Below, one piece after another: positions 1-64,000 of a stretch of 64,000 nt of DNA; position 1 is the first letter of the stretch; each line of letters opens with the position of its first letter. Source of the stretch: Gemmatimonadaceae bacterium (lineage in GTDB: Bacteria > Gemmatimonadota > Gemmatimonadetes > Gemmatimonadales > Gemmatimonadaceae); the NCBI GenBank assembly GCA_037721215.1, contig JBBJNV010000020.1:1-64000 (forward strand), in the 5' to 3' direction. Both the position numbers and the translations under genes were made by a program. The notes under the pieces were generated by a model that saw only the letters and a list, made by a program, of their open reading frames with translations, searched no databases and was not told where the DNA came from.

Positions 1-90
1 ATGAAAGATTCGATGATGATGAAAGATTCGATGATGATGAAAGATTCGATGATGAAGCGTGACTCGACCATGAAGCGGGACTCGACGTCG
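1..90 (+). repeat. 18-bp tandem repeat, five units
   Basis: Five consecutive 18-bp units: three identical copies (1-18, 19-36, 37-54) of ATGAAAGATTCGATGATG, then two diverged units (55-72 and 73-90). The period is a multiple of three, so the array encodes a six-residue protein repeat and copy-number changes keep the frame. Confidence 0.9.
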
Positions 91-99
91 AGACAGTAG
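1..99 (+). CDS. C-terminal end of a repeat-containing protein (partial)
   Basis: The window opens inside a reading frame that ends at a TAG at 97-99. The visible 32 residues are built from a six-residue unit, MKDSMM, repeated three times and followed by two diverged units, MKRDST-like. The first codon of the window happens to be ATG, but the repeat makes it unlikely that this is the true start; the gene very probably begins upstream. The tail is hydrophilic, alternating Lys/Asp/Ser with Met. I do not recognise the protein. Met/Lys/Asp-rich tails occur in exported proteins and may bind metal, but nothing here proves that. Confidence 0.5.
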   Translation: MKDSMMMKDSMMMKDSMMKRDSTMKRDSTSRQ

Positions 100-124
100 G
101 CGGAGTAAAATCAGGCCGGATTCA

Positions 125-1243
125 CTAATCCGGGAAAGGGAACGCGAGCTGAACATTGGGGGCGGGATAGCCAGTTGGCGTCTCGCCCCCATTGTCGTCT
201 TCGACTCTTGCCCAACTCGCTACACGGTACTTGACGCATAGCTGGTCAAAAAAACTCGCCAGGCCTGTCCGATACTTATCGCCTGCCTGATATCCGTGGG
301 CATAGGTATTCCGGTATCTCTCAGCGAGATGAGGGAATTCGGACTCGATGAAGGGCAGATATTTCGCTCGCGCGGATGATTGGAGTCTGAGTGCACATGC
401 GCCAACGTAGGTGGCGCCAGCTTCCGACACTCGCTTCACCAGAGCCTCGAGGTCCGACGGTTTGTCGGTAATGCCGGGCAGTACCGGCATGCAGTTGATC
501 CCGGCGTCAATACCGGCCTCCCGCAATCGTGCGAGCGCACGGATCCGGGCTTCAGGTGTAGGCGCGCGTGGTTCGATGCGCCTCGCGAGGTCCCGGTTCA
601 ACGTTATCAGGGATATATGAACGCTGACGTCAGAGTGCCGTCCAAGACGCGATAACACGTCGATGTCGCGCGTTATCAGCGGGCTTTTGGTAATTATTAC
701 TACCGTCAGACCGGGATGATCGGTAAGCACCTCGAGAACTCGGCGAGTCACCCGGAACCGTCGCTCCGCCGGCTGGTAGGGATCAGTTGCCGTTCCAATT
801 ACGACAGCATCACCGTTGATGAGGCCCAGATGTCTGTCACTGCCTTGGCGAAGAGCGCGGGCGAGAACCTCGGGCGCGTTCTGTTTCACGAAGATATTCC
901 GCTCGAACGCGAGCCAGGGTGGCGTCTCATCGAAGCGTTGCGCGAGACCGTTATCCATCCGGTCACTGGTTGCAGCTCGTTCCATGACGTAGCGGTGGGC
1001 GTAACGCGCATAGCAATAGGCACAGCCGAATGCGCATCCTACGTATGGGTTGATGGACCAGTATCCCATGCCCGTGGTTTCCGGCCCGTTGAGCACGGTT
1101 TTCGCCATCGATGAGAAATAGCGGATGTCTTTTTGTTCGCCGATCACCGGAATCAGGCGAGATTCACGCTCGAATGCGTCATCAAAAAGGCTTTGCTGAC
1201 GGATGGCTCTGGCTTTCGCCGAAGGTCTGATGCCCGGGCTCAT
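125..1243 (-). CDS. Radical SAM protein, SplB-like / PA0069 (Rv2578c) family
   Basis: Predicted iron-sulfur enzyme of the radical SAM superfamily. The cluster-binding cysteines are visible at residues 70, 74 and 77 in the motif GCAFGCAYCYARY, a CX3CX2C spacing typical of the spore-photoproduct-lyase-like PA0069/Rv2578c family, preceded by the family's INPYxGC signature. The 372-residue length fits the family. The reaction is unknown; relatives are often linked to DNA or stress contexts but have no agreed substrate. It is divergent from the pterin dehydratase gene, with about 100 bp between the starts that must hold both promoters. The start is the first Met of the frame, and family similarity clearly covers from about residue 30 on. 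Confidence 0.85.
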   Translation of the reverse strand: MSPGIRPSAKARAIRQQSLFDDAFERESRLIPVIGEQKDIRYFSSMAKTVLNGPETTGMGYWSINPYVGCAFGCAYCYARYAHRYVMERAATSDRMDNGLAQRFDETPPWLAFERNIFVKQNAPEVLARALRQGSDRHLGLINGDAVVIGTATDPYQPAERRFRVTRRVLEVLTDHPGLTVVIITKSPLITRDIDVLSRLGRHSDVSVHISLITLNRDLARRIEPRAPTPEARIRALARLREAGIDAGINCMPVLPGITDKPSDLEALVKRVSEAGATYVGACALRLQSSARAKYLPFIESEFPHLAERYRNTYAHGYQAGDKYRTGLASFFDQLCVKYRVASWARVEDDNGGETPTGYPAPNVQLAFPFPD

Positions 1244-1344
1244 ACCCGAATATATCCCGAAATGCCCCCGTATGCGATATTGGCTGTTACATTCTCGCGC
1301 GCGGCTTCAACCACTCCCACACGTCGCAAACGGAGGCGAGAAAT

Positions 1345-1635
1345 ATGGCCGAGCTGTTATCTGATATCGCTATTCAGCGTGAGTTGGGCAGTCTTGTGGG
1401 TTGGTCCCGGAAAGGTGACGTGCTCACAAAGACCTACCAGTTCAAGCAATTCAGGGATTCTATCGCGTTTGTGAACCGGGCCGCGGATGCTGCCGAGTCG
1501 GCGGAACATCACCCTGACATCGACATCCGGTACACGAAGGTGACCGCGGTGCTCAGCACTCACGATTCAGGTGGCATAACTCAAAAGGATATTGACCTCG
1601 CTAAAGCGCTGGAAGCTGCGCAGCAGGGGGAGTAG
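1345..1635 (+). CDS. 4a-hydroxytetrahydrobiopterin dehydratase (PCD/DCoH family)
   Basis: Small 96-residue cytoplasmic enzyme expected to dehydrate 4a-hydroxytetrahydropterin formed by aromatic amino acid hydroxylases. The family active-site signature is visible as AEHHPDIDIRYTKV, with the catalytic His pair followed by the usual Pro-Asp, and a later Thr/His strand (VLSTHDSGG). Length matches the family (about 95-110 residues). A GGAGGCGAGAAAT stretch just upstream of the ATG gives a good ribosome-binding site. No hydroxylase gene is next to it, so the partner enzyme is not known here; a pterin role with other enzymes such as molybdopterin proteins has been proposed for some members. Confidence 0.9.
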   Translation: MAELLSDIAIQRELGSLVGWSRKGDVLTKTYQFKQFRDSIAFVNRAADAAESAEHHPDIDIRYTKVTAVLSTHDSGGITQKDIDLAKALEAAQQGE

Positions 1636-1644
1636 CCGGCACCC

Positions 1645-2316
1645 CTAACTTCGGCGTCCTCCAAGCACGCGCAGGAGCCCTAGGAAAATATTCAGCAGGT
1701 CGAGGTAGATCTGAACCGCCGCCGCGACATAGTCGTTGGGTCCGTAGACATTGCGGATGCGCCAGGTGTCGTACACCAGCAAACCGCTGAAGACAAGCAC
1801 CGTAACGCCTGCCAGCCACAGGTCCATTGCCGGGTTGCGGAAGAAGAGATTGAGCAGCGAGGTGCCGATAAGCACCCAGAGTCCAACGACGAAGAAGCTG
1901 CCCCACGCGCTGAAGTCGCGGCGCGAGACAAATGCGTACCCAGTAAGCACGCCAAAGGCGCCGATGGTTAGAACCGCAGCCTGCGTGATGAGCCCGGGCT
2001 GTTGCTGTCCGTAGACGTAGAGTATTGGCGAGATAAAGACGCCCTCCACGAACGTGAAAAGCAGTACCAGGCCAATGTTGGCAGGGAAGGCGTCCTTCGC
2101 GCGCAACGCCATTATGAGCGGGGCGAAGGTAGCTGCCATCGCAATGAACGGATGTGCTGCGACTGCCTGCATCAAGCGCGGCTGCGAAAGCGCGAACATC
2201 GCGCCCGCGATCGTGAACAGCACACTGACAAAAACGAGCGAGTAGGTACGGCGAACGAGCGTCGCGCGCTCAGCGCCCGTACGAACGAGGGTTCCCGCGG
2301 GAAAAGTCACTCCCAT
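1645..2316 (-). CDS. Bax inhibitor-1 / YccA family membrane protein
   Basis: A 223-residue polytopic inner-membrane protein with about seven hydrophobic segments spread over the whole chain after a short charged N-terminus. The pattern, including GxxxxFAFVEG-like (LLFTFVEGVF) and the C-terminal VYDTWRIRNVYGPNDYVAAA stretch ending in a hydrophobic helix, is that of the BI-1/YccA family. The tail YDTxxI...(D)YVxAAxxLYLDxxNxFLxLLRxxG is diagnostic. Family members are proposed calcium-leak or stress-modulating channels; bacterial function is not settled. Stop lies 10 bp from the end of the upstream convergent pterin dehydratase gene. Confidence 0.9.
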   Translation of the reverse strand: MGVTFPAGTLVRTGAERATLVRRTYSLVFVSVLFTIAGAMFALSQPRLMQAVAAHPFIAMAATFAPLIMALRAKDAFPANIGLVLLFTFVEGVFISPILYVYGQQQPGLITQAAVLTIGAFGVLTGYAFVSRRDFSAWGSFFVVGLWVLIGTSLLNLFFRNPAMDLWLAGVTVLVFSGLLVYDTWRIRNVYGPNDYVAAAVQIYLDLLNIFLGLLRVLGGRRS

Positions 2317-2389
2317 CTAACTTGCTCCAGTGGTGGGGATCATGGTGCAATCATACACTGTGAAACGGGCGAGGGTTCGTGAATGACTG

Positions 2390-3061
2390 CTATTCGGCGC
2401 GCGGGGCCTGGATGGTGTCCAGCAACGCCGGCAGGCCGCGGATGGAATCCAGGTAATGCGCCGGTTTGCACGGCGCAAGCTGCTCGCGTGTAAACGGACC
2501 CCAAAGCGCGGCGACCGACACCACCTTCGCCGCATTGCCGGCATTGACGTCGTGAGGCGAGTCGCCCACGAACACGGCTTCGTCGGTGTTGTAACCCAGC
2601 TCCTGGAGCGCGAGCAGCACCGGAAACGCGTCCGGCTTGTGAGTCTCGCAGGAGTCGGCGCCGATCATCGTCTTCATGTAGCGATCGAGACCGACGTACC
2701 TGATGCCGCGCTCCATCATTTCATTGCTCTTGCTCGTGACCAAGCCCATCGGGTGGCCGCGCCGATCGAGCTCGGCGAGCGTCTCCGGTACTCCATCAAA
2801 CACCGTCGTCAGGCGGTCGTGATGCTCCCTTTGAAACACCCGGTAGATCTGTTGAAACTCCGCTGCCTCTTCCTCTGAGCTGGCGTACGGTCGAAGCTGT
2901 TTCGCGAGCGGGGTGCCGATGCCTGCGATCCATTCTTCCACTGTTGGTGCGGGAGTGCGACCCTCGAAGGTGTGCTTCACCGATGCGAGCAGCAGCCCGA
3001 CCGAGTCGATGAGCGTGCCGTCGAGGTCGAACAGGACGGCGAAGGGGCGAGGCGGATTCAT
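2390..3061 (-). CDS. HAD-superfamily phosphatase (phosphoglycolate-phosphatase-like)
   Basis: Predicted soluble phosphatase of HAD subfamily I with an alpha-helical cap. Motif I is FDLDGTLIDS near the N-terminus (nucleophile Asp and general acid Asp), motif II is the VTSKS threonine/serine region, and motif IV is VFVGDSPHDVNAGNAA, which holds the metal-binding Asp pair. At 223 residues it is in the usual range for Gph/PpaX-type enzymes. The frame stays open 35 codons further upstream, but that extension is unlike HAD proteins. The start was therefore set at the Met nine residues before the FDLDGT block. Substrate cannot be told from sequence; phosphoglycolate or pyrophosphate are the usual guesses. 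Confidence 0.88.
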   Translation of the reverse strand: MNPPRPFAVLFDLDGTLIDSVGLLLASVKHTFEGRTPAPTVEEWIAGIGTPLAKQLRPYASSEEEAAEFQQIYRVFQREHHDRLTTVFDGVPETLAELDRRGHPMGLVTSKSNEMMERGIRYVGLDRYMKTMIGADSCETHKPDAFPVLLALQELGYNTDEAVFVGDSPHDVNAGNAAKVVSVAALWGPFTREQLAPCKPAHYLDSIRGLPALLDTIQAPRAE

Positions 3062-3178
3062 CGCTCTAAAACTATGTTGAAAGTTGGCTCCCTGGTGGGG
3101 GAAGCCGAAACTGTCCCGCGGGACGGAGGTAGGTGCGATTCCGTCGCGTGACTCAGTCGCACGCAACTGGCGGTAGCA

Positions 3179-4147
3179 ATGGTGCGCAGCAGCCGTGATA
3201 TTACCCGCAGGATGCCTACCGTAACGAGAGCAGCGTTCAAGCGAGTCTTCGACGAGACCGGCACCGTAGATGAGGTCGGTATTGAAGAGCGCGTCGCCAA
3301 GTTCCAGACGCGGTCGATCAAGAAGAAATCAAAGCTCTGGGGCCTCACCACCGCGGTGTCGATGGTGGATCTTACCACGCTCGAGGGCAAGGATACGCGC
3401 GGCAAGGTTGCATCTCTTTGCGCCAAGGCGCGGCGGCCGAGTTCCGACCCTGAGGTTCCGCCGGTTGCGGCGGTGTGCATTTATTCGGCGCATGTTAAAA
3501 CCGCCGCAAAGCTCCTGGCGGACACGCCTATCAGAATTGCATCTGTCGCGACAGGATTTCCGGCCGGGCAGACGCCGTTGAAAGTGCGGCTGGTCGAAGT
3601 GAAGCAAGCCGTTGCCGATGGTGCGGATGAAGTCGACATGGTTATCAACCGCGGGGCGTTCCTGGCTGGCGAGTTCCAGCTCGTGCAGGATGAAATCGCG
3701 TCCGTTGTCGAAGCGTGTGGTGATGCCACGCTCAAGGTAATTCTCGAGACTGCCGAGCTCGAGAGCTTCGACAAGATTCGTGCTGCGTCGTTTCTGGCGA
3801 TGCGTGTGATCCGCGAAGGGGACTTCATCAAGACCAGCACCGGCAAGGCGTCCGGTTCTGCCACGCTTGGCAACACCCAGGTGATGCTCGAGGCGATTCG
3901 TGATTTCTACATGGAGACCGGCACTGCGATCGGCATGAAGCCCGCCGGCGGGATAAAGACCGCCAAGCAGGCGCTGCATTATCTCGTGGCGGTGAAGGAG
4001 ACGCTTGGCGATGCGTGGCTCAACTCGAGCCGGTACCGGTTTGGCGCAAGCTCGTTGCTGAATGATCTGCTGAGGCAGATCGAGAAAGAAAAGACCGGCG
4101 CGTATCAGGCGCCCTACTATTTCACCGAAGCGACGGAGAGTTACTGA
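3179..4147 (+). CDS. deoC: Deoxyribose-phosphate aldolase
   Basis: Class I aldolase splitting 2-deoxyribose-5-phosphate into acetaldehyde and glyceraldehyde-3-phosphate. The Schiff-base lysine is visible in DFIKTSTGK (Lys218) and the second conserved lysine in GMKPAGGIKT (Lys254). The protein has 322 residues, longer than the about 220-260 of enterobacterial DeoC, because of a 70-residue N-terminal extension. This long form is usual in actinobacterial and animal-like DERA. A second Met at 3212 is an alternative start. The stop overlaps the start of the aldehyde dehydrogenase by one base (TGATG), so the two are translationally coupled. That coupling suggests the acetaldehyde product is oxidised on the spot. 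Confidence 0.95.
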   Translation: MVRSSRDITRRMPTVTRAAFKRVFDETGTVDEVGIEERVAKFQTRSIKKKSKLWGLTTAVSMVDLTTLEGKDTRGKVASLCAKARRPSSDPEVPPVAAVCIYSAHVKTAAKLLADTPIRIASVATGFPAGQTPLKVRLVEVKQAVADGADEVDMVINRGAFLAGEFQLVQDEIASVVEACGDATLKVILETAELESFDKIRAASFLAMRVIREGDFIKTSTGKASGSATLGNTQVMLEAIRDFYMETGTAIGMKPAGGIKTAKQALHYLVAVKETLGDAWLNSSRYRFGASSLLNDLLRQIEKEKTGAYQAPYYFTEATESY

Positions 4148-5691
4148 TGGGCACCATCAAGTCAGTCCCGAAGCCTGTTGCAAAGGGGTCGCGGCAGCTC
4201 TCGACCAACGGCTCTCGCCATGGAGGCAGGGCACCGGTTCCGCAACTCATTTTCGGTGATCTGTGGGAATACGATCCAGCGCCCGAGACCGCTGACCCGA
4301 AGATCAAGCCACAATACGAGCTGTACATCGGCGGAAAGTTTGTTGCGCCTCGCTCCGGGAAATACTTCGACTCGATAAATCCTGCGACCGAAAAGGTCGT
4401 TTCGCGCATCGCGCTCGCCAACGCGGAAGACGTCGATGCGGCGTATCAGGCCGCGAAGAAGGCGTACGACAACGTGTGGTCGAAGATGCCGGGGAAGGAG
4501 AGGGGAAAGTACATCTTCAGGATTGCGCGGTTGCTGCAGGACCGGGCGCGTGAGTTTGCGGTGGCCGAGACGATCGATGGTGGCAAGCCGATCAAGGAAT
4601 CACGCGATTTCGACGTGCCGATGGCGGCCGCGCACTTTTTTTATCACGCCGGGTGGGCTGATAAGATCGAGTACGCAATTCCGGGTATCGATGTAAAGCC
4701 CCTCGGAGTCGTAGGGCAGGTGATTCCCTGGAATTTTCCGTTGCTGATGCTGGCGTGGAAGATTGCGCCGGCGATCGCGATGGGGAACACCGTCGTGTTA
4801 AAGCCGGCTGAGACGTCGTCGGTGAGCGCGTTGAAGTTTGCGGAGCTGCTGGAGGAGGCTGAGCTACCGCCGGGCGTTATCAACTTCGTGACCGGTGCAG
4901 GTGAGACCGGTGCCGCAGTAATGGGTCATCCGATTGCGGCGAAGGTTGCGTTCACGGGTTCGACCGCGGTTGGCAAGCGAATCATGAAGCAGCTGGCCGG
5001 CAACGACAAGAAGATGACGATGGAGCTTGGCGGGAAGGCGGCAAACATCGTGTTCGATGATTCTCCGATTGACCAGGCGGTGGAGGGTGTCGTCAATGGA
5101 ATCTTCTTCAATCAGGGACATGTGTGCTGCGCGGGGAGCCGGCTGCTCGTACAGGAGACCATCTCCGAGGCGTTCGTCGCGAAGCTGCGGAATCGGATCG
5201 ATGTCCTGAGAGTGGGCAATCCGCTCGACAAGAACACCGACATCGGTGCGATCAATTCGCGGGCGCAGCTCGACCGGATCACCGAGCTCGTCGAGGCAGG
5301 AGTGACAGGTGGTGCAACGATGTATCAGTCGTCGTGCAGCCTTCCGGGGAACGGGTTCTGGTTCAGGCCCACTGTGTTTACCAACGTGACGCAGAGTCAT
5401 CGGATAGCGCAGGAGGAAATCTTCGGGCCTGTGCTTGCGGTATTGACCTTTCGCACGTTGGAAGAAGCGGTGGAGAAGGCGAACAACACCATGTATGGCT
5501 TGTCGGCCGGGGTGTGGACCGACAAGGGGTCGCGGATACTCAAGATGAGCACCGAGTTGAAGGCCGGCGTGGTGTGGGCTAACACCTTCAACAAGTTCGA
5601 CCCGTCGTCGCCGTTTGGTGGTTACAAGGAGAGCGGGTTCGGGCGGGAAGGGGGAAGGCAGGGGCTGCTCGACTACGTGAAGATCGGTTGA
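4147..5691 (+). CDS. NAD(P)-dependent aldehyde dehydrogenase, catalytic half of an ALDH16-like pair
   Basis: Complete ALDH of 514 residues. Visible signatures are the cofactor-binding IPWNFPLLM, the general-base Glu motif in MELGGKAAN, and the nucleophile region NQGHVCCAGSR (Cys327/328). A roughly 50-residue N-terminal extension precedes the standard ALDH start. It sits in an overlap with deoC upstream and only 3 bp from the following ALDH-like gene. The gene order deoC-ALDH-ALDH' and the combined length of about 808 residues match the two-domain ALDH16 family, in which a catalytic ALDH is followed by an inactive one. Expected role: oxidation of acetaldehyde or a related aldehyde released in deoxyribose breakdown (inference). 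Confidence 0.9.
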   Translation: MGTIKSVPKPVAKGSRQLSTNGSRHGGRAPVPQLIFGDLWEYDPAPETADPKIKPQYELYIGGKFVAPRSGKYFDSINPATEKVVSRIALANAEDVDAAYQAAKKAYDNVWSKMPGKERGKYIFRIARLLQDRAREFAVAETIDGGKPIKESRDFDVPMAAAHFFYHAGWADKIEYAIPGIDVKPLGVVGQVIPWNFPLLMLAWKIAPAIAMGNTVVLKPAETSSVSALKFAELLEEAELPPGVINFVTGAGETGAAVMGHPIAAKVAFTGSTAVGKRIMKQLAGNDKKMTMELGGKAANIVFDDSPIDQAVEGVVNGIFFNQGHVCCAGSRLLVQETISEAFVAKLRNRIDVLRVGNPLDKNTDIGAINSRAQLDRITELVEAGVTGGATMYQSSCSLPGNGFWFRPTVFTNVTQSHRIAQEEIFGPVLAVLTFRTLEEAVEKANNTMYGLSAGVWTDKGSRILKMSTELKAGVVWANTFNKFDPSSPFGGYKESGFGREGGRQGLLDYVKIG

Positions 5692-5694
5692 TAT

Positions 5695-6579
5695 ATGGGA
5701 TCCCATAGATTGCCGATTACGAAGACGCCCAAGGTTTATGTGGGTGGGGCGTTCATCAGGTCGGAGAGTGGGCGGGTGTTTCCTATCTTTGAAGACGGGA
5801 AGAAGGACGGGAAGTTTTTCGCCAACGTGCCGCAGTGCACCCGAAAGGATCTGCGGAATGCGGTAGAGGCCGCGGCGAAGGCGGGGCCGGACTGGGCAAA
5901 GCGGACGCCGTACAACCGTGGACAGATTTTGTATCGGCTCGGCGAGATGCTCGAGTCGCGGGCGGATGAAATGGCTGATGCGATTTCGCGTACAGGCGGG
6001 GCTTCGCGGGGAGAGGCGGAGAAGGAAGTCGCCGCTGCGGTTGACCGGCTCATTTATTACGCAGGCTGGGCGGACAAGTACGCGCAGGTCGTAGGGAATA
6101 CCAATCCTGTAGCGGGGCCGTTCTTCAACTTCACCGTGCCGGAGCCGATGGGAATTGTCGGAGTCATTGCGGCGGATTCGGATCCGTTGCTCGGATTGGT
6201 GAGTCTCATCGCACCGGTGATCGTTTCCGGGAACACTGTCATCGCGCTGGCGTCCGAGACGGAGCCGTATCCGGCGATCGTGCTTGGGGAGATGCTGGCG
6301 ACTTCAGATCTGCCGGGTGGGGTGGTGAATCTGCTGACAGGATTCAGGCGCGAGCTGATACCGACGTTCGCTACTCATACGCACATTCGAGGGGTGAGTG
6401 CGGTTGTTGGGGCGGAGGACAGGAAGGAGCTTGGGTTTGGTGCAGCGGATTCGGTGAAGCGGGTGAGGACACGGAAGGCGGAGGAGAAGATCGACTGGCA
6501 TTCGGAGAAGGCGGAGGGTGTCTACGACATCAAGGACTTCATCGAATTCAAGACGACGTGGCATCCGATTGGGATTTGA
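5695..6579 (+). CDS. Truncated, catalytically dead ALDH-like protein (ALDH16 C-terminal-domain-like)
   Basis: A 294-residue protein with ALDH N-terminal and cofactor-domain features: an oligomerisation/entry strand (KVYVGGAFIRSESGR), a helix rich in Arg/Glu (ILYRLGEMLESRADEMADAI) and a degenerate cofactor segment (PEPMGIVGVIAADSDPLLGL). The chain then jumps to an ALDH C-terminal-like tail ending in DFIEFKTTWHPIGI. The block that would carry the catalytic Cys and Glu is absent, with no frameshift visible. This is the domain plan known for the C-terminal half of ALDH16 enzymes. It starts 3 bp after the active ALDH, so it is probably its structural subunit rather than a decaying gene. Confidence 0.8.
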   Translation: MGSHRLPITKTPKVYVGGAFIRSESGRVFPIFEDGKKDGKFFANVPQCTRKDLRNAVEAAAKAGPDWAKRTPYNRGQILYRLGEMLESRADEMADAISRTGGASRGEAEKEVAAAVDRLIYYAGWADKYAQVVGNTNPVAGPFFNFTVPEPMGIVGVIAADSDPLLGLVSLIAPVIVSGNTVIALASETEPYPAIVLGEMLATSDLPGGVVNLLTGFRRELIPTFATHTHIRGVSAVVGAEDRKELGFGAADSVKRVRTRKAEEKIDWHSEKAEGVYDIKDFIEFKTTWHPIGI

Positions 6580-6662
6580 TAGCGCGAGGCGCAAGCGTTG
6601 CGGAATCCATGACACTCTCGACAAGCCCATGATTAACGCAACAAGGAGCGTAGGCGACCTTC

Positions 6663-7028
6663 ATGAGGTTCGTCAGCGGACGGCGAACGCGCCAGATGAC
6701 TGATACAACTCGGGTGCACAAACGCCGGCTGTGGTCGACCTGGTGGTTCTGGCCGTTCACGATTGCAGGACTGCTGTCGAACATTGTATTGATAATGATA
6801 ATGACGGCGCGCGATTGTGCGCCGATGAGTGACGCGGCGCGCATCGCGATGCTCCCCGCGTACGCGACGCGTCTTGTCTTCAGCATACCCCTCATCGCGA
6901 TCTACAGGGTCTTCAAAATCAGCCCGGGATATTCGTTCTTCCCGATAATCTCTCTTCTGTCCATGCTTCCGTTTGTCGGTCTCGATATGTTCATACGCCG
7001 AGTGCGCGCACGGGGGCAGGCGCGATAA
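6663..7028 (+). CDS. Small integral membrane protein, unknown
   Basis: A 121-residue protein with three predicted membrane segments: about residues 28-47 (WWFWPFTIAGLLSNIVLIMI), 63-80 and 92-110, with basic residues at both ends. An alternative start at 6696 (MTDTTR) removes 11 residues; an AAGGAG stretch at 6642-6647 favours the longer form only weakly because it lies 15 bp away. No family recognised. It is convergent with the multicopper oxidase gene, 9 bp apart, and downstream of the ALDH operon with an 83-bp gap. Confidence 0.6.
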   Translation: MRFVSGRRTRQMTDTTRVHKRRLWSTWWFWPFTIAGLLSNIVLIMIMTARDCAPMSDAARIAMLPAYATRLVFSIPLIAIYRVFKISPGYSFFPIISLLSMLPFVGLDMFIRRVRARGQAR

Positions 7029-7037
7029 TGACCCGCG

Positions 7038-8792
7038 CTACTTCCTCTCCGCCACCACCTGCGGACTTACGATAATCGGCACCCCAACCCTGCTCCCCGT
7101 CGGCCACATCCACACTTCGAGCGTCATCGTACCCGCCTTCATCGGCACGTACGTGTAGTCCGCCGTCTCCCCGGGTCCCATCTCTGCCGTCGCCGTCCGC
7201 TGGCCCTGCAACGCTGCCGGCAAATCTGCGCCATCTCTCGCAATCGGATTCCAGCTCGCAACCGTGGAGTCGTCCCCCAGCCTGAACCTCAGGATGTTAT
7301 CGGCATGGATGCTCACGGTTCGCAGCCGGTTGGGCTCACCGACGGTCATACGAATCGGCCGCGGTCGATCTCGCCCATTCACGAGCAGAAAAGACGGACC
7401 CAACTTGTCAAACACCGGCAAGCCTCCACCCCCAGCGACAACGACGTGGTCGCGCAGTGTGTCCCTCGGCGCATCGCTGACGATGAGCGCGCCATACATG
7501 CCTGATCCAATCTGCCTCAACTCATGAAGGTGAGAGTGGTAAGGAAATGTCCCGCTCCGCGGCGGTGTAAACTCAGCGACGAATGAGTCGGCAGGCGCGA
7601 TCGGCGGCATGATGCGTTTGCCGATGCCGCTGAAGCCCGGCACGCCGTCGGGGAAACTTTCGATCTCCAGTCCATGCCAGTGAACGCCTGTCGGTTCGTC
7701 CATGTTGTTCTTCACGACAAGGCGCACCGGCTCGCCCCGTTTCAATTCGAGTATGGGGCCGGGGATCTGCACCGCGTCGCGTGGTGGTGCGGAATCGCTC
7801 GTTTGTAGCATGAACCCATATGCCGTCTGGAAGCCGGCCAACCTGCGAGGGCTCTTCTGCGCGAGCAGCCGGATGGTGCGCCGGTTGGTGACGACCGGCT
7901 CTTTGTAGCCACGCGCCGGCATGACATGCATGCCGATGACCAGACCGCGCATCTGATGTCCGCCGGGAGAACTCTCGTGCGCGTGGTCGACTGTCTTTGC
8001 GGCTTTCTTCCCTCCGGCCTTCGTAGCGCCGGTAGATACCGACGCGAGATGCGCATCCGGTGAGCCGTTCAGCGTGACGTGCTCACCAACATGAGACGCG
8101 AAGTGGCAGTGAAATAGCCAATTGCCGGGCGTGGTCGGCAGCCAGGAAATGGACATGGTGCCACCCTGCTGCATGATCTGCATGTTTTGCAGTGCCTGAT
8201 GCGCGTGCGCGATGGCAGTATCGGCTCGCTCACCTCCACGCCTCGTGACACGAAAGTAAAATCCGTGTAAATGCATCGGGTGCTCGATGGCAGCGGCATT
8301 GATCAGCCGCCAGTGAACTGAGTCGCCCTGCGCGAGAGTAAGGCGATCGTTGTGCGGCCATGCCCTGCCATTGAACACCAGCACGCTCTCGAATGGCCGG
8401 TCAGGATATGAGTGAAACCACTCTGTCACAAGCCATATCCTGTCACGCGCTTTTCCTGGAGGAGTGCCCGCCGGATCGACGACAAATGCCCCCGTGAGCT
8501 GCGAGTCGAGCCAATCGCGGTCTTTCCATGTGCGAAGGCCCTTTAGTACGCCCCAGTAGAAAAACGTCCCGACAGAATCGAGCGCGAACGTGATCCGCCG
8601 CGTCGCGCCAGCAGCAAGGTGAAGGGTGTCGTCCTTCGCCGCGGTCGATTGACGGAAGCCGCCCATCATCACGGCCGAGTCGGAGCGGTTGCGCAGGGTC
8701 AGATGCACGGTCGTCCCGGCGGGGGCGCGAAGCAACGGTCCCGGAACCTGCGGATGCTTTCCGGGTTCGGCGAGCGCGAGGATTCGCACCAC
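7038..8792 (-). CDS. Multicopper oxidase-like protein with permuted copper motifs; probably 5'-truncated
   Basis: Cupredoxin-repeat protein of 584 residues. Copper-ligand motifs are HPMHLHG (about residue 171), HCHFASHVGEH (about 227), HWHG (about 370) and HSHLHE (about 417). The order is reversed compared with classical laccases, where HWHG and HSH come first and HCH last. The first cupredoxin domain has lost its ligands (VMMGGF, FFYWGV in place of HWHG and YHSH) and the last, from about 440, has none. There is no signal peptide although the family is exported. The frame runs on upstream, with cupredoxin-like residues (LDIVEAAWRAEG), to a TAG at 8877-8879 that is also the stop of the next gene. 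No ATG lies in that stretch, and GTG at 8792 is the best available start. Either translation begins at a rare codon or the 5' end was lost. Confidence 0.75.
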   Translation of the reverse strand: MVRILALAEPGKHPQVPGPLLRAPAGTTVHLTLRNRSDSAVMMGGFRQSTAAKDDTLHLAAGATRRITFALDSVGTFFYWGVLKGLRTWKDRDWLDSQLTGAFVVDPAGTPPGKARDRIWLVTEWFHSYPDRPFESVLVFNGRAWPHNDRLTLAQGDSVHWRLINAAAIEHPMHLHGFYFRVTRRGGERADTAIAHAHQALQNMQIMQQGGTMSISWLPTTPGNWLFHCHFASHVGEHVTLNGSPDAHLASVSTGATKAGGKKAAKTVDHAHESSPGGHQMRGLVIGMHVMPARGYKEPVVTNRRTIRLLAQKSPRRLAGFQTAYGFMLQTSDSAPPRDAVQIPGPILELKRGEPVRLVVKNNMDEPTGVHWHGLEIESFPDGVPGFSGIGKRIMPPIAPADSFVAEFTPPRSGTFPYHSHLHELRQIGSGMYGALIVSDAPRDTLRDHVVVAGGGGLPVFDKLGPSFLLVNGRDRPRPIRMTVGEPNRLRTVSIHADNILRFRLGDDSTVASWNPIARDGADLPAALQGQRTATAEMGPGETADYTYVPMKAGTMTLEVWMWPTGSRVGVPIIVSPQVVAERK

Positions 8793-8876
8793 CGGGTCGC
8801 CCGTGCCTTCGGCGCGCCACGCGGCTTCGACAATGTCGAGTGAAAGGTCTGACTTCGACCCTGTGTTTGAGTGCCT

Positions 8877-9611
8877 CTAAACTGCGCCGGCGAGACGCAT
8901 TGTCAATTCGGAATTGCAGAATCCGATGAAACGCTTCACGTCCGCCGCCCGCGGTATGTTGTTGAACATCACGTAAGTGTCGACGGCCGAGTCTTTGGGA
9001 AGCCACTGTATGATCTGACGAAGCTCGGCGTCAGTGTAACTGGCGTACGCGCTCTTGTTCCCATGCAAACGCCAGTAGACCACCTCGGGAGTGACTGACG
9101 GCCGAACGAACGGATCGACGGTATGGGTCAGCGCGAGATCGCGACAAAGCGTGAGGATCGTATCGTCGGGCCAGGCACCGCGTGGCTCCCAGAGAAACCG
9201 AATTCCACTGGGTCGCTCGATAGCCGCAAAGAATGATCGCATGGCGGTCACGTTATCATCCGTCGCCTTGAAGCTGGGCGGACACTGGAAGAGAATCGCG
9301 GTGGCGCGAAGGGCCCGAGCCGCTTCAAGGGTTGTATCCCAGGCCGCGAGAGTCGTGCGATTCAACATGAACCCACCTGCCTCCGCGCGTTCCCGCTCGT
9401 CGAACGCGCGCTTCATTCTGCGGTACGTGCTGCTTGTCCCACGATGCGTGATAACCTGCCACGCTTTCATCGTGAATTCGAAGTCAGCGGGCGCCTGACT
9501 TCGCCACTTCCCTATTGTCGCCAGCGGCGGCGGATCATAGAAAGTCTGCTGAATTTCCACGACGGGAAACCGCTTGACGTATGCGGCTGCTCCAATCGTA
9601 AAACCGCACAT
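8877..9611 (-). CDS. DUF72 (YecE-like) family protein
   Basis: A 244-residue TIM-barrel-like protein of the DUF72/YecE family. Recognisable elements are the early VEIQQTFYDPP strand (usual VEVNSTFY), FEFTMKAWQVITH (usual F.FxVKaxxxiTH), the LFQCPPSF loop (usual lgQlPPsf), the WEPRG strand and the YWRLHG strand near residue 190. Biochemical function is unknown; some homologues are suspected nucleases or sugar-phosphate binders. Its stop codon also terminates the in-frame upstream extension of the multicopper oxidase, so the two abut with no spacer. A second, more typical DUF72 gene lies at 60.9-61.8 kb. Confidence 0.88.
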   Translation of the reverse strand: MCGFTIGAAAYVKRFPVVEIQQTFYDPPPLATIGKWRSQAPADFEFTMKAWQVITHRGTSSTYRRMKRAFDERERAEAGGFMLNRTTLAAWDTTLEAARALRATAILFQCPPSFKATDDNVTAMRSFFAAIERPSGIRFLWEPRGAWPDDTILTLCRDLALTHTVDPFVRPSVTPEVVYWRLHGNKSAYASYTDAELRQIIQWLPKDSAVDTYVMFNNIPRAADVKRFIGFCNSELTMRLAGAV

Positions 9612-9673
9612 CCCCAGCTTTACTGGTATCTCATCGACCCGGTTGAGAAGTCAGCCAACCACCGGCAGACCGC

Positions 9674-11332
9674 TTATCGCCTTCGCGCTGCTGTCTTGTC
9701 GCGCACCGGGCGGAACTCAGATGTCGCCCGGTAGTTCGGCCAGTCTCGCGAATTGGCGAGGTTCATTCCCAATCCGTGCAGCACCGCGACATCCTCGGCG
9801 ATCCCGCCAAAATTCCACGCCGGATTGTATTCATCCGCGGGCTGGTGATACGCATCCTTTCGATATGTATCATCAGCAAGCTTGCCCGCCGCAGCCCCAC
9901 CCGTCAGCAGATCAGACCCACTGTCCATGTACAACATCGGCACGCCACGCTTCGCCATCGGGAAATGGTCCGACCGAAAGAAATATCCGGCCTCCGGACT
10001 GGCATCGGGCGTGATCACCCGGTTGCTGACGGCAAGTACGGCCTTTAGTCGATCCTCCAGATCGCTCTGCCCGTAACCGACAACGAGCACATCGCGCGCA
10101 CGTCCTGTCGCACTCAGCGCGTCGATGTTGAACCCGGCAACAGTTGACTCGAGCGGATACACGGGACTGCTCGCATAGTGCTCCGAACCGAGCAAACCCT
10201 TCTCCTCAGCGGTCCAGAACGCGAATACCAGTGACCGCTGCGTACGCGGGCCCGCGGCAAATACGCGAGCCAGTTCCAGCACCGCGGCGATTCCTGTTCC
10301 GTTGTCGACCGCGCCATTGTAGATGCTGTCGCCGCGAGCATCGGGCGCGCCAACGCCAAGATGATCCCAATGCGCGCCGTACAGTACGGTCTCGTTCGGA
10401 TGAGTCGTACCGGCCAGACGACCCATTACGTTCTTCGAGCGAATCGTCCGGCGGCGCACCTGATAGCTCGCCGAGAACGTGGCATTGCCGAGCGGCACCG
10501 GGCGAAAGTCGCGCGACTGTGCACGCCGCTTGAGCGCCTCGAAGTCCTGCCCTGCGGCGGTGAAGAATCGCACTGCATCATCCCGCTGCACCCAACCCTC
10601 GAGCAATGGATGCACCTCGGCGGGATTCGCCCGCACGATGTCGAACATCGTGTTTGTGTTGGAGTTCTTGACAGTCGCCCACCCATACGACGCCGGCGCG
10701 GTCTCATGTACGATAAGCAGTCCCGCCAATCCCTGTCGCGCGGCTTCTTCGTACTTGTAAGTCCATCGCCCATAGTAAGTCATTGCCTTGCCGCCAAAAT
10801 CTCCCTGCCCGGTCTCGAAATCAGGATCGTTGACGAGCACGATCCCAACCTTGCCACGCACGCTCTCTCCCTTGAAGTCATCCCAGTTGCGCTCGGCGGC
10901 GCGGACGCCATAGCCAAGAAAAACCATCGGTGCATTCCGAATGTCGACGCGCTCCACGTTCTGCATCGACGCGCGCACGGCAATCTGCTCACCCTGTCTC
11001 AGTGCGATCGTCCGGCCGCCAACGGTTACCGAGAGCGATGGTGTCCCGGTGATATCTGACTGACTCAGCGGCACTTCCTGGAACCATGAGCCGTTTGGAC
11101 CGCCAGGCTGTACGCCCGCGGCAATGAGCTGATCGCGAATGTAATTCACCGTCAGCTCTTCGCCGCGCGTCGCGGGGCCGCGGCCAATGAACGCATCAGA
11201 CGACACTGTGCGAACGTCGGTGGTCATGCGGTCTGCGCTGACGGATGCGCGAACCGGGTCAGTGCCTGAACGCACGGGGGCGGTGCATGCAGTAAGTGCA
11301 GCGAAAGCGACAATGACGCGTGACTGCTTCAT
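9674..11332 (-). CDS. M28-family zinc metallopeptidase lipoprotein with PA domain
   Basis: Predicted exported aminopeptidase-like enzyme. The N-terminus has a basic start, hydrophobic stretch and lipobox (FAALTAC), so it is probably a lipoprotein. A protease-associated domain (around residues 110-250) is followed by the M28 catalytic domain. Zinc ligands appear in GAHWDHLG (His, Asp), AVDNGTG (bridging Asp), TAEEKGLLGS (catalytic Glu pair), FNIDAL (Asp) and HQPADE (His). Length of about 552 residues is normal for the PA-M28 group. The frame is open for another 34 codons upstream, but the signal peptide fixes the start at 11332, or at 11335 since two Met codons are adjacent. Confidence 0.92.
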   Translation of the reverse strand: MKQSRVIVAFAALTACTAPVRSGTDPVRASVSADRMTTDVRTVSSDAFIGRGPATRGEELTVNYIRDQLIAAGVQPGGPNGSWFQEVPLSQSDITGTPSLSVTVGGRTIALRQGEQIAVRASMQNVERVDIRNAPMVFLGYGVRAAERNWDDFKGESVRGKVGIVLVNDPDFETGQGDFGGKAMTYYGRWTYKYEEAARQGLAGLLIVHETAPASYGWATVKNSNTNTMFDIVRANPAEVHPLLEGWVQRDDAVRFFTAAGQDFEALKRRAQSRDFRPVPLGNATFSASYQVRRRTIRSKNVMGRLAGTTHPNETVLYGAHWDHLGVGAPDARGDSIYNGAVDNGTGIAAVLELARVFAAGPRTQRSLVFAFWTAEEKGLLGSEHYASSPVYPLESTVAGFNIDALSATGRARDVLVVGYGQSDLEDRLKAVLAVSNRVITPDASPEAGYFFRSDHFPMAKRGVPMLYMDSGSDLLTGGAAAGKLADDTYRKDAYHQPADEYNPAWNFGGIAEDVAVLHGLGMNLANSRDWPNYRATSEFRPVRDKTAARRR

Positions 11333-11621
11333 CATGTTGTGGGTAGAATGAAAGTGGAATGCGCAGTGGCGGAGCTTCCGCGCGCGTCCCGCCGCGGATC
11401 GAGGATCATCTAATAGTATCAGGATGTCATCCATGAAGCTCTGCTGGAACGCTGGCGAGCAGGGAATCGGATCGATGGCAATAGAGATCGAGCGCGTCTC
11501 GGAAGGTCAACGGTTCGTAACCCGCCTGCTCCCGGAATCGCAAACGCCACTCGGCGCGTCGCATCGAATTCAGCAGCCTTTGACGACCGATCCGGAGGGC
11601 GCAGTCAAACGTTGACCGACG

Positions 11622-12521
11622 TCACTTTCTGGTTGCGGTTCCCCACAAGTTGTCGTCCTGCAGTCTCATGACGAACCCCACCACGCGCCCGTTCGCGCGT
11701 GTGAATTCGACAACGACATCGGGCTTCAGCACTTCGTAGATCTGGCCCTTTTCATCGTACACGCCGGGTGCGAACCAGTCTGGTGCGATTCGTACAAGCG
11801 CGAACTTTTTCATGTACGGGTCGTCGGGAGTCCATCGGCCTTTCAGAGTGCCGTCCTCGTGCGTAATCGTAAATGCGGACACTTTGCCGGGTTTGCCAGT
11901 TGAATCCTGCTCGGTGAATGTGTACTGCCCCAGAAACGGCTTCGCGTCGCCGGCGGGAAGTGTCGTGACGAGCGACGGTTCGACCTCGACGTCAATCGCG
12001 ACACGTGCCCGTTCCCATTGCATGACCAGCTTGCCGCCACTAATGCGGAGTTCGGGCATCGACCAGGTGAGCACTTCCGTAAAGGGAACCGCGTCGACTT
12101 TTGCCGGAAAGCGAATCTGCGTGGCGCTGGAATCGGGATGTTCCATGTGATACTGGCGCACCTTCGGATCCAATACGACCGTCCAGTCGCCCTTTTGCTT
12201 CACGACCATCCATACCGAATACTTGCCCTTCGCGACCGGGCGCCCGTTCAACTTCAAATTCCTGCTGACCTCGAGGGTCGTCGCCCAATTGGCGCCAGGC
12301 GTCCACACTTCGTCCCACTGGACTGCTTTTGTCCCGAAGAGTGGATCTCGCCCGCGTGCTCGCGGCCGGGAGTACTCGACGGTTAGGGTCGTCCCATCAA
12401 TCGTCTGTGAGATTGTGCCGATCTCACTCGCGCGAATCTGAGCGACGAGTGGGAGCGGCAGGGTGGCGGACAAAAGCAGAGCGAGGCCAAACCCCATGAG
12501 GATTCCCTTATAGAAGGTCAC
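11622..12521 (-). CDS. DUF2911 exported protein, long form
   Basis: Periplasmic or surface protein of 299 residues with a clear signal peptide (MTFYKGILMGFGLALLLSAT, cleavage after PLVAQ). The DUF2911 hallmarks are visible: SQTIDGTTLTVEYSRPRARGRD, LFGTKAVQWDEVWTPGANWATT and the GKYSVWMVV strand. A second beta-rich region (residues 190-299) follows with a FAPGVYDEKGQ and FxRANGRVxGFVMR pattern, giving a chain longer than the usual about 180-290. Function unknown. It lies 34 bp from the next gene on the same strand and close to a second DUF2911 gene at 13.0 kb, a clustering common in Bacteroidota and Gemmatimonadota. Confidence 0.88.
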   Translation of the reverse strand: MTFYKGILMGFGLALLLSATLPLPLVAQIRASEIGTISQTIDGTTLTVEYSRPRARGRDPLFGTKAVQWDEVWTPGANWATTLEVSRNLKLNGRPVAKGKYSVWMVVKQKGDWTVVLDPKVRQYHMEHPDSSATQIRFPAKVDAVPFTEVLTWSMPELRISGGKLVMQWERARVAIDVEVEPSLVTTLPAGDAKPFLGQYTFTEQDSTGKPGKVSAFTITHEDGTLKGRWTPDDPYMKKFALVRIAPDWFAPGVYDEKGQIYEVLKPDVVVEFTRANGRVVGFVMRLQDDNLWGTATRK

Positions 12522-12554
12522 GGTACCGAAACAGAACGAAGCTCCCTCGTTTCC

Positions 12555-12980
12555 TCAACCAAATTTCGCGTCGATTGCGGCTCGGATCTGCGCGAGCGAC
12601 CTGCCTTCCCGGTGAAGCCGGACGGCGAGGCGGGCCTGGCCCTGACAGATGAAGCAGTCGCGCGCCATGCCATTTCCCTCGTAGCAGGACAGGAGGGAAT
12701 AAAAAAGCGGCGGGTCGGTACAGCCGCAGTTACACCGAATTCCATCGATTATCTGGGGGATAGCACGGACCGAATCGAACAGCGGTATGAACTTCGGCGT
12801 GGCGGCAAGCTGCTGTTTCGTGAGCACCCTCGCTGCAGTGATCCCTGGTCGTGGTGCAGGATGCGGCAGGATGGAGCGCGCCCATGCATCGCGACGAAAG
12901 ACAAGCAGCGCTGCGAGAGCCGCTGAGCAGGCGCCAACGAATCGGCGCCGCGTCAGGTCGATATGATGCATGTCGAGCAT
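12555..12980 (-). CDS. Tat-exported cysteine-rich protein of the PCYCGC type
   Basis: A 141-residue protein with a twin-arginine signal (LTRRRFVGA followed by a hydrophobic stretch). The mature part carries the motif IRCNCGCTDPP and, 20-odd residues later, SCYEGNGMARDCFICQG. The six closely arranged cysteines are like those in PCYCGC-motif proteins, where they are thought to bind metal or heme-like cofactors. Tat rather than Sec export supports cofactor loading in the cytoplasm. The C-terminal helix (QARLAVRLHREGRSLAQIRAAID) is typical of the family. Neighbours on the same strand are the two DUF2911 genes, 22-34 bp away. Two further Met codons 3 and 12 residues in or nearby could serve as start; function is unknown. 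Confidence 0.7.
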   Translation of the reverse strand: MLDMHHIDLTRRRFVGACSAALAALLVFRRDAWARSILPHPAPRPGITAARVLTKQQLAATPKFIPLFDSVRAIPQIIDGIRCNCGCTDPPLFYSLLSCYEGNGMARDCFICQGQARLAVRLHREGRSLAQIRAAIDAKFG

Positions 12981-13002
12981 GCCGATGCGTGTAACGTGCG
13001 CG

Positions 13003-13593
13003 TTATTTCACCGACCAGTCGGTCGTGAGCGCAATGGTGCTCCACGCCATTATCAACTGGCCCTTCGGTGCGCCGGCATCTCTCGACGGGATCAGCCACA
13101 TCGTCAGACTCTCGAGCGGGGCTGGCAATGTGCTTTGGCGAAGATCGATTCGTGCTACGTCATTGGCCGGATTGTAGGCCATTGCCGCTGCCATCGGCGA
13201 TTGTTGAGCCTCTTTCTGGATCAGCAGCTTCCACCCGGCGCGGCCGGGAATTGTCTGAATCACATACGTGCCCCTGGGCACGCTCTTACCGCCGATTACC
13301 AGATCAACATCCGTTGTGAACTTCGTCGCGTCGTTCGCGCCGGTGCGCCATGGCTTGTCGTACGGAACAAGGCTGTCAGTGAGCAGCTTGCGGCCGCGGA
13401 GGTGCGGCTGACCGTAATCGATCTTGATCATCGACGGCTTCGCGGCCGCGCGCGCCACACTGTCCACAAGCGTAAGCGTAACCTGCGTTGTCGCTCGGCC
13501 ACTTGGAGACGCCCGCATGGGCCCCTGGGCGGCGAGAGAGCCGGCAACAATCGTGGAGCAGGCGAGCGCAAGTGCAGCTGACTGATATCGCAT
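13003..13593 (-). CDS. DUF2911 exported protein, short form
   Basis: A 196-residue exported protein: Met-Arg start, hydrophobic segment (SAALALACSTIVAGSLAAQ) and cleavage after AAQ. Family signatures are SMIKIDYGQPHLRGR (usual yxRPxxrGR), LVPYDKPWRTGANDATKF and GTYVIQTIPG. The frame is open 12 codons further upstream (13629), but the start here gives a proper signal peptide. It shares family and strand with the gene at 11.6-12.5 kb and is probably co-transcribed with the PCYCGC protein 22 bp downstream. No enzymatic activity is known for DUF2911. Confidence 0.87.
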   Translation of the reverse strand: MRYQSAALALACSTIVAGSLAAQGPMRASPSGRATTQVTLTLVDSVARAAAKPSMIKIDYGQPHLRGRKLLTDSLVPYDKPWRTGANDATKFTTDVDLVIGGKSVPRGTYVIQTIPGRAGWKLLIQKEAQQSPMAAAMAYNPANDVARIDLRQSTLPAPLESLTMWLIPSRDAGAPKGQLIMAWSTIALTTDWSVK

Positions 13594-13810
13594 TGATTTG
13601 ACAGGATAAGGTTTTCTGATCGTCACCACGACCGTCGCAAGCCCCGCGTGTGCGAGATAAAGTAGCGGTAGGGGCGTACCGGCGCCAAGCTGACACGGGG
13701 CGGGGTTGGCTGAGCTCGGAAGACGGGAGGAAGCTGTGTCGGGCGGGCGGACTGGTCAGGGGCCGTTCATTGCATAATGTTCACCGTGTCTTTTTTCCAA
13801 CGGAGAACAG

Positions 13811-15034
13811 GTGGCTGGTTCACGTACTTCGGCATTGATCGCTGTCGTTGCGGTTTTCGTTCTCGCAGATGCTTCAGCAGCTCAACCGCCAGGGTCCGGC
13901 CAGTCGGCGCGCGAGACCCGGATTGGGAACGGACAGTCCTGTCCGGCGGGCACAACGGAGATTCGTCCGGGGATTTGCAGAGCACCGGAAACACCCCCAC
14001 CCAGCATTCTCGACTATCGCCCCCGGTCCACGCTTGTCACACCGGCGCACATGATACGAGCGGCGAAATATCCCGCAATCGACTACCATGGTCACCCGCA
14101 GGATCGGATCAGCACACCCGAAGGGCTGGCGCAGCTCGGTGCTTCGCTCGACAGTCTGAACGTGCGGGTAATGATTGCCGCAGACAATCTGTCGGGTGAG
14201 CGGCTACAGCGAGCCGTAGCTGCAATTCGTGCATCGCCGCAAATGAAGGATCGCGTGCGCGTTCTTGCGGGGGTCAACTTCAGGGACGTGGGACCGGGCT
14301 GGGCCGGGAAAGCCGTGAAGCAACTCGAGGCCGACATCGCTGCCGGCGCCGTCGGCCTCGGAGAAATATCGAAGGGTCTCGGGCTTTCGATCAAGAAAAC
14401 AGATGGAACGCGCTTGCGCATCGACTCTCCCGATCTCGACCCGATCTGGGAAGCGTGCGCCCGGCTCCGTATTCCGGTGTTCATCCACACGGCAGATCCG
14501 CAGGAATTCTTCAAACCAGTCGTGGATTACAGCAATGAACGGTGGCTCGAACTGTCGCTGTTCCCTGGCCGACGCTATCCGCCGGATCATTTTCCGAGCT
14601 TCGATGCGCTGATTCAGGAGAGGAACAATCTTTTTCGCAGGCATCCAAAAACGACTTTCGTCGCAGCGCACATGGGGTGGCACGCCAACGACCTCTCGCG
14701 ACTCGGCAAATTGCTGACGGAATTTCCAAACGTTTACACCGAAGTCGGTGCCGTGCTGTATGACATTGGCCGGCAGCCACGGGCCGCGCACGACTTCTTT
14801 GTGAGGTATCAGGACCGCATCCTGTTCGGTAAGGATTCATATCAGCCCGACGAATATCCGTACTACTGGCGCGTCTTCGAGACGCGTGACGATTACTTCG
14901 ACTATTACCGTGACTATCACGCGTCCTGGCAGTTGTACGGGATAGATCTCCCCGACACGGTCCTGAGGAAGGTGTACTACCAGAACGCACTGAGAATCAC
15001 GCGCGCACTTCCGAGAGGTGCCTGGTCGCGATGA
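13811..15034 (+). CDS. Exported amidohydrolase-2 family protein (COG2159-like)
   Basis: TIM-barrel metal-dependent hydrolase of 407 residues. A signal peptide (SALIAVVAVFVLADASAAQ) follows a GTG start with a GGAGA ribosome-binding site eight bases upstream. The barrel begins with IDYHGHPQDR (usual HxH on strand one), continues with IPVFIHTADP (His on strand five), FVAAHMGW (His on strand six) and ILFGKDSYQPDE (Asp on strand eight), matching the amidohydrolase-2 group that includes ACMSD-type decarboxylases. Substrate unknown. It is convergent with idi, one base apart, so no room exists for a conventional terminator between them. Confidence 0.85.
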   Translation: MAGSRTSALIAVVAVFVLADASAAQPPGSGQSARETRIGNGQSCPAGTTEIRPGICRAPETPPPSILDYRPRSTLVTPAHMIRAAKYPAIDYHGHPQDRISTPEGLAQLGASLDSLNVRVMIAADNLSGERLQRAVAAIRASPQMKDRVRVLAGVNFRDVGPGWAGKAVKQLEADIAAGAVGLGEISKGLGLSIKKTDGTRLRIDSPDLDPIWEACARLRIPVFIHTADPQEFFKPVVDYSNERWLELSLFPGRRYPPDHFPSFDALIQERNNLFRRHPKTTFVAAHMGWHANDLSRLGKLLTEFPNVYTEVGAVLYDIGRQPRAAHDFFVRYQDRILFGKDSYQPDEYPYYWRVFETRDDYFDYYRDYHASWQLYGIDLPDTVLRKVYYQNALRITRALPRGAWSR

Positions 15035-15035
15035 G

Positions 15036-15596
15036 CTAAGCGCTTGCAGCGGCCACGATGCCGGGTTCCGTAGCCATCCGGCACGCGCCGAGCATGTGAT
15101 CAAACGCAGGCGGGAACCAGGCCGTAAATGATTCCGGCTGAGTTGTCAGCCAATCCCGGATGTCGTTCACACTAACCCACCGCCACTCTTCGACTTCCGC
15201 TGAATCGTGTCCTGGTACATTGCTCGTCGACCCGACATAAACGTGATCGAACTCGTGTTCCATCAAAGCCATATCAAGCGATGCCTGATAGAGGAAACTT
15301 GTCACCCAGGTTAGATCACAATCTAATCCCATCTCCTCGTTGAGACGCCGTCTTGCCGCCTTCGCAGATCGCTCACCGGGTCGTGGGTGACCGCAGCACG
15401 TATTCGACCAGAGGCCGGGGCTGTGATACTTCGTCTCAGCACGCCGCTGAAGCAGGCAACGGCCATCGTTATCAAATACAAAAACCGAGAATGCTCGATG
15501 AAGTGCTCCAGTTCGGTGCACCTCGAGTTTCGGCGCCTCACCAATCTCGATGTCGGTGTTCGATACGAGTATCACCCGCTCCTCGTTGTCGATCAT
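15036..15596 (-). CDS. idi: Isopentenyl-diphosphate delta-isomerase, type I
   Basis: Nudix-fold enzyme interconverting IPP and DMAPP, feeding the prenyl synthase domain encoded two genes upstream. Visible features are the active-site Cys in WSNTCCGHP, the Nudix helix (GERSAKAARRRLNEEMGL) and the catalytic acid region MEHEFDHVYVG. Length of 186 residues is typical. The frame is open 25 codons upstream, but the ATG chosen overlaps the stop of the acyltransferase gene by four bases (ATGA), a classic coupled start. It is the last gene of the minus-strand arm of the carotenoid cluster. Confidence 0.94.
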   Translation of the reverse strand: MIDNEERVILVSNTDIEIGEAPKLEVHRTGALHRAFSVFVFDNDGRCLLQRRAETKYHSPGLWSNTCCGHPRPGERSAKAARRRLNEEMGLDCDLTWVTSFLYQASLDMALMEHEFDHVYVGSTSNVPGHDSAEVEEWRWVSVNDIRDWLTTQPESFTAWFPPAFDHMLGACRMATEPGIVAAASA

Positions 15597-16318
15597 CCTG
15601 TAGCGCGGACCAAGGCAATCTCCGGTGCTCCGCCGCGCAGAGCTGACATCGACCCGCGCACGGAGGGCCACGCGGCAGGGGCGCCTTCGCCATGCTCGGC
15701 GACAAATGACAGAATGCCATCCAGCAGGCGCTCGACCGTCTGTTCCAGGTCCGCTGCCGTTGCAGATTGCGCGTCGACGACCTTGCCCGCAGCTAAAAAT
15801 GCGTGGGGGGCGGGCGCCGACAGTGGCTCGAGATGGATGCCCAGAGGCAGGATATCCGCCGCCGGAAGATGCCTCGCAAAAAGCTCGATACCTTTTTCAA
15901 AGCCGAGCGGTCTGACGTGAGACGGCCAGATGCGGCCTTGCGGAAAGTAGGCGACCACCGAATCGGGACGTCGCTCGAGCCGTCCGCGTAACGAGCGGAC
16001 GCAGCGAGCAACGCTCGTGGGGCTGCCCGGATCGATTCCCACGCATCCAAGCAGGCGAAACAGCGGCCGGCGCCCGAGTTCTGACTCCAGCATCACGGTA
16101 TTGAGCGGTGCCCCGGGGCGTAGAAGCCGGTGGACTTCGCGCAACAGAAATCCGTCCCACCAGCTCACATGATTGCTGACGAGAATCAGCGGCCGCTTCG
16201 AGCCCGCGTTGTCCAGTCCCGTAATGTGGACTGCCGCTATACGGCGTCGCATCCACGGAAGGAACATCGCATCGAACGCACGGAGCGCTCCCGGCAACGG
16301 AAGATCGATTGCAGTCAA
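15593..16318 (-). CDS. PlsC-type acyltransferase in carotenoid cluster
   Basis: A 241-residue lysophospholipid acyltransferase-family protein. The catalytic H(X)4D motif is NHVSWWDGF and the substrate-binding block is FPQGRI (usual FPEGTR). Four-base overlaps couple it to crtE-crtB upstream and idi downstream, so it is made with the carotenoid enzymes. This context suggests that it acylates a carotenoid or carotenoid glycoside, as CruD does in green sulfur bacteria, rather than phospholipid. A general phosphatidic-acid role cannot be excluded from sequence. One amphipathic or membrane helix is plausible near the N-terminus. Confidence 0.8.
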   Translation of the reverse strand: MTAIDLPLPGALRAFDAMFLPWMRRRIAAVHITGLDNAGSKRPLILVSNHVSWWDGFLLREVHRLLRPGAPLNTVMLESELGRRPLFRLLGCVGIDPGSPTSVARCVRSLRGRLERRPDSVVAYFPQGRIWPSHVRPLGFEKGIELFARHLPAADILPLGIHLEPLSAPAPHAFLAAGKVVDAQSATAADLEQTVERLLDGILSFVAEHGEGAPAAWPSVRGSMSALRGGAPEIALVRATG

Positions 16319-18342
16319 CGGGAAAGAGTCTGCGACAGTGAGGGTCGCCGCTGTTCTCTGTGGCGATCCTCTTCCGAGACGAACGTGACCTCGTGCTCAA
16401 CCCGTCGTCGCCGGCGCAACCTCACCTGGAGGTCCATCACCGCGCGGGTCGCCAGCAGGGCTTTACGAGGGCCCGAAGTGCGCGCGCGACGCGAGAGGTT
16501 GTCGTAGCCGGACTTGCGAATTTCATCGAGGATGCCCCTGTACACATAGCCGGCAACAGCGACAGGTAGCTGAAGTCCCCGCGGAAGATCCAACACCCCC
16601 GTAAATCCGGCGCGGTAAGCAGACTCGGCCGCAACGATCAACTCTTCCATCAACGCCGCATACCCGGCGGGGGGCTGGCCAAGGCTGAGCTCGGCCTCCG
16701 TCACCTGGTGCGTCCGCATCATATCCGCCGGCAGATAGCATCTACCTGCGCGCAAATCCTCGCCTACGTCGCGAAGAATATTGGTGAGCTGCATCGCGTG
16801 CCCCATCGCCTCTGCCCGTCGCAACACAACATGATCCCGAACGTTGAAAAGCTCGGAAATCCAGAGACCCACAACGGAGGCGACACGGTATGTGTATCGC
16901 TGCAATTCCAGCATCCCGCCATACCGCTCGCCGCGAAGATCCATCCGCATCCCCTCGGCAAGCTGCTCCGCATAGATGAAGGGAACGCGAGCGCCAGCCA
17001 TTTCACTCATGACGCGATCGAGCAGGGGAAGACCAGAGGCATAACCGCCGTACGCGCGGCGGGAGAGCTCCATCCACTCATCGAGCAGCAAGGCGGCGGT
17101 GACTGGATCGGTGGCCGGATCGTCCACCAGATCGTCGGTAAATCTGCAATACGCGTAAACGCGAGTAACACGGTCGTCGGCACCACCAGGAAAAAACCGC
17201 GTCGCGAACCGAAACGAGCGGCTGTTCCTCGCCAGATATGCGTTCTCGCTCGCCGAAGGGATCAGCTTTGCAATCAGTTGCGGGCTGGGGCGCAGCACGG
17301 AAGGCGATCGAGCCGTGGAAACGCTGAGAGGCAGGAAGGTCGGGGGGGCATTGGCAGGCGATGTGATCCGAGAGACACCGGCGGTCCATCGAGCTGCTGC
17401 TACCTCCTCTCGCTCGACCGCTTCTCCAGCACGGCGACGCCAGCCCCCTAACATTTCGATGAGGGTAGCGCTGTCGCCAAAGTGGCTCACGATTTCTCTG
17501 GTGACAGCATCCACCTCTTCTTCGTACTGACACAGGCAGCATCGAAGTGCGGTTTGTCCCGCCGACTCGACATGCAATGCGCGCATAAGAGAGTCTGGCT
17601 CAGCACCAAATGCCTCAACGCCAAGCTTGGCGAGCGGCCACGTCCAGTGCCCTTGTGCGTAGTCGACCAGAGCGGGCTTCCCGGTATCGGTCGCGGGCGC
17701 AAGATCCAGAAGGTCGTCCAGCATCTGATAGACCAGGCCTACCCGGCATCCTATTTCGTGATAGGCCAGGACACGCTCGGGGGCGCAGAGCGAGGCACCA
17801 AGCGCTATTGCACAGCCGATCAGCTCTCCAGACTTTCCGCCCGCAATCGCAGAGTATTCCTCAAAGCAGAGGACCCGGCCAGTCGCGCGTGCCTGTGCAA
17901 GTTCTCCGGCGACTGTCCGCTCTACGGCGCGGGCAAAGAGCTCGACGAATGATGGGCTGCCCGTTCGCACAGCGTATCGATACGCCGTCGTGAGAAGATG
18001 ATCCCCCTGCACGAGCGCAGCAGCTGCACCGCGCGTGGCAACAACGGTCGGAATACCTCGCCGCACCGCCGCACCGTCCACAACATCGTCGTGAAGAAGC
18101 GATGCTTCGTGCGCGAGCTGCACCGCCATCGCGCCAAACCAGAACTCAGCTGGCGGCGGCGCGGCGGAGAGCGAACGCCAGCCTGACAATGCCACCACCG
18201 GTCTGATGAGCTGTCCCTCCAACTGCGCGACAGCCATTCCCTCCGATTCGGCCCACTGGGCAATCGACTGGAGCGCACCACGAGCCAGGCCCGCGTCGGT
18301 TTGCGTCTTTCTTACGATCTGAGGGATGAATGTCGCAATCAT
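16315..18342 (-). CDS. Fused geranylgeranyl-diphosphate synthase and phytoene synthase (CrtE-CrtB)
   Basis: A 675-residue two-domain isoprenoid enzyme. Residues 1-300 form a polyprenyl synthetase with the first Asp-rich motif in LLHDDVVD (Asp85, 86, 89) and the second in YQMLDDLLDL (Asp209, 210, 213). A Pro/Ser/Ala-rich linker spans about 315-360. Residues 365-675 are a squalene/phytoene synthase with YAYCRFTDDLVDD and NILRDVGEDLRAGRCYLP, the two Asp-rich diphosphate-binding motifs. The fusion is continuous with no frameshift. It should make GGPP from IPP/DMAPP or FPP and pass it straight to phytoene. It starts 2 bp after cruF and overlaps the acyltransferase by four bases. No separate crtE or crtB exists in the window. 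Confidence 0.9.
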   Translation of the reverse strand: MIATFIPQIVRKTQTDAGLARGALQSIAQWAESEGMAVAQLEGQLIRPVVALSGWRSLSAAPPPAEFWFGAMAVQLAHEASLLHDDVVDGAAVRRGIPTVVATRGAAAALVQGDHLLTTAYRYAVRTGSPSFVELFARAVERTVAGELAQARATGRVLCFEEYSAIAGGKSGELIGCAIALGASLCAPERVLAYHEIGCRVGLVYQMLDDLLDLAPATDTGKPALVDYAQGHWTWPLAKLGVEAFGAEPDSLMRALHVESAGQTALRCCLCQYEEEVDAVTREIVSHFGDSATLIEMLGGWRRRAGEAVEREEVAAARWTAGVSRITSPANAPPTFLPLSVSTARSPSVLRPSPQLIAKLIPSASENAYLARNSRSFRFATRFFPGGADDRVTRVYAYCRFTDDLVDDPATDPVTAALLLDEWMELSRRAYGGYASGLPLLDRVMSEMAGARVPFIYAEQLAEGMRMDLRGERYGGMLELQRYTYRVASVVGLWISELFNVRDHVVLRRAEAMGHAMQLTNILRDVGEDLRAGRCYLPADMMRTHQVTEAELSLGQPPAGYAALMEELIVAAESAYRAGFTGVLDLPRGLQLPVAVAGYVYRGILDEIRKSGYDNLSRRARTSGPRKALLATRAVMDLQVRLRRRRRVEHEVTFVSEEDRHREQRRPSLSQTLSR

Positions 18343-18344
18343 GG

Positions 18345-19253
18345 TCAGGTCGCCAGCCGGGTTGACTGATCGGTTGAGATAACGTTGGTATCGGCACCCA
18401 TCGATCGAGGCCTCGTGTTACCGAGCCATCGCCCGACAAGGAAGGCAGCGAGTAGCGCGACGAGCGCAGCACCGACGGCCGCCCACAGACCCGCGGCGAC
18501 GTTCATGCCCAGGGACAGCGCGAGATTTGCGAGGTAGAACGCGGTGATCCATCGTATCGGCAGGGCCGCTATCCATCGATCCGCACGCAGTAATGCGAGG
18601 GCCGCCATCAGTGCCAGGCCGGTTACGTACCAGCCGAAGAGATTGAGCCACGGCATTCCGTAATAGGCGCCGCTCGACGCCCAGACCCAGTATTGAGTTG
18701 CATAGCTCATTGCCGGATCGAGACTCAGATCCCAGCTCAGCAACGCAGCCGATCCCAGGAAAACACGAGCCCGCCTCCTCTCGGGAGCAGGCAGAACCGA
18801 CTGCGCCAACGCATAAGAAGGGACGGCCATGAAAAACCAGCTGAGGGGAATCACAATCGGCACATGCCCGAACCACATGGGGTTGAGCAGTGGGCTATAG
18901 CTGTATTCGCCGAAAGGGAGTCCAGTTACCGTGCCCAACAGCTCGCTTGCAAGACTGATCGCATAAAGCACGAAAAAAGACGGTAACCAACGCGTTCCGA
19001 CGGTGCGGGTGAGGAAGAACGCAAGGACGCCCCACGCAAGCCAGACATGGGCGACCGCAAAAAATCGAAACGCGTACGAGTAGATGCTCGCAGCACCCGG
19101 CACATGTCTGATAAGACCCGGGTTGAGGCCAAATGTCGAAAATCCCAGCAGCGTCATAACCGTGAAGGCGGCGAGCGCGATAAGCGCTTTCTCGCTCCAC
19201 AAATCTGACTTCCGCTGATCCCTCGAGGTTCTCGTTCCGCTCGTGTCGCGCAA
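18345..19253 (-). CDS. cruF: Carotenoid 1',2'-hydratase CruF family (DUF422)
   Basis: Polytopic membrane enzyme of 302 residues with about eight hydrophobic segments. Family blocks are ASELLGTVTGLPFGEYSYS, GHVPIVIPLSWFFM and LLSWDLSLDPAMS, which hold the conserved Glu and Asp residues of the CruF/DUF422 group. CruF adds water to the 1',2' double bond of the psi end of gamma-carotene-like carotenoids (myxol and deinoxanthin pathways). The start is a TTG at 19253; nearby alternatives are poor. It is the first gene of the minus-strand arm, divergent from the MerR/B12 regulator, with the shared control region directly upstream. Confidence 0.88.
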   Translation of the reverse strand: MRDTSGTRTSRDQRKSDLWSEKALIALAAFTVMTLLGFSTFGLNPGLIRHVPGAASIYSYAFRFFAVAHVWLAWGVLAFFLTRTVGTRWLPSFFVLYAISLASELLGTVTGLPFGEYSYSPLLNPMWFGHVPIVIPLSWFFMAVPSYALAQSVLPAPERRRARVFLGSAALLSWDLSLDPAMSYATQYWVWASSGAYYGMPWLNLFGWYVTGLALMAALALLRADRWIAALPIRWITAFYLANLALSLGMNVAAGLWAAVGAALVALLAAFLVGRWLGNTRPRSMGADTNVISTDQSTRLAT

Positions 19254-19295
19254 GCCGCAGGCTCTCCCATCGATCTATTTCAGTTGTGCAACCGC

Positions 19296-19343
19296 TGTCA
19301 AACACGCGAGCACCAATTTCGGTCGTCGTCGAAGGGTTGTCAA
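19296..19343 (-). promoter_or_regulatory. Two TTGACA -35-like elements facing cruF
   Basis: On the minus strand the control region has two perfect TTGACA hexamers, at 19343-19338 and 19301-19296, 42 bp apart. Neither has a good -10 hexamer at 17 bp; the nearer one has ATAGAT. They are the best candidates for the cruF-crtEB-idi promoter. A 42-bp spacing is four helical turns, which would put both on one DNA face and could suit an oligomeric repressor. Confidence 0.45.
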
Positions 19344-19365
19344 GGCTGCGAGTGCAAATTATAAT
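19337..19365 (+). promoter_or_regulatory. Sigma70-type promoter for the regulator-crtI-crtO arm
   Basis: TTGTCA at 19337-19342 and a perfect TATAAT at 19360-19365 are separated by exactly 17 bp, placing the start of transcription near 19372, about 24 bp before the likely TTG start of the regulator. The promoter lies inside an inverted repeat, GTTGTC at 19336-19341 and GACAAC at 19367-19372, a plausible site for autoregulation by the encoded MerR/B12 protein. The left half also carries the opposite-strand TTGACA, so one bound protein could block both arms. Confidence 0.7.
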
Positions 19366-19395
19366 AGACAACACTTCTACAGCAAGAGGCATGCT

Positions 19396-20340
19396 TTGGC
19401 GGACGAATCAAGCGGGCGCCCGCTTTTTCCGATCGGCGCCGTGGTGGAGAAAACGGGCCTTTCGGCGCACGTTCTGCGAGCATGGGAGCGTCGCTATGGC
19501 GCTGTGGTTCCGAAGCGGCGGGACGACGGAATTCGCGTCTACGACGATGCGGACGTCGTCAAGCTGCGGCTGCTGAAGAGGGTTACCGAATCAGGCCATG
19601 GCATTGGCGGCGTTGCCAACCTTTCCACAGAGACGCTGCTGGAGCTGGTGCGCGACGAGCCCGAAACGCGGGCGAGATCCGACAAAGGTGCAGCAAAGCG
19701 CCAGATGGCCGAGTGTTTGAAGGCTGTCGAGTTGATGGACAGCGGTCGGGTTCACGGGTTGCTCATGCGGTCTCTGGTAATCATGGGGAGCGAGCGCTTC
19801 GTCGAGGCTCTGGTCGTCCCACTGCTTCACCGCGTGGGAGAACTCTGGGACGATGGAAGCATTTTTCCTGCGCACGAGCACCTTGTCTCTGCTGCACTGC
19901 AGAGGGTGCTGGGCTGGGTGATGGATCAGCTTGAAGTCGACGATGGCAGTCCAACGATCGTGACATCGACGCCGACCGGACAGCGACATGAAATGGGCGC
20001 GCTCCTGAGTGGGGTGGTGGCGGCAGAAGAGGGATGGAGGGTGGAGTACCTGGGTGCCGACCTTCCCGCGGAAGACATTGCCAGGGCAGTCACAAGGGCA
20101 TCGGCAACCGTCGTGGCGCTGAGCGTGATTCATTCAACGGATGCCGATTCGCTGTTTTCCGAGCTTTCAGGTCTTCGCGAGCAACTTCCAGGCAACGTCA
20201 CGATACTCCTCGGTGGGAAGGCGATATCGGGGCAGGCCGAAAAGCTTGCGCGAATGGGGGTGACGTGGCTCCCCGACCTGGGCGCGCTGCGCGATCAGCT
20301 TCGGCGGCTGCGCCTGGAGCACGCGGCCGGTGTAGCGTAG
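19396..20340 (+). CDS. MerR-family regulator with B12-binding domain (CarH/LitR-like photoreceptor)
   Basis: Predicted transcriptional repressor of the carotenoid genes. Numbering from the TTG at 19396, an N-terminal MerR helix-turn-helix spans about residues 10-80 (FPIGAVVEKTGLSAHVLRAWERRY). A four-helix cobalamin-cap domain follows with the CarH signature W-X9-EH (WDDGSIFPAHEH). Then comes a Rossmann B12 domain with the lower-ligand His in GQRHEMG (about residue 198) and a later LGADLP strand. These are the residues that in CarH hold adenosylcobalamin and make the dark tetramer. The frame is open further upstream to 19243, but the promoter at 19337-19365 and an AGAGG site seven bases before the TTG favour this start. 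The stop overlaps the GTG of crtI (TAGTG). Confidence 0.9.
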   Translation: MADESSGRPLFPIGAVVEKTGLSAHVLRAWERRYGAVVPKRRDDGIRVYDDADVVKLRLLKRVTESGHGIGGVANLSTETLLELVRDEPETRARSDKGAAKRQMAECLKAVELMDSGRVHGLLMRSLVIMGSERFVEALVVPLLHRVGELWDDGSIFPAHEHLVSAALQRVLGWVMDQLEVDDGSPTIVTSTPTGQRHEMGALLSGVVAAEEGWRVEYLGADLPAEDIARAVTRASATVVALSVIHSTDADSLFSELSGLREQLPGNVTILLGGKAISGQAEKLARMGVTWLPDLGALRDQLRRLRLEHAAGVA

Positions 20341-21884
20341 TGTCCGCGCATGCGGTGGTGATCGGAAGCGGATTTGGAGGCTTGGCGGCGGCAGTACGTC
20401 TTCGTGTGATGGGCTACCGGGTAACCGTGCTCGAGGCTCTCGACCAACCTGGAGGACGGGCACGTGTATTCCGGCGTGATGGCTTTACCTTCGACGCCGG
20501 TCCAACGGTAATCACTGCCCCGTACCTGCTCGAGGAACTATTCGTACTGGCCGGCCGCAGCCTGAGCGATTACGCCACCCTCGTTCCAGTCGACCCTTTT
20601 TACCGCGTGCTGTTTCGTGATGGGAGCCGGTTCGATTACGTGGGGGACGAGGAGAGGTTGATTCAGAATATCGCCGCGATCAGCCCCGGTGATGTCGACG
20701 GCTATCGTAAGCTGGCGGCCCACGCAGAGCGCATTTTCGATGTCGGATATACACAGCTCGCGGACCAGCCTTTTCACCGGGCCGTCGATATGATGCGCGT
20801 CATCCCGGCAATGATGCGACTGGAGAGTTACCGCAGTGTGTATGGGCTGGTGTCGAGGTACATAAAAGACGACCGGCTGCGGAGAGTATTTAGCTTTGAG
20901 CCGCTGCTCGTAGGCGGTAATCCATTCACTACAACGTCCATTTATCTCCTGATTCACTGGCTGGAGCGGAAATGGGGCGTGCATTTCGCGATGGGTGGCA
21001 CGACGTCGCTGGTTACCGCACTCGTGCAACTTCTCACGGAGCTGGATGTCGAAGTGCGGCTCGATACGGCAGTGACGGCGATCGAGGTGGCGAACGGCAC
21101 CGCTCGCGCCGTTCAGACTCAGAGCGGAGAGTGGATTCCGTGCGACATCGTGGTCAGCAACGCCGATCCCACTCACGTATACTCTCACCTGATTTCGCCA
21201 CAACACCTCAAAAAAAACGCGCCTCGATCCGTGGCGCGCGTCAGACAATCAATGAGTTTGTTCGTCGCCTACTTCGGCGCCACACGGCAGTACCCGGATA
21301 TCGCGCACCATACGATCGTACTCGGCAACCGGTACAAGGACTTACTCGACGACGTCTTCAGGCGGCGCATTCTGGCAGCCGATTTTTCGTTGTATCTTCA
21401 CGCGCCCACACGCACCGATCCCTCGCTTGCGCCGCCGGGCCACGAGGGGTTTTACGTCCTGTCGCCGGTGCCAAACAACAAAAGCGGTATCGACTGGAGC
21501 AAAGAGGCCAATCGATATTTCGCGCGCATCGTCGATGAGCTTGAAGCGCGTGTTCTCCCAGGCATTTCAGATTCGCTGGTGTCCACTTCGTTTATGACGC
21601 CTCACGATTTCGAACACACTCTTCGCTCCGCCGACGGTTCTGCTTTCGGTCCAGAGCCGATTCTCACGCAGTCGGCGTACTTTCGCTACCACAATCGCTC
21701 AGGCGACGTAGAGGGGCTTTACTTTGTTGGCGCGGGGACACATCCGGGCGGAGGAGTGCCCGGGGTGCTTTCGTCAGCCCGGGTTTTGGAGCGGATTGTA
21801 CCACGGCCCGCGAGCGCCGAGCCGCTCCCTCCGCGCGGCGCATCATCGCGTCCGGGTGCAATCATCGCAATCACCGGCAACTGA
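20340..21884 (+). CDS. crtI: Phytoene desaturase
   Basis: FAD-dependent desaturase of 514 residues turning phytoene into lycopene. The N-terminal dinucleotide fold is VVIGSGFGGLAAAVRL with the acidic strand VTVLEALDQPGGRA. The substrate-entry block is GFTFDAGPTVIT and the C-terminal FAD block is GLYFVGAGTHPGGGVPGVL, diagnostic of bacterial CrtI. It starts with a GTG that overlaps the regulator's TAG stop. The frame stays open about 100 codons upstream, but that stretch is the out-of-frame shadow of the regulator. Its translation is therefore coupled to that of its own likely repressor. The stop lies 10 bp before the cyclase. Confidence 0.95.
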   Translation: MSAHAVVIGSGFGGLAAAVRLRVMGYRVTVLEALDQPGGRARVFRRDGFTFDAGPTVITAPYLLEELFVLAGRSLSDYATLVPVDPFYRVLFRDGSRFDYVGDEERLIQNIAAISPGDVDGYRKLAAHAERIFDVGYTQLADQPFHRAVDMMRVIPAMMRLESYRSVYGLVSRYIKDDRLRRVFSFEPLLVGGNPFTTTSIYLLIHWLERKWGVHFAMGGTTSLVTALVQLLTELDVEVRLDTAVTAIEVANGTARAVQTQSGEWIPCDIVVSNADPTHVYSHLISPQHLKKNAPRSVARVRQSMSLFVAYFGATRQYPDIAHHTIVLGNRYKDLLDDVFRRRILAADFSLYLHAPTRTDPSLAPPGHEGFYVLSPVPNNKSGIDWSKEANRYFARIVDELEARVLPGISDSLVSTSFMTPHDFEHTLRSADGSAFGPEPILTQSAYFRYHNRSGDVEGLYFVGAGTHPGGGVPGVLSSARVLERIVPRPASAEPLPPRGASSRPGAIIAITGN

Positions 21885-21894
21885 TGGCAGGTGC

Positions 21895-22632
21895 GTGACG
21901 TACCTGCAGTTTCATTTCTACTTCATCGTTCCACCGTTGATACTGCTCGCGGCGGGGCGACCGTGGCGCAAAGTCGACGGCCGGGCGCTGCGATTCCTGT
22001 TGCTGCTCGCGCTGATCGCCTTTCTGTACGCAACGCCGTGGGACAACTATCTGGTGTGGCGTGGTGCATGGGCCTACGATCCGGATCGTGTTGCCGGCGT
22101 GGTTGGTTATGTGCCGATGGAGGAATACCTTTTTTTCATTCTGCAGCCGCTGTTGACGGGTTGCTGGCTTTATCATTTGATGGGAAGGGAAGGGCGGGCT
22201 CACGTAAAACAGGCTGTGCCGGGTTTCGGAAATCGCGTCCGGATTGCCGGCGCTCTCTCCTATGCCACCGCCGCCGTCGCTGGCGCATTTTGTCTCACGC
22301 GTCCAGAAGGCACCTACCTCGGTCTCATTCTCGTCTGGGCCGCTCCCATCCTTGCCGCGCAATGGGCATACGCCGGACATCGGATATTCACGTATCGACG
22401 AACCGCCTTACTCGGCGTGGCCATTCCGACTTTATACCTGTCCGTAGCGGATGCGATCGCGATCCGTGCTGGAATCTGGCGCATCTCGGATGCTCACAGC
22501 TTCGGACTTGAACTGTTCGGCCTGCCAATTGAGGAAGCGGTTTTTTTTCTCGTCACCAACATCCTTGTAGTCCAGGGCCTGATCCTGTTCATCGCTCCGC
22601 CAGCGCGAGTACGCGGCCGCGTCGATGCCTGA
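21895..22632 (+). CDS. Lycopene cyclase, fused CrtYcd-type membrane protein
   Basis: A 245-residue membrane protein of the heterodimeric/fungal CarR type of lycopene beta-cyclase, with both halves on one chain. Each half carries the conserved Pro-x-Glu-Glu motif: [11 protein letters not shown] (about residue 80) and [11 protein letters not shown] (about 215), which are the catalytic acid motifs of CrtYc/CrtYd. About seven transmembrane segments are visible. The start is a GTG ([10 protein letters not shown]); the open frame upstream is the shadow of crtI. The 3' end overlaps crtO by eight bases. It should put one or two beta rings on lycopene; with CruF present a monocyclic gamma-carotene intermediate is likely. 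Confidence 0.9.
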
Positions 22633-24160
22633 CTACGACGTAATAGTCGTGGGTGCCGGTCACAATGCGCTCGTCACTGCCTGCTACGTCGCGCAAGCCG
22701 GTTACAGTGTCGCTGTGTTCGAACGGAGGGATCAGGTGGGCGGCGCTGTATCGACAAAAGAAGTCATCCCCGGTTATCAGTTCGATCTTGGCGGCAGCGC
22801 GCACATCCTTATCCGCCTCACGCCGATTGTCGAGGAGCTCGGCCTCGAACGCTTCGGGCTTCAATACCTCGAACTGGACCCGCTGTTCTTCGCTCCGTTT
22901 CTTGATGGAGACTCAATGTTCATCTACCGTGATGAGGATCGCACGGTTGCGGAGCTCGAAGCGAAATTCCCATCGCAGGGTGAAGCCTACAAACGTTTTA
23001 TCGATGACTGGCGGCCCTTCGCAGGCCTTGTCAAGGAAGCATTTCTCAGCCCGCCGGGTCCGCTTGAACTGGGGAAGCGATTTGTATTCAACCGCGCTCT
23101 TCGCAACGACTGGCAACGCGCACTCGGGACGATCCTGCGCCCGTATGGTGAAGTGGCGGACAGCTACTTCTCCGAAGAAAAAGTAAAGGCGCCGCTGGTG
23201 TGGATGGCGGCGCAGTCCGGTCCGCCACCAACCGAGCCGCTCTCGGCGCCGTTCCTGTTGTGGCAGCCACTCTATCATGAAGGGGGTATCGCCCGACCGC
23301 GCGGGGGCTCGGGAATGCTGAGCGAAGCACTTCGCAGAAAACTGCAATCCAACGGAGGTGAAGTGCATGTCTCCGCGCATGTGGACGAGATTCTTGTCGA
23401 GGGCGGGCGAGCCGTGGGTGTGCGCGTTGCGGGCACCATTTACACGTCGCGTGCGGTGATTTCGGGGACTCACGCGATGGAGACTTTCGGGCGCCTTTTG
23501 CCCGAGGCACATCGGCCACCGGGAGCGTTGGGCATGCGCGCCGGAAATGGGTTCGGCGCTGTACTGCGACTCGCACTGAGCGGGCCAGTATCATACACAG
23601 CGCATCCGGGCGCCGAGGCGCGCGTTGCGCTCCAGTTGTTATGCGAGAATCGTCTGCAACTGATGACCGCATATGGCGACTATCTGCGCGGCGAGCCCGC
23701 AGCTGAACCGCCGATTGTAGCAATGACGTTCTCAGCGGTAGACGATTCTCTCGCCCCGCCCGGAGGCGAAGTGCTGTGGCTGTGGGCTCAATATTTTCCG
23801 TACGAGCTCGCGAGCGGAAACTGGGATGAGATCGGCCCTGTCATTGCCGACCGGATTCTGACCGCCTACGAGCGTTATGCCCCGGGAACCCGTGAGCGAG
23901 TCGTCGGCTCGCTATTCCAGCATCCGCTCTGGCTGGAGCGTGAGCTGGGGTTGCACCGCGGCAACGTTATGCACCTGGAGATGAGTGTCAGTCAGATGTT
24001 CTCGCTGCGTCCGTTTGCCGGTATGTCCGGCTATCGTACTCATCTAGGGGGTCTCTATCTCACCGGCGCAAGCACTCATCCGGGAGGCGGCATCATGGGC
24101 GCCTCGGGGCGAAACGCGGCCCGGGTTCTCCTTCGAGACCTGAGCCGGCGAAAGATCTGA
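22625..24160 (+). CDS. crtO: Beta-carotene ketolase, CrtO type
   Basis: FAD-dependent carotenoid 4-ketolase of 511 residues, related to CrtI rather than to CrtW. The N-terminus [19 protein letters not shown], the block [13 protein letters not shown] and the segment [20 protein letters not shown] are those I know from Deinococcus radiodurans CrtO. The C-terminal FAD block is [20 protein letters not shown]. It is expected to add a 4-keto group to the beta ring of gamma- or beta-carotene derivatives. It overlaps the cyclase gene by eight bases and ends the plus-strand arm, which runs regulator-crtI-cyclase-crtO. Confidence 0.93.
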
Positions 24161-24227
24161 GCAGACAACTCCTTATGTCGTAAAATTATCTGCGGTCTCT
24201 CACAATATTCCAACGGAGAAGGTTACG

Positions 24228-25007
24228 ATGGCGACGGGAATACGGAAAACGGGTGAATTCTGCTGGATCAACATGCTCACGCCGCAGCCGCCGCAGGCAC
24301 GAGAGTTTTTCAGCAAGCTCCTTGGCTGGACCTACACCGACGTTCCGGGCATGGACTCCGGCAACATCATCCAGATGAATGGGCATAATATCGGAGGGTT
24401 GTGGGACCTCGAAAGCCCCATGACGCCGCCGGGAACGCCGCCCGCAATCGGTGTCATGGTGAAGATCGACAGCGCCGACGACATGGTTAAAAAAGTGACG
24501 GCGCTCGGCGGAACCGCGAATCCGCCGATGGACATCATGGAGAACGGGCGAATGGTCGGATGCGTTGATCCGAACGGTGCCGCCATCGATCTGTGGGAGG
24601 CGAAGAATCAGCCAGGGATGGACGGAGACAGCACGCAGCACGGCGCTCCAAGCTGGTTCGAGACGCTGACGACGGACGCCGGACGCGCGCGGGAGTTCTA
24701 CAGTGAGCTCTTTGGCTGGACGTCCGAGGACCAGCAGATGCCGGGTTTCAAGTACACGACCTTCAGCCTCGGTAGCGAACCGGTGGCAGGCATGTTTCCG
24801 CTGACGCGCGAAATGGGGGAAATGCCCCCGCACTGGGCGACTTATTTCACGGTTGACGATCCCGACAAGACTGCGGAGAGGGTAACTGAGCTGGGGGGGA
24901 GTGTCTTCATGCCATTGATGGATATCGATGGCGTGGGACGCATGGCCGGCGTAAGCTCACCGCAAGGGATCATGTTTTATGTCATCAAATATTTTCCAAT
25001 GACGTAG
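24228..25007 (+). CDS. VOC-superfamily protein with two glyoxalase-like domains
   Basis: A 259-residue cytoplasmic protein made of two tandem beta-alpha-beta-beta-beta modules, residues about 8-125 and 135-255. Each opens with a WINMLTPQPPQAREFFSKLLGW / WFETLTTDAGRAREFYSELFGW pattern and ends with a DPNGAAIDLWE / SPQGIMFYVI strand. This is the arrangement of the CFP-30B/27 kDa antigen-like VOC proteins. Metal ligands are not conserved in an obvious way, and substrate is unknown. A CAACGGAGAAGG site seven bases before the ATG gives a strong start. It follows crtO by 67 bp and may have its own promoter; there is no clear link to carotenoids. Confidence 0.88.
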   Translation: MATGIRKTGEFCWINMLTPQPPQAREFFSKLLGWTYTDVPGMDSGNIIQMNGHNIGGLWDLESPMTPPGTPPAIGVMVKIDSADDMVKKVTALGGTANPPMDIMENGRMVGCVDPNGAAIDLWEAKNQPGMDGDSTQHGAPSWFETLTTDAGRAREFYSELFGWTSEDQQMPGFKYTTFSLGSEPVAGMFPLTREMGEMPPHWATYFTVDDPDKTAERVTELGGSVFMPLMDIDGVGRMAGVSSPQGIMFYVIKYFPMT

Positions 25008-25069
25008 AACGAAAGCGCGCCTCGCAATCGGAAGGCGGCGTGTGACGGGCAGCTGATACCGAATACACC

Positions 25070-25102
25070 AACGCTGCGCAAACCAGTGGCTTGCGCAGCG
25101 TT
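25070..25102. terminator. Perfect 12-bp inverted repeat between convergent genes
   Basis: AACGCTGCGCAA (25070-25081) and its exact reverse complement TTGCGCAGCGTT (25091-25102) enclose a nine-base loop. It sits in the 120-bp gap between the convergent VOC and catalase genes, where a bidirectional terminator is expected. No run of T follows on either side, so termination is inferred from position and stem strength only. Confidence 0.55.
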
Positions 25103-25127
25103 GCGGTGAATAGAATGGCCCCCAGCG

Positions 25128-27566
25128 TCACACCATCGGCGGATCGCTCTCGCGCTCGGGATGGCGATGTCTGGTGAGCGCGGCGATGAACTTGTCGGCG
25201 GTGCTGCCGGTGGCGCCGGGGACGATGAGCAGACCTGGGTCGGCCTTTGCGCCATCTTTAGCGCCGGCAATGCCGGCTTTTTCGAGCAATGTGCGCGACG
25301 CCCCGAGCGCGAGAATCGTCTTGGCGTGCCGGTACTGGTTGGTCACGAACTCCATCGTGTGACCGTCCGAAGCGAGCGCCCGTACCCCAGCCTCTCCGTC
25401 GGGAAGGATGAGACCGTCGAACAGTACAGCTGGAGAATTTTCCATCGACGCATCGGCCTCGAGAGTGCCACCGCTTGTCGTGGAATAAGTGCCAAGTCGC
25501 GGGCCCACAAAACGCGGTACCGCGCCGGCGTTGGTGAGGGAGGAATGCAGCGACTTCAATGAGTCGCCGTCGACGCCATTCGCAATGAGAATGGCAACCT
25601 TTCGCGTGCGGATACCAACTTCACCCGGCAGCGCTGTCAGAGACAATGCCGGTGACTCGGTGACCTCTGGCTTCGGCGGGTTCTCGAGTACACGTGGCAA
25701 TGGATCCGGGAGATCGATGCCAAGTCCTTTCGCGACCTGTGCTGCCAGATCCTCGTCCACGTTTCGCAGCGATGCAACCATCCGCACGCGGATTGCTGGA
25801 ACCGTGAGCTTGCTCAGCTCGAACCGCAATGCGCCAACAATGTGCTGCTTTTCCCAATCGGTCTGGCTGTTGTAGAAAAGCGTCGCCTGCGCGTAATGCT
25901 CGGCGAATTTTTCAGGTTTGCCACGCAGTTTGTCTTCCTGCACCGGCTGCGGGAACGACACGAAGCCTTTGGCGCCTGCCTGAAAAGGACAGCCGCCGCC
26001 AAGCGAATTGGGCTCGTAAGAAACGCGTCCGCGCGCGATTGACTGGCGATGCATGCCGTCGCGCTGATTGTTGTGGACGGCCGCAACAGGAGCGTTGATC
26101 GGAATCTCGTGGAAGTTCGGCCCGCCAAGTCGCGAGATCTGAGTGTCGACGTAGGAGTGGATTCGTCCGGCGAGCAGGGGATCGTTGGAGAAGTCGATAC
26201 CGGGCACCACATGCGCCGTGCAGAACGCAACCTGCTCCGTTTCGGCAAAGAAGTTGTCGGGGTTGCGATTCAGAGTCATGCGGCCAACGGGCCTGACCGG
26301 CACGAGCTCCTCCGGTATGATTTTGGTCGCATCAAGAATGTCGAAGCTGAATCGTTCAGACTCTTCTTCGGTAAAGATCTGGAGTCCGAGCTCCCATTCC
26401 GGGTACTCGCCAGCCTCGATTGCCTCCCAAAGATCGCGGCGGTGAAAATCCGGGTCGGCGCCCATTATTTTTGCGGCTTCGTCCCATACCAGTGAATGCG
26501 TTCCCTGCTTCGGCTTCCAGTGGAACTTCACGAAGACCGATTCGCCCGCCTCGTTTACAAAGCGGTAGCTGTGAACTCCGAACCCCTGCATCATGCGGTA
26601 GCTGCGGGGAAGACCGCGATCCGACATCGCCCACATGATCATGTGTGTCGACTCTGGCATCAGTGAGATAAAATCCCAGAACGTGTCGTGGGCTGACGCT
26701 GCCTGCGGCATGCCGTGGTGAGGTTCAGGCTTCACCGCGTGAATGAGGTCCGGAAACTTCATTGCGTCCTGAATGAAAAAAACAGGGATATTGTTTCCCA
26801 CGAGATCCCAGTTGCCTTCGTCCGTGTAGAATTTGACGGCAAATCCTCTTACGTCGCGCGCGGTATCGACCGAGCCACGTTCCCCGGCGACAGTGGAGAA
26901 GCGCACAAACACCGGTGTCTGCTTGCCCGCTTCTTTGAAAGGAGCCGCGCGCGTGATGTCAGTGAGCGGCTCGTAGCATTCGAACACACCATGCGCGCCA
27001 GAGCCGCGAGCGTGAACGATGCGCTCCGGAATTCGCTCGTGGTCGAAGTGGGTGATTTTTTCGCGAAGGATGAAATCCTCGAGCAGCGTTGGCCCGCGAA
27101 GCCCTGCCTTGAGCGAATTCTGATTGTCGCCGATGGCGACGCCCTGATTGGTGGTGAGGGCGCGCCCGCTGTTGTCCACCCGCACGCGGTCGAGCGGCCC
27201 TGTCATCCGATTGACACCGTCCGGTGAATCGCCAGTTCCAGTCTTGTCCGACGCGTTGGCTTCGCTGACGGTGCTGCTCCCAACAACCGGCGACGGTGCT
27301 TCCACGGAGAAGCCAGTGGGCGGTGCGACCGCATTCGCGGCGCCGAATTCGCCGGGCTTGTTGGTGTTGTGCGTAACCTGGGAGACCATCGCTTCGGTAT
27401 CTGCGGCTTTCACCGATAGCATGTCGTTGGGCGGTGGCGGGGCGGTATTCGACGGACTGCTCGAAGTATTCCGGGAAGGAGTTTTTGCAGCCGACGATCC
27501 GGATTTCGAGTTGCTGCTCTTCGGTAATTGGGAAGCCGGCGGGGCCGGCGCTTTCTTTTTAGCCAT
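25128..27566 (-). CDS. katE: Large-subunit monofunctional catalase, HPII/KatE type
   Basis: Heme catalase of 812 residues, converting hydrogen peroxide to water and oxygen. The first about 130 residues are a low-complexity Lys/Pro/Ser/Ala-rich extension ([12 protein letters not shown]) that is longer than in E. coli HPII. The catalytic His lies in [15 protein letters not shown], the distal Asn region in [12 protein letters not shown], and the heme-ligand Tyr in [21 protein letters not shown]-terminal DJ-1/PfpI-like domain (about residues 660-812, starting [13 protein letters not shown]) marks the large clade-2 catalases. The frame is open 33 codons upstream of the chosen Met, but those residues are unlike catalases. 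Likely part of oxidative-stress defence, as with the carotenoids. Confidence 0.94.
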
Positions 27567-27703
27567 GGATGGACGGGGGAAAGAGAGGCTGGACTCGCAG
27601 CCCGGGACCCTGCCCCGACCGCATTCGCGGAGTGGCAGCGAGTTTGTTTCCCACGCCCCATGCAAAAGCTGCGCTCGGTCGGCGAAAGCTCTCGTAATTC
27701 CGA

Positions 27704-28162
27704 CTAGCTCTGCCTGAGTGCCCTCGTCAGCGCCCGGTCGAGTGCGTTGGCGAACGCCTGTTTTTCGCGCGAACCGTAGGGCGCGTGGCCGCCGGTCTCC
27801 ACGCCGGAACTTCGAAGACCGTCCATGAAATTTCTTACCGAGAGCCGCTCGCCGATGCTCTCCGCGGTGTACTCCTCGCCTCGCGGGTCGATCACGACAA
27901 CTCTCTTCGGCACCAGCAGCGCAGCCAGCGGGATATCGGCCGTGACCGCGACATCGCCCGCCTCGGCGTGCTCTGCGATGTAGAGGTCGGCCACGTCAGG
28001 CCCGCCGTCGACGCGGATTGCCGTGAGGGACGCGTAGCCGGCGGGAAGCTGAACCCGCTGGTTGGCGACCAGCACAGTCTCGAGCCCCAGCCGCTCGGAC
28101 GCGCGGAAGCAGACCTCCTTTACCTCACGCGGCGCTGCATCCGCATCGATCCACAGCTTCAT
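27704..28162 (-). CDS. YaiI/YqxD family protein (UPF0178, DUF188)
   Basis: A 152-residue cytoplasmic protein. Signatures are [16 protein letters not shown] at the start, VANQRVQLP, the [30 protein letters not shown] block and RGEEYT, which together are the PIN-like acidic fold of UPF0178 proteins (D-A-D and TxDIPLA). A nuclease-like activity is suspected for the fold but not established. The start at 28162 gives the canonical family N-terminus; the frame is open 22 codons upstream. Same strand as the catalase (137 bp apart) and the APC permease. Confidence 0.9.
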
Positions 28163-28257
28163 CGATGCGAATGGGTTAACGTGATGCGACTGGGTAACGA
28201 AGGTGATCGACAAACATCGTCGCGACACATGAGGAGCGCCAGGCGTTGCTCGCTGCT

Positions 28258-29634
28258 TCAGCCGGCGTCGGTTCTGTTCCTCTGACTCCGCCAGATCAGA
28301 TAGACCGGCAAACCTGCCGCTACAATCCCTGCGCTGAGCAAAGTCGCCGAGGGTCGCTTGATTAGCGCATTCGCCATCATTACTGATACGCCAATCAGGA
28401 AGATTGCGGGGATAACTGGATAACCGGCGGTGCGATAAGGCCGGTGAAGCTCTGGACGCCGTCGGCGAAGCACGAACACTGCGGCTACAGTCATCGCAAT
28501 GAACGGATAGAGCAGGAGAACGAACGCCTCGGCGAGCTGCTCAAATGTCCTTACCGAAGCGTTGAGTACCGTAAGCGCGACGATTACCGCGGTTGCAACA
28601 TGTGGTGTCTGGTAACGCGGATGAATTGCGGCAACGCTGCGGAAAAACAGCCGATCTTCAGCCATCGCGTAGAACACGCGGGGGCCGGTCATGATCCCGG
28701 CGTTGAGTCCGCCAAATGTCGAGAGCATCACGAGGGCCGCGACCAGCGCCGCACCACCTGCGCCGGCCACGCGAGTCATTGCGTCAGCGGCGACGGCCTT
28801 CGACGCTGCCATATCCGCGAGAGGAAGAGCATACAGATACGCCAAGTTAATGGAGAGATATGCGATCACGATGACTACCGCGGCCCCACCCAGTGCCCGT
28901 GGAAGGGCGCGTTCGGGATCGCGGATTTCCCCCGCAACGAGCGTGGCCGCAATCCATCCGTCATACGCGAAAAGCGCCGCGATGAGCGCGACACCGAAAC
29001 CGCCGGAGCTCCACGGTGATAACGAGGGTGCCGTCGCGAGCGCACCTGCCTGTGCATCGCCGAGCGCGAAAATCGCCACCGCCAGAACTAGAAGCGCGAC
29101 GACCTTCGCCAGCGTCGACGCGTTCTGAATGGCGGCGCCCAGCCGTACCGAGCGGTAATTCGCCAATCCGACCAGAATAATCAGCGCTACCGCCACCATT
29201 CGCCCCTGTCCGTCTTCCAGTGGCACGAAGGTCCGCAGGTAGGCAACGAAAATCAGCGCAGTTCCTGCCGAGGCTGCCGAGCGGATGAAAAACCAGGACC
29301 AGCCGAAGAGGAAAGCAGCGAGTGGGCCGTATGCTTCGCGCAGGTACACGTACAATCCACCCGCGCGCGGGAACATTGCCGCGAGCTCGGCGAGGGTCAG
29401 CGCGCCGCAGAGGGTGATTACACCGCCAAGCACCCAGACGAGAATCGCTGCGCCGACGCTCCCCGACTCTGCGGCCACGGTGCTTGGAACGCGGAAGATG
29501 CCGCTGCCAATTGTCAGGCCTACCGCCGCTGCCGCCGCGCTCCACACCCCAAGGCTGCGCGGCAACCGGTCCTCGCGGATAACACTTTCCGAAGTGCTGG
29601 CGGATCGTAAATCGGCAGTGGGTCGCGAGGTCAT
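28258..29634 (-). CDS. APC-family amino acid permease
   Basis: A 458-residue inner-membrane transporter with 12 predicted helices. The first helix has the APC unwound-helix motif [13 protein letters not shown], the usual GxGIF substrate-binding turn. Helix six has [30 protein letters not shown], the F(S)YxGW..ate.ekNP.R.lP pattern of the LAT/amino acid branch. Helix eight shows [18 protein letters not shown]. Probable amino acid exchanger or symporter; the substrate cannot be told. The downstream gene on the same strand is yaiI; the upstream neighbour is a divergent aldo/keto reductase, with about 130 bp between starts. Confidence 0.92.
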
Positions 29635-29767
29635 CGCAATGTCCTTTCAAGAGTGCGCTGATTTATCATGCATTCGGGGCTGCTGGTCTGCGTGCTGTGC
29701 AGCGACAACACAAGCTACGAGATTGTTGCAGCGAAGCGACAATCGAAAATCCGGACGGGGGGGTACG

Positions 29768-30742
29768 ATGCAATACGCACAACTTGGTCGAAGCGGTCTC
29801 ACCGTTTCGCGCATATGCCTCGGCTGCATGAGCTACGGAAGCTCGAAATGGCGCCCCTGGATACTGGATGAAGCCGAGGCAAGACCGTTTTACCGTAAGG
29901 CTCTCGACCTTGGAATAAACTTCTTCGATACCGCGGACATGTACTCCCTGGGAGTAAGCGAAGAAGTAACCGGCAAAGCATTGCGCGAGATGGCGAACAC
30001 GGAGGAGATCGTGCTTGCCACCAAGGTTCATTTCCCGATGGGGAAAGGGCCAAACCTGGAAGGGCTTTCGCGAAAACACATTGTTCAGGGCTGCGAGGCG
30101 AGCCTTCGACGACTGGGCGTTGAGACTATCGACCTGTACCAGATTCATCGGTTCGAAGGAACAGCGCCCATCGAGGAGACCCTCGGCGCGCTGCAGCATC
30201 TGGTTCAGCAGGGGAAGGTACGGTACATCGGGGCGAGCTCAGGTTACGCATGGCAGATGGCCAGGGCACTGTCGGTTTCCGAGCGTAACGGTTGGGCTCG
30301 TTTCGTATCGATGCAGAATCATTACAACCTCATGTATCGCGAGGAGGAAAGAGAAATGATTCCGCTCTGCATCGAGGACGGAGTGGGTGTGATCCCGTGG
30401 TCGCCGCTGGCGCGCGGACGCCTCGCGCGCACCGGGCCGGCTGACGCTGGTGGAACGATGCGGGCCGAGAATGATCAATACGCGGTGGGTCTGTACGATT
30501 CGCCGGGCGACTCGGAAGTCATTGAAGCAAACCAGGCCGTGGCCGAAGAGATTGGTGCGCAGCCGGGCGAGGTAGCGCTCGCGTGGCTGTTATCGCGTCC
30601 GGGGGTTGTGGCGCCAATCATTGGCGCGACCAGGGTCGAACATCTCGATACGGCGGCGAGAGCCCTGGAGTTGACCCTCAGCAACGAACAGGTCGGCCGG
30701 CTCGAGGCCGCGTACCGGCCTCACGCAATCAAGGGGCATTGA
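29768..30742 (+). CDS. Aldo/keto reductase
   Basis: NADPH-dependent oxidoreductase of 324 residues with a TIM-barrel fold. The catalytic tetrad is visible: Asp and Tyr in FFDTADMYSLGVSEEVTGKAL, Lys in VLATKVHF and His in LYQIHRFEG. The cofactor motif near the C-terminus is APIIGATRVEHL. It resembles the YghZ/YajO-like group acting on small aldehydes. The ATG at 29768 gives the standard MQYAQLGRSGLTVS start; 161 further upstream codons of the frame are the shadow of the divergent APC gene. A small gap of 52 bp separates it from the SDR gene. Confidence 0.93.
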   Translation: MQYAQLGRSGLTVSRICLGCMSYGSSKWRPWILDEAEARPFYRKALDLGINFFDTADMYSLGVSEEVTGKALREMANTEEIVLATKVHFPMGKGPNLEGLSRKHIVQGCEASLRRLGVETIDLYQIHRFEGTAPIEETLGALQHLVQQGKVRYIGASSGYAWQMARALSVSERNGWARFVSMQNHYNLMYREEEREMIPLCIEDGVGVIPWSPLARGRLARTGPADAGGTMRAENDQYAVGLYDSPGDSEVIEANQAVAEEIGAQPGEVALAWLLSRPGVVAPIIGATRVEHLDTAARALELTLSNEQVGRLEAAYRPHAIKGH

Positions 30743-30794
30743 CCGACGGTGTCCGGGACTCGCGACCATTGATACAGAAAGCCGGGGCGAGCCA

Positions 30795-32270
30795 ATGACG
30801 CCGAGGCGAACGACAGATGCGAACAGCCCGATGATACTCCTCACCGGAGCAACCGGTTACGTCGGCGGCCGTCTTCTGCAACGACTGCAGGAGGATGGTC
30901 ATAAGGTGCGCTGCCTCGCGCGCCGTCCTGAAGTTCTTGGGCAAAAGGCGATCTCTCCGACAGAAGTAGTAGCGGGCGATGTCCTCGACCGGGCGAGTCT
31001 CAATTCTGCGATGCGTGGGGTTGGGGTGGCTTACTATCTCATCCACTCCATGGGTTCGAGTGGGTCGTTTGAAGTGGCCGACCGGCAGGCTGCGCTGAAC
31101 TTTGGCGAAGCAGCGATGAGTGCGGGTGTGAAACGGATTGTTTATCTGGGAGGCCTGGGCAGGGAGGACGAGGTGCTGTCGCCCCATCTCCGCAGTCGCC
31201 AGGAGGTAGGAGATATCCTGCGCAAGTCCGGCGTGCCCGTGCTCGAGTTTCGCGCGTCGATCATCATCGGTTCCGGCAGCCTGTCGTTTGAAATGATTCG
31301 CTCGCTGGTTGAGCGCCTGCCGATCATGATCACACCGAAATGGGTGAACGTCCCGGCGCAGCCGATCGCTATCGACGATGTGCTGGAATATCTCGTTGCG
31401 GCGCTTGAGCTGCCCATCGCGCAATACCGCGTTTACGAGATTGGCGGTGCCGATCAGGTCTCGTATGCGGAAATCATGCGCGTATATGCGCGCCAGCGCG
31501 GTAAACGTTTTCGGATGCTGCCGGTTCCGGTTCTTACTCCGTTCCTGTCGAGTCTGTGGCTCGGGCTCGTCACACCTTTGTATGCGCGTATCGGAAGAAA
31601 ACTGATCGAGAGCATCGTTCACACGACAGTGGTTCGCGATGAGGCGGCGCTCACGACCTTCGCCATACGTCCGGTTGGGGTAAACGATGCCATTCATCGC
31701 GCGCTTGCCGGCGAGGAAGCCCAGCATCTGGTGACGCGCTGGTCAGACGCACGGTCATCAGCAGGGGAATCGCGCTCGTGGGATGGAGTACAGTTTGAAC
31801 CACAGCTCATTGACTCCCGCACGGTGAGCGTGGCCACCACACCGCAAATGGCGTTCAGGCCTATCCAGCGCATTGGAGGCGACACCGGATGGTATGCGTG
31901 GAACTGGCTCTGGGACGTGCGCGGGTTGCTCGATCTTGTCGCCGGCGGGGCAGGGATGAGGCGAGGACGTGCTTCTCCCACTACGCTTCGCGTCGGCGAT
32001 ACACTCGATTTCTGGCGCGTTGAATCGATAGTGCCTGACCGGCTCCTGAGGCTCGTGGCGGAAATGAAACTGCCGGGGCGAGCATGGCTCGAATTCGAGG
32101 TTACCGGCGAGGGTTCGTCAGCGATCATTCGGCAAACCGCGACTTTCGACCCAGTGGGGAAGGTCGGGATAGCGTACTGGTATGCGCTGTATCCACTGCA
32201 TCAACTGGTGTTCAAGGGAATGCTTCAGGGTGTCGCACGCGCGGCCCTGGATGAACAGCGCCGGAGCTGA
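30795..32270 (+). CDS. SDR-family NAD(P)-binding protein with C-terminal DUF2867
   Basis: A 491-residue two-domain protein. Residues 13-300 are an atypical/extended short-chain dehydrogenase with the nucleotide-binding glycine motif LTGATGYVGGRL and a downstream IVYLGGLGRED strand; the Tyr-x3-Lys catalytic pair is not evident. Residues 330-491 form a DUF2867 domain with IGGDTGWYAWNWLWDVRGLLD and the WRVE / RLVAEMKLPGRAWLEFEV strands that define the family. This fusion is widespread in Gram-negative bacteria and annotated only as NAD(P)H-binding. An internal Met at residue 13 (30831) is the alternative start. Function unknown. Confidence 0.9.
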   Translation: MTPRRTTDANSPMILLTGATGYVGGRLLQRLQEDGHKVRCLARRPEVLGQKAISPTEVVAGDVLDRASLNSAMRGVGVAYYLIHSMGSSGSFEVADRQAALNFGEAAMSAGVKRIVYLGGLGREDEVLSPHLRSRQEVGDILRKSGVPVLEFRASIIIGSGSLSFEMIRSLVERLPIMITPKWVNVPAQPIAIDDVLEYLVAALELPIAQYRVYEIGGADQVSYAEIMRVYARQRGKRFRMLPVPVLTPFLSSLWLGLVTPLYARIGRKLIESIVHTTVVRDEAALTTFAIRPVGVNDAIHRALAGEEAQHLVTRWSDARSSAGESRSWDGVQFEPQLIDSRTVSVATTPQMAFRPIQRIGGDTGWYAWNWLWDVRGLLDLVAGGAGMRRGRASPTTLRVGDTLDFWRVESIVPDRLLRLVAEMKLPGRAWLEFEVTGEGSSAIIRQTATFDPVGKVGIAYWYALYPLHQLVFKGMLQGVARAALDEQRRS

Positions 32271-32380
32271 TCGCGGCTGGTAATTGCGACATCTGTCGCA
32301 TCACCACAAGTTGGGGATGCGGCCAGCCGGTCGCCGTCCGTGGAGGCATAGCCATCTCGAAAACGCAGACAGCTAGTGCG

Positions 32381-35300
32381 ATGATCCACCTCTGGTCTGC
32401 CCGCCGTCGCACGCTCGTCTGCGCGTCTGCGATCGCATTCATGTCCTGCCCCCTTGCAGCGCAGGGCAGGCAGGCAACCGGAACGGTGTCGGGTGCGGCC
32501 GTAAGCGAAGCCGGTACACCACTGGCAGATGTCACTGTTTCGGTCGAACGTAACGACAGCGGCGAAACGCACACGGCGGTTACCGATGAGCGAGGCGGGT
32601 TCCGTGTTGGAGGGTTGAACCCCGGACTGTACCGCGTGACTGCGCGTCGTATTGGCCACCGGGTGGCGCAGCTGCACTTCCTGCGCGTCATGGCGGGACA
32701 AACCGCCGAGATCCGCGTCACGCTCAGCGCATCGCCAACCCTGCTCTCGACAGTCGAGGTCCGTTCCAGTCCTACCTCTATCGATGTCGCCACGAGTGAA
32801 CTAACGCGCCGCATCGAAGTTGCCGACGTTGCGCTGGTCCCGATGGGTCGCACGGCTGCTTCGCTTGTCGAGCTGGTACCGGGCGTGCGTAATGGGTTCG
32901 TATGGGGCGGGGCGGGTGAGGCAGCGAACAACTACCAACTTGACGGCGTTGCCGTGAACCATCCGGGGATCGGCGGAGATTTCCTCGCACCGAGCATCGA
33001 CTGGATCGAATCCCTCGAGTTACGAGGGCTGGGAGCAGGCGCCGAGCATGGGGCGTTCCAGGGCGCAATCATAAATGCCATCACGAAAACCGGATCGAAC
33101 GTTTGGCGCGGCGCGCTTCGCTCCCACTATATCTCACCCCGGCTGACTGATTCGAACATCCTGCCGAATGAAGAAGGCGCCGAGCAATCCATGAGGCGCG
33201 AGTTCAGCGGCGACATGCGGGGCCCGATCGTGCGCGACCGGCTCTTTTATTTTCTGGGTGCAATCGTTACCGATCGGAATGTTCAGGTGCCGCAGCTGCT
33301 GACGGTAATTCCGGATGATGTGAGGCCTGTGGAGCAGCAATTCCGGGATCTTCGCGGAATCGGCAAGCTGACCCTGAGGCCAGGTCCGCTCGATCGCCTC
33401 GACGCGCTCGTCGGTCACACCAGCAACAGAGCCGAGCACGCGAATCTCGATGGCATCGATGACCCCGCCGCGTCGAACAGGGTCAGATCACCAACGACGT
33501 TCTATGAGGCCATCTGGGCGAGGACGGGTTTGACCAGCTCGCTCGATGCAAAGCTGGCCGGGTTCACCTCGAGCCAGAGCACGGTGGGATACGCCGGTGA
33601 CAGCGTACCCGCGGTGCAGGTTTTCTCCGCCGGACGTCAACCCGTCTTTCAAAACGCCATCTTCAGCGAAAGGACGGCGCCACGCAGTCTCGGCGGGAAT
33701 CTCACTTACCGGAAAGAGCATGCTGCGTTTGGCGGAGTGAACCGGCTCGTCGTCGGGGGTGAATACACACGAGGCTTCTGGAAGAAAGCGCGTACGCGGA
33801 ATGGCGGGATGACGTGGCTGCCGTACGTGAATCCGGCAACGGGGACGGTCAATCCCCTCGATGCTGCAAGCTGGGTCGATGCGGCCAACGAGTGGGGCGG
33901 CGAGGTCGACATCGATTCCGAGATCGAGGATCTCGGATTGTTTTTTCAGAATTATCTGAGCATCCGTCCGAATTTCACAATCACGCCCGGAGTGAGGGTT
34001 GGACGCTGGAAGGGATGGCTGGCCGGCGACAGGTCGCAAGCGAAATTTCTGGCAGCGAGCGACGCGAGGCCGGATGGTAGAATCGGAATGATCTGGGACC
34101 TGACCGGCCGGAATGACTTCGTCGTGAAGGCACACTTGGGGACATATCATCAGTCGATGAGCTCACTTTTCTTCGACAGGGCAGCAGGTAGTAACTCCTA
34201 CACCAACGAGCATTTCTATTTTCAGGGTCCGCCAATCGGTGATAGCCGAACCACGTTCACGCCGGCTCAACGCGACGCGCGGCTCGACACGTTTACAGGT
34301 TTTTCTCCCACCTACCTCGAGACGATCCTGAACGAGGCGGGGTCGGTGGAGAACTTTCGACAGCCCTATGTTCGCCAGACGGTGCTGTCGATCGAGAAGG
34401 AGCTCGGTCAAAGATGGAAAGTCGAGGTTTCCTTCGCCAACAGAGTCAACAAGGACATCGTCGGATTGGTAGATCGCAATCTTGATCAGAACTACAGCTT
34501 GCTCCCGAATGTGGCAGTGCGCGACCGAGTCACGCAGCAGCCAATCTTCGACCAGTTCGGGAACCCGCTCGTTCTGCCACAGGTGTGGATTTCGAACTAC
34601 GACCTGGTTCGGGCGCTCATCCGCAGGCGCGACGGATTTTTCCGGTCCCAGCCTCCGCTCACGGGTTTCTCATTCGCGGATATCGACCGGCTCAAGTTCG
34701 AGCCGGACATCGCGCTCACGACCCTGCCCGGCGCGAGGCGCCGCACCAATCAGCTGTCCGCGTCTGTGCGAACGGAACAGCAGACCTGGAGCGCGTTCGC
34801 TTCGGCAACGTTCACGGACATTCGCGGAAATGTCGAGGGCCTTACGGGTTTCGCGACGACCCGCTCGGGGTTCACCGCCGGCCCTGGAGTGCGCCGAAAC
34901 GAAGGAATCAATACCGATGGACGGCTGGGGGGCATCCCTGCTTTCGATACGAAGGCGTGGTTGACGGGGCAGCTTCCGTGGGGAATCCGCGGCGGCCTGT
35001 TCACGACCTTCACCCTCGGCGAATATATAACGCCGGGCTTCCAGATTACGCCGCGGTATCAATTCCTCCTGTCCGACCGCAGCATGCTCGAGGACTCGCT
35101 GTTTGCCGGAGTGCTGGGCCAGAGCATTCTCATCGAGGAAAGAGGAGCCCGGAAATATCCTTCGTACGCGACGGTTGACTTGCGAGGTGAAAAGCGCTTC
35201 ACCGCCGGAGGCTTGAGTTACGTGATTAGCGGAGACGTGTTCAACGCGCTTGCGTCCGATGCGATTGTGCAACGCAACCTTAGCGTTAACGATGCGGTCA

Positions 35301-35386
35301 GCAAGGATCCGACATCGCTATTCGGCGCGCCGCGCAGGCGGGCGGCACCGTTGCGACTGCAAGTGGGATTCCGAATAGAGCGGTGA
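32381..35386 (+). CDS. TonB-dependent receptor with N-terminal carboxypeptidase-regulatory-like domain
   Basis: A 1001-residue outer-membrane transporter. Domains in order: signal peptide (1-28, ending PLAAQG); CarboxypepD_reg-like beta domain (about 31-115, GTVSGAAVSEAGTPLADVTV... TDERGGFRVGGLNPGLYRV); plug domain (about 125-250, VELVPGVRNGF, NNYQLDGVAVNHP, GAIINAITKTGSN); and a 22-strand-type barrel to the C-terminus (RLQVGFRIER). The plug's QLDGVAV and AxINAITKxG boxes are those of the OAR/Omp_b-brl-like receptor group of Gemmatimonadota and Acidobacteriota. No TonB/ExbBD or SusD partner lies beside it. Ligand unknown; peptides, sugars or iron chelates are possible. Usual GC and length for the family. 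Confidence 0.92.
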   Translation: MIHLWSARRRTLVCASAIAFMSCPLAAQGRQATGTVSGAAVSEAGTPLADVTVSVERNDSGETHTAVTDERGGFRVGGLNPGLYRVTARRIGHRVAQLHFLRVMAGQTAEIRVTLSASPTLLSTVEVRSSPTSIDVATSELTRRIEVADVALVPMGRTAASLVELVPGVRNGFVWGGAGEAANNYQLDGVAVNHPGIGGDFLAPSIDWIESLELRGLGAGAEHGAFQGAIINAITKTGSNVWRGALRSHYISPRLTDSNILPNEEGAEQSMRREFSGDMRGPIVRDRLFYFLGAIVTDRNVQVPQLLTVIPDDVRPVEQQFRDLRGIGKLTLRPGPLDRLDALVGHTSNRAEHANLDGIDDPAASNRVRSPTTFYEAIWARTGLTSSLDAKLAGFTSSQSTVGYAGDSVPAVQVFSAGRQPVFQNAIFSERTAPRSLGGNLTYRKEHAAFGGVNRLVVGGEYTRGFWKKARTRNGGMTWLPYVNPATGTVNPLDAASWVDAANEWGGEVDIDSEIEDLGLFFQNYLSIRPNFTITPGVRVGRWKGWLAGDRSQAKFLAASDARPDGRIGMIWDLTGRNDFVVKAHLGTYHQSMSSLFFDRAAGSNSYTNEHFYFQGPPIGDSRTTFTPAQRDARLDTFTGFSPTYLETILNEAGSVENFRQPYVRQTVLSIEKELGQRWKVEVSFANRVNKDIVGLVDRNLDQNYSLLPNVAVRDRVTQQPIFDQFGNPLVLPQVWISNYDLVRALIRRRDGFFRSQPPLTGFSFADIDRLKFEPDIALTTLPGARRRTNQLSASVRTEQQTWSAFASATFTDIRGNVEGLTGFATTRSGFTAGPGVRRNEGINTDGRLGGIPAFDTKAWLTGQLPWGIRGGLFTTFTLGEYITPGFQITPRYQFLLSDRSMLEDSLFAGVLGQSILIEERGARKYPSYATVDLRGEKRFTAGGLSYVISGDVFNALASDAIVQRNLSVNDAVSKDPTSLFGAPRRRAAPLRLQVGFRIER

Positions 35387-35645
35387 GCACCGGTTAGGGT
35401 GGAAGCGGTCCGATTGTAGTGATGCCATCCGGAATATACGAAGAGCGTAGTACCAGACAGGTGATGTAACCCGTGGACGTGCGGGGCTCTTGTTAATAAG
35501 AGCGCGCTGAGCACAGTTGAGCGCCCCGGCGGGGCCGGAGCGCTCAACCATAGGGGTGGCGCGATCATGTCTGGTTGTTGCCGGAGTGGCGCAATCACGT
35601 CGGTTGCTACCGTGGCGCTCGTCCGGAATGTCGCGGATGTCCTGC
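35387..35645. other. Intergenic region with strong hairpin and imperfect tandem repeat
   Basis: The 259-bp gap between two convergent genes holds a perfect 9-bp inverted repeat, GTTGAGCGC (35516-35524) and GCGCTCAAC (35540-35548), around a GC-rich 15-base inner part that can extend the stem. It could act as a bidirectional terminator, though no T run follows. Directly after it (about 35555-35615) an imperfect tandem repeat of roughly 28-29 bp occurs twice (GTGGCGCGATCATGTC and GTGGCGCAATCACGTC begin the units). I see no credible gene here. Confidence 0.5.
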
Positions 35646-36551
35646 TCAGTAAGGCAGAATCCCCGCAGCAATCGAGGCAGCCGCAGCTCGCCCAGCAGCA
35701 TTGCTCAAGCCGATTGGGCCCAGAAACCATTCGTACACGATCGTCCCGATAAACGCACCGATATCCGCCTTGATGATTCGCTTCTCCCGCTGGGTCAGTC
35801 CGAGACGGACTTCCGTGCCCGATGCACCAACCACAATCTTAGAGGGGACGGTAGGGTAGCCGTTGCGAGCGTAGGCAATTGGACCGTCGTTGTTTCCGCC
35901 AATCCCCCCCGATTGCCACTCATCCTGATTGGCATCCCAGTAGTCGACCGAGCTGATGGCAACCTCGCCGGCGGAGATCACTGCACCTGCCTCCAGCTCC
36001 TGGAGATTGAACGCGGCGGTGCCCTGGATGGAGTAGATGGCCGAGCGAATCGCCTCCACCGACTCGTTATTATCGACTGCGGCATCGACCTGAGCGAGAA
36101 GCGCGCTGGCGTCAGCCGAGATTTCGTTCTTGCGGAGAACTCCCGGAACTCCGGACGGTTCGACGATCTGCTGCTTCGCTCCCCTGTTGCAGGCGGTGCC
36201 GGCGAAGGAAACGTCCGCAAAAGGCATCGGCTGTCCATCCTTTCGGTACGCCTTGTTGAAATCCCTGAGTGCTGCTTCAGCCAGGCGGCACTTGGCCGCT
36301 GGCGAGAGCGATCTGGCGTTTTGCTTCATGAGCTGGCTGAAGGCGTACTCGAGCGCGCGCGTATGGTAGTCTCCCGGCCAGCCATACTTTGCCCGGAGCT
36401 CATTCACCTTGCCGTTGATGGCGGGCTTCACGCTGTGATTTACGTCGGACTTCCGCGGTGAAGTCGCCGTGTCCGTGCAGCTCACCGCCGCCACTGCAAT
36501 TCCTCCGGTAATCACTGCGACATACGTTGCGCGTTTCCAGATGGTTCGCAT
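35646..36551 (-). CDS. Predicted lipoprotein of unknown family with glycine/alanine-rich hydrophobic C-terminus
   Basis: A 301-residue protein not recognised. It starts after a very strong ribosome-binding site (GAGGAGGAAGG just before the ATG). Residues 1-25 are a lipoprotein signal with lipobox AVSC. The middle is hydrophilic, with helical stretches and a Cys pair (AKCRLAE, GTACNRG). The last about 45 residues read KADIGAFIGTIVYEWFLGP then a Gly/Ala/Ser-rich hydrophobic end (AAASIAAGILPY), which looks like a membrane-inserting or aggregation-prone tail. The C-terminal basic turn TQREKRIIKAD before it is reminiscent of surface proteins processed before a hydrophobic peptide. It is flanked by the TonB receptor and the methylase/helicase pair; the reading frame and codon use look genuine. 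Confidence 0.6.
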   Translation of the reverse strand: MRTIWKRATYVAVITGGIAVAAVSCTDTATSPRKSDVNHSVKPAINGKVNELRAKYGWPGDYHTRALEYAFSQLMKQNARSLSPAAKCRLAEAALRDFNKAYRKDGQPMPFADVSFAGTACNRGAKQQIVEPSGVPGVLRKNEISADASALLAQVDAAVDNNESVEAIRSAIYSIQGTAAFNLQELEAGAVISAGEVAISSVDYWDANQDEWQSGGIGGNNDGPIAYARNGYPTVPSKIVVGASGTEVRLGLTQREKRIIKADIGAFIGTIVYEWFLGPIGLSNAAGRAAAASIAAGILPY

Positions 36552-36659
36552 CCTTCCTCCTCGTCTGTGGAGTCTGGGCAGGTAATTCCTGCCTTGGCGC
36601 GAACCATAAATTCGATGTGGCCATCGACCGTCAGCGATTGGTTTCCGCTGTCAACCAAA

Positions 36660-39044
36660 TCACGTATCCCGGCTGCACTGATACAGAATTAACGCTGCGA
36701 TGGACGAGCCATCTGACTCATCCTCGGACGCAGCGAGGGAGTACTCCGCGCCGAAAGCTTCGATGGATTCAAGCCAGTCTTCATCATTCACCTTTGACGA
36801 CGCCAACTGGCAAAGCGCTCGCTCTGCCTCAATTCCGTACGTCGCGAGCACCACGGCGCGAGAACGATCTGCGGCGGCAGCAGCCCGACCTCGCAGATGA
36901 GGCTGCGCACGAATGGAAACAGTAGCTATTCGTCTCAGCAAAGCGCGTCGCGCCTGCGTCACCGAAACGGCGCCGGGCGTGATACCACGCATCGCATCGA
37001 CTGCGCGGAAATGCGAGTGCAGAGCAAACAGCGCGGCGCGCAATGCGATCCGGGATACAGGCTCGACGCTGCCGATTATCTGCGTCACTGTCACTGTTTC
37101 GCATACTGCATTAAGATCCCCGGTGGCATGCCCGTCGTTCGATGTCAACAACACCTTCCGCCCGTTCAGGACACACGCCGCGAGAAAGCCTTCGCGTTTA
37201 GCGGCGACGGCCGTTAGAAAGCCGGTCGTCGAAAGCGGCAGATGAGCGGATTGGCATTGCGAATCAGGATCACCACCTTGCCATGTCGCCATAGCGCGAC
37301 GAATCGCCTCCGCCGCTGCTGGCGCCGCAACCCCACCTGATTTGACCTCAGTGCGGGCAGATTCCCGGAGCCCGCGATTTGTCTCCCCGGTACCGGTAAC
37401 TACGGGCGCGCAAGGCGGCGATGCGGCAGCCCCGCCGTACGCCTGCAGGTCTGCAAACGGGGGAAGCACGTGATAATCGCCTCCGATGCTGGCTTGCGCG
37501 ATGGTGAGTTTGTCCGCGATGATCTGCTCGAATTGCAACAGAGCCTCGGCACTCGCAGGAGGTTTGAATACATAGGACCACACGCGTCGATGCTCCGATT
37601 CCAGGCGCACGATTCGGCCAGTGCGCTGCACCAGCCTCGCCGGTGTCCAGGGAATATCCAGATGCACCACTACTCCGGCGTCCTGAAGATTCACACCCTC
37701 GCTGAGGATATCCGTAGTGAGGAGCAGCGATATCTGCTCAGCGGGGCTCGGTGGTGATGCACGTCGAGCGCGCGGGGCGAAACAGTCGAGAGTTTCCCGC
37801 CGCGACATCGTTCCGCCCGCTACTCTTGCGCCTCGCGCTGTAAGCGCCGCCGACCGACCGCGCCCTGCAAGCGACCGAAACAATCCGTTGACCGTATCGG
37901 AGTACTGCGAGAACGCGACGATCTTGACCCCTTCGTGCCGTTTCGCGATCCGCAGGAGCGCCGAAGCGCGCTCCTGGTCAGCTTGCCGCGTGTGATCCCT
38001 GCTTCGGAAGATCTCGAGCAGCCCCTCGCGATGCGCCCGCGCCATGCCGAGGTATTCTGCTGCTGAGCGAGTGGGCGGCGCGATCAGCTCCGGAAATGCG
38101 AGCTGCATCGAATCTTCGCCTGCGACCCATGCACGCAACTCAGCGTCAGAGGGAAATACGCCGCATTCCAGGCTGGCAATCAGCGCGGCAGTTTTCTGAA
38201 GGCGGCGCCTCAGCCCTCCCAGCAGAGCTGATTCGCTTGACGACCATTGCCTGATGAGCGATCTGGCGATCAACACGCCCCCGTCCCCGCCGTCGCGTGG
38301 AGGCAGTGGCGGCGGCAGGGCCAACACAGCCGCCGGCAAAGCATCATCCCGCGTCACATGCACCCACTCGGCCGCTTCAGCAACCGGAATTGCCTGCCCC
38401 TCACCGACAGTCTCACGCTCACGACGAATGATGCATCGGGAGATTTCGGGATCGCTCAGCGATCCGGCTCGAGAGCCGAGAAACAGTGCAAGCAGCACCG
38501 GCAGATCGCTCGATCGGTTATGAACAGGCGTGGCTGATAGAAGCAGGGTAGGTGTGTTGGAGGCCAGCGCTGACAGCTCCCGGTATCTGGCAGTCGACGG
38601 GTTGCGAGCATGGTGCGCCTCGTCGACGATGAGGAAGGCGCAGTTTTCGTGGGGTCGTCGCCTCCTGCTCAACAGCTCGAATGATGTAAAGGCCACTGCA
38701 ATTCCCGCGCGTTGCGCGGACTGGCGCCACATATCCTCCAGCGATGCAGGAGCTACAACAAGTATGCTCCGGGCATGCCGCGCTACCGCGAGGGCAATGA
38801 ACGTTTTACCGGTTCCGACTTCGTCACCCAGTAGTGCACCGCCAAACTCCTTGATTGCGGCTGCAAGACGTGCGACGGCCGACTGTTGGTGTGGTCGCAG
38901 CGTAATTTCGCCGAGGGCGATTTCGTGAGAGTTCGATGCGGTGCAGGTTGCATCGCCCAGCCACCATCGGGATATGAATGATCGGACTGCGTCAGGAGTG
39001 GCGACGCGCAATGTTCCCGAAGTAGCGCTTATCGAACGCTCCAT
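36660..39044 (-). CDS. SNF2/DEAD-type helicase of a two-gene methylase-helicase island
   Basis: A 794-residue superfamily-2 helicase. Motif I is GDEVGTGKTFIAL (about residue 76), motif II DEAH in LIVDEAHHARN (about 138), motif III LLLSATPVHNRSSD, and the C-terminal RecA lobe has the motif V-VI run LLLTTDILSEGVNL... VQRTGRIVRLES (about 471). The 300-residue C-terminal part is not recognised and shows no nuclease motif. The start at 39044 lies inside the 3' end of the methylase gene, overlapping it by 16 bases; the open frame upstream is the methylase shadow. SNF2-type helicases beside large adenine methylases occur in DISARM and related phage-defence loci. It probably translocates on DNA to sense or restrict foreign DNA (inference). 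Confidence 0.85.
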   Translation of the reverse strand: MERSISATSGTLRVATPDAVRSFISRWWLGDATCTASNSHEIALGEITLRPHQQSAVARLAAAIKEFGGALLGDEVGTGKTFIALAVARHARSILVVAPASLEDMWRQSAQRAGIAVAFTSFELLSRRRRPHENCAFLIVDEAHHARNPSTARYRELSALASNTPTLLLSATPVHNRSSDLPVLLALFLGSRAGSLSDPEISRCIIRRERETVGEGQAIPVAEAAEWVHVTRDDALPAAVLALPPPLPPRDGGDGGVLIARSLIRQWSSSESALLGGLRRRLQKTAALIASLECGVFPSDAELRAWVAGEDSMQLAFPELIAPPTRSAAEYLGMARAHREGLLEIFRSRDHTRQADQERASALLRIAKRHEGVKIVAFSQYSDTVNGLFRSLAGRGRSAALTARGARVAGGTMSRRETLDCFAPRARRASPPSPAEQISLLLTTDILSEGVNLQDAGVVVHLDIPWTPARLVQRTGRIVRLESEHRRVWSYVFKPPASAEALLQFEQIIADKLTIAQASIGGDYHVLPPFADLQAYGGAAASPPCAPVVTGTGETNRGLRESARTEVKSGGVAAPAAAEAIRRAMATWQGGDPDSQCQSAHLPLSTTGFLTAVAAKREGFLAACVLNGRKVLLTSNDGHATGDLNAVCETVTVTQIIGSVEPVSRIALRAALFALHSHFRAVDAMRGITPGAVSVTQARRALLRRIATVSIRAQPHLRGRAAAAADRSRAVVLATYGIEAERALCQLASSKVNDEDWLESIEAFGAEYSLAASEDESDGSSIAALILYQCSRDT

Positions 39045-42000
39045 GTCATCAGCGCTTCCACTTCCGCATGGCTGACTCCGTAGGCATCGAGGGTAGCTGA
39101 AACGAGCTCGTGCAGCGGAGGCGGTTGTCCACCAGCAGCAGCTGCGCCAATAGGAGCGAGGATCCCGCGCGCGCGCGACCAGTCCTTTGGTGCAGGAAGT
39201 AGAGCCACTGTCCACCCTAAATAGCGATTGTAGCCACCGCGCGCGGGTTCGGCGATGGCATTCAGCCACGCGGCCGTGACCGGCGAGTTCAGCAGCGTTG
39301 CGAGAGTGTGTGCATCGGTCATGTCGCGACATCGCGCGACGTAGCAGGTGTTGAGCGCCACTACTGGATCGCCGGCAGGAATCGCAACCGCGCGCGGTAT
39401 CTTTCCGATATCAGACCAGAAGACGCGCGGGGCTTCCGCGCTTGCGCTTTCCGTGCGAAACAGCATCCACCACCGTTCCCTGCCGGACGCGTCGCTGCGA
39501 TCCTCCAACCGGCGCCGCCAGCTTCCCAGCCATTTGCGGGCATGTGAGGGGAGCTGACGGAGTGCCAGCCCGTCGTCGCCATGCGTCCAGACGATCCGGG
39601 AACCGGCCGGCACTGTTTTCCATGGCACAACCGAGTCGCCTCGCGCGAGCGGGCGAAGCAGGGTGCTCTCGATCTCACCGGACCGCCCCGCCGACTTTAC
39701 GATCGACACTCCATCGATGCAGCTCTCGTCGACCAGCTCGACCACGAATGCTTCATTGCACCCCGTTTTGACTCCGAGCAACGGACGGCCGATGATGCTT
39801 TCGCTCAAGGGAATGCCGGCTGCGGCTAGCAGGTTGAATGCTGTACGAACCTCCGGTGGCAGCAGCAGCCACGGGCTTCCAGGCGATGGATCGAAGGCAA
39901 GTCCCGCCGGGTCGAACGACCATGTTGCGACTACAGAGCGGCGATGGACATACGCGCTGCCGCCCGGACATTCGATGCGATGGGAAGATTTTCTGTCGAG
40001 CGGGATCGAAAACGTATGGGATCCCATGGGATCGGCGCTGCCGGCGGGCATGGTCACCGTTTCCCGCGACTGGCTGATCCCTGGCAAACGGCGCGGCACA
40101 ACCGGGTTCACCGTGGCTACAACCAGCGATGGATAGACCACGGCATCGAACACCTGTGGTGAATCGGTCAGGTCGTGGATCTGGGTGAGTCGCGTATGGC
40201 GCAGGAGAAACTCTCTGACTCCGCCTCCCGCCAGCGATCGCCAGAGTTTGGCTGGGACCAGCAGTGCGATTGTTCCGGACGGGCGGGTGAGACGGACAGA
40301 ACGCTCGATGAACAAAGCAGCGAGGTCGACCTGAGAGGCAAACCCGCTTGCGGCGCCGGCGGACTGCGCGCCGCTCGCCCATGCAGAATGCCGAAAGACC
40401 CAGAAGTCCTGTCGAAAACTGGCGCGTGCAGTGGGGTTGAAGTTGCCGGTTCGCACCCAGGGCGGGTTGCCGATCACGAGATCGAATCCGCCCGCTGCGC
40501 CCGCATCGGCAAAATGTGTCTGAAAGGAGAATGGCAGGGCTGCTCCGCGCCCGATTGATCGCATTTCGCGGCGGGCCTGTCGCATTGCCGTGCGGATCGT
40601 CGCCAGGCTTGCAGCGATGCTGACCGGTGGCGGGAGACGATGTCCAAAAAGGTCGCGAGACCGTGCAGTGGCAATAAGGTCAAGTCGTGTGAGCGTGAGG
40701 GCGCGGATCGTTGCTGCGAGGCTCTCCAGGGCGCAGGCCCGCTCGGTTCGATCGATAGCGCGGGCGAGGGTTTTTCTGCGCGGTCCGGTTGCTCGCGCGT
40801 ACTTCGCGCGGGCGGTTGCCAGTCGCCTCGCGTCGCGGAAGGTGTCGCGGTCATGGAAGCCGCCGCCCGAGAGGGAATCACCAACCCTGATGTGTCGATC
40901 GAGGTTTGGCAGCGGCCGGACTTTCATTGGGTCTCGCTCGGGATCTTCGATTGCCATCGACAGCCAGAGCCGCAGCTCGCACAGCCAGACCGCCATGGGG
41001 TTGATGTCCACGCCGAAGATGGAGGATGTGAGAATCGATCGCCGAATCGTGTGGGGTGGCCGGACGTCTCCCAGGCGGGTGCACAGTGTGGAAAGCTGTT
41101 CGAGGATATGCACGAGGAACGCGCCCGATCCACATGACGGGTCGAGTACGCGAAAGCTGGAGATTCGTCCCAGAATCTCCTCCCGTGCTTCTGGTTCCGG
41201 GATCTGGCCAGCGAGAGCACGTGCTATCGTCTCAATTTCTGTGTGGGGGCCAGAGAGAGCGCCTGTCAGACCTGATGTGGTGAGCTCGCCGACGAGGGAC
41301 TGAGGTGTATAGAACGCGCCGGTTGTTTTCCGGTTCGACGATGCCATCAGCGATTCGAACGATTTGCCAAGCATTTCCGGATCGATTGCGGCTTCGGACC
41401 AGACGGCTGAGTCTTCGCGTGCGGTAAAGCGGTATCTCGTGAGCAAATTCGCGTAGAGGTTGCCGAGTGATTCATCGGTGAACCGGGCGTTGCGGAGGTT
41501 GCGTTCGAGTGGGGAGCGTGCGAAGAGCCCGCCGTTGAGGAATGGCACCTTGCCGAAGGAGCGAGCCCGGGGGGCGCGGTTGCGGGGAGGCGTGTTGAGC
41601 GTGCCGAAGAAGAGCGGAGCCAGTACTCTTTCATGATAGCGTCCGCCGGTAACCATGCAGTCGGCGTAAGTGTTGGCGAGGAATGCGTGATCGCGATTCA
41701 GCCATCCCTTTGTTTCGAGGAAGCAGAGGAAGATGAGGCGGGATGTGTAGACCAGTGCCAGTTCGGCGGCATCGGATTGCGATGTGGCGTTACCCAGGCC
41801 TTGTGCCATGTCGCTGACGGAGCGTTGAAGGCATCGAAAAAAGCTGCGGCCGATTGATTGTCGGCCGAGTGTTTCGAGCCAACGCTGGTGGGTGAGGGAG
41901 TCTGAGGTGGTGGTGGCTGCGGAGAGTGTGCAGATCGTTTCAGCGTCGCTGTCGACGATGCTGTTGCGGTTTGCGATAAGTGCGGCGATTCGGGGCTTGG

Positions 42001-42385
42001 CTGTGTCCTGGCTCCATGAGGCGATGGCTATCTCGCCGGTATCGGCGGTTGCGATGATGAGCCAGAGGAGGTGTGGGGTGGTTTGTGAGAGGTGAGATGC
42101 GCAATCGCTGATGGCTGAGCGAAGTGCGGAGGGGCTTGTTGCCGCAAAGGTCAGTGCGGACAGAGCGCCTTTGCCGCGGGCGATGTGCGGTGAATTGATG
42201 TTGTGGGGGAGTCCGAGTCGTTCGCATGATTCTGCGTCGAGTGGGACGATGTCGGTCGTGAATCCCAGTTCGGCGAGGAGGGCGGTAGCGCTGTTGATAT
42301 CAGTAATGCGACTCAGGAGTGCCGAGGCGGAAGCGAGGGAGTGCATGGGGTCGACGCTACCGCGGGTGGCGGGGGCGGCCGACAT
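39029..42385 (-). CDS. Large N6-adenine DNA methyltransferase (Eco57I/PglX/DrmMI-like)
   Basis: A protein of about 1118 residues (1105 if started at 42346). The N-terminal about 350 residues hold a conserved helical block (SRLIFLCFLETKGWLNRDHAFLA; KTTGAFYTPQSLV) seen in Eco57I-like and BREX/DISARM methylases. SAM-binding motif I is LDPSCGSGAFLVH (about residue 414) and catalytic motif IV is IGNPPWV (about 638). A long C-terminal target-recognition-like part ends with RGGYNRYLGWTV. No PD-(D/E)XK or other nuclease motif is evident at either end. Both candidate starts lack a good ribosome-binding site. Upstream codons of the frame to 42568 are antisense to yceI and were not included. Coupled to the helicase by a 16-base overlap. 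Expected role: self-marking of DNA in a defence system (inference). Confidence 0.85.
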   Translation of the reverse strand: MSAAPATRGSVDPMHSLASASALLSRITDINSATALLAELGFTTDIVPLDAESCERLGLPHNINSPHIARGKGALSALTFAATSPSALRSAISDCASHLSQTTPHLLWLIIATADTGEIAIASWSQDTAKPRIAALIANRNSIVDSDAETICTLSAATTTSDSLTHQRWLETLGRQSIGRSFFRCLQRSVSDMAQGLGNATSQSDAAELALVYTSRLIFLCFLETKGWLNRDHAFLANTYADCMVTGGRYHERVLAPLFFGTLNTPPRNRAPRARSFGKVPFLNGGLFARSPLERNLRNARFTDESLGNLYANLLTRYRFTAREDSAVWSEAAIDPEMLGKSFESLMASSNRKTTGAFYTPQSLVGELTTSGLTGALSGPHTEIETIARALAGQIPEPEAREEILGRISSFRVLDPSCGSGAFLVHILEQLSTLCTRLGDVRPPHTIRRSILTSSIFGVDINPMAVWLCELRLWLSMAIEDPERDPMKVRPLPNLDRHIRVGDSLSGGGFHDRDTFRDARRLATARAKYARATGPRRKTLARAIDRTERACALESLAATIRALTLTRLDLIATARSRDLFGHRLPPPVSIAASLATIRTAMRQARREMRSIGRGAALPFSFQTHFADAGAAGGFDLVIGNPPWVRTGNFNPTARASFRQDFWVFRHSAWASGAQSAGAASGFASQVDLAALFIERSVRLTRPSGTIALLVPAKLWRSLAGGGVREFLLRHTRLTQIHDLTDSPQVFDAVVYPSLVVATVNPVVPRRLPGISQSRETVTMPAGSADPMGSHTFSIPLDRKSSHRIECPGGSAYVHRRSVVATWSFDPAGLAFDPSPGSPWLLLPPEVRTAFNLLAAAGIPLSESIIGRPLLGVKTGCNEAFVVELVDESCIDGVSIVKSAGRSGEIESTLLRPLARGDSVVPWKTVPAGSRIVWTHGDDGLALRQLPSHARKWLGSWRRRLEDRSDASGRERWWMLFRTESASAEAPRVFWSDIGKIPRAVAIPAGDPVVALNTCYVARCRDMTDAHTLATLLNSPVTAAWLNAIAEPARGGYNRYLGWTVALLPAPKDWSRARGILAPIGAAAAGGQPPPLHELVSATLDAYGVSHAEVEALMTWSVR

Positions 42386-42461
42386 CGTTCTGTTACGGGA
42401 GGAAACGGGGGATTGCCGGGGGTCGGGGGCCGGGGTCGCCAAGACCGCGGATTGAGGACTC

Positions 42462-42941
42462 TTGCGGATCCAGGCGTTGAAGGGGAATCTTGCGGAGCCC
42501 GCCAAGCTCGAGCTGGAGGTCCTCCTGACGACGGCCAGCATCGATACCCGCCAGGAGCAACGTGACACTCATCTCCGATCACCCGATTTTTTCGATGCGG
42601 AGAAGTGGCCCGGAATGCGGTTCGTGGGGAAAAGAATTAAAGGCGATATAAAGGGAGAGTTCACACTCTATGGCGACATGACAATCCGGGATGTAACCCG
42701 TGAGATCGAGCTCGCCGTGACGAACGAAGGCTCAGTCCGCGATCCCTGGGGCATGGCCCGGGTTGGGTTCAGCGCGAAAGGAAAGCTTGACCGGCAAGAG
42801 TTCGGGCTGAGCTGGAATCAGGCGATCGAAGCCGGCGGGTTTGTCGTCGGAGATGAAATCAGGATATCGGTAGATGTGGAGTTCACTGATATCGTGGCGG
42901 AAACAGCCGCGGCTGTGCCGCAACGTCAGGTCGACACGTAA
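42462..42941 (+). pseudogene. yceI-family gene lacking its 5' end
   Basis: YceI proteins are lipocalin-like beta-barrels of about 170-190 residues that bind isoprenoid-like lipids. Here the recognisable part begins in mid-fold at AEPAKLELEV and goes on with TTASIDTRQEQRDTHLRSP, FTLYGDMTIRDVTREIEL and GLSWNQAIEAGG to a normal end. The first about 45-50 residues, including the TWxIDPxHS opening, are missing. An in-frame TGA at 42453-42455 lies just upstream and the only start available is a TTG at 42462. The break lies within about 100 bp of the start of the divergent methylase gene, so the island's arrival probably removed the 5' end. The last 16 bases overlap the 3' end of the copied glycosyltransferase fragment. 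Confidence 0.75.
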
Positions 42942-43076
42942 TCCCGCCCCTTCCACTGTACGTTCTGCCCTCGCATTACAGCTCGCAGGAATATGTAGAA
43001 GATGACTGCGCCTCCAAGGGGATAAAGAAAGGCGCACCAGAGCGGCTCGCCGATGCGCCGATAGGTATCAAGCCAC
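42926..43076 (-). repeat. Duplicated 3' end of the glycosyltransferase gene (left copy, fragment)
   Basis: About 150 bp matching 43966-44116 at a constant offset of 1040 bp. The first 135 bp differ at one base (C at 43035, T at 44075), then similarity fades over about 15 bp to AAGCCAC. The copy carries the last about 50 codons and stop of the glycosyltransferase at 43966-45126 but none of the rest, so it is not a gene. Confidence 0.93.
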
Positions 43077-43173
43077 GTCGAATACTTCTGGACGCGCACA
43101 CCTTTGTTCTGTGGATGGCGATACTTTGACGACGGTGATTGTGCGGGTTCCTATCAAATCTCGCTTGAGAGTT

Positions 43174-43731
43174 ATGGATTTTTCCAGTAGCCCGAAATTG
43201 CAGAGCGTAAGCACGCGGCGACTTTACCTCGACTGGCCGTCCAACTCGCGCTTCTGGTTCCGAGCGCTGTCGCTGATCACCCTCCTTGCATCATGCTCGG
43301 TGCTCACTACCGGGCCGGATGTTTCCAGCGTAAGCGGGGGCTATAAGTTAGAGGCTGTGGATGGGCAGCCATTACCCGTGATTATTGAGAATACGGCGTG
43401 TCCACGTGAGATTTTTGACGGCGAACTTCATCTCGATCCGAAGGTCTCGAACCGGCGGGCGCTATACGGCATCATCGTATACGCGAGATTGAGGTGCGAT
43501 CCGAATCGCGTTCTCCAGGGAGAAGCCGGGACACCGCTCTTCGATCTGGGCCGCTGGAGTCTGGATGGCAGACGAGTAAATTTCAAGTCGAGCGAAGGCT
43601 ACGGCGACTATTCAATCACATCGGTAGACCCCGGACCCGCCGACGGTCTTCCAGGTCCCACGCTCGTCATTAATCGCGATGGACGGCAGTATAGATTTCG
43701 ACGCGACCGTCTTTTCGGTCAGCTGCCCTGA
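43174..43731 (+). CDS. Small lipoprotein, family copy A
   Basis: A 185-residue predicted lipoprotein. A hydrophobic stretch (RALSLITLLASC) gives a lipobox with Cys41, followed by the family block TTGPDVSSVSGGYKL, CPREIFDGEL, KVSNRR, VYARLRCDPNR and the end RQYRFRRDRLFGQ. The same protein is encoded at 57421-57978: exactly the same length with Cys41 aligned and roughly two-thirds of residues identical. About 60 bp upstream of the ATG are also similar between the two loci. The frame opens earlier (43111), but the ATGGATT start is shared by both copies. The gene lies between the two copies of the glycosyltransferase 3' end. Function unknown; the beta-rich pattern resembles small gemmatimonad lipoproteins of lipocalin-like look. 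Confidence 0.75.
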   Translation: MDFSSSPKLQSVSTRRLYLDWPSNSRFWFRALSLITLLASCSVLTTGPDVSSVSGGYKLEAVDGQPLPVIIENTACPREIFDGELHLDPKVSNRRALYGIIVYARLRCDPNRVLQGEAGTPLFDLGRWSLDGRRVNFKSSEGYGDYSITSVDPGPADGLPGPTLVINRDGRQYRFRRDRLFGQLP

Positions 43732-43965
43732 GTTCGACGGTTTATCAGGCGTGTTGCGCTCCTGGGTGCACCGAACCTGACTGCGCTGCACGGCTTACTC
43801 ACAGACACGCCGAAATAGGTTTTCTCGAAGTTCATGGCTCGCCGGATCATTCAATTGGGCGTAGGTGACCGCAACCAGCGCCGCTGGAGCCGCATGGCTA
43901 CAGTGGCTGAGAGACTACCCGGCACGTTGCATGGGAGACGATCAAACTGGCTCGATAAGTACCTT

Positions 43966-44116
43966 TCAGGTCGACACGTAATCCCGCCCCTTCCACTGTA
44001 CGTTCTGCCCTCGCATTACAGCTCGCAGGAATATGTAGAAGATGACTGCGCCTCCAAGGGGATAAAGAAAGGCGTACCAGAGCGGCTCGCCGATGCGCCG
44101 GTAGATGTCAAGCCAC
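43966..44116 (-). repeat. Duplicated 3' end of the glycosyltransferase gene (right copy, in the intact gene)
   Basis: Partner of the copy at 42926-43076. Here the repeat is the natural 3' end of the intact glycosyltransferase gene. The flanking bases before the stop differ (ACCTT here, CAACG in the left copy), so the repeat begins exactly at the stop codon TCA on this strand. Confidence 0.93.
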
Positions 44117-45126
44117 CAGACGAGAGATACCGTGCTGACGACGACCGCCCAGACGTAAATGACGGTCGCAACCGGCTGCACGAGCGATATCAACAGAACG
44201 ACCAGTGGCAGAACGCTCCACAGAGGCGCAAGAAGGAGAAGCAGGGGGAAGAAGAATCGTCCCACTCGTCCCATCGGAACGGAATCGCGACCGCCTGCGT
44301 AAACATTCTTCCCCCAGCCGTGGACGAGTTCGCCAAATGACGTGTACATCCGCGTCGAGAGCTGCTCGATTCCTTCCTCCAGCACTACATGCTTGCCGCG
44401 TGCGAAGAAGCGTTGCGCCATCATCATATCGTCAGCGACATGGGACTTGACCAGCGAATGGCCGCCAAGCTCGTCGTATGCCCGGCGCTGAACGAACAGA
44501 CACTGCCCGTTGGCGATCTTGTCACTGGTTTGCCGTGATTTCGTGACGCTCTCCGTGCCGCCGTATCGCACCGCCATTATTCCGAAAATGTGGGGCTGGA
44601 CGATTCGCTCCCAGAAACTTCCCAGCTCCTGTCGTCCCATCACCGAAAAGAGGTCGGCGTTTCGCCGCATGATTGCGTTGACCGACCGGGTCAGCAGGTC
44701 GGGCGCATGCTGTGTGTCAGCGTCGGCGAAGCACAGGATGGTTCCGTTTGCAGCACTCGCGCCGGTGTTGCATGCCCATTGTTTTCCGAACCATCCCTCA
44801 GGAGGATGCGAATTGTCGATCACGCGGACGCGGGAATCCCGCAAGGCGATGGCGCGCGCGAGTTCACCGGTGCCGTCGGCGGACTGGTCGTCGATGACAA
44901 CAACTTCACATTCAGGGTACGTCGTGGTGAGAACCGAATTCAGGCAGCGTTCGATATTGCCCGCCTCGTTCCGCGCCGGTATCACGATCGTCACCAATGG
45001 CGCGGGCGAGGGCGGCTCGACACTCTCGGAAGCGAGCGATACCGAGTGTCGCACACGGAGAGCGGTGGCGATGTGCGCGATCACCCAGGGCAAGGCCGCT
45101 GCGGCGCCGATCAGAGTTTCCATCAC
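43966..45126 (-). CDS. Family-2 glycosyltransferase, CruC/CrtQ/HpnB-like
   Basis: A 386-residue membrane-bound glycosyltransferase. An N-terminal membrane helix is followed by a GT-A domain: VTIVIPARNEAGNIERCL, VVVIDDQSADGT (first Asp pair), PPEGWFGKQWACNTGA, and the metal-binding DxD as FADADTQHAP. The last 100 residues form three or so membrane helices. The GWxGKxWAC block is shared with carotenoid glycosyltransferases (CruC, CrtQ) and hopanoid-associated HpnB. With CruF in the window making a hydroxyl, glycosylation of a carotenoid is possible, but the gene is 20 kb from the crt cluster. Its 3' end is copied at 42926-43076. Confidence 0.88.
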   Translation of the reverse strand: MMETLIGAAAALPWVIAHIATALRVRHSVSLASESVEPPSPAPLVTIVIPARNEAGNIERCLNSVLTTTYPECEVVVIDDQSADGTGELARAIALRDSRVRVIDNSHPPEGWFGKQWACNTGASAANGTILCFADADTQHAPDLLTRSVNAIMRRNADLFSVMGRQELGSFWERIVQPHIFGIMAVRYGGTESVTKSRQTSDKIANGQCLFVQRRAYDELGGHSLVKSHVADDMMMAQRFFARGKHVVLEEGIEQLSTRMYTSFGELVHGWGKNVYAGGRDSVPMGRVGRFFFPLLLLLAPLWSVLPLVVLLISLVQPVATVIYVWAVVVSTVSLVWWLDIYRRIGEPLWYAFLYPLGGAVIFYIFLRAVMRGQNVQWKGRDYVST

Positions 45127-45203
45127 GGGAGAAAACTAAGCGTATCCTGCCGCCGCCTCTCTCGAAAGTCTCCCCCGGACATCGATACCCGAATCGCTGA
45201 CAG

Positions 45204-45563
45204 TCAGCCCGTTCCCTCCACCCCTCCCGAGCTTTTCATCGACTCGGCGTCAGCAGGCTCGCCGCCCAATGATGTCGTACCACTACTCGCAGGATTCTGG
45301 CGCGCTGCGTCAGGGCCAGGCTTTTCGCTACCTTCGGCCTCAGTGCGCTGACCGGCTGGTGACTTCCCGGCCCGGTCATCGCTCGTTCCGTCGCCCTGAT
45401 CGGCAGGGTCAGGTGGCCTGATAGTTCCTTCTGATTCAGACCCTTCCGACTCGATCGCTCCCATGCTTTCCTCGCGGCTGCCGGAGGTCGATGATGAACC
45501 AGCAGTGTGCTGGTCCCTGGGGCCCGATCCGCGGACAGGCCCCCTCTGTTTTTCGTCTGCCAC
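45204..45563 (-). CDS. Small acidic, disordered protein
   Basis: A 119-residue reading frame of very low complexity, rich in Gly, Ser, Glu, Pro and Asp with no hydrophobic core (for example GSESEGTIRPPDPADQGDG). A GGAG lies five bases before the GTG start, and it fills an otherwise empty gap between two confident genes. Such hydrophilic proteins are often stress- or desiccation-related, but nothing identifies this one. It could also be a fortuitous frame in GC-rich DNA. Confidence 0.4.
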   Translation of the reverse strand: MADEKQRGPVRGSGPRDQHTAGSSSTSGSREESMGAIESEGSESEGTIRPPDPADQGDGTSDDRAGKSPAGQRTEAEGSEKPGPDAARQNPASSGTTSLGGEPADAESMKSSGGVEGTG

Positions 45564-45669
45564 TATTGCTCCATTGTTTCACGTATGCCCGCTTGAAATG
45601 GCAATGCATATGCCATCGCGCCACGTTCGTTGACTCGCCTCACCCGCGTTCCTACGTTTGCCGACCCCA

Positions 45670-46602
45670 ATGAACGACAAACTTTTCGGTTCCATCCAAC
45701 CCCTCGGCCCCGGATCACGCGTTGCGCTCGTCGCACCCGCAGGAATCGTATTGGACCGCATGCATATCCTCCGCGCCGAGGAGAACGTGCGATCATTCGG
45801 CTGGACTCCAGTAACCGGCGCACACGCTACGTCGGCGTTCGGCTACCTCGCCGGCCGGGACCCGGAACGGTTGAGCGATCTGAACACTGCCTTTAGATCT
45901 ACCGACATCGATGCCATCTGGTGCGTGCGGGGGGGATACGGCTCGATGCGATTGCTCCACGAAGTCGACTACGCGGCGTTCGCAGCCAATCCACGCCCCC
46001 TCATCGGCTTTTCCGACATCACCGCCCTGCACTCAGCGATTCACTCCCAATGCGGTTCAGTGACTTTTCACGGTCCCACCGCACGCGGAGTTCTTGGCGA
46101 TTTCTCGCGTGAGTCGCTGCGCCTCGCGCTCGTCGAGCAACGCGATCCGTGTGGCGTTGCCGCAAACGGACGCGAGCTGACAGCGGGCCGCGCACGTGGC
46201 CGGCTGATCGGCGGAAATCTCGCGCTCGTAACTGCACTTCTCGGAACGCCTTTTGCGGCCGACTTCGACGATGCGATACTCGTCCTCGAGGATATCGGCG
46301 AAGCAGTCTACAGGGTCGATCGGATGCTCAGGCAGCTTCTGCTTGCCGGAGCGTTGCCACGGTGCGCCGGGATGGTAGCAGGCGATTTCCGAATGCCGGT
46401 GAAGGATCTCGAACCAGGGAACCGCACTGTCGATGACCTCCTGGGAGAGGCAGCCGAGGAAGCTCGCATACCCTGCCTTGCGGGTGCACCTTTCGGCCAT
46501 ATTCCCAATCAATGGACGTTACCACTCGGCGCTATCGCCGAGCTCGACACCGGCAAAAAATCGCTGCGAGTGGTCGCGCCAAACCACAGGAGCATTCAAT
46601 GA
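45670..46602 (+). CDS. S66-family LD-carboxypeptidase (LdcA/MccF-like)
   Basis: A 310-residue serine peptidase of the S66 clan, cleaving L,D bonds in peptidoglycan tetrapeptides (LdcA) or detoxifying peptide-nucleotide antibiotics (MccF). The family box RGGYGSMRLL is followed by the nucleophile Ser in LIGFSDITAL. The triad is completed by the Glu in LVLEDIGEAVYRVDR and the His in APFGHIPNQWTLPLG. The first ATG of the frame (MNDKLFGS) gives a normal N-terminus. It overlaps the rhodanese gene by four bases (ATGA), starting a four-gene coupled set. LdcA-like recycling is the more common role. Confidence 0.92.
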   Translation: MNDKLFGSIQPLGPGSRVALVAPAGIVLDRMHILRAEENVRSFGWTPVTGAHATSAFGYLAGRDPERLSDLNTAFRSTDIDAIWCVRGGYGSMRLLHEVDYAAFAANPRPLIGFSDITALHSAIHSQCGSVTFHGPTARGVLGDFSRESLRLALVEQRDPCGVAANGRELTAGRARGRLIGGNLALVTALLGTPFAADFDDAILVLEDIGEAVYRVDRMLRQLLLAGALPRCAGMVAGDFRMPVKDLEPGNRTVDDLLGEAAEEARIPCLAGAPFGHIPNQWTLPLGAIAELDTGKKSLRVVAPNHRSIQ

Positions 46603-46955
46603 CCCACAATACAGGCGCTGAGCTGATCGACCAGGCAAAAGCACGCGTCAAGCAGATGGCTCCGGCCGACGCCATCAGTGGCCGGACGGACGATACGGTG
46701 TATCTGGATGTGCGTGAACCAAATGAGTGGAATCTCGGGCATGTGCCTGGCGCGATTCATATTCCGCGAGGAATGCTGGAGAGCAAGGTCGAAGAGCTGA
46801 TATCCCGTGACAAGCGAGTGGTGATCTACTGCGCGAGCGGAAATCGATCTGCGCTGGCCGCAGACACCATGCAACAGATGGGATATGACGATGTCTGCTC
46901 GATGTCCGCGGGTTTTCGCGGGTGGGCTGATTCGGGTGGCCAGGTCGAATCGTGA
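46599..46955 (+). CDS. Single-domain rhodanese
   Basis: A 118-residue thiosulfate or persulfide sulfurtransferase domain. Characteristic blocks are YLDVREPNEWNLGHVPGAIHIP (usual DvRe..Ey..GHIpGAinip), the active-site loop VVIYCASGNRSALAA with catalytic Cys, and the closing SAGFRGWADSGG. The six-residue loop CASGNR suits sulfur transfer to small acceptors. Four-base overlaps on both sides (ATGA with the peptidase, GTGA with the hydrolase) show tight coupling in the operon. Confidence 0.92.
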   Translation: MTHNTGAELIDQAKARVKQMAPADAISGRTDDTVYLDVREPNEWNLGHVPGAIHIPRGMLESKVEELISRDKRVVIYCASGNRSALAADTMQQMGYDDVCSMSAGFRGWADSGGQVES

Positions 46956-47797
46956 TTGAAGTCGATGAGTTCGAGCTATGGCGCGACCGGGATGAAGACT
47001 CTCCCCTCATAATTCGCGGTGATGCTCGAATCCCATCTGATGCCAAGGCAACCGTGGTCATCTGCCACGGATTCAAGGGGTTTGCGCGTTGGGCGTTCTT
47101 CCCCTATCTCGCCGACCGGATTGCGACCGCCGGGCTGGGAGCCATCACCTTCGACTTTTCCGGCAGCGGAATTGGTGAAGATCGCGAGAACTTCACCAAT
47201 CCCCACGCGTTCACGAATAATACCTTCACCCAAGAACTCGACGATCTGGACGCGGTGATCGCTGAAGCAAGAGTGAAGGACTGGATCGGGGAGGGATACG
47301 GTCTGTTCGGACACTCGCGCGGCGGTGGCGTCGCCGTCCTGCACGCGTCCCGCAATCCGGACGTCAGAGCGCTGGTGACGTGGGCGGCCATTTCTGATCC
47401 CAACCGCTGGCCAGCAGACGTAGTGGCGCTGTGGAAAGCGCTTGGATATATCGATGTGCACAATGCCCGCACAGGCGAAATCATACCGCTCAGCACAGCG
47501 ATCCTCCACGAGGTCGAAGCACTCGGCGAGACTACTTTGAATATTGACGCGGCGGCTTCCGGGGTCCGCTCGCCCTGGCTCGTGATTCATGGCGACAGTG
47601 ACGAGACAGTGCCGCACTCCGAGGGCGAGCGGCTTCATCGCTCATCGAGCGAAGTGAGTGAGTTCCGGCTTATCGAGGGCGCAAACCACGCGTTCGATGC
47701 CAGCCATCCTCTCACTGAGCCGCCGCAGGCGCTCGACGCAGTGACTCGCGATACAGTTGAATTCTTTTGCCGGCACCTCGCGGCGTCGACTATGTGA
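46952..47797 (+). CDS. Alpha/beta hydrolase
   Basis: A 281-residue serine hydrolase. The nucleophile elbow is LFGHSRGGGVAV (Ser), the acid is in IHGDSDETVPHSEG (Asp) and the base in GANHAFDASHP (His). The early ICHGFKGFARWAFFPYLAD oxyanion-loop region resembles the dienelactone-hydrolase-like/peptidase S9-like group. The GTG start overlaps the rhodanese stop and the 3' end overlaps the Nudix start, each by four bases. Substrate unknown. Confidence 0.9.
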   Translation: MIEVDEFELWRDRDEDSPLIIRGDARIPSDAKATVVICHGFKGFARWAFFPYLADRIATAGLGAITFDFSGSGIGEDRENFTNPHAFTNNTFTQELDDLDAVIAEARVKDWIGEGYGLFGHSRGGGVAVLHASRNPDVRALVTWAAISDPNRWPADVVALWKALGYIDVHNARTGEIIPLSTAILHEVEALGETTLNIDAAASGVRSPWLVIHGDSDETVPHSEGERLHRSSSEVSEFRLIEGANHAFDASHPLTEPPQALDAVTRDTVEFFCRHLAASTM

Positions 47798-48399
47798 TAC
47801 CTCTCGCACTCAGCTCCCATGCGCAGATCAGGCGTCTGGCGATATCGCTGAAGGTGAGACATGCCCCCGCCATTACGCACCCAGGGGCGAAACGGGCATG
47901 CGTTGCGCTTCTCATTCGTCTGGGGGCTGTTGCCACACCCGAAATTCTTCTCATTCAGCGGGCAGAGTACGAAGGCGATCCGTGGAGCGGGCAGATAGCG
48001 TTCCCCGGTGGGCGGGAAGAACCCGGCGACGAATCGCTTTACGACACTGCAGCACGCGAGACTTTCGAAGAGACCGGGATAGATCTCCGCGCCAACGGCG
48101 AACTGCTGGGTACGCTCGACGACCTTCACCCGCTGACGGTCCGGCTGCCGGCCGTCATCGTCCGGCCATTCGTTGTCCTGGTTGCAGATATTACGGAAGT
48201 GCGGCACAACCGGGAAGTCGCGAAGAGCTTCTGGGTGCCTTTTCCGAAGTTGTCGGATCGTGCAGTGTGGCGAGAGACGACCGTTGCGGCAGGCGGACAC
48301 GAGTTTAGCCGTCTGGCGTTTCATCACGAGGGGTGCGTCGTGTGGGGAATGACTGAGCGAATTCTTTCCGGGCTGATAGCGGGAATGGCCCGGGTTTAG
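47794..48399 (+). CDS. Nudix hydrolase, CoA-pyrophosphatase (NudL)-like
   Basis: A 201-residue Nudix protein. The Nudix box GGREEPGDESLYDTAARETFEETGI fits GX5EX7REUXEEXGU. It is preceded by LLIQRAEYEGDPWSGQIAFPGG, where the SGQIxFPGG stretch is typical of the CoA diphosphatase subgroup (NudL/YeaB, NUDT7). The GTG start overlaps the stop of the hydrolase by four bases (GTGA); the frame begins nine codons earlier at a TTG that is less likely. Last gene of the coupled S66-rhodanese-hydrolase-Nudix set. Confidence 0.9.
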   Translation: MIPLALSSHAQIRRLAISLKVRHAPAITHPGAKRACVALLIRLGAVATPEILLIQRAEYEGDPWSGQIAFPGGREEPGDESLYDTAARETFEETGIDLRANGELLGTLDDLHPLTVRLPAVIVRPFVVLVADITEVRHNREVAKSFWVPFPKLSDRAVWRETTVAAGGHEFSRLAFHHEGCVVWGMTERILSGLIAGMARV

Positions 48400-48454
48400 C
48401 TTGCAGTGGCGAAAAAATTCAGGGATGGCTTAATCCCCCTTCAGCAGACTGCGC

Positions 48455-49822
48455 GTGGCAACCCAACTTACTGACCGGCCTCCTGACCCAGCGGTTTCAC
48501 CTCAGCCGGATCCAGGCTGGCGGCGCGCCCGCGTGTCGCCCTCGCTGGCCGAGGTGTACCGCACCGTTCCGGTGACGGGGGCAGGATGGTGGCGCAAGAT
48601 CCTGGCGTTTGCGGGCCCTGGATATCTCGTCGCGGTTGGTTACATGGACCCCGGCAACTGGGCCACGGATCTGGCCGGCGGTTCGCAGTTCGGATACCGC
48701 CTCCTGACAGTGATCCTGATCTCGAATCTGATGGCGATACTGCTTCAGGGTCTTTCGGCCAAGCTTGGAATTGTCACCGGGCGCGATCTCGCGCAGGCGT
48801 GTCGCGATAATTACTCGAAGCCGGTCGTCTGGTTTCTCTGGGTCATCTGCGAGCTGGCGATTGCGGCCTGCGATCTCGCGGAGGTGATCGGTTCGGCGAT
48901 TGCGCTCAACCTGCTTTTCGGGATACCGCTGCCGCTGGGAATCGGGATTACGGCGCTCGACGTTCTGATTGTCCTCTACCTGCAGAACAAAGGATTCAGG
49001 TTGCTCGAAGCGCTCGTGATCGCGCTCGTCGGAACCATCGGTGCGTGCTTCCTGTTCGAAATGATAATTTCCAGCCCGCCGATAGCGGAGGTAATGAAGG
49101 GATTCATCCCGACCTCGCAGGTGGTCACCAACCCGGCCATGCTCTACGTGGCTATCGGGATACTTGGTGCAACGGTAATGCCGCACAACCTCTACCTGCA
49201 TTCGTCGATAGTTCAGACAAGACAATACGAGCAGACCAGCGAAGGGAAGAAAACCGCGGTGAAGTTCGCGTTCATCGACTCGACGATTGCGCTCTCGTTC
49301 GCGTTGTTCATCAACGCCGCCATTCTGATCGTTGCGGCCGCGACATTCCATACGAGCGGCAACACCGAAGTCGCGGAGATTCAGGACGCGTACAAGCTGT
49401 TGACGCCGCTGCTTGGTGCCGGAGCCAGCACGGTGTTCGCGCTCGCGTTGCTGGCGTCAGGCCAGGCATCGACAATTACCGGGACGCTCGCCGGCCAGAT
49501 CGTGATGGAAGGCTTTCTCAACATCCGCCTCAGGCCGTGGCTGCGCCGCCTCATCACTCGCAGCATTGCGATCGTACCGGCTGCGATTGTGGCCATCCTG
49601 TACGGTGAAAGCGGCACCGCACAATTGCTTGTCTTCAGCCAGGTGATCCTCAGCATGCAGCTTTCATTTGCTGTCTTCCCGCTGGTGAGGTTTACCTCCG
49701 ACAAGACAAAGATGGCCGAGTTCGCCAACCCTGTATGGCTCAAGTCCCTCGCTTATCTGGTTGCGACAGTGATCGCTTCGCTCAACATTTGGCTGCTCGT
49801 TCAGTTCTTCACGGGAGCGTGA
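48455..49822 (+). CDS. mntH: Nramp-family divalent metal transporter (MntH-like)
   Basis: A 455-residue proton-coupled metal importer with about 11 helices. The metal-site motifs are both present: DPGN in helix 1 ([12 protein letters not shown]) and MPHN in helix 6 ([13 protein letters not shown]); the methionine of the second motif is the usual selectivity residue for Mn/Fe over Mg/Ca. A 50-residue hydrophilic N-terminal extension precedes helix 1. Starts with GTG. Two bases separate it from a UspA gene, followed by an MntR-like repressor that overlaps the UspA stop, so the three form one metal-homeostasis operon, probably repressed by that regulator when Mn or Fe is plentiful. Confidence 0.94.
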
Positions 49823-49824
49823 GC

Positions 49825-50274
49825 ATGTACAAGAGAATACTGGTCCCGGTCGAGAACTCTCCGTTCGATGACGCGATCGTCGATCACGTGAAGTTGCTCG
49901 CCAGGATCTGCAATTCCTCGGTTATTCTCATTCACGTCGCCGACGGCTGGGCCGCGCGTAATATTTCTCATCTGAAGTTGAGAGAGAGCGAAGAAATGCA
50001 GAACGACCGCGCGTACATCGAGCGCCTCTCGGCGACTCTCGAGGCAGAAGGATTCGATTCCGAAGCAGTACTCGCATCCGGCGATCCTGCTTCTGAGATT
50101 TCGGCGGCGGCTGTTCGTGAGGAGTGCGACCTGATTGCGATGTCCACGCATGGCCACAAATTCATTGGCGACTTGATTCACGGCAGCGTGGCGCATGGAG
50201 TGCGGCACGGTTCGACGATTCCGGTGTTGCTCGTTCGTGGCAACGCCCGAGGCCGGGGCGCGGCGGGAGCGTGA
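49825..50274 (+). CDS. Universal stress protein (UspA family)
   Basis: A 149-residue Rossmann-like protein. The start MYKRILVPVENSPFDDAIV and the end STHGHKFIGDLIHGSVAHGVRHGSTIPVLLVR mark the family. The latter contains the G-x(4)-G...GS(V) nucleotide loop of the ATP-binding branch, slightly altered. It lies between the Nramp transporter (2 bp gap) and the MntR-like regulator (one-base overlap), so it may link metal supply to stress; fused or linked Nramp-Usp pairs occur elsewhere. The frame opens 30 codons earlier inside the transporter, but the ATG at 49825 is the family start. Confidence 0.92.
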   Translation: MYKRILVPVENSPFDDAIVDHVKLLARICNSSVILIHVADGWAARNISHLKLRESEEMQNDRAYIERLSATLEAEGFDSEAVLASGDPASEISAAAVREECDLIAMSTHGHKFIGDLIHGSVAHGVRHGSTIPVLLVRGNARGRGAAGA

Positions 50275-51002
50275 TGGCTGCGCGGCGTGGCCCGTTGCGG
50301 CCGGGTGTGCCGGATGCGCAAAGTGAATCGCTGACGGCGCCGGTTGAGGACTATCTCAAGGCCATCTATTCCCTTGGCCGGGGAAGTGTGCCGGTTGCGA
50401 CCAACGACATCGCGAACAGGCTTCTGCTGGCGCCCGCATCGGTAAGCGGAATGGTGCAGCGTCTGGCGGAGCAGGGCCTGCTATCCTACGAACGTTATCG
50501 CGGAGTGACGCTCACCGAGTCCGGGCGAAGAGCTGCCTTGCGCACGCTCCGCCGGCACAGGGTAATCGAAGCCTATCTGTCGGGTGCGCTTGATTATCCC
50601 TGGGACCGGGTGCATGACGAAGCCGAGCGCCTCGAACACGCCGCGTCTGACGAGCTCGTTGACCGGATGGCTGAGGTGATGGGCGAGCCGCTGGTGGATC
50701 CGCATGGTGCGCCGATACCTTCGCGCGACGGCATGATGGACGAAACCGAGTACATGCAACTCGGGGATATCGATGCCGGGTCGGGGGCGCGGGTGGTGCG
50801 CGTAAGCGATGCCGATCCGGAGATGCTGAGATATCTGGCCGAGCTTGGCATTGTTCCCGGTGCAGAGCTTGTGGTGGTGGCGAAAGCTCCGTACGATGGG
50901 CCCGTCTCTTTACGGACCGCGGGCAATCTGCTGTCGATCGGCCCCCCGCTTGCTGCCCGGGTCATGGTCGAGCCAATAGCAAACGAAGGGCCTTCGCACT
51001 AG
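50274..51002 (+). CDS. mntR: DtxR/MntR-family metal-dependent repressor
   Basis: A 242-residue transcription factor. The winged helix-turn-helix (about residues 20-85) reads VEDYLKAIYSLG... TNDIANRLLLAPASVSGMVQRLAEQGLLSYERYRGVTLTESGRRAA. A dimerisation/metal domain follows (RRHRVIEAYLSGAL... DEAERLEHAASDELVDRM) with the HDEAExLEH metal ligands. A C-terminal FeoA/SH3-like domain spans about 165-235. These features match MntR/IdeR relatives. It shares one base with the UspA stop (TGATG) and should sense Mn2+ or Fe2+ and repress the Nramp operon it belongs to. No palindromic operator was convincingly seen upstream of mntH. Confidence 0.92.
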   Translation: MAARRGPLRPGVPDAQSESLTAPVEDYLKAIYSLGRGSVPVATNDIANRLLLAPASVSGMVQRLAEQGLLSYERYRGVTLTESGRRAALRTLRRHRVIEAYLSGALDYPWDRVHDEAERLEHAASDELVDRMAEVMGEPLVDPHGAPIPSRDGMMDETEYMQLGDIDAGSGARVVRVSDADPEMLRYLAELGIVPGAELVVVAKAPYDGPVSLRTAGNLLSIGPPLAARVMVEPIANEGPSH

Positions 51003-51010
51003 GAGCTCAA

Positions 51011-51931
51011 ATGGCGTATCCCTCTGTGACTGAAGCTGGCGAGGCTGCGCCGGCTGCCCATAAACGCCCGGAGAAGGGCGAGCTCGATGTGTACGGGCTG
51101 ACCCACCGCGGGCTCGTACGGTCGCACAATGAGGACCATTTCCTTGTCTGCACTCTCCAGAAGCGCATGGAGGTGAGTCACACCAGCCTTCCCGATATCT
51201 CGCAGCTCGGCGGAACTGAGCGGCTTGCGTTTATCGCCATGGTTGCCGATGGGGTTGGCGGCGCTGCTGCCGGTGAGGAGGCAAGCCGGCTCGCGCTGGA
51301 AGGAGTGACGCGTTACGTGTCACAGGCCCTCAGCTGTTTTTACAACAATGACAGCGCCAACGATGCCGGCTTCATGCAGGAGCTCGAGGAGGCGGCACTG
51401 AAAGTTCATAATGAGCTGGCAGCTACCGCTGCGGAAAATTCGGCGCTGCGTGGAATGGCGACCACACTTACGCTGTGGATCGGTCTGGGGCCGCGGGCAT
51501 TTCTCGTGCAGGTTGGCGATAGCCGCTGCTATTCGTTGCGGGGTGGTAAGCTGGTCCAGATTTCACGCGACCAGACGATGGCGGAGGAGATGATAACGCA
51601 GGGAGTTCTCTCTCGCGAAGACGCCGCTGGCAGCAGGCTCGCAAACATACTGTCGAGTGCGATTGGCGGGCCGCAGGCAGCGCCTGTGGTGCGCCGGCTG
51701 GAACAAGCGGAAGGGTCGGTGGGGCTGCTCTGCAGCGACGGACTCACGCGCCATGTGTCCGACGATCGTATCCGCGACCGGCTGGTGTCGATGACTTCGG
51801 CTCAACAGGCTTGCGAGACGCTGCTGCAGGACGCGCTCGATGCCGGTGGGAGCGACAACATCACGATAATTGTTGGCCGGAAGATTCCGGGAGCGGGCGA
51901 ACTGGTTGCGAGAGATGGCCATTTGGCCTAA
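51011..51931 (+). CDS. PP2C-type serine/threonine protein phosphatase
   Basis: A 306-residue metal-dependent phosphatase. Motifs: GLVRSHNEDHFLV (Asp/Glu of motif I), MVADGVGGAAAGEEAS (metal-binding Asp of DGVGG), FLVQVGDSRCYSLRGG, LCSDGLTRHV (second metal Asp) and GGSDNITIIVG (third). This is the PrpC/Stp1 pattern, without membrane segments. No Ser/Thr kinase gene lies in the window. It starts 8 bp after mntR, possibly by read-through from that operon. Confidence 0.93.
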   Translation: MAYPSVTEAGEAAPAAHKRPEKGELDVYGLTHRGLVRSHNEDHFLVCTLQKRMEVSHTSLPDISQLGGTERLAFIAMVADGVGGAAAGEEASRLALEGVTRYVSQALSCFYNNDSANDAGFMQELEEAALKVHNELAATAAENSALRGMATTLTLWIGLGPRAFLVQVGDSRCYSLRGGKLVQISRDQTMAEEMITQGVLSREDAAGSRLANILSSAIGGPQAAPVVRRLEQAEGSVGLLCSDGLTRHVSDDRIRDRLVSMTSAQQACETLLQDALDAGGSDNITIIVGRKIPGAGELVARDGHLA

Positions 51932-51958
51932 ATTGATGTACCACTTGCCGAGGGGCCC

Positions 51959-52429
51959 ATGGCCGCCATTCGACCGCATAGCCACCGCGCGGATCAGCTC
52001 AGTCACCGGTTCATAACCGGTCTTTTCGGTGGCGACGACTGGCAATCGCTTCATCAGTTGATGCAGACAGGGCTCGAGAAAAAAGCATTCAGGGCACAAA
52101 CGGTCACCGAGTTTCTCGAGCACGCCGTGACCGAAGTGGCTGCACGGTCGGCATTGCGTTCCTATCTTGTCGCGGATCGATCCTGGAAGCGAAGGGTGAG
52201 CGAGAAAAGTCCGCTCTCCGCAGCGGAGCTGGACCGGATCGCCGACGTCGGCGAGGTTGTGCGGGAAGCAAGGCGCATCTGGGGCGAGTCCGATGCCGCC
52301 GAGCGGTTCCTCACCCGCCCACATCCGCAACTGAGGGATAGAAAGCCAATCGAGGTCGCGGCGACGGAAGGTGGGGCGCAGGCCGTTCGTGAGCTCATGT
52401 CACGAATCGAGGAAGGAGCGCCCGGCTGA
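51959..52429 (+). CDS. Xre/MbcA/ParS-type antitoxin with DUF2384 domain
   Basis: A 156-residue protein with the antitoxin C-terminal toxin-binding domain: about residues 95-150 carry AAELDRIADVGEVVREARRIWGESDAAERFLTRPHPQLRDRKPIEVAATEGG, the family pattern of LsxxE..Rl..v......a...fg....A..WL..P...L.G..P.......G. The N-terminal part is helical and would hold the DNA-binding fold, though a clear HTH is not obvious. The stop overlaps the ATG of the RES toxin by one base (TGATG), the usual order for RES-Xre pairs. It should neutralise the toxin and repress its own promoter. Confidence 0.88.
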   Translation: MAAIRPHSHRADQLSHRFITGLFGGDDWQSLHQLMQTGLEKKAFRAQTVTEFLEHAVTEVAARSALRSYLVADRSWKRRVSEKSPLSAAELDRIADVGEVVREARRIWGESDAAERFLTRPHPQLRDRKPIEVAATEGGAQAVRELMSRIEEGAPG

Positions 52430-52875
52430 TGGTGCTGCGAGCTGTTCGTGTCACGGCTCGCACGTATGACCCTCGGCGCTCGAGTGGTCGTGAGAATCGT
52501 TGGAATGCGGCGGGCCAGGCTGTCGTGTACCTATCCGAACATTTTTCGACTGCCCTTCTGGAAATGCTTGTTCACAGTGCTGGAGTGCCGGTGCCGTGCC
52601 ATGCGGCCTGGGCGACAATCAGGGGTGGCGTCAGCGTCGAGGAACTCGATGTGGCGAAGTGGCCCGGCTGGGATGATCTGGACGATCAAGGGTTCGCTCG
52701 AGCCGCAGGCTCAAAGTGGTTCTCGGAGCATAGAAGTGCCTGCCTTCTTGTGCCGTCGGTACCCGGGCGGCCATTCGAGCGTAACATCGTTGTGAATACC
52801 ACCCATAAGCTGGCCGGGAGGATCGTGTGGGAGACCACGGTCGAAGTTCCGTGGGATCCGCGAGTGTTCGGCTAG
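52429..52875 (+). CDS. RES-domain toxin, NAD+ phosphorylase/hydrolase
   Basis: A 148-residue RES-family toxin that breaks down cellular NAD+. Conserved elements are the N-terminal Arg region (RVTARTYDPRRSSGRENRWN), the VVYLSEHFSTALLEMLVH block with the conserved Ser-Glu and Glu residues, and the C-terminal PFERNIVVNTTHKLAG (usual p.e.NyLlNp.Hp). Translation is coupled to its antitoxin. Eleven bases after the stop lies the tail remnant of the small lipoprotein family. Confidence 0.9.
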   Translation: MVLRAVRVTARTYDPRRSSGRENRWNAAGQAVVYLSEHFSTALLEMLVHSAGVPVPCHAAWATIRGGVSVEELDVAKWPGWDDLDDQGFARAAGSKWFSEHRSACLLVPSVPGRPFERNIVVNTTHKLAGRIVWETTVEVPWDPRVFG

Positions 52876-52886
52876 CGAGCAGGCTG

Positions 52887-52925
52887 AAGTACAGATTTCG
52901 ACGGGCCCGGCTCTACGGCAGATAA
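52887..52925 (+). pseudogene. 3'-terminal remnant of the small lipoprotein family
   Basis: A 39-bp stretch reads KYRFRRARLYGR-stop, matching the end of the lipoproteins at 43.2-43.7 kb (QYRFRRDRLFGQ) and 57.4-58.0 kb (EYTFRRDRLFGS). DNA is similar too: TACAGATTTCGACGG here, TATAGATTTCGACGC there. No upstream part of the gene is present; the RES toxin ends 11 bp before it. Best read as the tail of a deleted copy. It is short, so chance similarity is not wholly excluded. Confidence 0.6.
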
Positions 52926-52987
52926 CCCATAATGCGTGGGGAAACAACCAGGGCTTTTTCGCCGTTTCGCCCGACTAGCTTTCACCC

Positions 52988-53797
52988 ATGCTCGTCCACG
53001 CTTTTGCGGTATTGCTTGCGTTCCAGCAACCCGCCCCTCGAACCATCGCCATCGACGAGCGGCTGGCCGCCGACGCCCGAATTGCGATTGGAGATCGGCT
53101 CACCGTATCGGCTCAGTCGGGCGCCGCAAATGTTGACACTGTAATCGTCTCCGCGATCGTCAAGCGAGGTGCAGATCCCGCCGAGATCGCGCGCAGCGAG
53201 TACAGGATTCACATGCATCTGGATCATCTGCAGAAAATTGCGGAGTACGGAGACCGTGTCGACAAATTCGCCGTGGCCACTCGGGGCCCATCGGCAACCG
53301 AAGAAGCGCTTGCCGCAATCAACCTCGCCGCTTTTGGATTCCAGGCGCATCGGTCGCGCGACATCGCGGTAGAAACCTCGAAAACGTTTCAGGTCATCAG
53401 CCGGTTCCATCGGGCAATCGGGGTGATCACCATTGTCGCCAGCGCGATCTTTCTGCTCTGCATCATGCTGCTCAAAGTCGAGGAGCGGCGACGTGACGTA
53501 GCGGCTTTGCGTCTCATGGGGATTTCAAGGAGAACCGTCGTGCAGAGCGTCGTCATCGAGGCGGCGGTCCTGGCGGTGGTCGGAAGCGCGCTGGGAGTGG
53601 CGGTCGGCTTCGGGGCATCGCTGTTCATCAACTGGTATTACCAGAGTCTTTATCGCACGCCGCTTTATTTTTCGATGATCACGCCGTCGATTATCACTCT
53701 TGCGGTGGGCTTGTCGCTGATACTGGGCATAGGCGCCGGGCTGCTTGCTTCGCTGCGTCTCGTGCGTACGCCGCCGCTGGCGCTTTTCGGACGCTGA
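52988..53797 (+). CDS. FtsX-like ABC permease, first of an AttEFGH-type set
   Basis: A 269-residue inner-membrane protein: one hydrophobic segment at the very N-terminus (HAFAVLLAFQ), a periplasmic domain of about 110 residues, then three helices of the FtsX/MacB permease type. The latter include IGVITIVASAIFLLCIMLLKVEERRRDVAALRLMGISRRTV, where the ERRRDVAxLRLMG coupling loop that touches the ATPase is clear. It overlaps the next permease by one base (TGATG). With the ABC ATPase and AttH-like protein it should form a lipid- or lipoprotein-handling exporter. The N-terminal helix is unusually short for this family. Confidence 0.85.
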   Translation: MLVHAFAVLLAFQQPAPRTIAIDERLAADARIAIGDRLTVSAQSGAANVDTVIVSAIVKRGADPAEIARSEYRIHMHLDHLQKIAEYGDRVDKFAVATRGPSATEEALAAINLAAFGFQAHRSRDIAVETSKTFQVISRFHRAIGVITIVASAIFLLCIMLLKVEERRRDVAALRLMGISRRTVVQSVVIEAAVLAVVGSALGVAVGFGASLFINWYYQSLYRTPLYFSMITPSIITLAVGLSLILGIGAGLLASLRLVRTPPLALFGR

Positions 53798-54984
53798 TGC
53801 GGCTGGCTCTGGCCTGGGCGGGGCTGAGAGGGCATGGCGTTCGCACCTTGCTTGCCATACTGGGAGTGGCGGTTGCCGCGGCGATGCTGCTCGACATGGT
53901 GATGATGTCGACGGGTATGCGCGAATCATTTCGTGAGCTGCTGCTATCGCGCGGATATCAAATCCGGCTTGCTCCCAAAGGGACACTCCCATTCGACACG
54001 GATGCCACCATCGAAGGGACGAGCCGCATCGTCGCCGTTCTTCGCGCAAATCCCGACATCGTGGCGGTAAGTCCGGTGCTGGGCGCAACCATCCACGTAC
54101 CGGTTGGGAATCGTACGGTGACAAGCGCTGCGCTCGGAGTTATGGCCGAGGTGCAGGGAGATTACGAACTTCTGTCGGGCCGTGATCCGATTGCGTCCAA
54201 TGCGATAGCGGTGAATGACGACTTCATCAGGGCGACAGGGGCACAAATTGGAGATACGCTTGAAGTTGCAACGGGTTATGACCCTCAGCTCAGGACCTTT
54301 GCTGCGTCGAAGAGACTGGTGGTGACGGGTCGCCTGCGCTTCATCTACGGCGCCATCAATCAGCCCGCGACCGCGATTCGACTCTCGACACTTCAGGAAA
54401 TGGGTGGAGCGGTGCGTACGGATGATGCGTCGTTGTTCATGCTCAAGGTTAGGGATGGTGCCGACGTCGAGCGCATCCGCCGGTGGATCGAACGCGGGGT
54501 GCCGTCGGTGAGTGCGATCTCAACAGCCACCGCGATTGCGCAGGTGGACGAGCGGCTCAGTTATTTTCGCCAACTGGCATTCATCCTCGGCACCGTCAGC
54601 CTGTTTGTCGGATTTCTGCTCGTAACGACGCTCGTGACTGTGTCCGTCAACGAACGCATCGGCGAGATCACGGTAATGCGCGCGATCGGCGTCTCGAAAG
54701 CACATATCGTGCAACAGATTGTGATGGAGGGCATGGTAATCAGCCTGGCTGGCGCAGTTGGCGGGCTGGCGCTGGGCCTCGGGACCGCCCGGTATCTCAA
54801 CAGCATTCTCTCGAGCTTTCCCGGGCTTCCGATGGCCATCGATTTCTTTCTTTTCCAGCCGCGATCCGCGTGGACGGCGATGGGATTGCTGACGTTATCG
54901 GGAGTGGCGGCGGGTGTGTATCCGTCATTCCGGGCCGCGTCGCTTCCCATCGCGACGACTCTCAGAGAAGAGGCGATCGCGTGA
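53797..54984 (+). CDS. FtsX-like ABC permease, second of the AttEFGH-type set
   Basis: A 395-residue permease with the MacB/LolC-type plan: helix 1 (RTLLAILGVAVAAAMLLDMVMM), a large MacB-PCD-like periplasmic domain (about residues 40-255), then three helices from about 262. The coupling loop VSVNERIGEITVMRAIGVSKAHI is the standard site for docking the ATPase. Its companion gene is shorter, suggesting a heterodimeric channel like AttF/AttG. The ATPase gene follows after 16 bp. Confidence 0.9.
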   Translation: MRLALAWAGLRGHGVRTLLAILGVAVAAAMLLDMVMMSTGMRESFRELLLSRGYQIRLAPKGTLPFDTDATIEGTSRIVAVLRANPDIVAVSPVLGATIHVPVGNRTVTSAALGVMAEVQGDYELLSGRDPIASNAIAVNDDFIRATGAQIGDTLEVATGYDPQLRTFAASKRLVVTGRLRFIYGAINQPATAIRLSTLQEMGGAVRTDDASLFMLKVRDGADVERIRRWIERGVPSVSAISTATAIAQVDERLSYFRQLAFILGTVSLFVGFLLVTTLVTVSVNERIGEITVMRAIGVSKAHIVQQIVMEGMVISLAGAVGGLALGLGTARYLNSILSSFPGLPMAIDFFLFQPRSAWTAMGLLTLSGVAAGVYPSFRAASLPIATTLREEAIA

Positions 54985-55000
54985 TATACCGGCGCCCGAT

Positions 55001-55744
55001 ATGTCTCTGCCCGCAGGCCGACGAGTGACAACTATCGGTGCCGATCGAGCCGTGCGTGATGCTGCAGCGAGCGCGGCAGGCAACGTCGTCGAAGCGCGCG
55101 ATCTCGCTCGCGAGTACAGGTTTGGCAAGGAACGCGTGCATGCGCTCCGTGGAGTGACGTTCGACATTGCCGATGGCGATTACGTGGCGATCGTCGGACC
55201 CTCGGGGTGCGGCAAGTCGACGTTGCTCAATCTGCTCGGCGCTATCGATCGCCCAACGAGCGGCTCGGTCACCATTCGCGGCGAAAATGTCGGAGCAATG
55301 CGCGACCGCGAGGCGACTTTGTTCAGGCTGCGTAACATCGGTTTCGTGTTTCAGAGGTTCTACCTCATGCAGACTCTGTCGGCGCGCGAGAATGTGGAAT
55401 TGCCGATGGCCGAGGCGGGCGTGAAGTCGGCAGAACGTGTAGCGAGGGCGAGGGAGCTGCTCGCGTATGTGGGCCTGGAACACCGTGAACGGCATCGTCC
55501 GTCGGAGCTGTCGGGCGGAGAGCAGCAGCGTGTGGCTATCGCCCGTTCGTTGTCCAACCGTCCCGCGATACTCCTTGCCGATGAGCCAACCGGAGAGCTC
55601 GACGCGAGAACCGGGGCCGATATCATCGGCCTCTTCGAACGGCTCAATGGGGATGGCACCACGCTTATCGTAGTCACCCATGACGAGGAGCTTGCACGCG
55701 CAGCCCGGCGCCGCATCCACATGCGCGACGGAGTCATTGCGTGA
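55001..55744 (+). CDS. ABC transporter ATP-binding protein (LolD/MacB-type, AttE-like)
   Basis: A 247-residue ATPase. Walker A is VGPSGCGKSTLLN, the Q-loop FVFQRFYLMQTLSARENVELPM, the signature SELSGGEQQRVAIARSL, Walker B ILLADEPTGELD and the switch His VVTHDEELA. These features, and the QRFYLMQTLSA stretch, place it with the LolD/MacB/FtsE-like group that drives mechanotransmission rather than classic solute export. A start at 55001 (MSLPAG) gives a roughly 25-residue lead before the domain. GTGA overlap with the AttH-like gene downstream. Confidence 0.94.
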   Translation: MSLPAGRRVTTIGADRAVRDAAASAAGNVVEARDLAREYRFGKERVHALRGVTFDIADGDYVAIVGPSGCGKSTLLNLLGAIDRPTSGSVTIRGENVGAMRDREATLFRLRNIGFVFQRFYLMQTLSARENVELPMAEAGVKSAERVARARELLAYVGLEHRERHRPSELSGGEQQRVAIARSLSNRPAILLADEPTGELDARTGADIIGLFERLNGDGTTLIVVTHDEELARAARRRIHMRDGVIA

Positions 55745-57297
55745 TCCCGCTTCTCGCGCTGAGGAACATCGTGTCCCGCCCATGGCGCGCGCTGCTGCTG
55801 TTTTTCGGGTACGGCGTTGGAGTTGGAGTGATGGTCGTGCTCCTTTCGATTGGCGAAGCGCTGCTGAGTCAGGCGCGCGACGAGCGGCTGGTGGGTGGCG
55901 GGTCAATTACGGTGCTGCCTCAGGGCCTCGACGTCGAGGTAATGAAGACCGGTGGTGTGGGCGGTCTCTATTTCTCCATCGACCACGGGCGGTTCGTCTA
56001 CGATCAACTTCTCGCGTCGCCGCGGTTGTCGAACGTGATAAGCGCTGTGGCGCCCCAGATCGACGGCCGCCTGACGTATCTGCGCTCGATGAGCGGCGCG
56101 GAGTACGCCGTGCGGGCCAGCGGCGGGGTGCCGAGTGCGGCAACAGCGGTGGGTGTGCCCCTCCAACTCGTCAGCGGCAGCTGGAAGAATGATGAAGGTG
56201 ACCGGAAATGGATCTCCCCGACCCCGCGCGAGCTGCGCGACGAGATCGATCATTTTCATCTACCGCCTGACAATGTTGCCAACCGCGAAAGCTGGGCTGA
56301 GTGGCACTACTTCAATGTGATATCACCGGATAGCAGGCGATGGGCTTTCATTTCTTTCATCGTCGCGGGCGATGTAGGCCGTGAGAAATGGGGCGCGAGC
56401 GTGACGATCACGTTGCGGGAGCAGGGTGGGCGGTCGCGGAAATTTGTCTCATACATTCCGCGTGAGCGCGTCCGTTTCTCTACGACCGATGCCAATCTCG
56501 CGCTCGGCGGCTCGACCGTCACTGTCCGCCCCGACGGCAACTACGTCGTTGCCGCAGAAGCGCGGGAAGAAGGAGGGGGCGATGTCGTGCGTGTGAATCT
56601 CGTTGTCACACCCACGCCGCGTGCGTATTTCCCGGGCGCATCGCTTGGGTCGAGAGAGCTCGTATCCGGGTATGCGGTACCGGCGTTGCGCGCGAATGCC
56701 GATGGCAGGATCTGCGTCGGCGGAGCATGTGAGACCTATGCGGGGGCGCAGTCATATCACGATCACAACTGGGGTGTGTGGCGGGGAGTTACGTGGGACT
56801 GGGGCGCTTCGAGAGCAGGCGGCTACACACTTCTTTATGGCAGAGTGCTGGGGCCGGACCAACGTGGAAGGGAGACCCCGTTATTCGTTTATCTCGTGGA
56901 CTCGCTTGGATTCAGATCCGTGATGCGGCCGCGGCGAATCGACTATACCGACGGGCGGGTGATAGAGGTCGATGGACGGCGTGTAGCTGTTCCGTCGCGC
57001 GCGGTGTTCGCGGATGTACGGGGTGCCGACACACTGCGTGTCGAGCTAGTGATAGACGACGCAATCGGAACCGACACGCGGAAGCAATCGGAGGGCGAGA
57101 GTCCGTTCGCGAATCAGGGCGATGGATTGGCCGGGACTGCCGATAGTCGCGTCGAAGAGCGCGGCGACCCGAACCGCGTCGCCGACGCCGGGCGGCCCTA
57201 CTTCATCCAGATGAAAGGGACCGCAAGCATCAGCGGGCGTATCAGTGGCGAGATCATTCGCGGAACCGGAACCGGATTTTTCGAAACCTATCGTTAG
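55741..57297 (+). CDS. Membrane-anchored AttH/CrtC-like lipocalin-fold protein
   Basis: A 518-residue fusion. The first about 140 residues look like the start of a MacB-type permease: LALRNIVSRPWRALLLFFGYGVGVGVMVVLLS (helix at 16-36) and GGSITVLPQGLDVEVMKTGG. There is no second helix set. From about residue 180 an AttH/CrtC (carotenoid 1,2-hydratase-like) double-lipocalin domain follows, with ESWAEWHYFNV and the diagnostic YHDHNWGVWRGVTWDWG at about 339. AttH in Nitrosomonas-like att operons is a separate protein next to the same ABC genes. Here it is tethered to the membrane by a permease-like N-terminus. GTG start overlapping the ATPase stop. A decayed copy of its 3' part lies at 58110-58247. 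Confidence 0.82.
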   Translation: MIPLLALRNIVSRPWRALLLFFGYGVGVGVMVVLLSIGEALLSQARDERLVGGGSITVLPQGLDVEVMKTGGVGGLYFSIDHGRFVYDQLLASPRLSNVISAVAPQIDGRLTYLRSMSGAEYAVRASGGVPSAATAVGVPLQLVSGSWKNDEGDRKWISPTPRELRDEIDHFHLPPDNVANRESWAEWHYFNVISPDSRRWAFISFIVAGDVGREKWGASVTITLREQGGRSRKFVSYIPRERVRFSTTDANLALGGSTVTVRPDGNYVVAAEAREEGGGDVVRVNLVVTPTPRAYFPGASLGSRELVSGYAVPALRANADGRICVGGACETYAGAQSYHDHNWGVWRGVTWDWGASRAGGYTLLYGRVLGPDQRGRETPLFVYLVDSLGFRSVMRPRRIDYTDGRVIEVDGRRVAVPSRAVFADVRGADTLRVELVIDDAIGTDTRKQSEGESPFANQGDGLAGTADSRVEERGDPNRVADAGRPYFIQMKGTASISGRISGEIIRGTGTGFFETYR

Positions 57298-57420
57298 CTC
57301 AGCCGGTCAGCCCCGGGCGTCAGCGCGCGGCTCTCGGTTATTTAGGGCTTCGCGATTCCCGCTGGCGCTATTATGATGACGGGGATTGTGCAGCGTCTTA
57401 TCATGCCTCCCTTGATAATT

Positions 57421-57978
57421 ATGGATTCTTTGACTGAGGCAATTTCGTGGACGGTCACGGGCATGCTTCCCCGCTCTGGTCGAGATGCTTGCCCCCGCCT
57501 GCGGTTCCTGGGGCTTTCGCTCGTTGGCCTAATCACGGCATGCTCAGCGCTCACTACTGGCCCGGATGTTTCAAGTGTTAGCGGAGCCTATAAGTTAGTT
57601 CTTGTCGACGGGCAGCAATTGCCGACGGCTATTGAGTCTGGTGTTTGCCCGCGAGAGATTTTCGACGGCGAACTCAACCTCGAACCAAAGGTTTCGAATC
57701 GCCGCGAGTCGTATGGGATTCACGTATACGCGAGACTTCGGTGCGATCCAAATCGAATCCTACAGGCGGAATTGCGTAATCAGCTATCTGATCTTGGTCG
57801 CTGGAATCTGGACGGCAGCAGTGTGCAGTTCCGGTCCGACAGGGGCAACGGGGATTTTTCGGTGCAGGTGCAGGATCCATCACTGAATGGCGGTGTCCCC
57901 GGCCCAACGCTCGTCATCAAGTCCAATGGCCGGGAATACACTTTCCGACGAGACCGGCTTTTCGGCAGCCGGCCCTGA
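57421..57978 (+). CDS. Small lipoprotein, family copy B
   Basis: A 185-residue predicted lipoprotein with lipobox GLITAC (Cys41), the paralogue of the gene at 43174-43731. Shared blocks include ALTTGPDVSSVSGAYKL, VCPREIFDGEL, PKVSNRR, VYARLRCDPNR, LGRWNLDG, VPGPTLVIKSNGREYTFRRDRLFGS. The ATGGATT start and about 60 bp before it also resemble copy A (GGCGCTATTATGATGACGG here). It follows the att-like operon by 123 bp on the same strand and is followed by a decayed copy of the attH-like 3' end. The function is not known. Confidence 0.75.
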   Translation: MDSLTEAISWTVTGMLPRSGRDACPRLRFLGLSLVGLITACSALTTGPDVSSVSGAYKLVLVDGQQLPTAIESGVCPREIFDGELNLEPKVSNRRESYGIHVYARLRCDPNRILQAELRNQLSDLGRWNLDGSSVQFRSDRGNGDFSVQVQDPSLNGGVPGPTLVIKSNGREYTFRRDRLFGSRP

Positions 57979-58109
57979 CGTGATCCATGCGACCCCCACC
58001 CCCTTGCACCGCGACTAAACGTGGGTGAACGCAATACGGTTGAACGGGAAACGCTCAACATGTCACTCACCGGGGTTGTTCTTCCACCGTCCTACGCCGG
58101 ATTCTTCGG

Positions 58110-58247
58110 GATGCGATCGGCACCGATACACGGAAGCAGGCTAAGGGGGAAGGTCCATTCGCGAATAAGGAAACGGACCTGGAAAAGGGGGCTGCGGCTG
58201 GGGTTGAGGAACGAGGGGATCCTGCCCGCGCCGTTGACGCAAAGCGT
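58110..58247 (+). pseudogene. Decayed copy of the attH-like gene 3' region
   Basis: Read in one frame, this stretch gives DAIGTDTRKQAKGEGPFAN, then after a diverged spacer VEERGDPARAVDAKR. The intact gene has DAIGTDTRKQSEGESPFAN and VEERGDPNRVADAGR at about 57058-57190. DNA identity over the first 54 bp is roughly 80 percent by eye. After 58247 similarity stops. There is no start codon or ribosome site, so it is a gene fragment. It lies downstream of lipoprotein copy B and overlaps nothing else until the dehydratase stop at 58295. Confidence 0.75.
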
Positions 58248-58294
58248 TCCGAGCCACTCGTCAAATCCAGGAATCTTCGCGCCGTTGTGGCCTG

Positions 58295-59299
58295 TCAACT
58301 GAAGGCAGGACGATGGTCCACCCCGTCACCCTCGCTCAAAACGCGGTCGAGTACTTCACGATCGACGTTGCCCCCTGACAGTACAACTCCGACGCGCTTG
58401 CCGCGCATGCTGGCGCGTTCCTTCATCAGTGCGGCCATTGCGGCGGCGCCAGCTCCCTCCGCTACGTTGTGCGTGTCGGTGAAGAGTATCCGCATCGCTG
58501 CCTCGACTTCCGGATCGCTCACCTGCACGACACGTTCCGCACCCCGACGGATGATTTCCAGGGCCTCGGGGACAGGCGTGCGACATGCCATCCCGTCGGC
58601 GATCTGCGTTGTGACGTCGTGCGAAACAGGATGACCGGCGGCGAACGAGATCGCGTATGCAGGCGCGGCATCCGACACAACGCCGACGATCTTTGTGTGA
58701 AGACCAAGCGCTTCGCGCGCCGCGATCAGTCCGCAGATTCCCGATCCAAGTCCGATCGGGACGTAAACGGTATCGAGGTCAGGCACGGCTCGAAAAAGCT
58801 CCAGTGAGTAGGTGGCAACGCCGAGGAGCAGGAGTGGATGAAATGCCGGTACGAGATGCCAGGCCCGCTCTACGGCGATCTCAGCCGCGGCCTCCAGTGC
58901 CGCCTGAAAGTCGTGTCCGCGCTCGATCAGCTCAACGCCAAGCCTGCGCATCGCATTGTTCTTTTCGACGGCGTTACCCCGTGGCACCACAACAGCGGCT
59001 GCCAGCCCGTGACGCCTAGCGGCCAGCCCGATCGACTGACCGTGATTTCCCCGCGTTGCCGTGACTACACCGGTTACACCGGGCTCCGTCCGGCGGAGGT
59101 GGTCGAGGTACGTGATGCCGCCGCGTACCTTGAACGCCCCCACCGGGGTCTGGTTCTCGTGCTTCACCCACACCTCCGCCCCTGTTCGCGCCGAGAGCGC
59201 CGGCCAGGACTGCTGAGGTGTCGGTGGCATAACCGTGTAAACGAGCGCGGCTGCGGACTCCAGCTCGTCGAGCGATGGAAGCGGAAAGCTCATCGCCAT
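58295..59299 (-). CDS. PLP-dependent threonine/serine dehydratase-like enzyme
   Basis: A 334-residue fold-type II PLP enzyme. The cofactor lysine is in TPVGAFKVRGG, the substrate loop in VTATRGNHGQSIGLAA (usual SxGNHaQ) and the phosphate-binding glycine loop in VPIGLGSGICGLIAA. Such single-domain enzymes without an ACT domain are catabolic threonine dehydratases or serine racemase-like. TRGNHG replaces the more common SSGNHA. The frame is open 31 codons upstream of the chosen Met; those residues do not look like the family. Its 3' end meets the attH-like fragment. Confidence 0.88.
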   Translation of the reverse strand: MAMSFPLPSLDELESAAALVYTVMPPTPQQSWPALSARTGAEVWVKHENQTPVGAFKVRGGITYLDHLRRTEPGVTGVVTATRGNHGQSIGLAARRHGLAAAVVVPRGNAVEKNNAMRRLGVELIERGHDFQAALEAAAEIAVERAWHLVPAFHPLLLLGVATYSLELFRAVPDLDTVYVPIGLGSGICGLIAAREALGLHTKIVGVVSDAAPAYAISFAAGHPVSHDVTTQIADGMACRTPVPEALEIIRRGAERVVQVSDPEVEAAMRILFTDTHNVAEGAGAAAMAALMKERASMRGKRVGVVLSGGNVDREVLDRVLSEGDGVDHRPAFS

Positions 59300-59409
59300 C
59301 TTTCTACTGTGTGTTCCATGGGACTCCTGGAAGGGCAGAACCGGCAATGCACATGCCAATTGCTGAGTGTTGTCGCCCGCGCCCGGTGACACTCCAGACG
59401 GCGAGCCTC

Positions 59410-59437
59410 TTGACTAGACGGACTAGTTCGTTAGACT
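59410..59437 (+). promoter_or_regulatory. Promoter and probable operator of the Phd/PIN operon
   Basis: TTGACT (59410-59415) and TAGACT (59432-59437) are 16 bp apart, just upstream of the antitoxin ATG at 59446. Between and over them lie two GACTAG boxes nine bases apart and the palindrome ACTAGT (59422-59427), a plausible autoregulatory site for the Phd-type antitoxin. The leader is so short that the transcript would begin at or next to the start codon. Confidence 0.5.
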
Positions 59438-59445
59438 CTGCATCC

Positions 59446-59718
59446 ATGCGCGATACCTACTCATTATATGAGGCGAAGGCGAAGCTGTCGGCAATCGTTC
59501 GGCGGGTTAGAGAAGGGCATAGTGTGACTGTCACTCTTCGCGGCGAGCCAGTTGCGGAAATCCGGCCTATCGCGGCGCCGGCGCCAGGGCTCGACGCCCG
59601 GCTCAAAGAGCTCGAGGATCGCGGCACGATTTCTCCCGCTGTTGGAAGATTTGTCCGCGTTCGTCCGGTTGCCCGAAGGCCCGGAGCACTCAAGCGGTTT
59701 CTGGATGAACGCGATTGA
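59446..59718 (+). CDS. Type II antitoxin, Phd/YefM family
   Basis: A 90-residue antitoxin. The start YSLYEAKAKLSAIVRRVREGHSVTVTLRGEPVAEIRPI is the standard Phd/YefM DNA-binding fold (usual ...eakarLselvdrveaGe.v.itrrGkpvA.lvp). The C-terminal third (about 60-90) is charged and basic and should wrap the toxin. Its stop overlaps the TTG start of the PIN toxin. The ATG at 59446 matches the family N-terminus. Confidence 0.9.
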   Translation: MRDTYSLYEAKAKLSAIVRRVREGHSVTVTLRGEPVAEIRPIAAPAPGLDARLKELEDRGTISPAVGRFVRVRPVARRPGALKRFLDERD

Positions 59719-60098
59719 GCACGCTGGCCTACGTGGATGCCTCGTGCATGGTGTCCATCGCGTTCGGTGAACCGGGATCGACAACCCTCGAAAGGAAGCT
59801 GACGAGCTTCGATCAGATATGTTCTTCCAGTCTGCTGGACGCGGAACTCAGGTCCGCCATGGCGCGGGAGCGCGTCCCGGCGCCTCCCGAACTGCTCGCC
59901 AAAGTTCGCTGGATCATGCCAGATCGGCCTTTAAACGGCGAGATCGGCCGCGTGTTGAACGCCGGTTACGTCAGGGGCGCCGACTGCTGGCATCTCGCCA
60001 CCGCGCTCTACCTGGCGCCGGAACCGGCCGATATCAGTTTCCTTACACTCGATCTTCGGCAACGCGGCGTTGCCCGGGCGCTTGGATTCAAAAACTGA
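59715..60098 (+). CDS. PIN-domain toxin (VapC-like ribonuclease)
   Basis: A 127-residue nuclease toxin. The PIN acidic residues are visible: first Asp in LAYVDASCMVSIAFGE, Glu in SSSLLDAELRSAM, and Asp in VRGADCWHLATALYL and FLTLDLRQR. The start is TTG, overlapping the antitoxin stop (TTGA), the usual coupled arrangement for Phd/VapC. Likely an RNA cleaver inhibited by the antitoxin. A strong terminator follows at 60125. Confidence 0.9.
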   Translation: MSTLAYVDASCMVSIAFGEPGSTTLERKLTSFDQICSSSLLDAELRSAMARERVPAPPELLAKVRWIMPDRPLNGEIGRVLNAGYVRGADCWHLATALYLAPEPADISFLTLDLRQRGVARALGFKN

Positions 60099-60124
60099 CT
60101 GCGGACGGTAGCGGCCTGCAAAAC

Positions 60125-60158
60125 AAAGGGGGCCGTCGCCAAAGACGGCCCCCTTTTT
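60125..60158. terminator. Rho-independent terminator, likely bidirectional
   Basis: GGGGGCCGTC (60128-60137) pairs with GACGGCCCCC (60144-60153) around a six-base loop and is followed by TTTTTGT. On the other side the stem is preceded by AAA. It lies between the PIN toxin and the convergent glycine-zipper gene and would stop transcripts from both sides, best on the plus strand. Confidence 0.93.
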
Positions 60159-60177
60159 GTCCTCCCTCCGAAGGAGA

Positions 60178-60849
60178 CTACAACCGGCTATCTGTCGGAT
60201 CGAGGCCCGGCTTCGATGCCGGATTGCCGTCCACCCGATCCTTCACATTATCGACTGCACCGATCACTGTGTTCGCGGCTCCGCGGGTCGTGTCGGCCGC
60301 GCGGTCGGAGAGATCGTCACCGCTCTCGCTCATGCGATTCTTCGCCTCGCGCGACGTCACCGACGTATTGCGTGAGTACGCTTCCTCGGCATACGGACGA
60401 ACAGTCGCCCAGTCGCCGTGCTTTGCGCGGAGATCGTTGCTCCAGCCCTTTTGCAAATCCGTTTCTACAGTCTCGAAGCTTTTGCCGTTGTAATCGGGAT
60501 TCTCGCTGGCGAGATGGCCCAGCTGGTATGCGGGTCGAATGTCGTCGTAGCTCCGGTCAGCGAGGCGATCCGACCGCCCTTCATACGCTGTGCGGTAATG
60601 TTTGTCGTCGTTATCGCCAAATCGCGATGCAGCCTCGGAGACAGCGCGACCTGTCCACCATCCACCAGCAGCACCGGCGATAGCTCCAATGATCGTTCCG
60701 ATAGGCCCGCCAACAGACCCAATGGCAGCACCTGCGGCAACGCCTGAAATGCTTCCAACCGCCTCGCCCACCACGTCTCCAGTGCTTGGATTATCATCGT
60801 GATGCAGTACGCCGCCCTTCTCGGGCTTCAGCTTGTCGTCGTGCTCCAT
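60178..60849 (-). CDS. Glycine-zipper, hydrophilic-tailed protein, unknown
   Basis: A 223-residue protein of two unlike parts. Residues about 20-75 form a Gly/Ala-rich membrane-type zipper: GDVVGEAVGSISGVAAGAAIG, SVGGPIGTIIGAIAGAAGGWW. The rest is hydrophilic with stress-protein-like Asp/Arg/Tyr content (YDDIRPAYQLGHLASENP, GDWATVRPYAEEAYSRN). Related sequences are annotated only as hypothetical or glycine-zipper proteins. The start at 60849 has an ideal AGGAGGAATT just before the ATG; the six extra upstream codons are ignored. Possible membrane-associated or desiccation-related role, based on composition alone. Confidence 0.75.
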   Translation of the reverse strand: MEHDDKLKPEKGGVLHHDDNPSTGDVVGEAVGSISGVAAGAAIGSVGGPIGTIIGAIAGAAGGWWTGRAVSEAASRFGDNDDKHYRTAYEGRSDRLADRSYDDIRPAYQLGHLASENPDYNGKSFETVETDLQKGWSNDLRAKHGDWATVRPYAEEAYSRNTSVTSREAKNRMSESGDDLSDRAADTTRGAANTVIGAVDNVKDRVDGNPASKPGLDPTDSRL

Positions 60850-60926
60850 AATTCCTCCTGGAATCAAACTCGCGGGTACGTTACTTGTACCTCCAGGATG
60901 GCAATATTGAGACCACTTTTCTGCAA

Positions 60927-61772
60927 ATGCCCTCTACCGATCCCGATGCTCCGGTGAAGAAAGAGATTACGACAGTCAACATCGGAACACAGGGGTGGAA
61001 TTACGACGCCTGGGTCGGGCCATTCTTTCCCGTCAACACACGCGCGCCCGATTTTCTCTCCGTCTACTCCCGGGCCTTCAGCACTGTCGAGGTCGATTCG
61101 ACCTTCTATGGGGTGCCTGCCGCGACGACGTTCCAGAGCTGGTTCGACCGCACTCCCGCGGACTTCGTTTTTTCTCTAAAGTTGCCGCAGGAAGTCACGC
61201 ACGAACAGCGACTTCGCGACACTTCGGGAGTGTCCGAGGAGTTTTACGAGAGAGCACGCCTGCTCGGCACGAAACTCGGCCCGATCCTCGTTCAGCTCGG
61301 ACCGAGCTTCGACCCCGGCGAGCTTCCCGCGCTGGTGGATTTCATCGGAAAGATTCCGGACGATCTGCGAGTCGCCGTCGAATTCCGCCATCGGGGATGG
61401 CTCAATGAAGGGGTTGTTGCATTCCTGCGCGATCGCGGTATTGCCCTCGCCCTCGTTGAAGGGCGATGGTTTCCGCGCCGGCTCATGCTCGCTCTTGCCG
61501 CGCGCCCAACGGCAGACTTCGCGTATATCCGCTGGATGGGACCCAACCGTGACCTTGTCGATTACTCGCGAGTGCAGGTGGACCGAACCCGGGAGGTCGA
61601 AGCGTGGACCCGCGCAATGCTCGAGATGCGAGGCGGTGTCAACGACATCTTTGGTTACGTGGCCAACACCTTCAGCGGTCACAGCCCGGCAACCGCGCGT
61701 GACCTTCAGCGACGAATGGGACAACGGCCCGTCGACCCGGACCTGCTCGGCGATCAGCTATCGCTGTTCTGA
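60927..61772 (+). CDS. DUF72 (YecE-like) family protein, second copy
   Basis: A 281-residue protein with the classic DUF72 start: VNIGTQGWNYDAWVGPFFP and VEVDSTFYGVPAATTFQSWFDRTP, then FSLKLPQEVTH, LGPILVQLGPSF and VAVEFRHRGWLNE, and a C-terminal QLSLF tail. It matches the family more closely than the diverged relative at 8.9-9.6 kb, which has lost the GTSGW-type opening. The ATG at 60927 is taken as start because the 14 residues before it are unlike the family. Divergent from the glycine-zipper gene, with 77 bp between them. Confidence 0.9.
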   Translation: MPSTDPDAPVKKEITTVNIGTQGWNYDAWVGPFFPVNTRAPDFLSVYSRAFSTVEVDSTFYGVPAATTFQSWFDRTPADFVFSLKLPQEVTHEQRLRDTSGVSEEFYERARLLGTKLGPILVQLGPSFDPGELPALVDFIGKIPDDLRVAVEFRHRGWLNEGVVAFLRDRGIALALVEGRWFPRRLMLALAARPTADFAYIRWMGPNRDLVDYSRVQVDRTREVEAWTRAMLEMRGGVNDIFGYVANTFSGHSPATARDLQRRMGQRPVDPDLLGDQLSLF

Positions 61773-61836
61773 TGCTCTGAATGGATTCCAGTCGGACGCG
61801 CGGCGGTCACGCCGCGAATCTCCTTACATTGTAGTC

Positions 61837-62544
61837 ATGAGGGTTCGCACCGCATCGATGGCCGCCGTCTCGCTCGCAATCGCGGCCGCTTGCGCGAGTC
61901 TCGGAGTGTGGCAGCTCTCGCGGCTCGATTCACGCCGCGACTTCAATCAGATCCTCGCCCGGCGGCTTGCGGTTCCACCGGTTGAAGTGTCGCGGTTGCC
62001 CGCCGACACGGCCAACGCACGCTATCGCCGGGCGACGATAGCCGGAACGTACGATTACGCGAACGAGTTCGTGCTGATGAGCCGCACCCGCCAAGGTTCA
62101 CCTGGAGTGAACATCGTTACTCCCGTTCGCATCGCGGGCAGCGATACGGCGATTCTCGTCAATCGGGGATGGGTCTACGCACCTGACGCCATGACAGTGG
62201 ATCTCAGGAAATGGCGTGAGAAGGACTCGGTCGCCGGTATCGGCTATGTCGCGACCTATCCGCCGCCGCGCAGCGGCAACGCTGCCTCCGCCAGTCGTCC
62301 GAACGCCTACCGGTGGCTTGATTACCGGGTATTGAGAAACCGGTTGCCATACCCGATCGCCCCGTATCACCTGGTGCTCGCCGCCGACACGACGCCCGTG
62401 CCGCGAGACCTGCCGCAAAGCAATCCTCCGCGGCTGCCGGCGCCAATGATGGATCAGGGCCCGCACCTCTCTTATGCGTTCCAGTGGTTTTCATTCGCCA
62501 CCATATCTATCATTGGCACATACGTCCTCCTGAGGCGCAAATGA
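61837..62544 (+). CDS. SURF1-family cytochrome c oxidase assembly protein
   Basis: A 235-residue inner-membrane protein with the two-helix SURF1 plan: helix 1 at about 8-24 (followed by GVWQLSRLDSRRDFN, the family GxWQlxRl motif), a periplasmic domain with RYRRATIAGTYD, TPVRIAGSDTAILVNRGWVY, and helix 2 near the C-terminus (YAFQWFSFATISIIGTYVLL). It helps insert heme a into oxidase subunit I, so the organism probably has an aa3-type oxidase. The frame is open 144 codons upstream, the shadow of DUF72. ATGA overlap with the acyl-CoA dehydrogenase. Confidence 0.9.
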   Translation: MRVRTASMAAVSLAIAAACASLGVWQLSRLDSRRDFNQILARRLAVPPVEVSRLPADTANARYRRATIAGTYDYANEFVLMSRTRQGSPGVNIVTPVRIAGSDTAILVNRGWVYAPDAMTVDLRKWREKDSVAGIGYVATYPPPRSGNAASASRPNAYRWLDYRVLRNRLPYPIAPYHLVLAADTTPVPRDLPQSNPPRLPAPMMDQGPHLSYAFQWFSFATISIIGTYVLLRRK

Positions 62545-64000
62545 CGGACGCATCGCAGATGCTCGCGACCGAAAAGGAAGCGCGTGACACAGCAGAGTCG
62601 GCGCGCGAGACCGAATGGGAGCATCCGAGCTTCGCTCGCGAGCTCTTCCTCGGCAGATTCCGTCCCGACCTGATCCATCCGCATCCGCCGAACGACCCCA
62701 TCGAGGCGGCCCGCGCAAAGCCGTTTCTCGACCGTCTGACGAGTTTCATGGACAGGGTGAATTCCGACGAGATCGACCGCACGGGCGAGATACCCGAGCC
62801 GGTAGTGCAGGAGCTGCGTGACATGGGGGCGTTCGGAATCAAGATTCCGACGGAATACGGCGGGCTCGGGCTCTCGCAGATGACCTACATTCGCGCGATG
62901 GAGATAGTCGCGTCCAAGGACGGATCACTGATCGCGCTACTGTCCGCCAGTCAGTCAATCGGCGTTCCGCAGCCGCTCAAGATTTTCGGAACGGACGATC
63001 AGAAACAGAGATTTTTTCCACGTCTGGCCAGAGGCGCAATCTCAGCGTTCGCTTTAACCGAAGTGGACGCGGGTTCTGATCCCGCGAATCTACGCACCAT
63101 CGCAACGCCCACGGACGATGGCGAGAACTTCATTCTGAACGGCGAAAAACTCTGGTGCACGAATGGAACGCGCGCCGAGCTGTTCGTTGTCATGGCAAGA
63201 ACGCCCGATGCTCAGGTAAGGGGACGAACTGTAAAGCAGATCACCGCGTTCATCGTCGACGCAAGCATGCCGGGAGTCGAGGTCGTCCATCGTCTCCGGT
63301 TCATGGGCCTCAAGGCAATCGAGAACGGCGTGATCCGTTTCACGAACGTGAAAGTGCCGCGCGACAACATTCTGTGGGGCGAAGGGAAGGGGCTCAAGCT
63401 GGCCCTGGTTACGCTCAATACAGGGCGACTGTCCCTGCCCGCCGGATGTACCGGCGTGGCCAAGTCGATGGTGCGCATCTCCCGTAAATGGGCGGCCGAG
63501 CGGGTACAGTGGGGCCAACCGATTGGGAAGCATGAGGCTGTGGCGCAGATGATCGCAAGAATGACAGCCTACACATTTGCTATGGAGGCGGTAGCCGAGT
63601 TGGCGACCGCGTTATACGAAAAGGGCAGTTACGACATCCGGCTCGAGGCGGCACTCGCGAAACTCTACAATTCCGAAGCTGGCTGGCAAATCATTGACGA
63701 TACGCTGCAGATTCGCGGCGGCCGCGGCTACGAGACGGCGAGCTCGCTGGCAAAGCGCGGTGAGGAAGCCATACCTGTCGAGCGCGCGATGCGGGATTTC
63801 CGCATCAATCTGATTTTCGAAGGCTCGTCGGAGATCATGCGGCTGTTCATCGCGCGCGAGGCTGTCGATCATCATTTCAAGCTTGCGTTCGATATCGTCA
63901 AGCCGGAGTCGACGATGAAGGATCGGCTGACGGCGATGGCGAAATCCACTCCGTTCTACCTTACCTGGTATCCCGGACGTTGGGTGGGTACCGGGAGGCT
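62541..64000 (+). CDS. Acyl-CoA dehydrogenase family protein (partial, cut by window end)
   Basis: Flavoprotein dehydrogenase of at least 486 residues with no stop before position 64000. Features: a 60-residue N-terminal extension, the N-terminal helical domain (GAFGIKIPTEYGGLGLSQMTY), the FAD/substrate motif FALTEVDAGSDPANLRT, LNGEKLWCTNGTRAELFVV, and the C-terminal FAD-binding IRGGRGYE and FEGSSEIMRLFIARE. The long form, with about 100 residues beyond the core, resembles the very-long-chain type. It shares its start with the SURF1 stop. Substrate length cannot be told. Confidence 0.92.
   Translation, partial: MTDASQMLATEKEARDTAESARETEWEHPSFARELFLGRFRPDLIHPHPPNDPIEAARAKPFLDRLTSFMDRVNSDEIDRTGEIPEPVVQELRDMGAFGIKIPTEYGGLGLSQMTYIRAMEIVASKDGSLIALLSASQSIGVPQPLKIFGTDDQKQRFFPRLARGAISAFALTEVDAGSDPANLRTIATPTDDGENFILNGEKLWCTNGTRAELFVVMARTPDAQVRGRTVKQITAFIVDASMPGVEVVHRLRFMGLKAIENGVIRFTNVKVPRDNILWGEGKGLKLALVTLNTGRLSLPAGCTGVAKSMVRISRKWAAERVQWGQPIGKHEAVAQMIARMTAYTFAMEAVAELATALYEKGSYDIRLEAALAKLYNSEAGWQIIDDTLQIRGGRGYETASSLAKRGEEAIPVERAMRDFRINLIFEGSSEIMRLFIAREAVDHHFKLAFDIVKPESTMKDRLTAMAKSTPFYLTWYPGRWVGTGR

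What the first reader, a model, noticed from the sequence alone, without database searches (positions are those of the whole stretch)
42926..44116. Small lipoprotein gene sits between two near-identical copies of a neighbour's 3' end
About 150 bp (42926-43076) repeats at 43966-44116 with one mismatch in the first 135 bp. The right copy is the true 3' end of the glycosyltransferase and the left copy is a fragment that begins exactly at the stop codon. Between them lie a 185-residue lipoprotein gene and a further gap, with a period of 1040 bp. In the direction of the host gene the order is: host 3' end, insert, second host 3' end. Either a segment duplication was partly deleted, or a module entered at the stop codon and copied the 3' end, as some integrases do. 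Before that event yceI and the glycosyltransferase would have been convergent and overlapping by 16 bp.
Basis: partly seen in the sequence, partly recalled or inferred. Interest (0 to 1): 0.72.

Follow-up and report, generated by a model that had tools for sequence, protein, structure and literature searches.

The report
Recombination scar beside a glycosyltransferase gene
A stray lipoprotein gene and the last scrap of its former partner gene were pasted in next to a glycosyltransferase by recombination that left a second copy of that gene's end; the same kind of scar occurs at several other places in this bacterium, so it looks like a recurring, integrase-free way of gaining genes.

Summary
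The repeat is real: 42926-43076 and 43966-44116, 151 bp, 97% identical. It is a derived insertion. In relatives the glycosyltransferase (GT) is followed by the Eco57I-type methylase gene (as close as 31-113 bp); none has yceI there. The yceI here is a 5'-truncated fragment, and yceI is missing from its normal place elsewhere in the genome. The 185-aa lipoprotein (Y) is the second gene of an X-Y operon; only X's last 36 or so codons remain, fused to the GT copy. The genome holds six Y copies. Four of nine X/Y loci show one layout: complete host gene, cargo, truncated host copy (GT, a MacB-like gene, folD, an aminotransferase). A fifth, without X/Y, is at rpsO; one X locus in another Gemmatimonadota genome matches. 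Hosts, copy lengths and cargo orientation differ, and no integrase was recognised. At the aminotransferase locus the two copies end in different, both conserved, C-termini. Best explanation: one-sided or single-crossover homologous recombination with foreign DNA; a laboratory study saw partial target duplications of 109-950 bp from such crossovers. X resembles NLP toxins and Y lipocalins in weak fold predictions, so an effector-immunity pair is possible but unproven.

The parts
43966..45126 (-). Complete GT2 glycosyltransferase (host gene); its last 151 bp (43966-44116) are the right copy of the repeat
   Evidence: orthologues 50-64% identical in the genus and family
42926..43076 (-). Second, 5'-truncated copy of the GT 3' end, beginning at the stop codon (left copy)
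   Evidence: 97%, spacing 1040; four transitions relative to the right copy
43077..43190 (+). Last 36 or so codons of gene X (…EYFWTRTPLFCGWRYFDDGDCAGSYQISLESYGFFQ, stop at 43188-43190), joined directly to the GT copy
   Evidence: intact X-Y operons at C25:69k, C2:157k and in G001
43174..43731 (+). Y, 185-aa lipoprotein gene with lipobox LLASC; coding constraint dN 0.26, dS 1.24 against its paralogue at 57373
43732..43965 (.). Spacer between Y and the GT stop codon; no homologue found
42462..42941 (+). yceI fragment lacking its 5' part; the last four codons and the stop lie in the GT copy
   Evidence: PF04264 38-150 of 150; N-terminus absent in all three frames
39029..42346 (-). Eco57I-type methylase, the ancestral downstream neighbour of GT (the mechanical ORF runs to 42568; homology starts at about 42346)
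36660..39332 (-). SNF2-type helicase, conserved partner of the methylase
55741..57297 (+). MacB-like gene, complete host of a second, older scar
57363..57437 (+). Last 24 codons of a second X (WRYYDDGDCAASYHASLDNYGFFD) and stop
57373..57978 (+). Second Y paralogue (65% identical over 160 residues)
58071..58247 (+). Diverged copy of the 3' part of the MacB-like gene (equivalent to 57019-57195)
   Evidence: tblastx 53% over 59 aa, E 5e-15; pN 0.25 against pS 0.77 over the best-aligned 46 codons

Best explanation
It is a recombination scar, not a mobile element with its own integrase. A piece of a foreign or allelic X-Y locus, cut inside X near its 3' end and running through Y, was joined to the GT region by recombination anchored in homologous GT sequence on one side and by non-homologous joining on the other (or by single crossover of a circularised fragment). 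Either way one GT stays complete and a second, 5'-truncated copy of its last 151 bp is left on the far side of the cargo. Shown here: insertion relative to relatives; truncated X, truncated yceI and truncated GT meeting at sharp joins; the same layout at several other loci; diverged but constrained copies at other loci. Inferred: foreign or allelic DNA as source at this locus, the order of events, and that Y was kept by selection.
For: The methylase-GT junction is clean in relatives (31-113 bp apart in G020, G023, G008, G004). The layout 'complete host, cargo, truncated host copy' recurs in this genome: folD-[Z, X]-folD'-xseA (folD and xseA adjacent in 20 of 21 relatives), aminotransferase-[X, Z]-aminotransferase', MacB-like-[Y2]-MacB' and, in mirror form, rpsO'-[5.5 kb]-rpsO-pnp; and in another genome, L147. 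Direct repeats enclose 3 of 9 X/Y loci by blastn against a background of 1.3% of 1.38 Mb (p 0.0002, or 0.005 without the locus that prompted the test). At the aminotransferase locus the copies are identical over about 340 bp and then end in two different C-termini, both matching the conserved family ending: two lineages meet there. The MacB copy differs from its host mostly at silent sites, so it diverged as a working gene. Laboratory precedent: single crossovers that duplicated 109-950 bp of the target locus (PMC3240628).
Against: At the GT locus itself the copies are 97% identical, so a foreign source cannot be shown there. No close strain is held, so the event is not seen as a presence/absence polymorphism. 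Published one-sided events usually delete rather than duplicate target DNA (PMC3240628). ComEC is present, but it is also found in E. coli, so natural competence is not shown.
Confidence: 0.6

Rival explanations
1. Ordinary tandem duplication: an X-Y operon already lay downstream of GT; a segment from the X end to 151 bp inside GT was duplicated and later deletions removed the redundant pieces.
For: GT-methylase is a variable site in the genus (MscS gene in G006, lipoprotein genes in G011, TonB-type receptor gene in G019). Local duplication also occurs inside a Y gene at C2:157k.
Against: Needs several separate deletions here. Does not give two different conserved C-termini at the aminotransferase locus or a constrained, diverged MacB copy.
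Confidence: 0.2
2. Assembly artefact: alleles of two co-existing strains were joined during assembly of a draft genome. The copy is 151 bp, about one Illumina read, with three of four mismatches at its far end.
For: No reads available.
Against: All four mismatches are transitions, unlike typical random read errors; the join at 43076/43077 shares no sequence; the parallel loci have copies of other lengths with decay or coding constraint.
Confidence: 0.12
3. Integrase-mediated cassette that targets gene 3' ends and restores them with a carried copy, as for tRNA-targeting islands.
For: The left copy starts exactly at the stop codon. In G001 an X-Y-Z locus does lie among tRNA-Pro-like repeats, with an integrase-like ORF beside it.
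Against: No recognised integrase or tRNA here; five unrelated host genes, copies from about 150 to 400 bp, both cargo orientations, and one mirror-image case with a host 5' end.
Confidence: 0.05

Closest known systems
Homology-facilitated illegitimate recombination and single-crossover partial duplication (studied in S. pneumoniae, A. baylyi, P. stutzeri and E. coli; PMC3240628)
   Same: One homologous anchor and one non-homologous join; the single-crossover products in E. coli carry a 109-950 bp partial duplication of the target beside the foreign DNA
   Different: Here inferred from natural scars at several genes of one uncultured genome; duplications prevail, whereas the classical one-sided events delete target DNA
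Orphan immunity gene arrays of Vibrio cholerae T6SS clusters (PMC5361080)
   Same: A partner gene is lost or cut back while the small downstream gene is kept; one case moves along a 3' end of an effector gene; the authors propose the same recombination
   Different: X and Y are not shown to be effector and immunity, no T6SS link was found, and the scars lie at unrelated chromosomal genes rather than in one cluster
tRNA- or gene-end-targeting integrative islands
   Same: Cargo between a complete host gene and a second copy of its 3' end
   Different: No integrase, no fixed target, variable copy length, one mirror-image case
Merodiploid formation by transformation in S. pneumoniae (PMC3784515)
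   Same: Transformation creates partial duplications through mispaired homologous segments
   Different: Those are about 100-900 kb tandem duplications

Membership tests
One-sided or single-crossover recombination scar | Empty site in relatives | tested here: met
   GT-methylase adjacent in several relatives; folD-xseA adjacent in 20 of 21 relatives
One-sided or single-crossover recombination scar | One complete and one truncated copy of the target flanking the cargo | tested here: met
One-sided or single-crossover recombination scar | Evidence that sequence from a second lineage entered | tested here: inconclusive
   Supported at the aminotransferase and MacB-like loci; not resolvable at GT, where the copies are 97% identical
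One-sided or single-crossover recombination scar | Microhomology of 3-10 bp at the non-homologous join | tested here: inconclusive
   Nothing evident at 43076/43077, but the donor sequence is not known
Integrase-type genomic island | Integrase gene within or beside the insert | tested here: not met
   None recognised among the ORFs at 42.3-44.1 kb
Integrase-type genomic island | Fixed target site with constant core repeat | tested here: not met
   Hosts are GT, MacB-like, folD, aminotransferase and rpsO
Transposon or IS | Transposase, terminal inverted repeats, short target duplication | tested here: not met
   No transposase recognised and no inverted repeats bounding the insert
Tandem duplication with partial loss | Remnant of a second cargo copy | tested here: not met
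   Only one X tail and one Y at this locus; loss without trace cannot be excluded
Orphan immunity gene | Toxic partner and protective Y | not testable with these tools
   Only weak fold similarity of X to NLP proteins and of Y to lipocalins, both from low-confidence models

The most novel reading that the evidence does not exclude
X and Y are an antagonism module (an NLP-like secreted X and a lipocalin-like lipoprotein Y that protects against it). In this lineage they spread by integrase-free recombination that repeatedly duplicates the ends of unrelated host genes, and Y copies are kept as orphans after X is cut away.
Probability: 0.2. Interest if true: 0.65.

Novelty: new variant of a known kind. 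Interest (0 to 1): 0.45.

Why it matters
One-sided recombination is known mainly from laboratory transformation and is thought to be rare. Several such scars in one uncultured genome, with the end of an essential or conserved gene duplicated each time, would give a readable footprint for this route of gene gain: host complete, cargo, truncated host copy. That footprint can be searched for in any genome and separates this route from integrase islands. It also shows that 'insertion at a gene's stop codon with a copied 3' end' does not by itself point to an integrase. If X and Y are a toxin and its protector, it would extend the orphan-immunity idea beyond type VI secretion clusters.

Tried and rejected
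tRNA or tmRNA target: none in the window. Rfam: nothing above threshold near the locus. Integron cassette: the C1 array of about 150-bp repeats was first taken for attC sites, but the repeats are near-perfect palindromes without the expected core sites and are unrelated to the GT repeat. Methylase and helicase as a recent defence island that cut yceI: rejected, they are the conserved neighbours of GT. yceI remnants at its normal place: none found at C5 between the helicase and carbamoyltransferase genes. GT 3' copies in the GT-methylase gaps of other species: none. Flanking repeats at the other X/Y loci of this genome (C25:69k, C2:157k, C3:49k, C2:31k, G013): none beyond chance. Pfam, NCBIfam and PADLOC for X and Y: no family reached a cut-off; no solved structure by sequence for X. 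Some codon comparisons were run in a wrong frame and are not used: Y against Y (redone), folD fragment 1 and the aminotransferase. Read-error origin of the mismatches: disfavoured, since all four are transitions.

Full report
Observation. The repeat is as described: 42926-43076 and 43966-44116, 151 bp, 97%, spacing 1040, with no third copy in the genome. The window lies on contig 20 of a 3.5-Mb draft genome in 45 contigs. The right copy is the 3' end of a GT2 glycosyltransferase. The four mismatches are all transitions; compared with relatives, the right copy keeps the conserved aromatic residue (Y or F) where the left has Cys, so the left copy looks like the one free to change.

Ancestral state. 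In relatives of the same genus and family the order is helicase, methylase, GT, LD-carboxypeptidase, rhodanese. GT and methylase lie 31-113 bp apart in G020, G023, G008 and G004 (distance between matched ends), so the site is empty there. In others the gap holds different genes: MscS (G006), lipoproteins (G011), a TonB-type receptor (G019), a short C-terminal fragment (G013). The site is thus a variable spot. No examined relative has yceI at this place: their yceI lies between a DEAD-box helicase gene and a carbamoyltransferase gene. In this genome that place lacks yceI, and the fragment at 42462-42941 lacks the N-terminal part. Its last four codons and stop come from the GT copy. The supposed convergent, overlapping yceI-GT pair is therefore a product of the rearrangement.

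What was inserted. The 185-aa lipoprotein Y has five paralogues in this genome, one of them in this window at 57373-57978. Where the locus is intact (C2:157k, C25:69k, G001), Y follows a gene X of 500-600 aa. In the window only the last 36 or so codons of X (43077-43190) and the last 24 (57363-57437) remain. Y is constrained (dN 0.26, dS 1.24 between the two window copies), so it was kept as a working gene while X was lost.

The pattern. The second Y in the window sits between a complete MacB-like gene and a diverged copy of that gene's 3' part (58071-58247); in G013 the next gene follows the MacB-like gene directly. On contig 24 an X gene and a glycine-zipper gene lie between folD and xseA, with pieces of a second folD 3' end before xseA; folD and xseA are adjacent in 20 of 21 relatives. 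On contig 25 an X gene lies between an aminotransferase gene with its small downstream gene and a second copy of both ends (408 bp, 97.5%). Near folD on contig 24, 5.5 kb with a subtilase-like gene and lipoproteins separates a 3'-truncated rpsO from a complete rpsO followed by pnp, the mirror image. In L147, another Gemmatimonadota genome, X lies between the complete 3' end of a gene and a short copy of that end. In a 1.38-Mb sample of this genome, apart from a palindromic repeat array on contig 1, local direct repeats of 60 bp or more enclosing other sequence cover 1.3% of bases; 3 of 9 X/Y loci lie inside one (p 0.0002; 0.005 when the locus that prompted the test is left out). The MacB case was found only by translated comparison and is not in that count. 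The sample was not random: it includes stretches fetched because of X/Y.

Origin of the copies. At the aminotransferase locus the copies are identical for about 340 bp and then differ strongly, yet both end in versions of the conserved C-terminus seen in relatives. That fits a crossover between a resident and an incoming gene and does not fit simple duplication with decay. The MacB copy differs from its host at 77% of silent but 25% of replacement sites (46 codons), and one folD piece shows the same trend (20 codons). At GT the copies are too similar to tell.

Mechanism. One homologous join in the host gene plus one non-homologous join, or a single crossover of a circularised fragment, leaves a complete host gene, the cargo and a truncated host copy. 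In E. coli most single-crossover products examined carried a partial duplication of the target locus; 14 sequenced ones measured 109-950 bp (PMC3240628). Events that delete the neighbouring gene would often be lost by selection, which may explain why duplications are seen. The integrase reading is weakened by the variety of hosts, copy lengths and orientations and by the absence of a recognised integrase. In G001 an X-Y-Z locus does lie among tRNA-Pro-like repeats with an integrase-like ORF nearby, so X/Y can travel in islands too.

Function of the cargo. X and Y match no family at cut-off. A low-confidence model of X (mean pLDDT 64) has as its three best PDB matches NLP proteins (E 0.0035-0.05); a low-confidence model of Y (61) resembles lipocalins (E 0.004 and weaker). 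With the retention of Y after loss of X, this recalls orphan immunity genes in Vibrio (PMC5361080). It remains a lead.

Verdict. The most likely origin is integrase-free recombination with partial duplication of the host gene end. Direct proof needs reads and close strains.

Noticed in passing
57297-58247: Second, older scar in the window: MacB-like gene, X tail, Y paralogue, diverged copy of the MacB 3' part, all absent from the matching place in G013.
   Followed up: yes
L114 3959-7526 (G000:C24): X and glycine-zipper genes inserted between folD and xseA with decayed pieces of a second folD 3' end.
   Followed up: yes
L113 2676-7800 (G000:C25): X inserted beside an aminotransferase gene; a 408-bp copy with a block identical over about 340 bp and two different conserved C-termini of the small downstream gene.
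   Followed up: yes
G000:C24:8945-14949: 3'-truncated rpsO, 5.5 kb of subtilase-like and lipoprotein genes, then complete rpsO and pnp.
   Followed up: partly
L148 4345-16460: X-Y-Z of G001 lies among three partial tRNA-Pro-like repeats with an integrase-like ORF (15072-16331).
   Followed up: partly
L123 4313-18717 (G000:C1): Array of about 150-bp near-perfect palindromes, 85-93% alike, between HipA-like, Fic-like and kinase-like ORFs; not clearly attC sites.
   Followed up: partly
59275-60098: Phd/VapC-like toxin-antitoxin pair and a dehydratase-like gene (58295-59392) in the same stretch that G013 lacks.
   Followed up: no
G000:C11:16887-18717: Methyltransferase-like gene with an 81% fragment copy of its inner part 1.3 kb away.
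   Followed up: no
G000:C7:19859-21084: 58-bp tRNA-like repeat 1.1 kb apart, possibly a small tRNA-targeted insertion.
   Followed up: no
L084 5743-8042 (G000:C2:122k): X cut by an IS21-like element (IstA and IstB-like ORFs), leaving an X tail followed by Y.
   Followed up: partly
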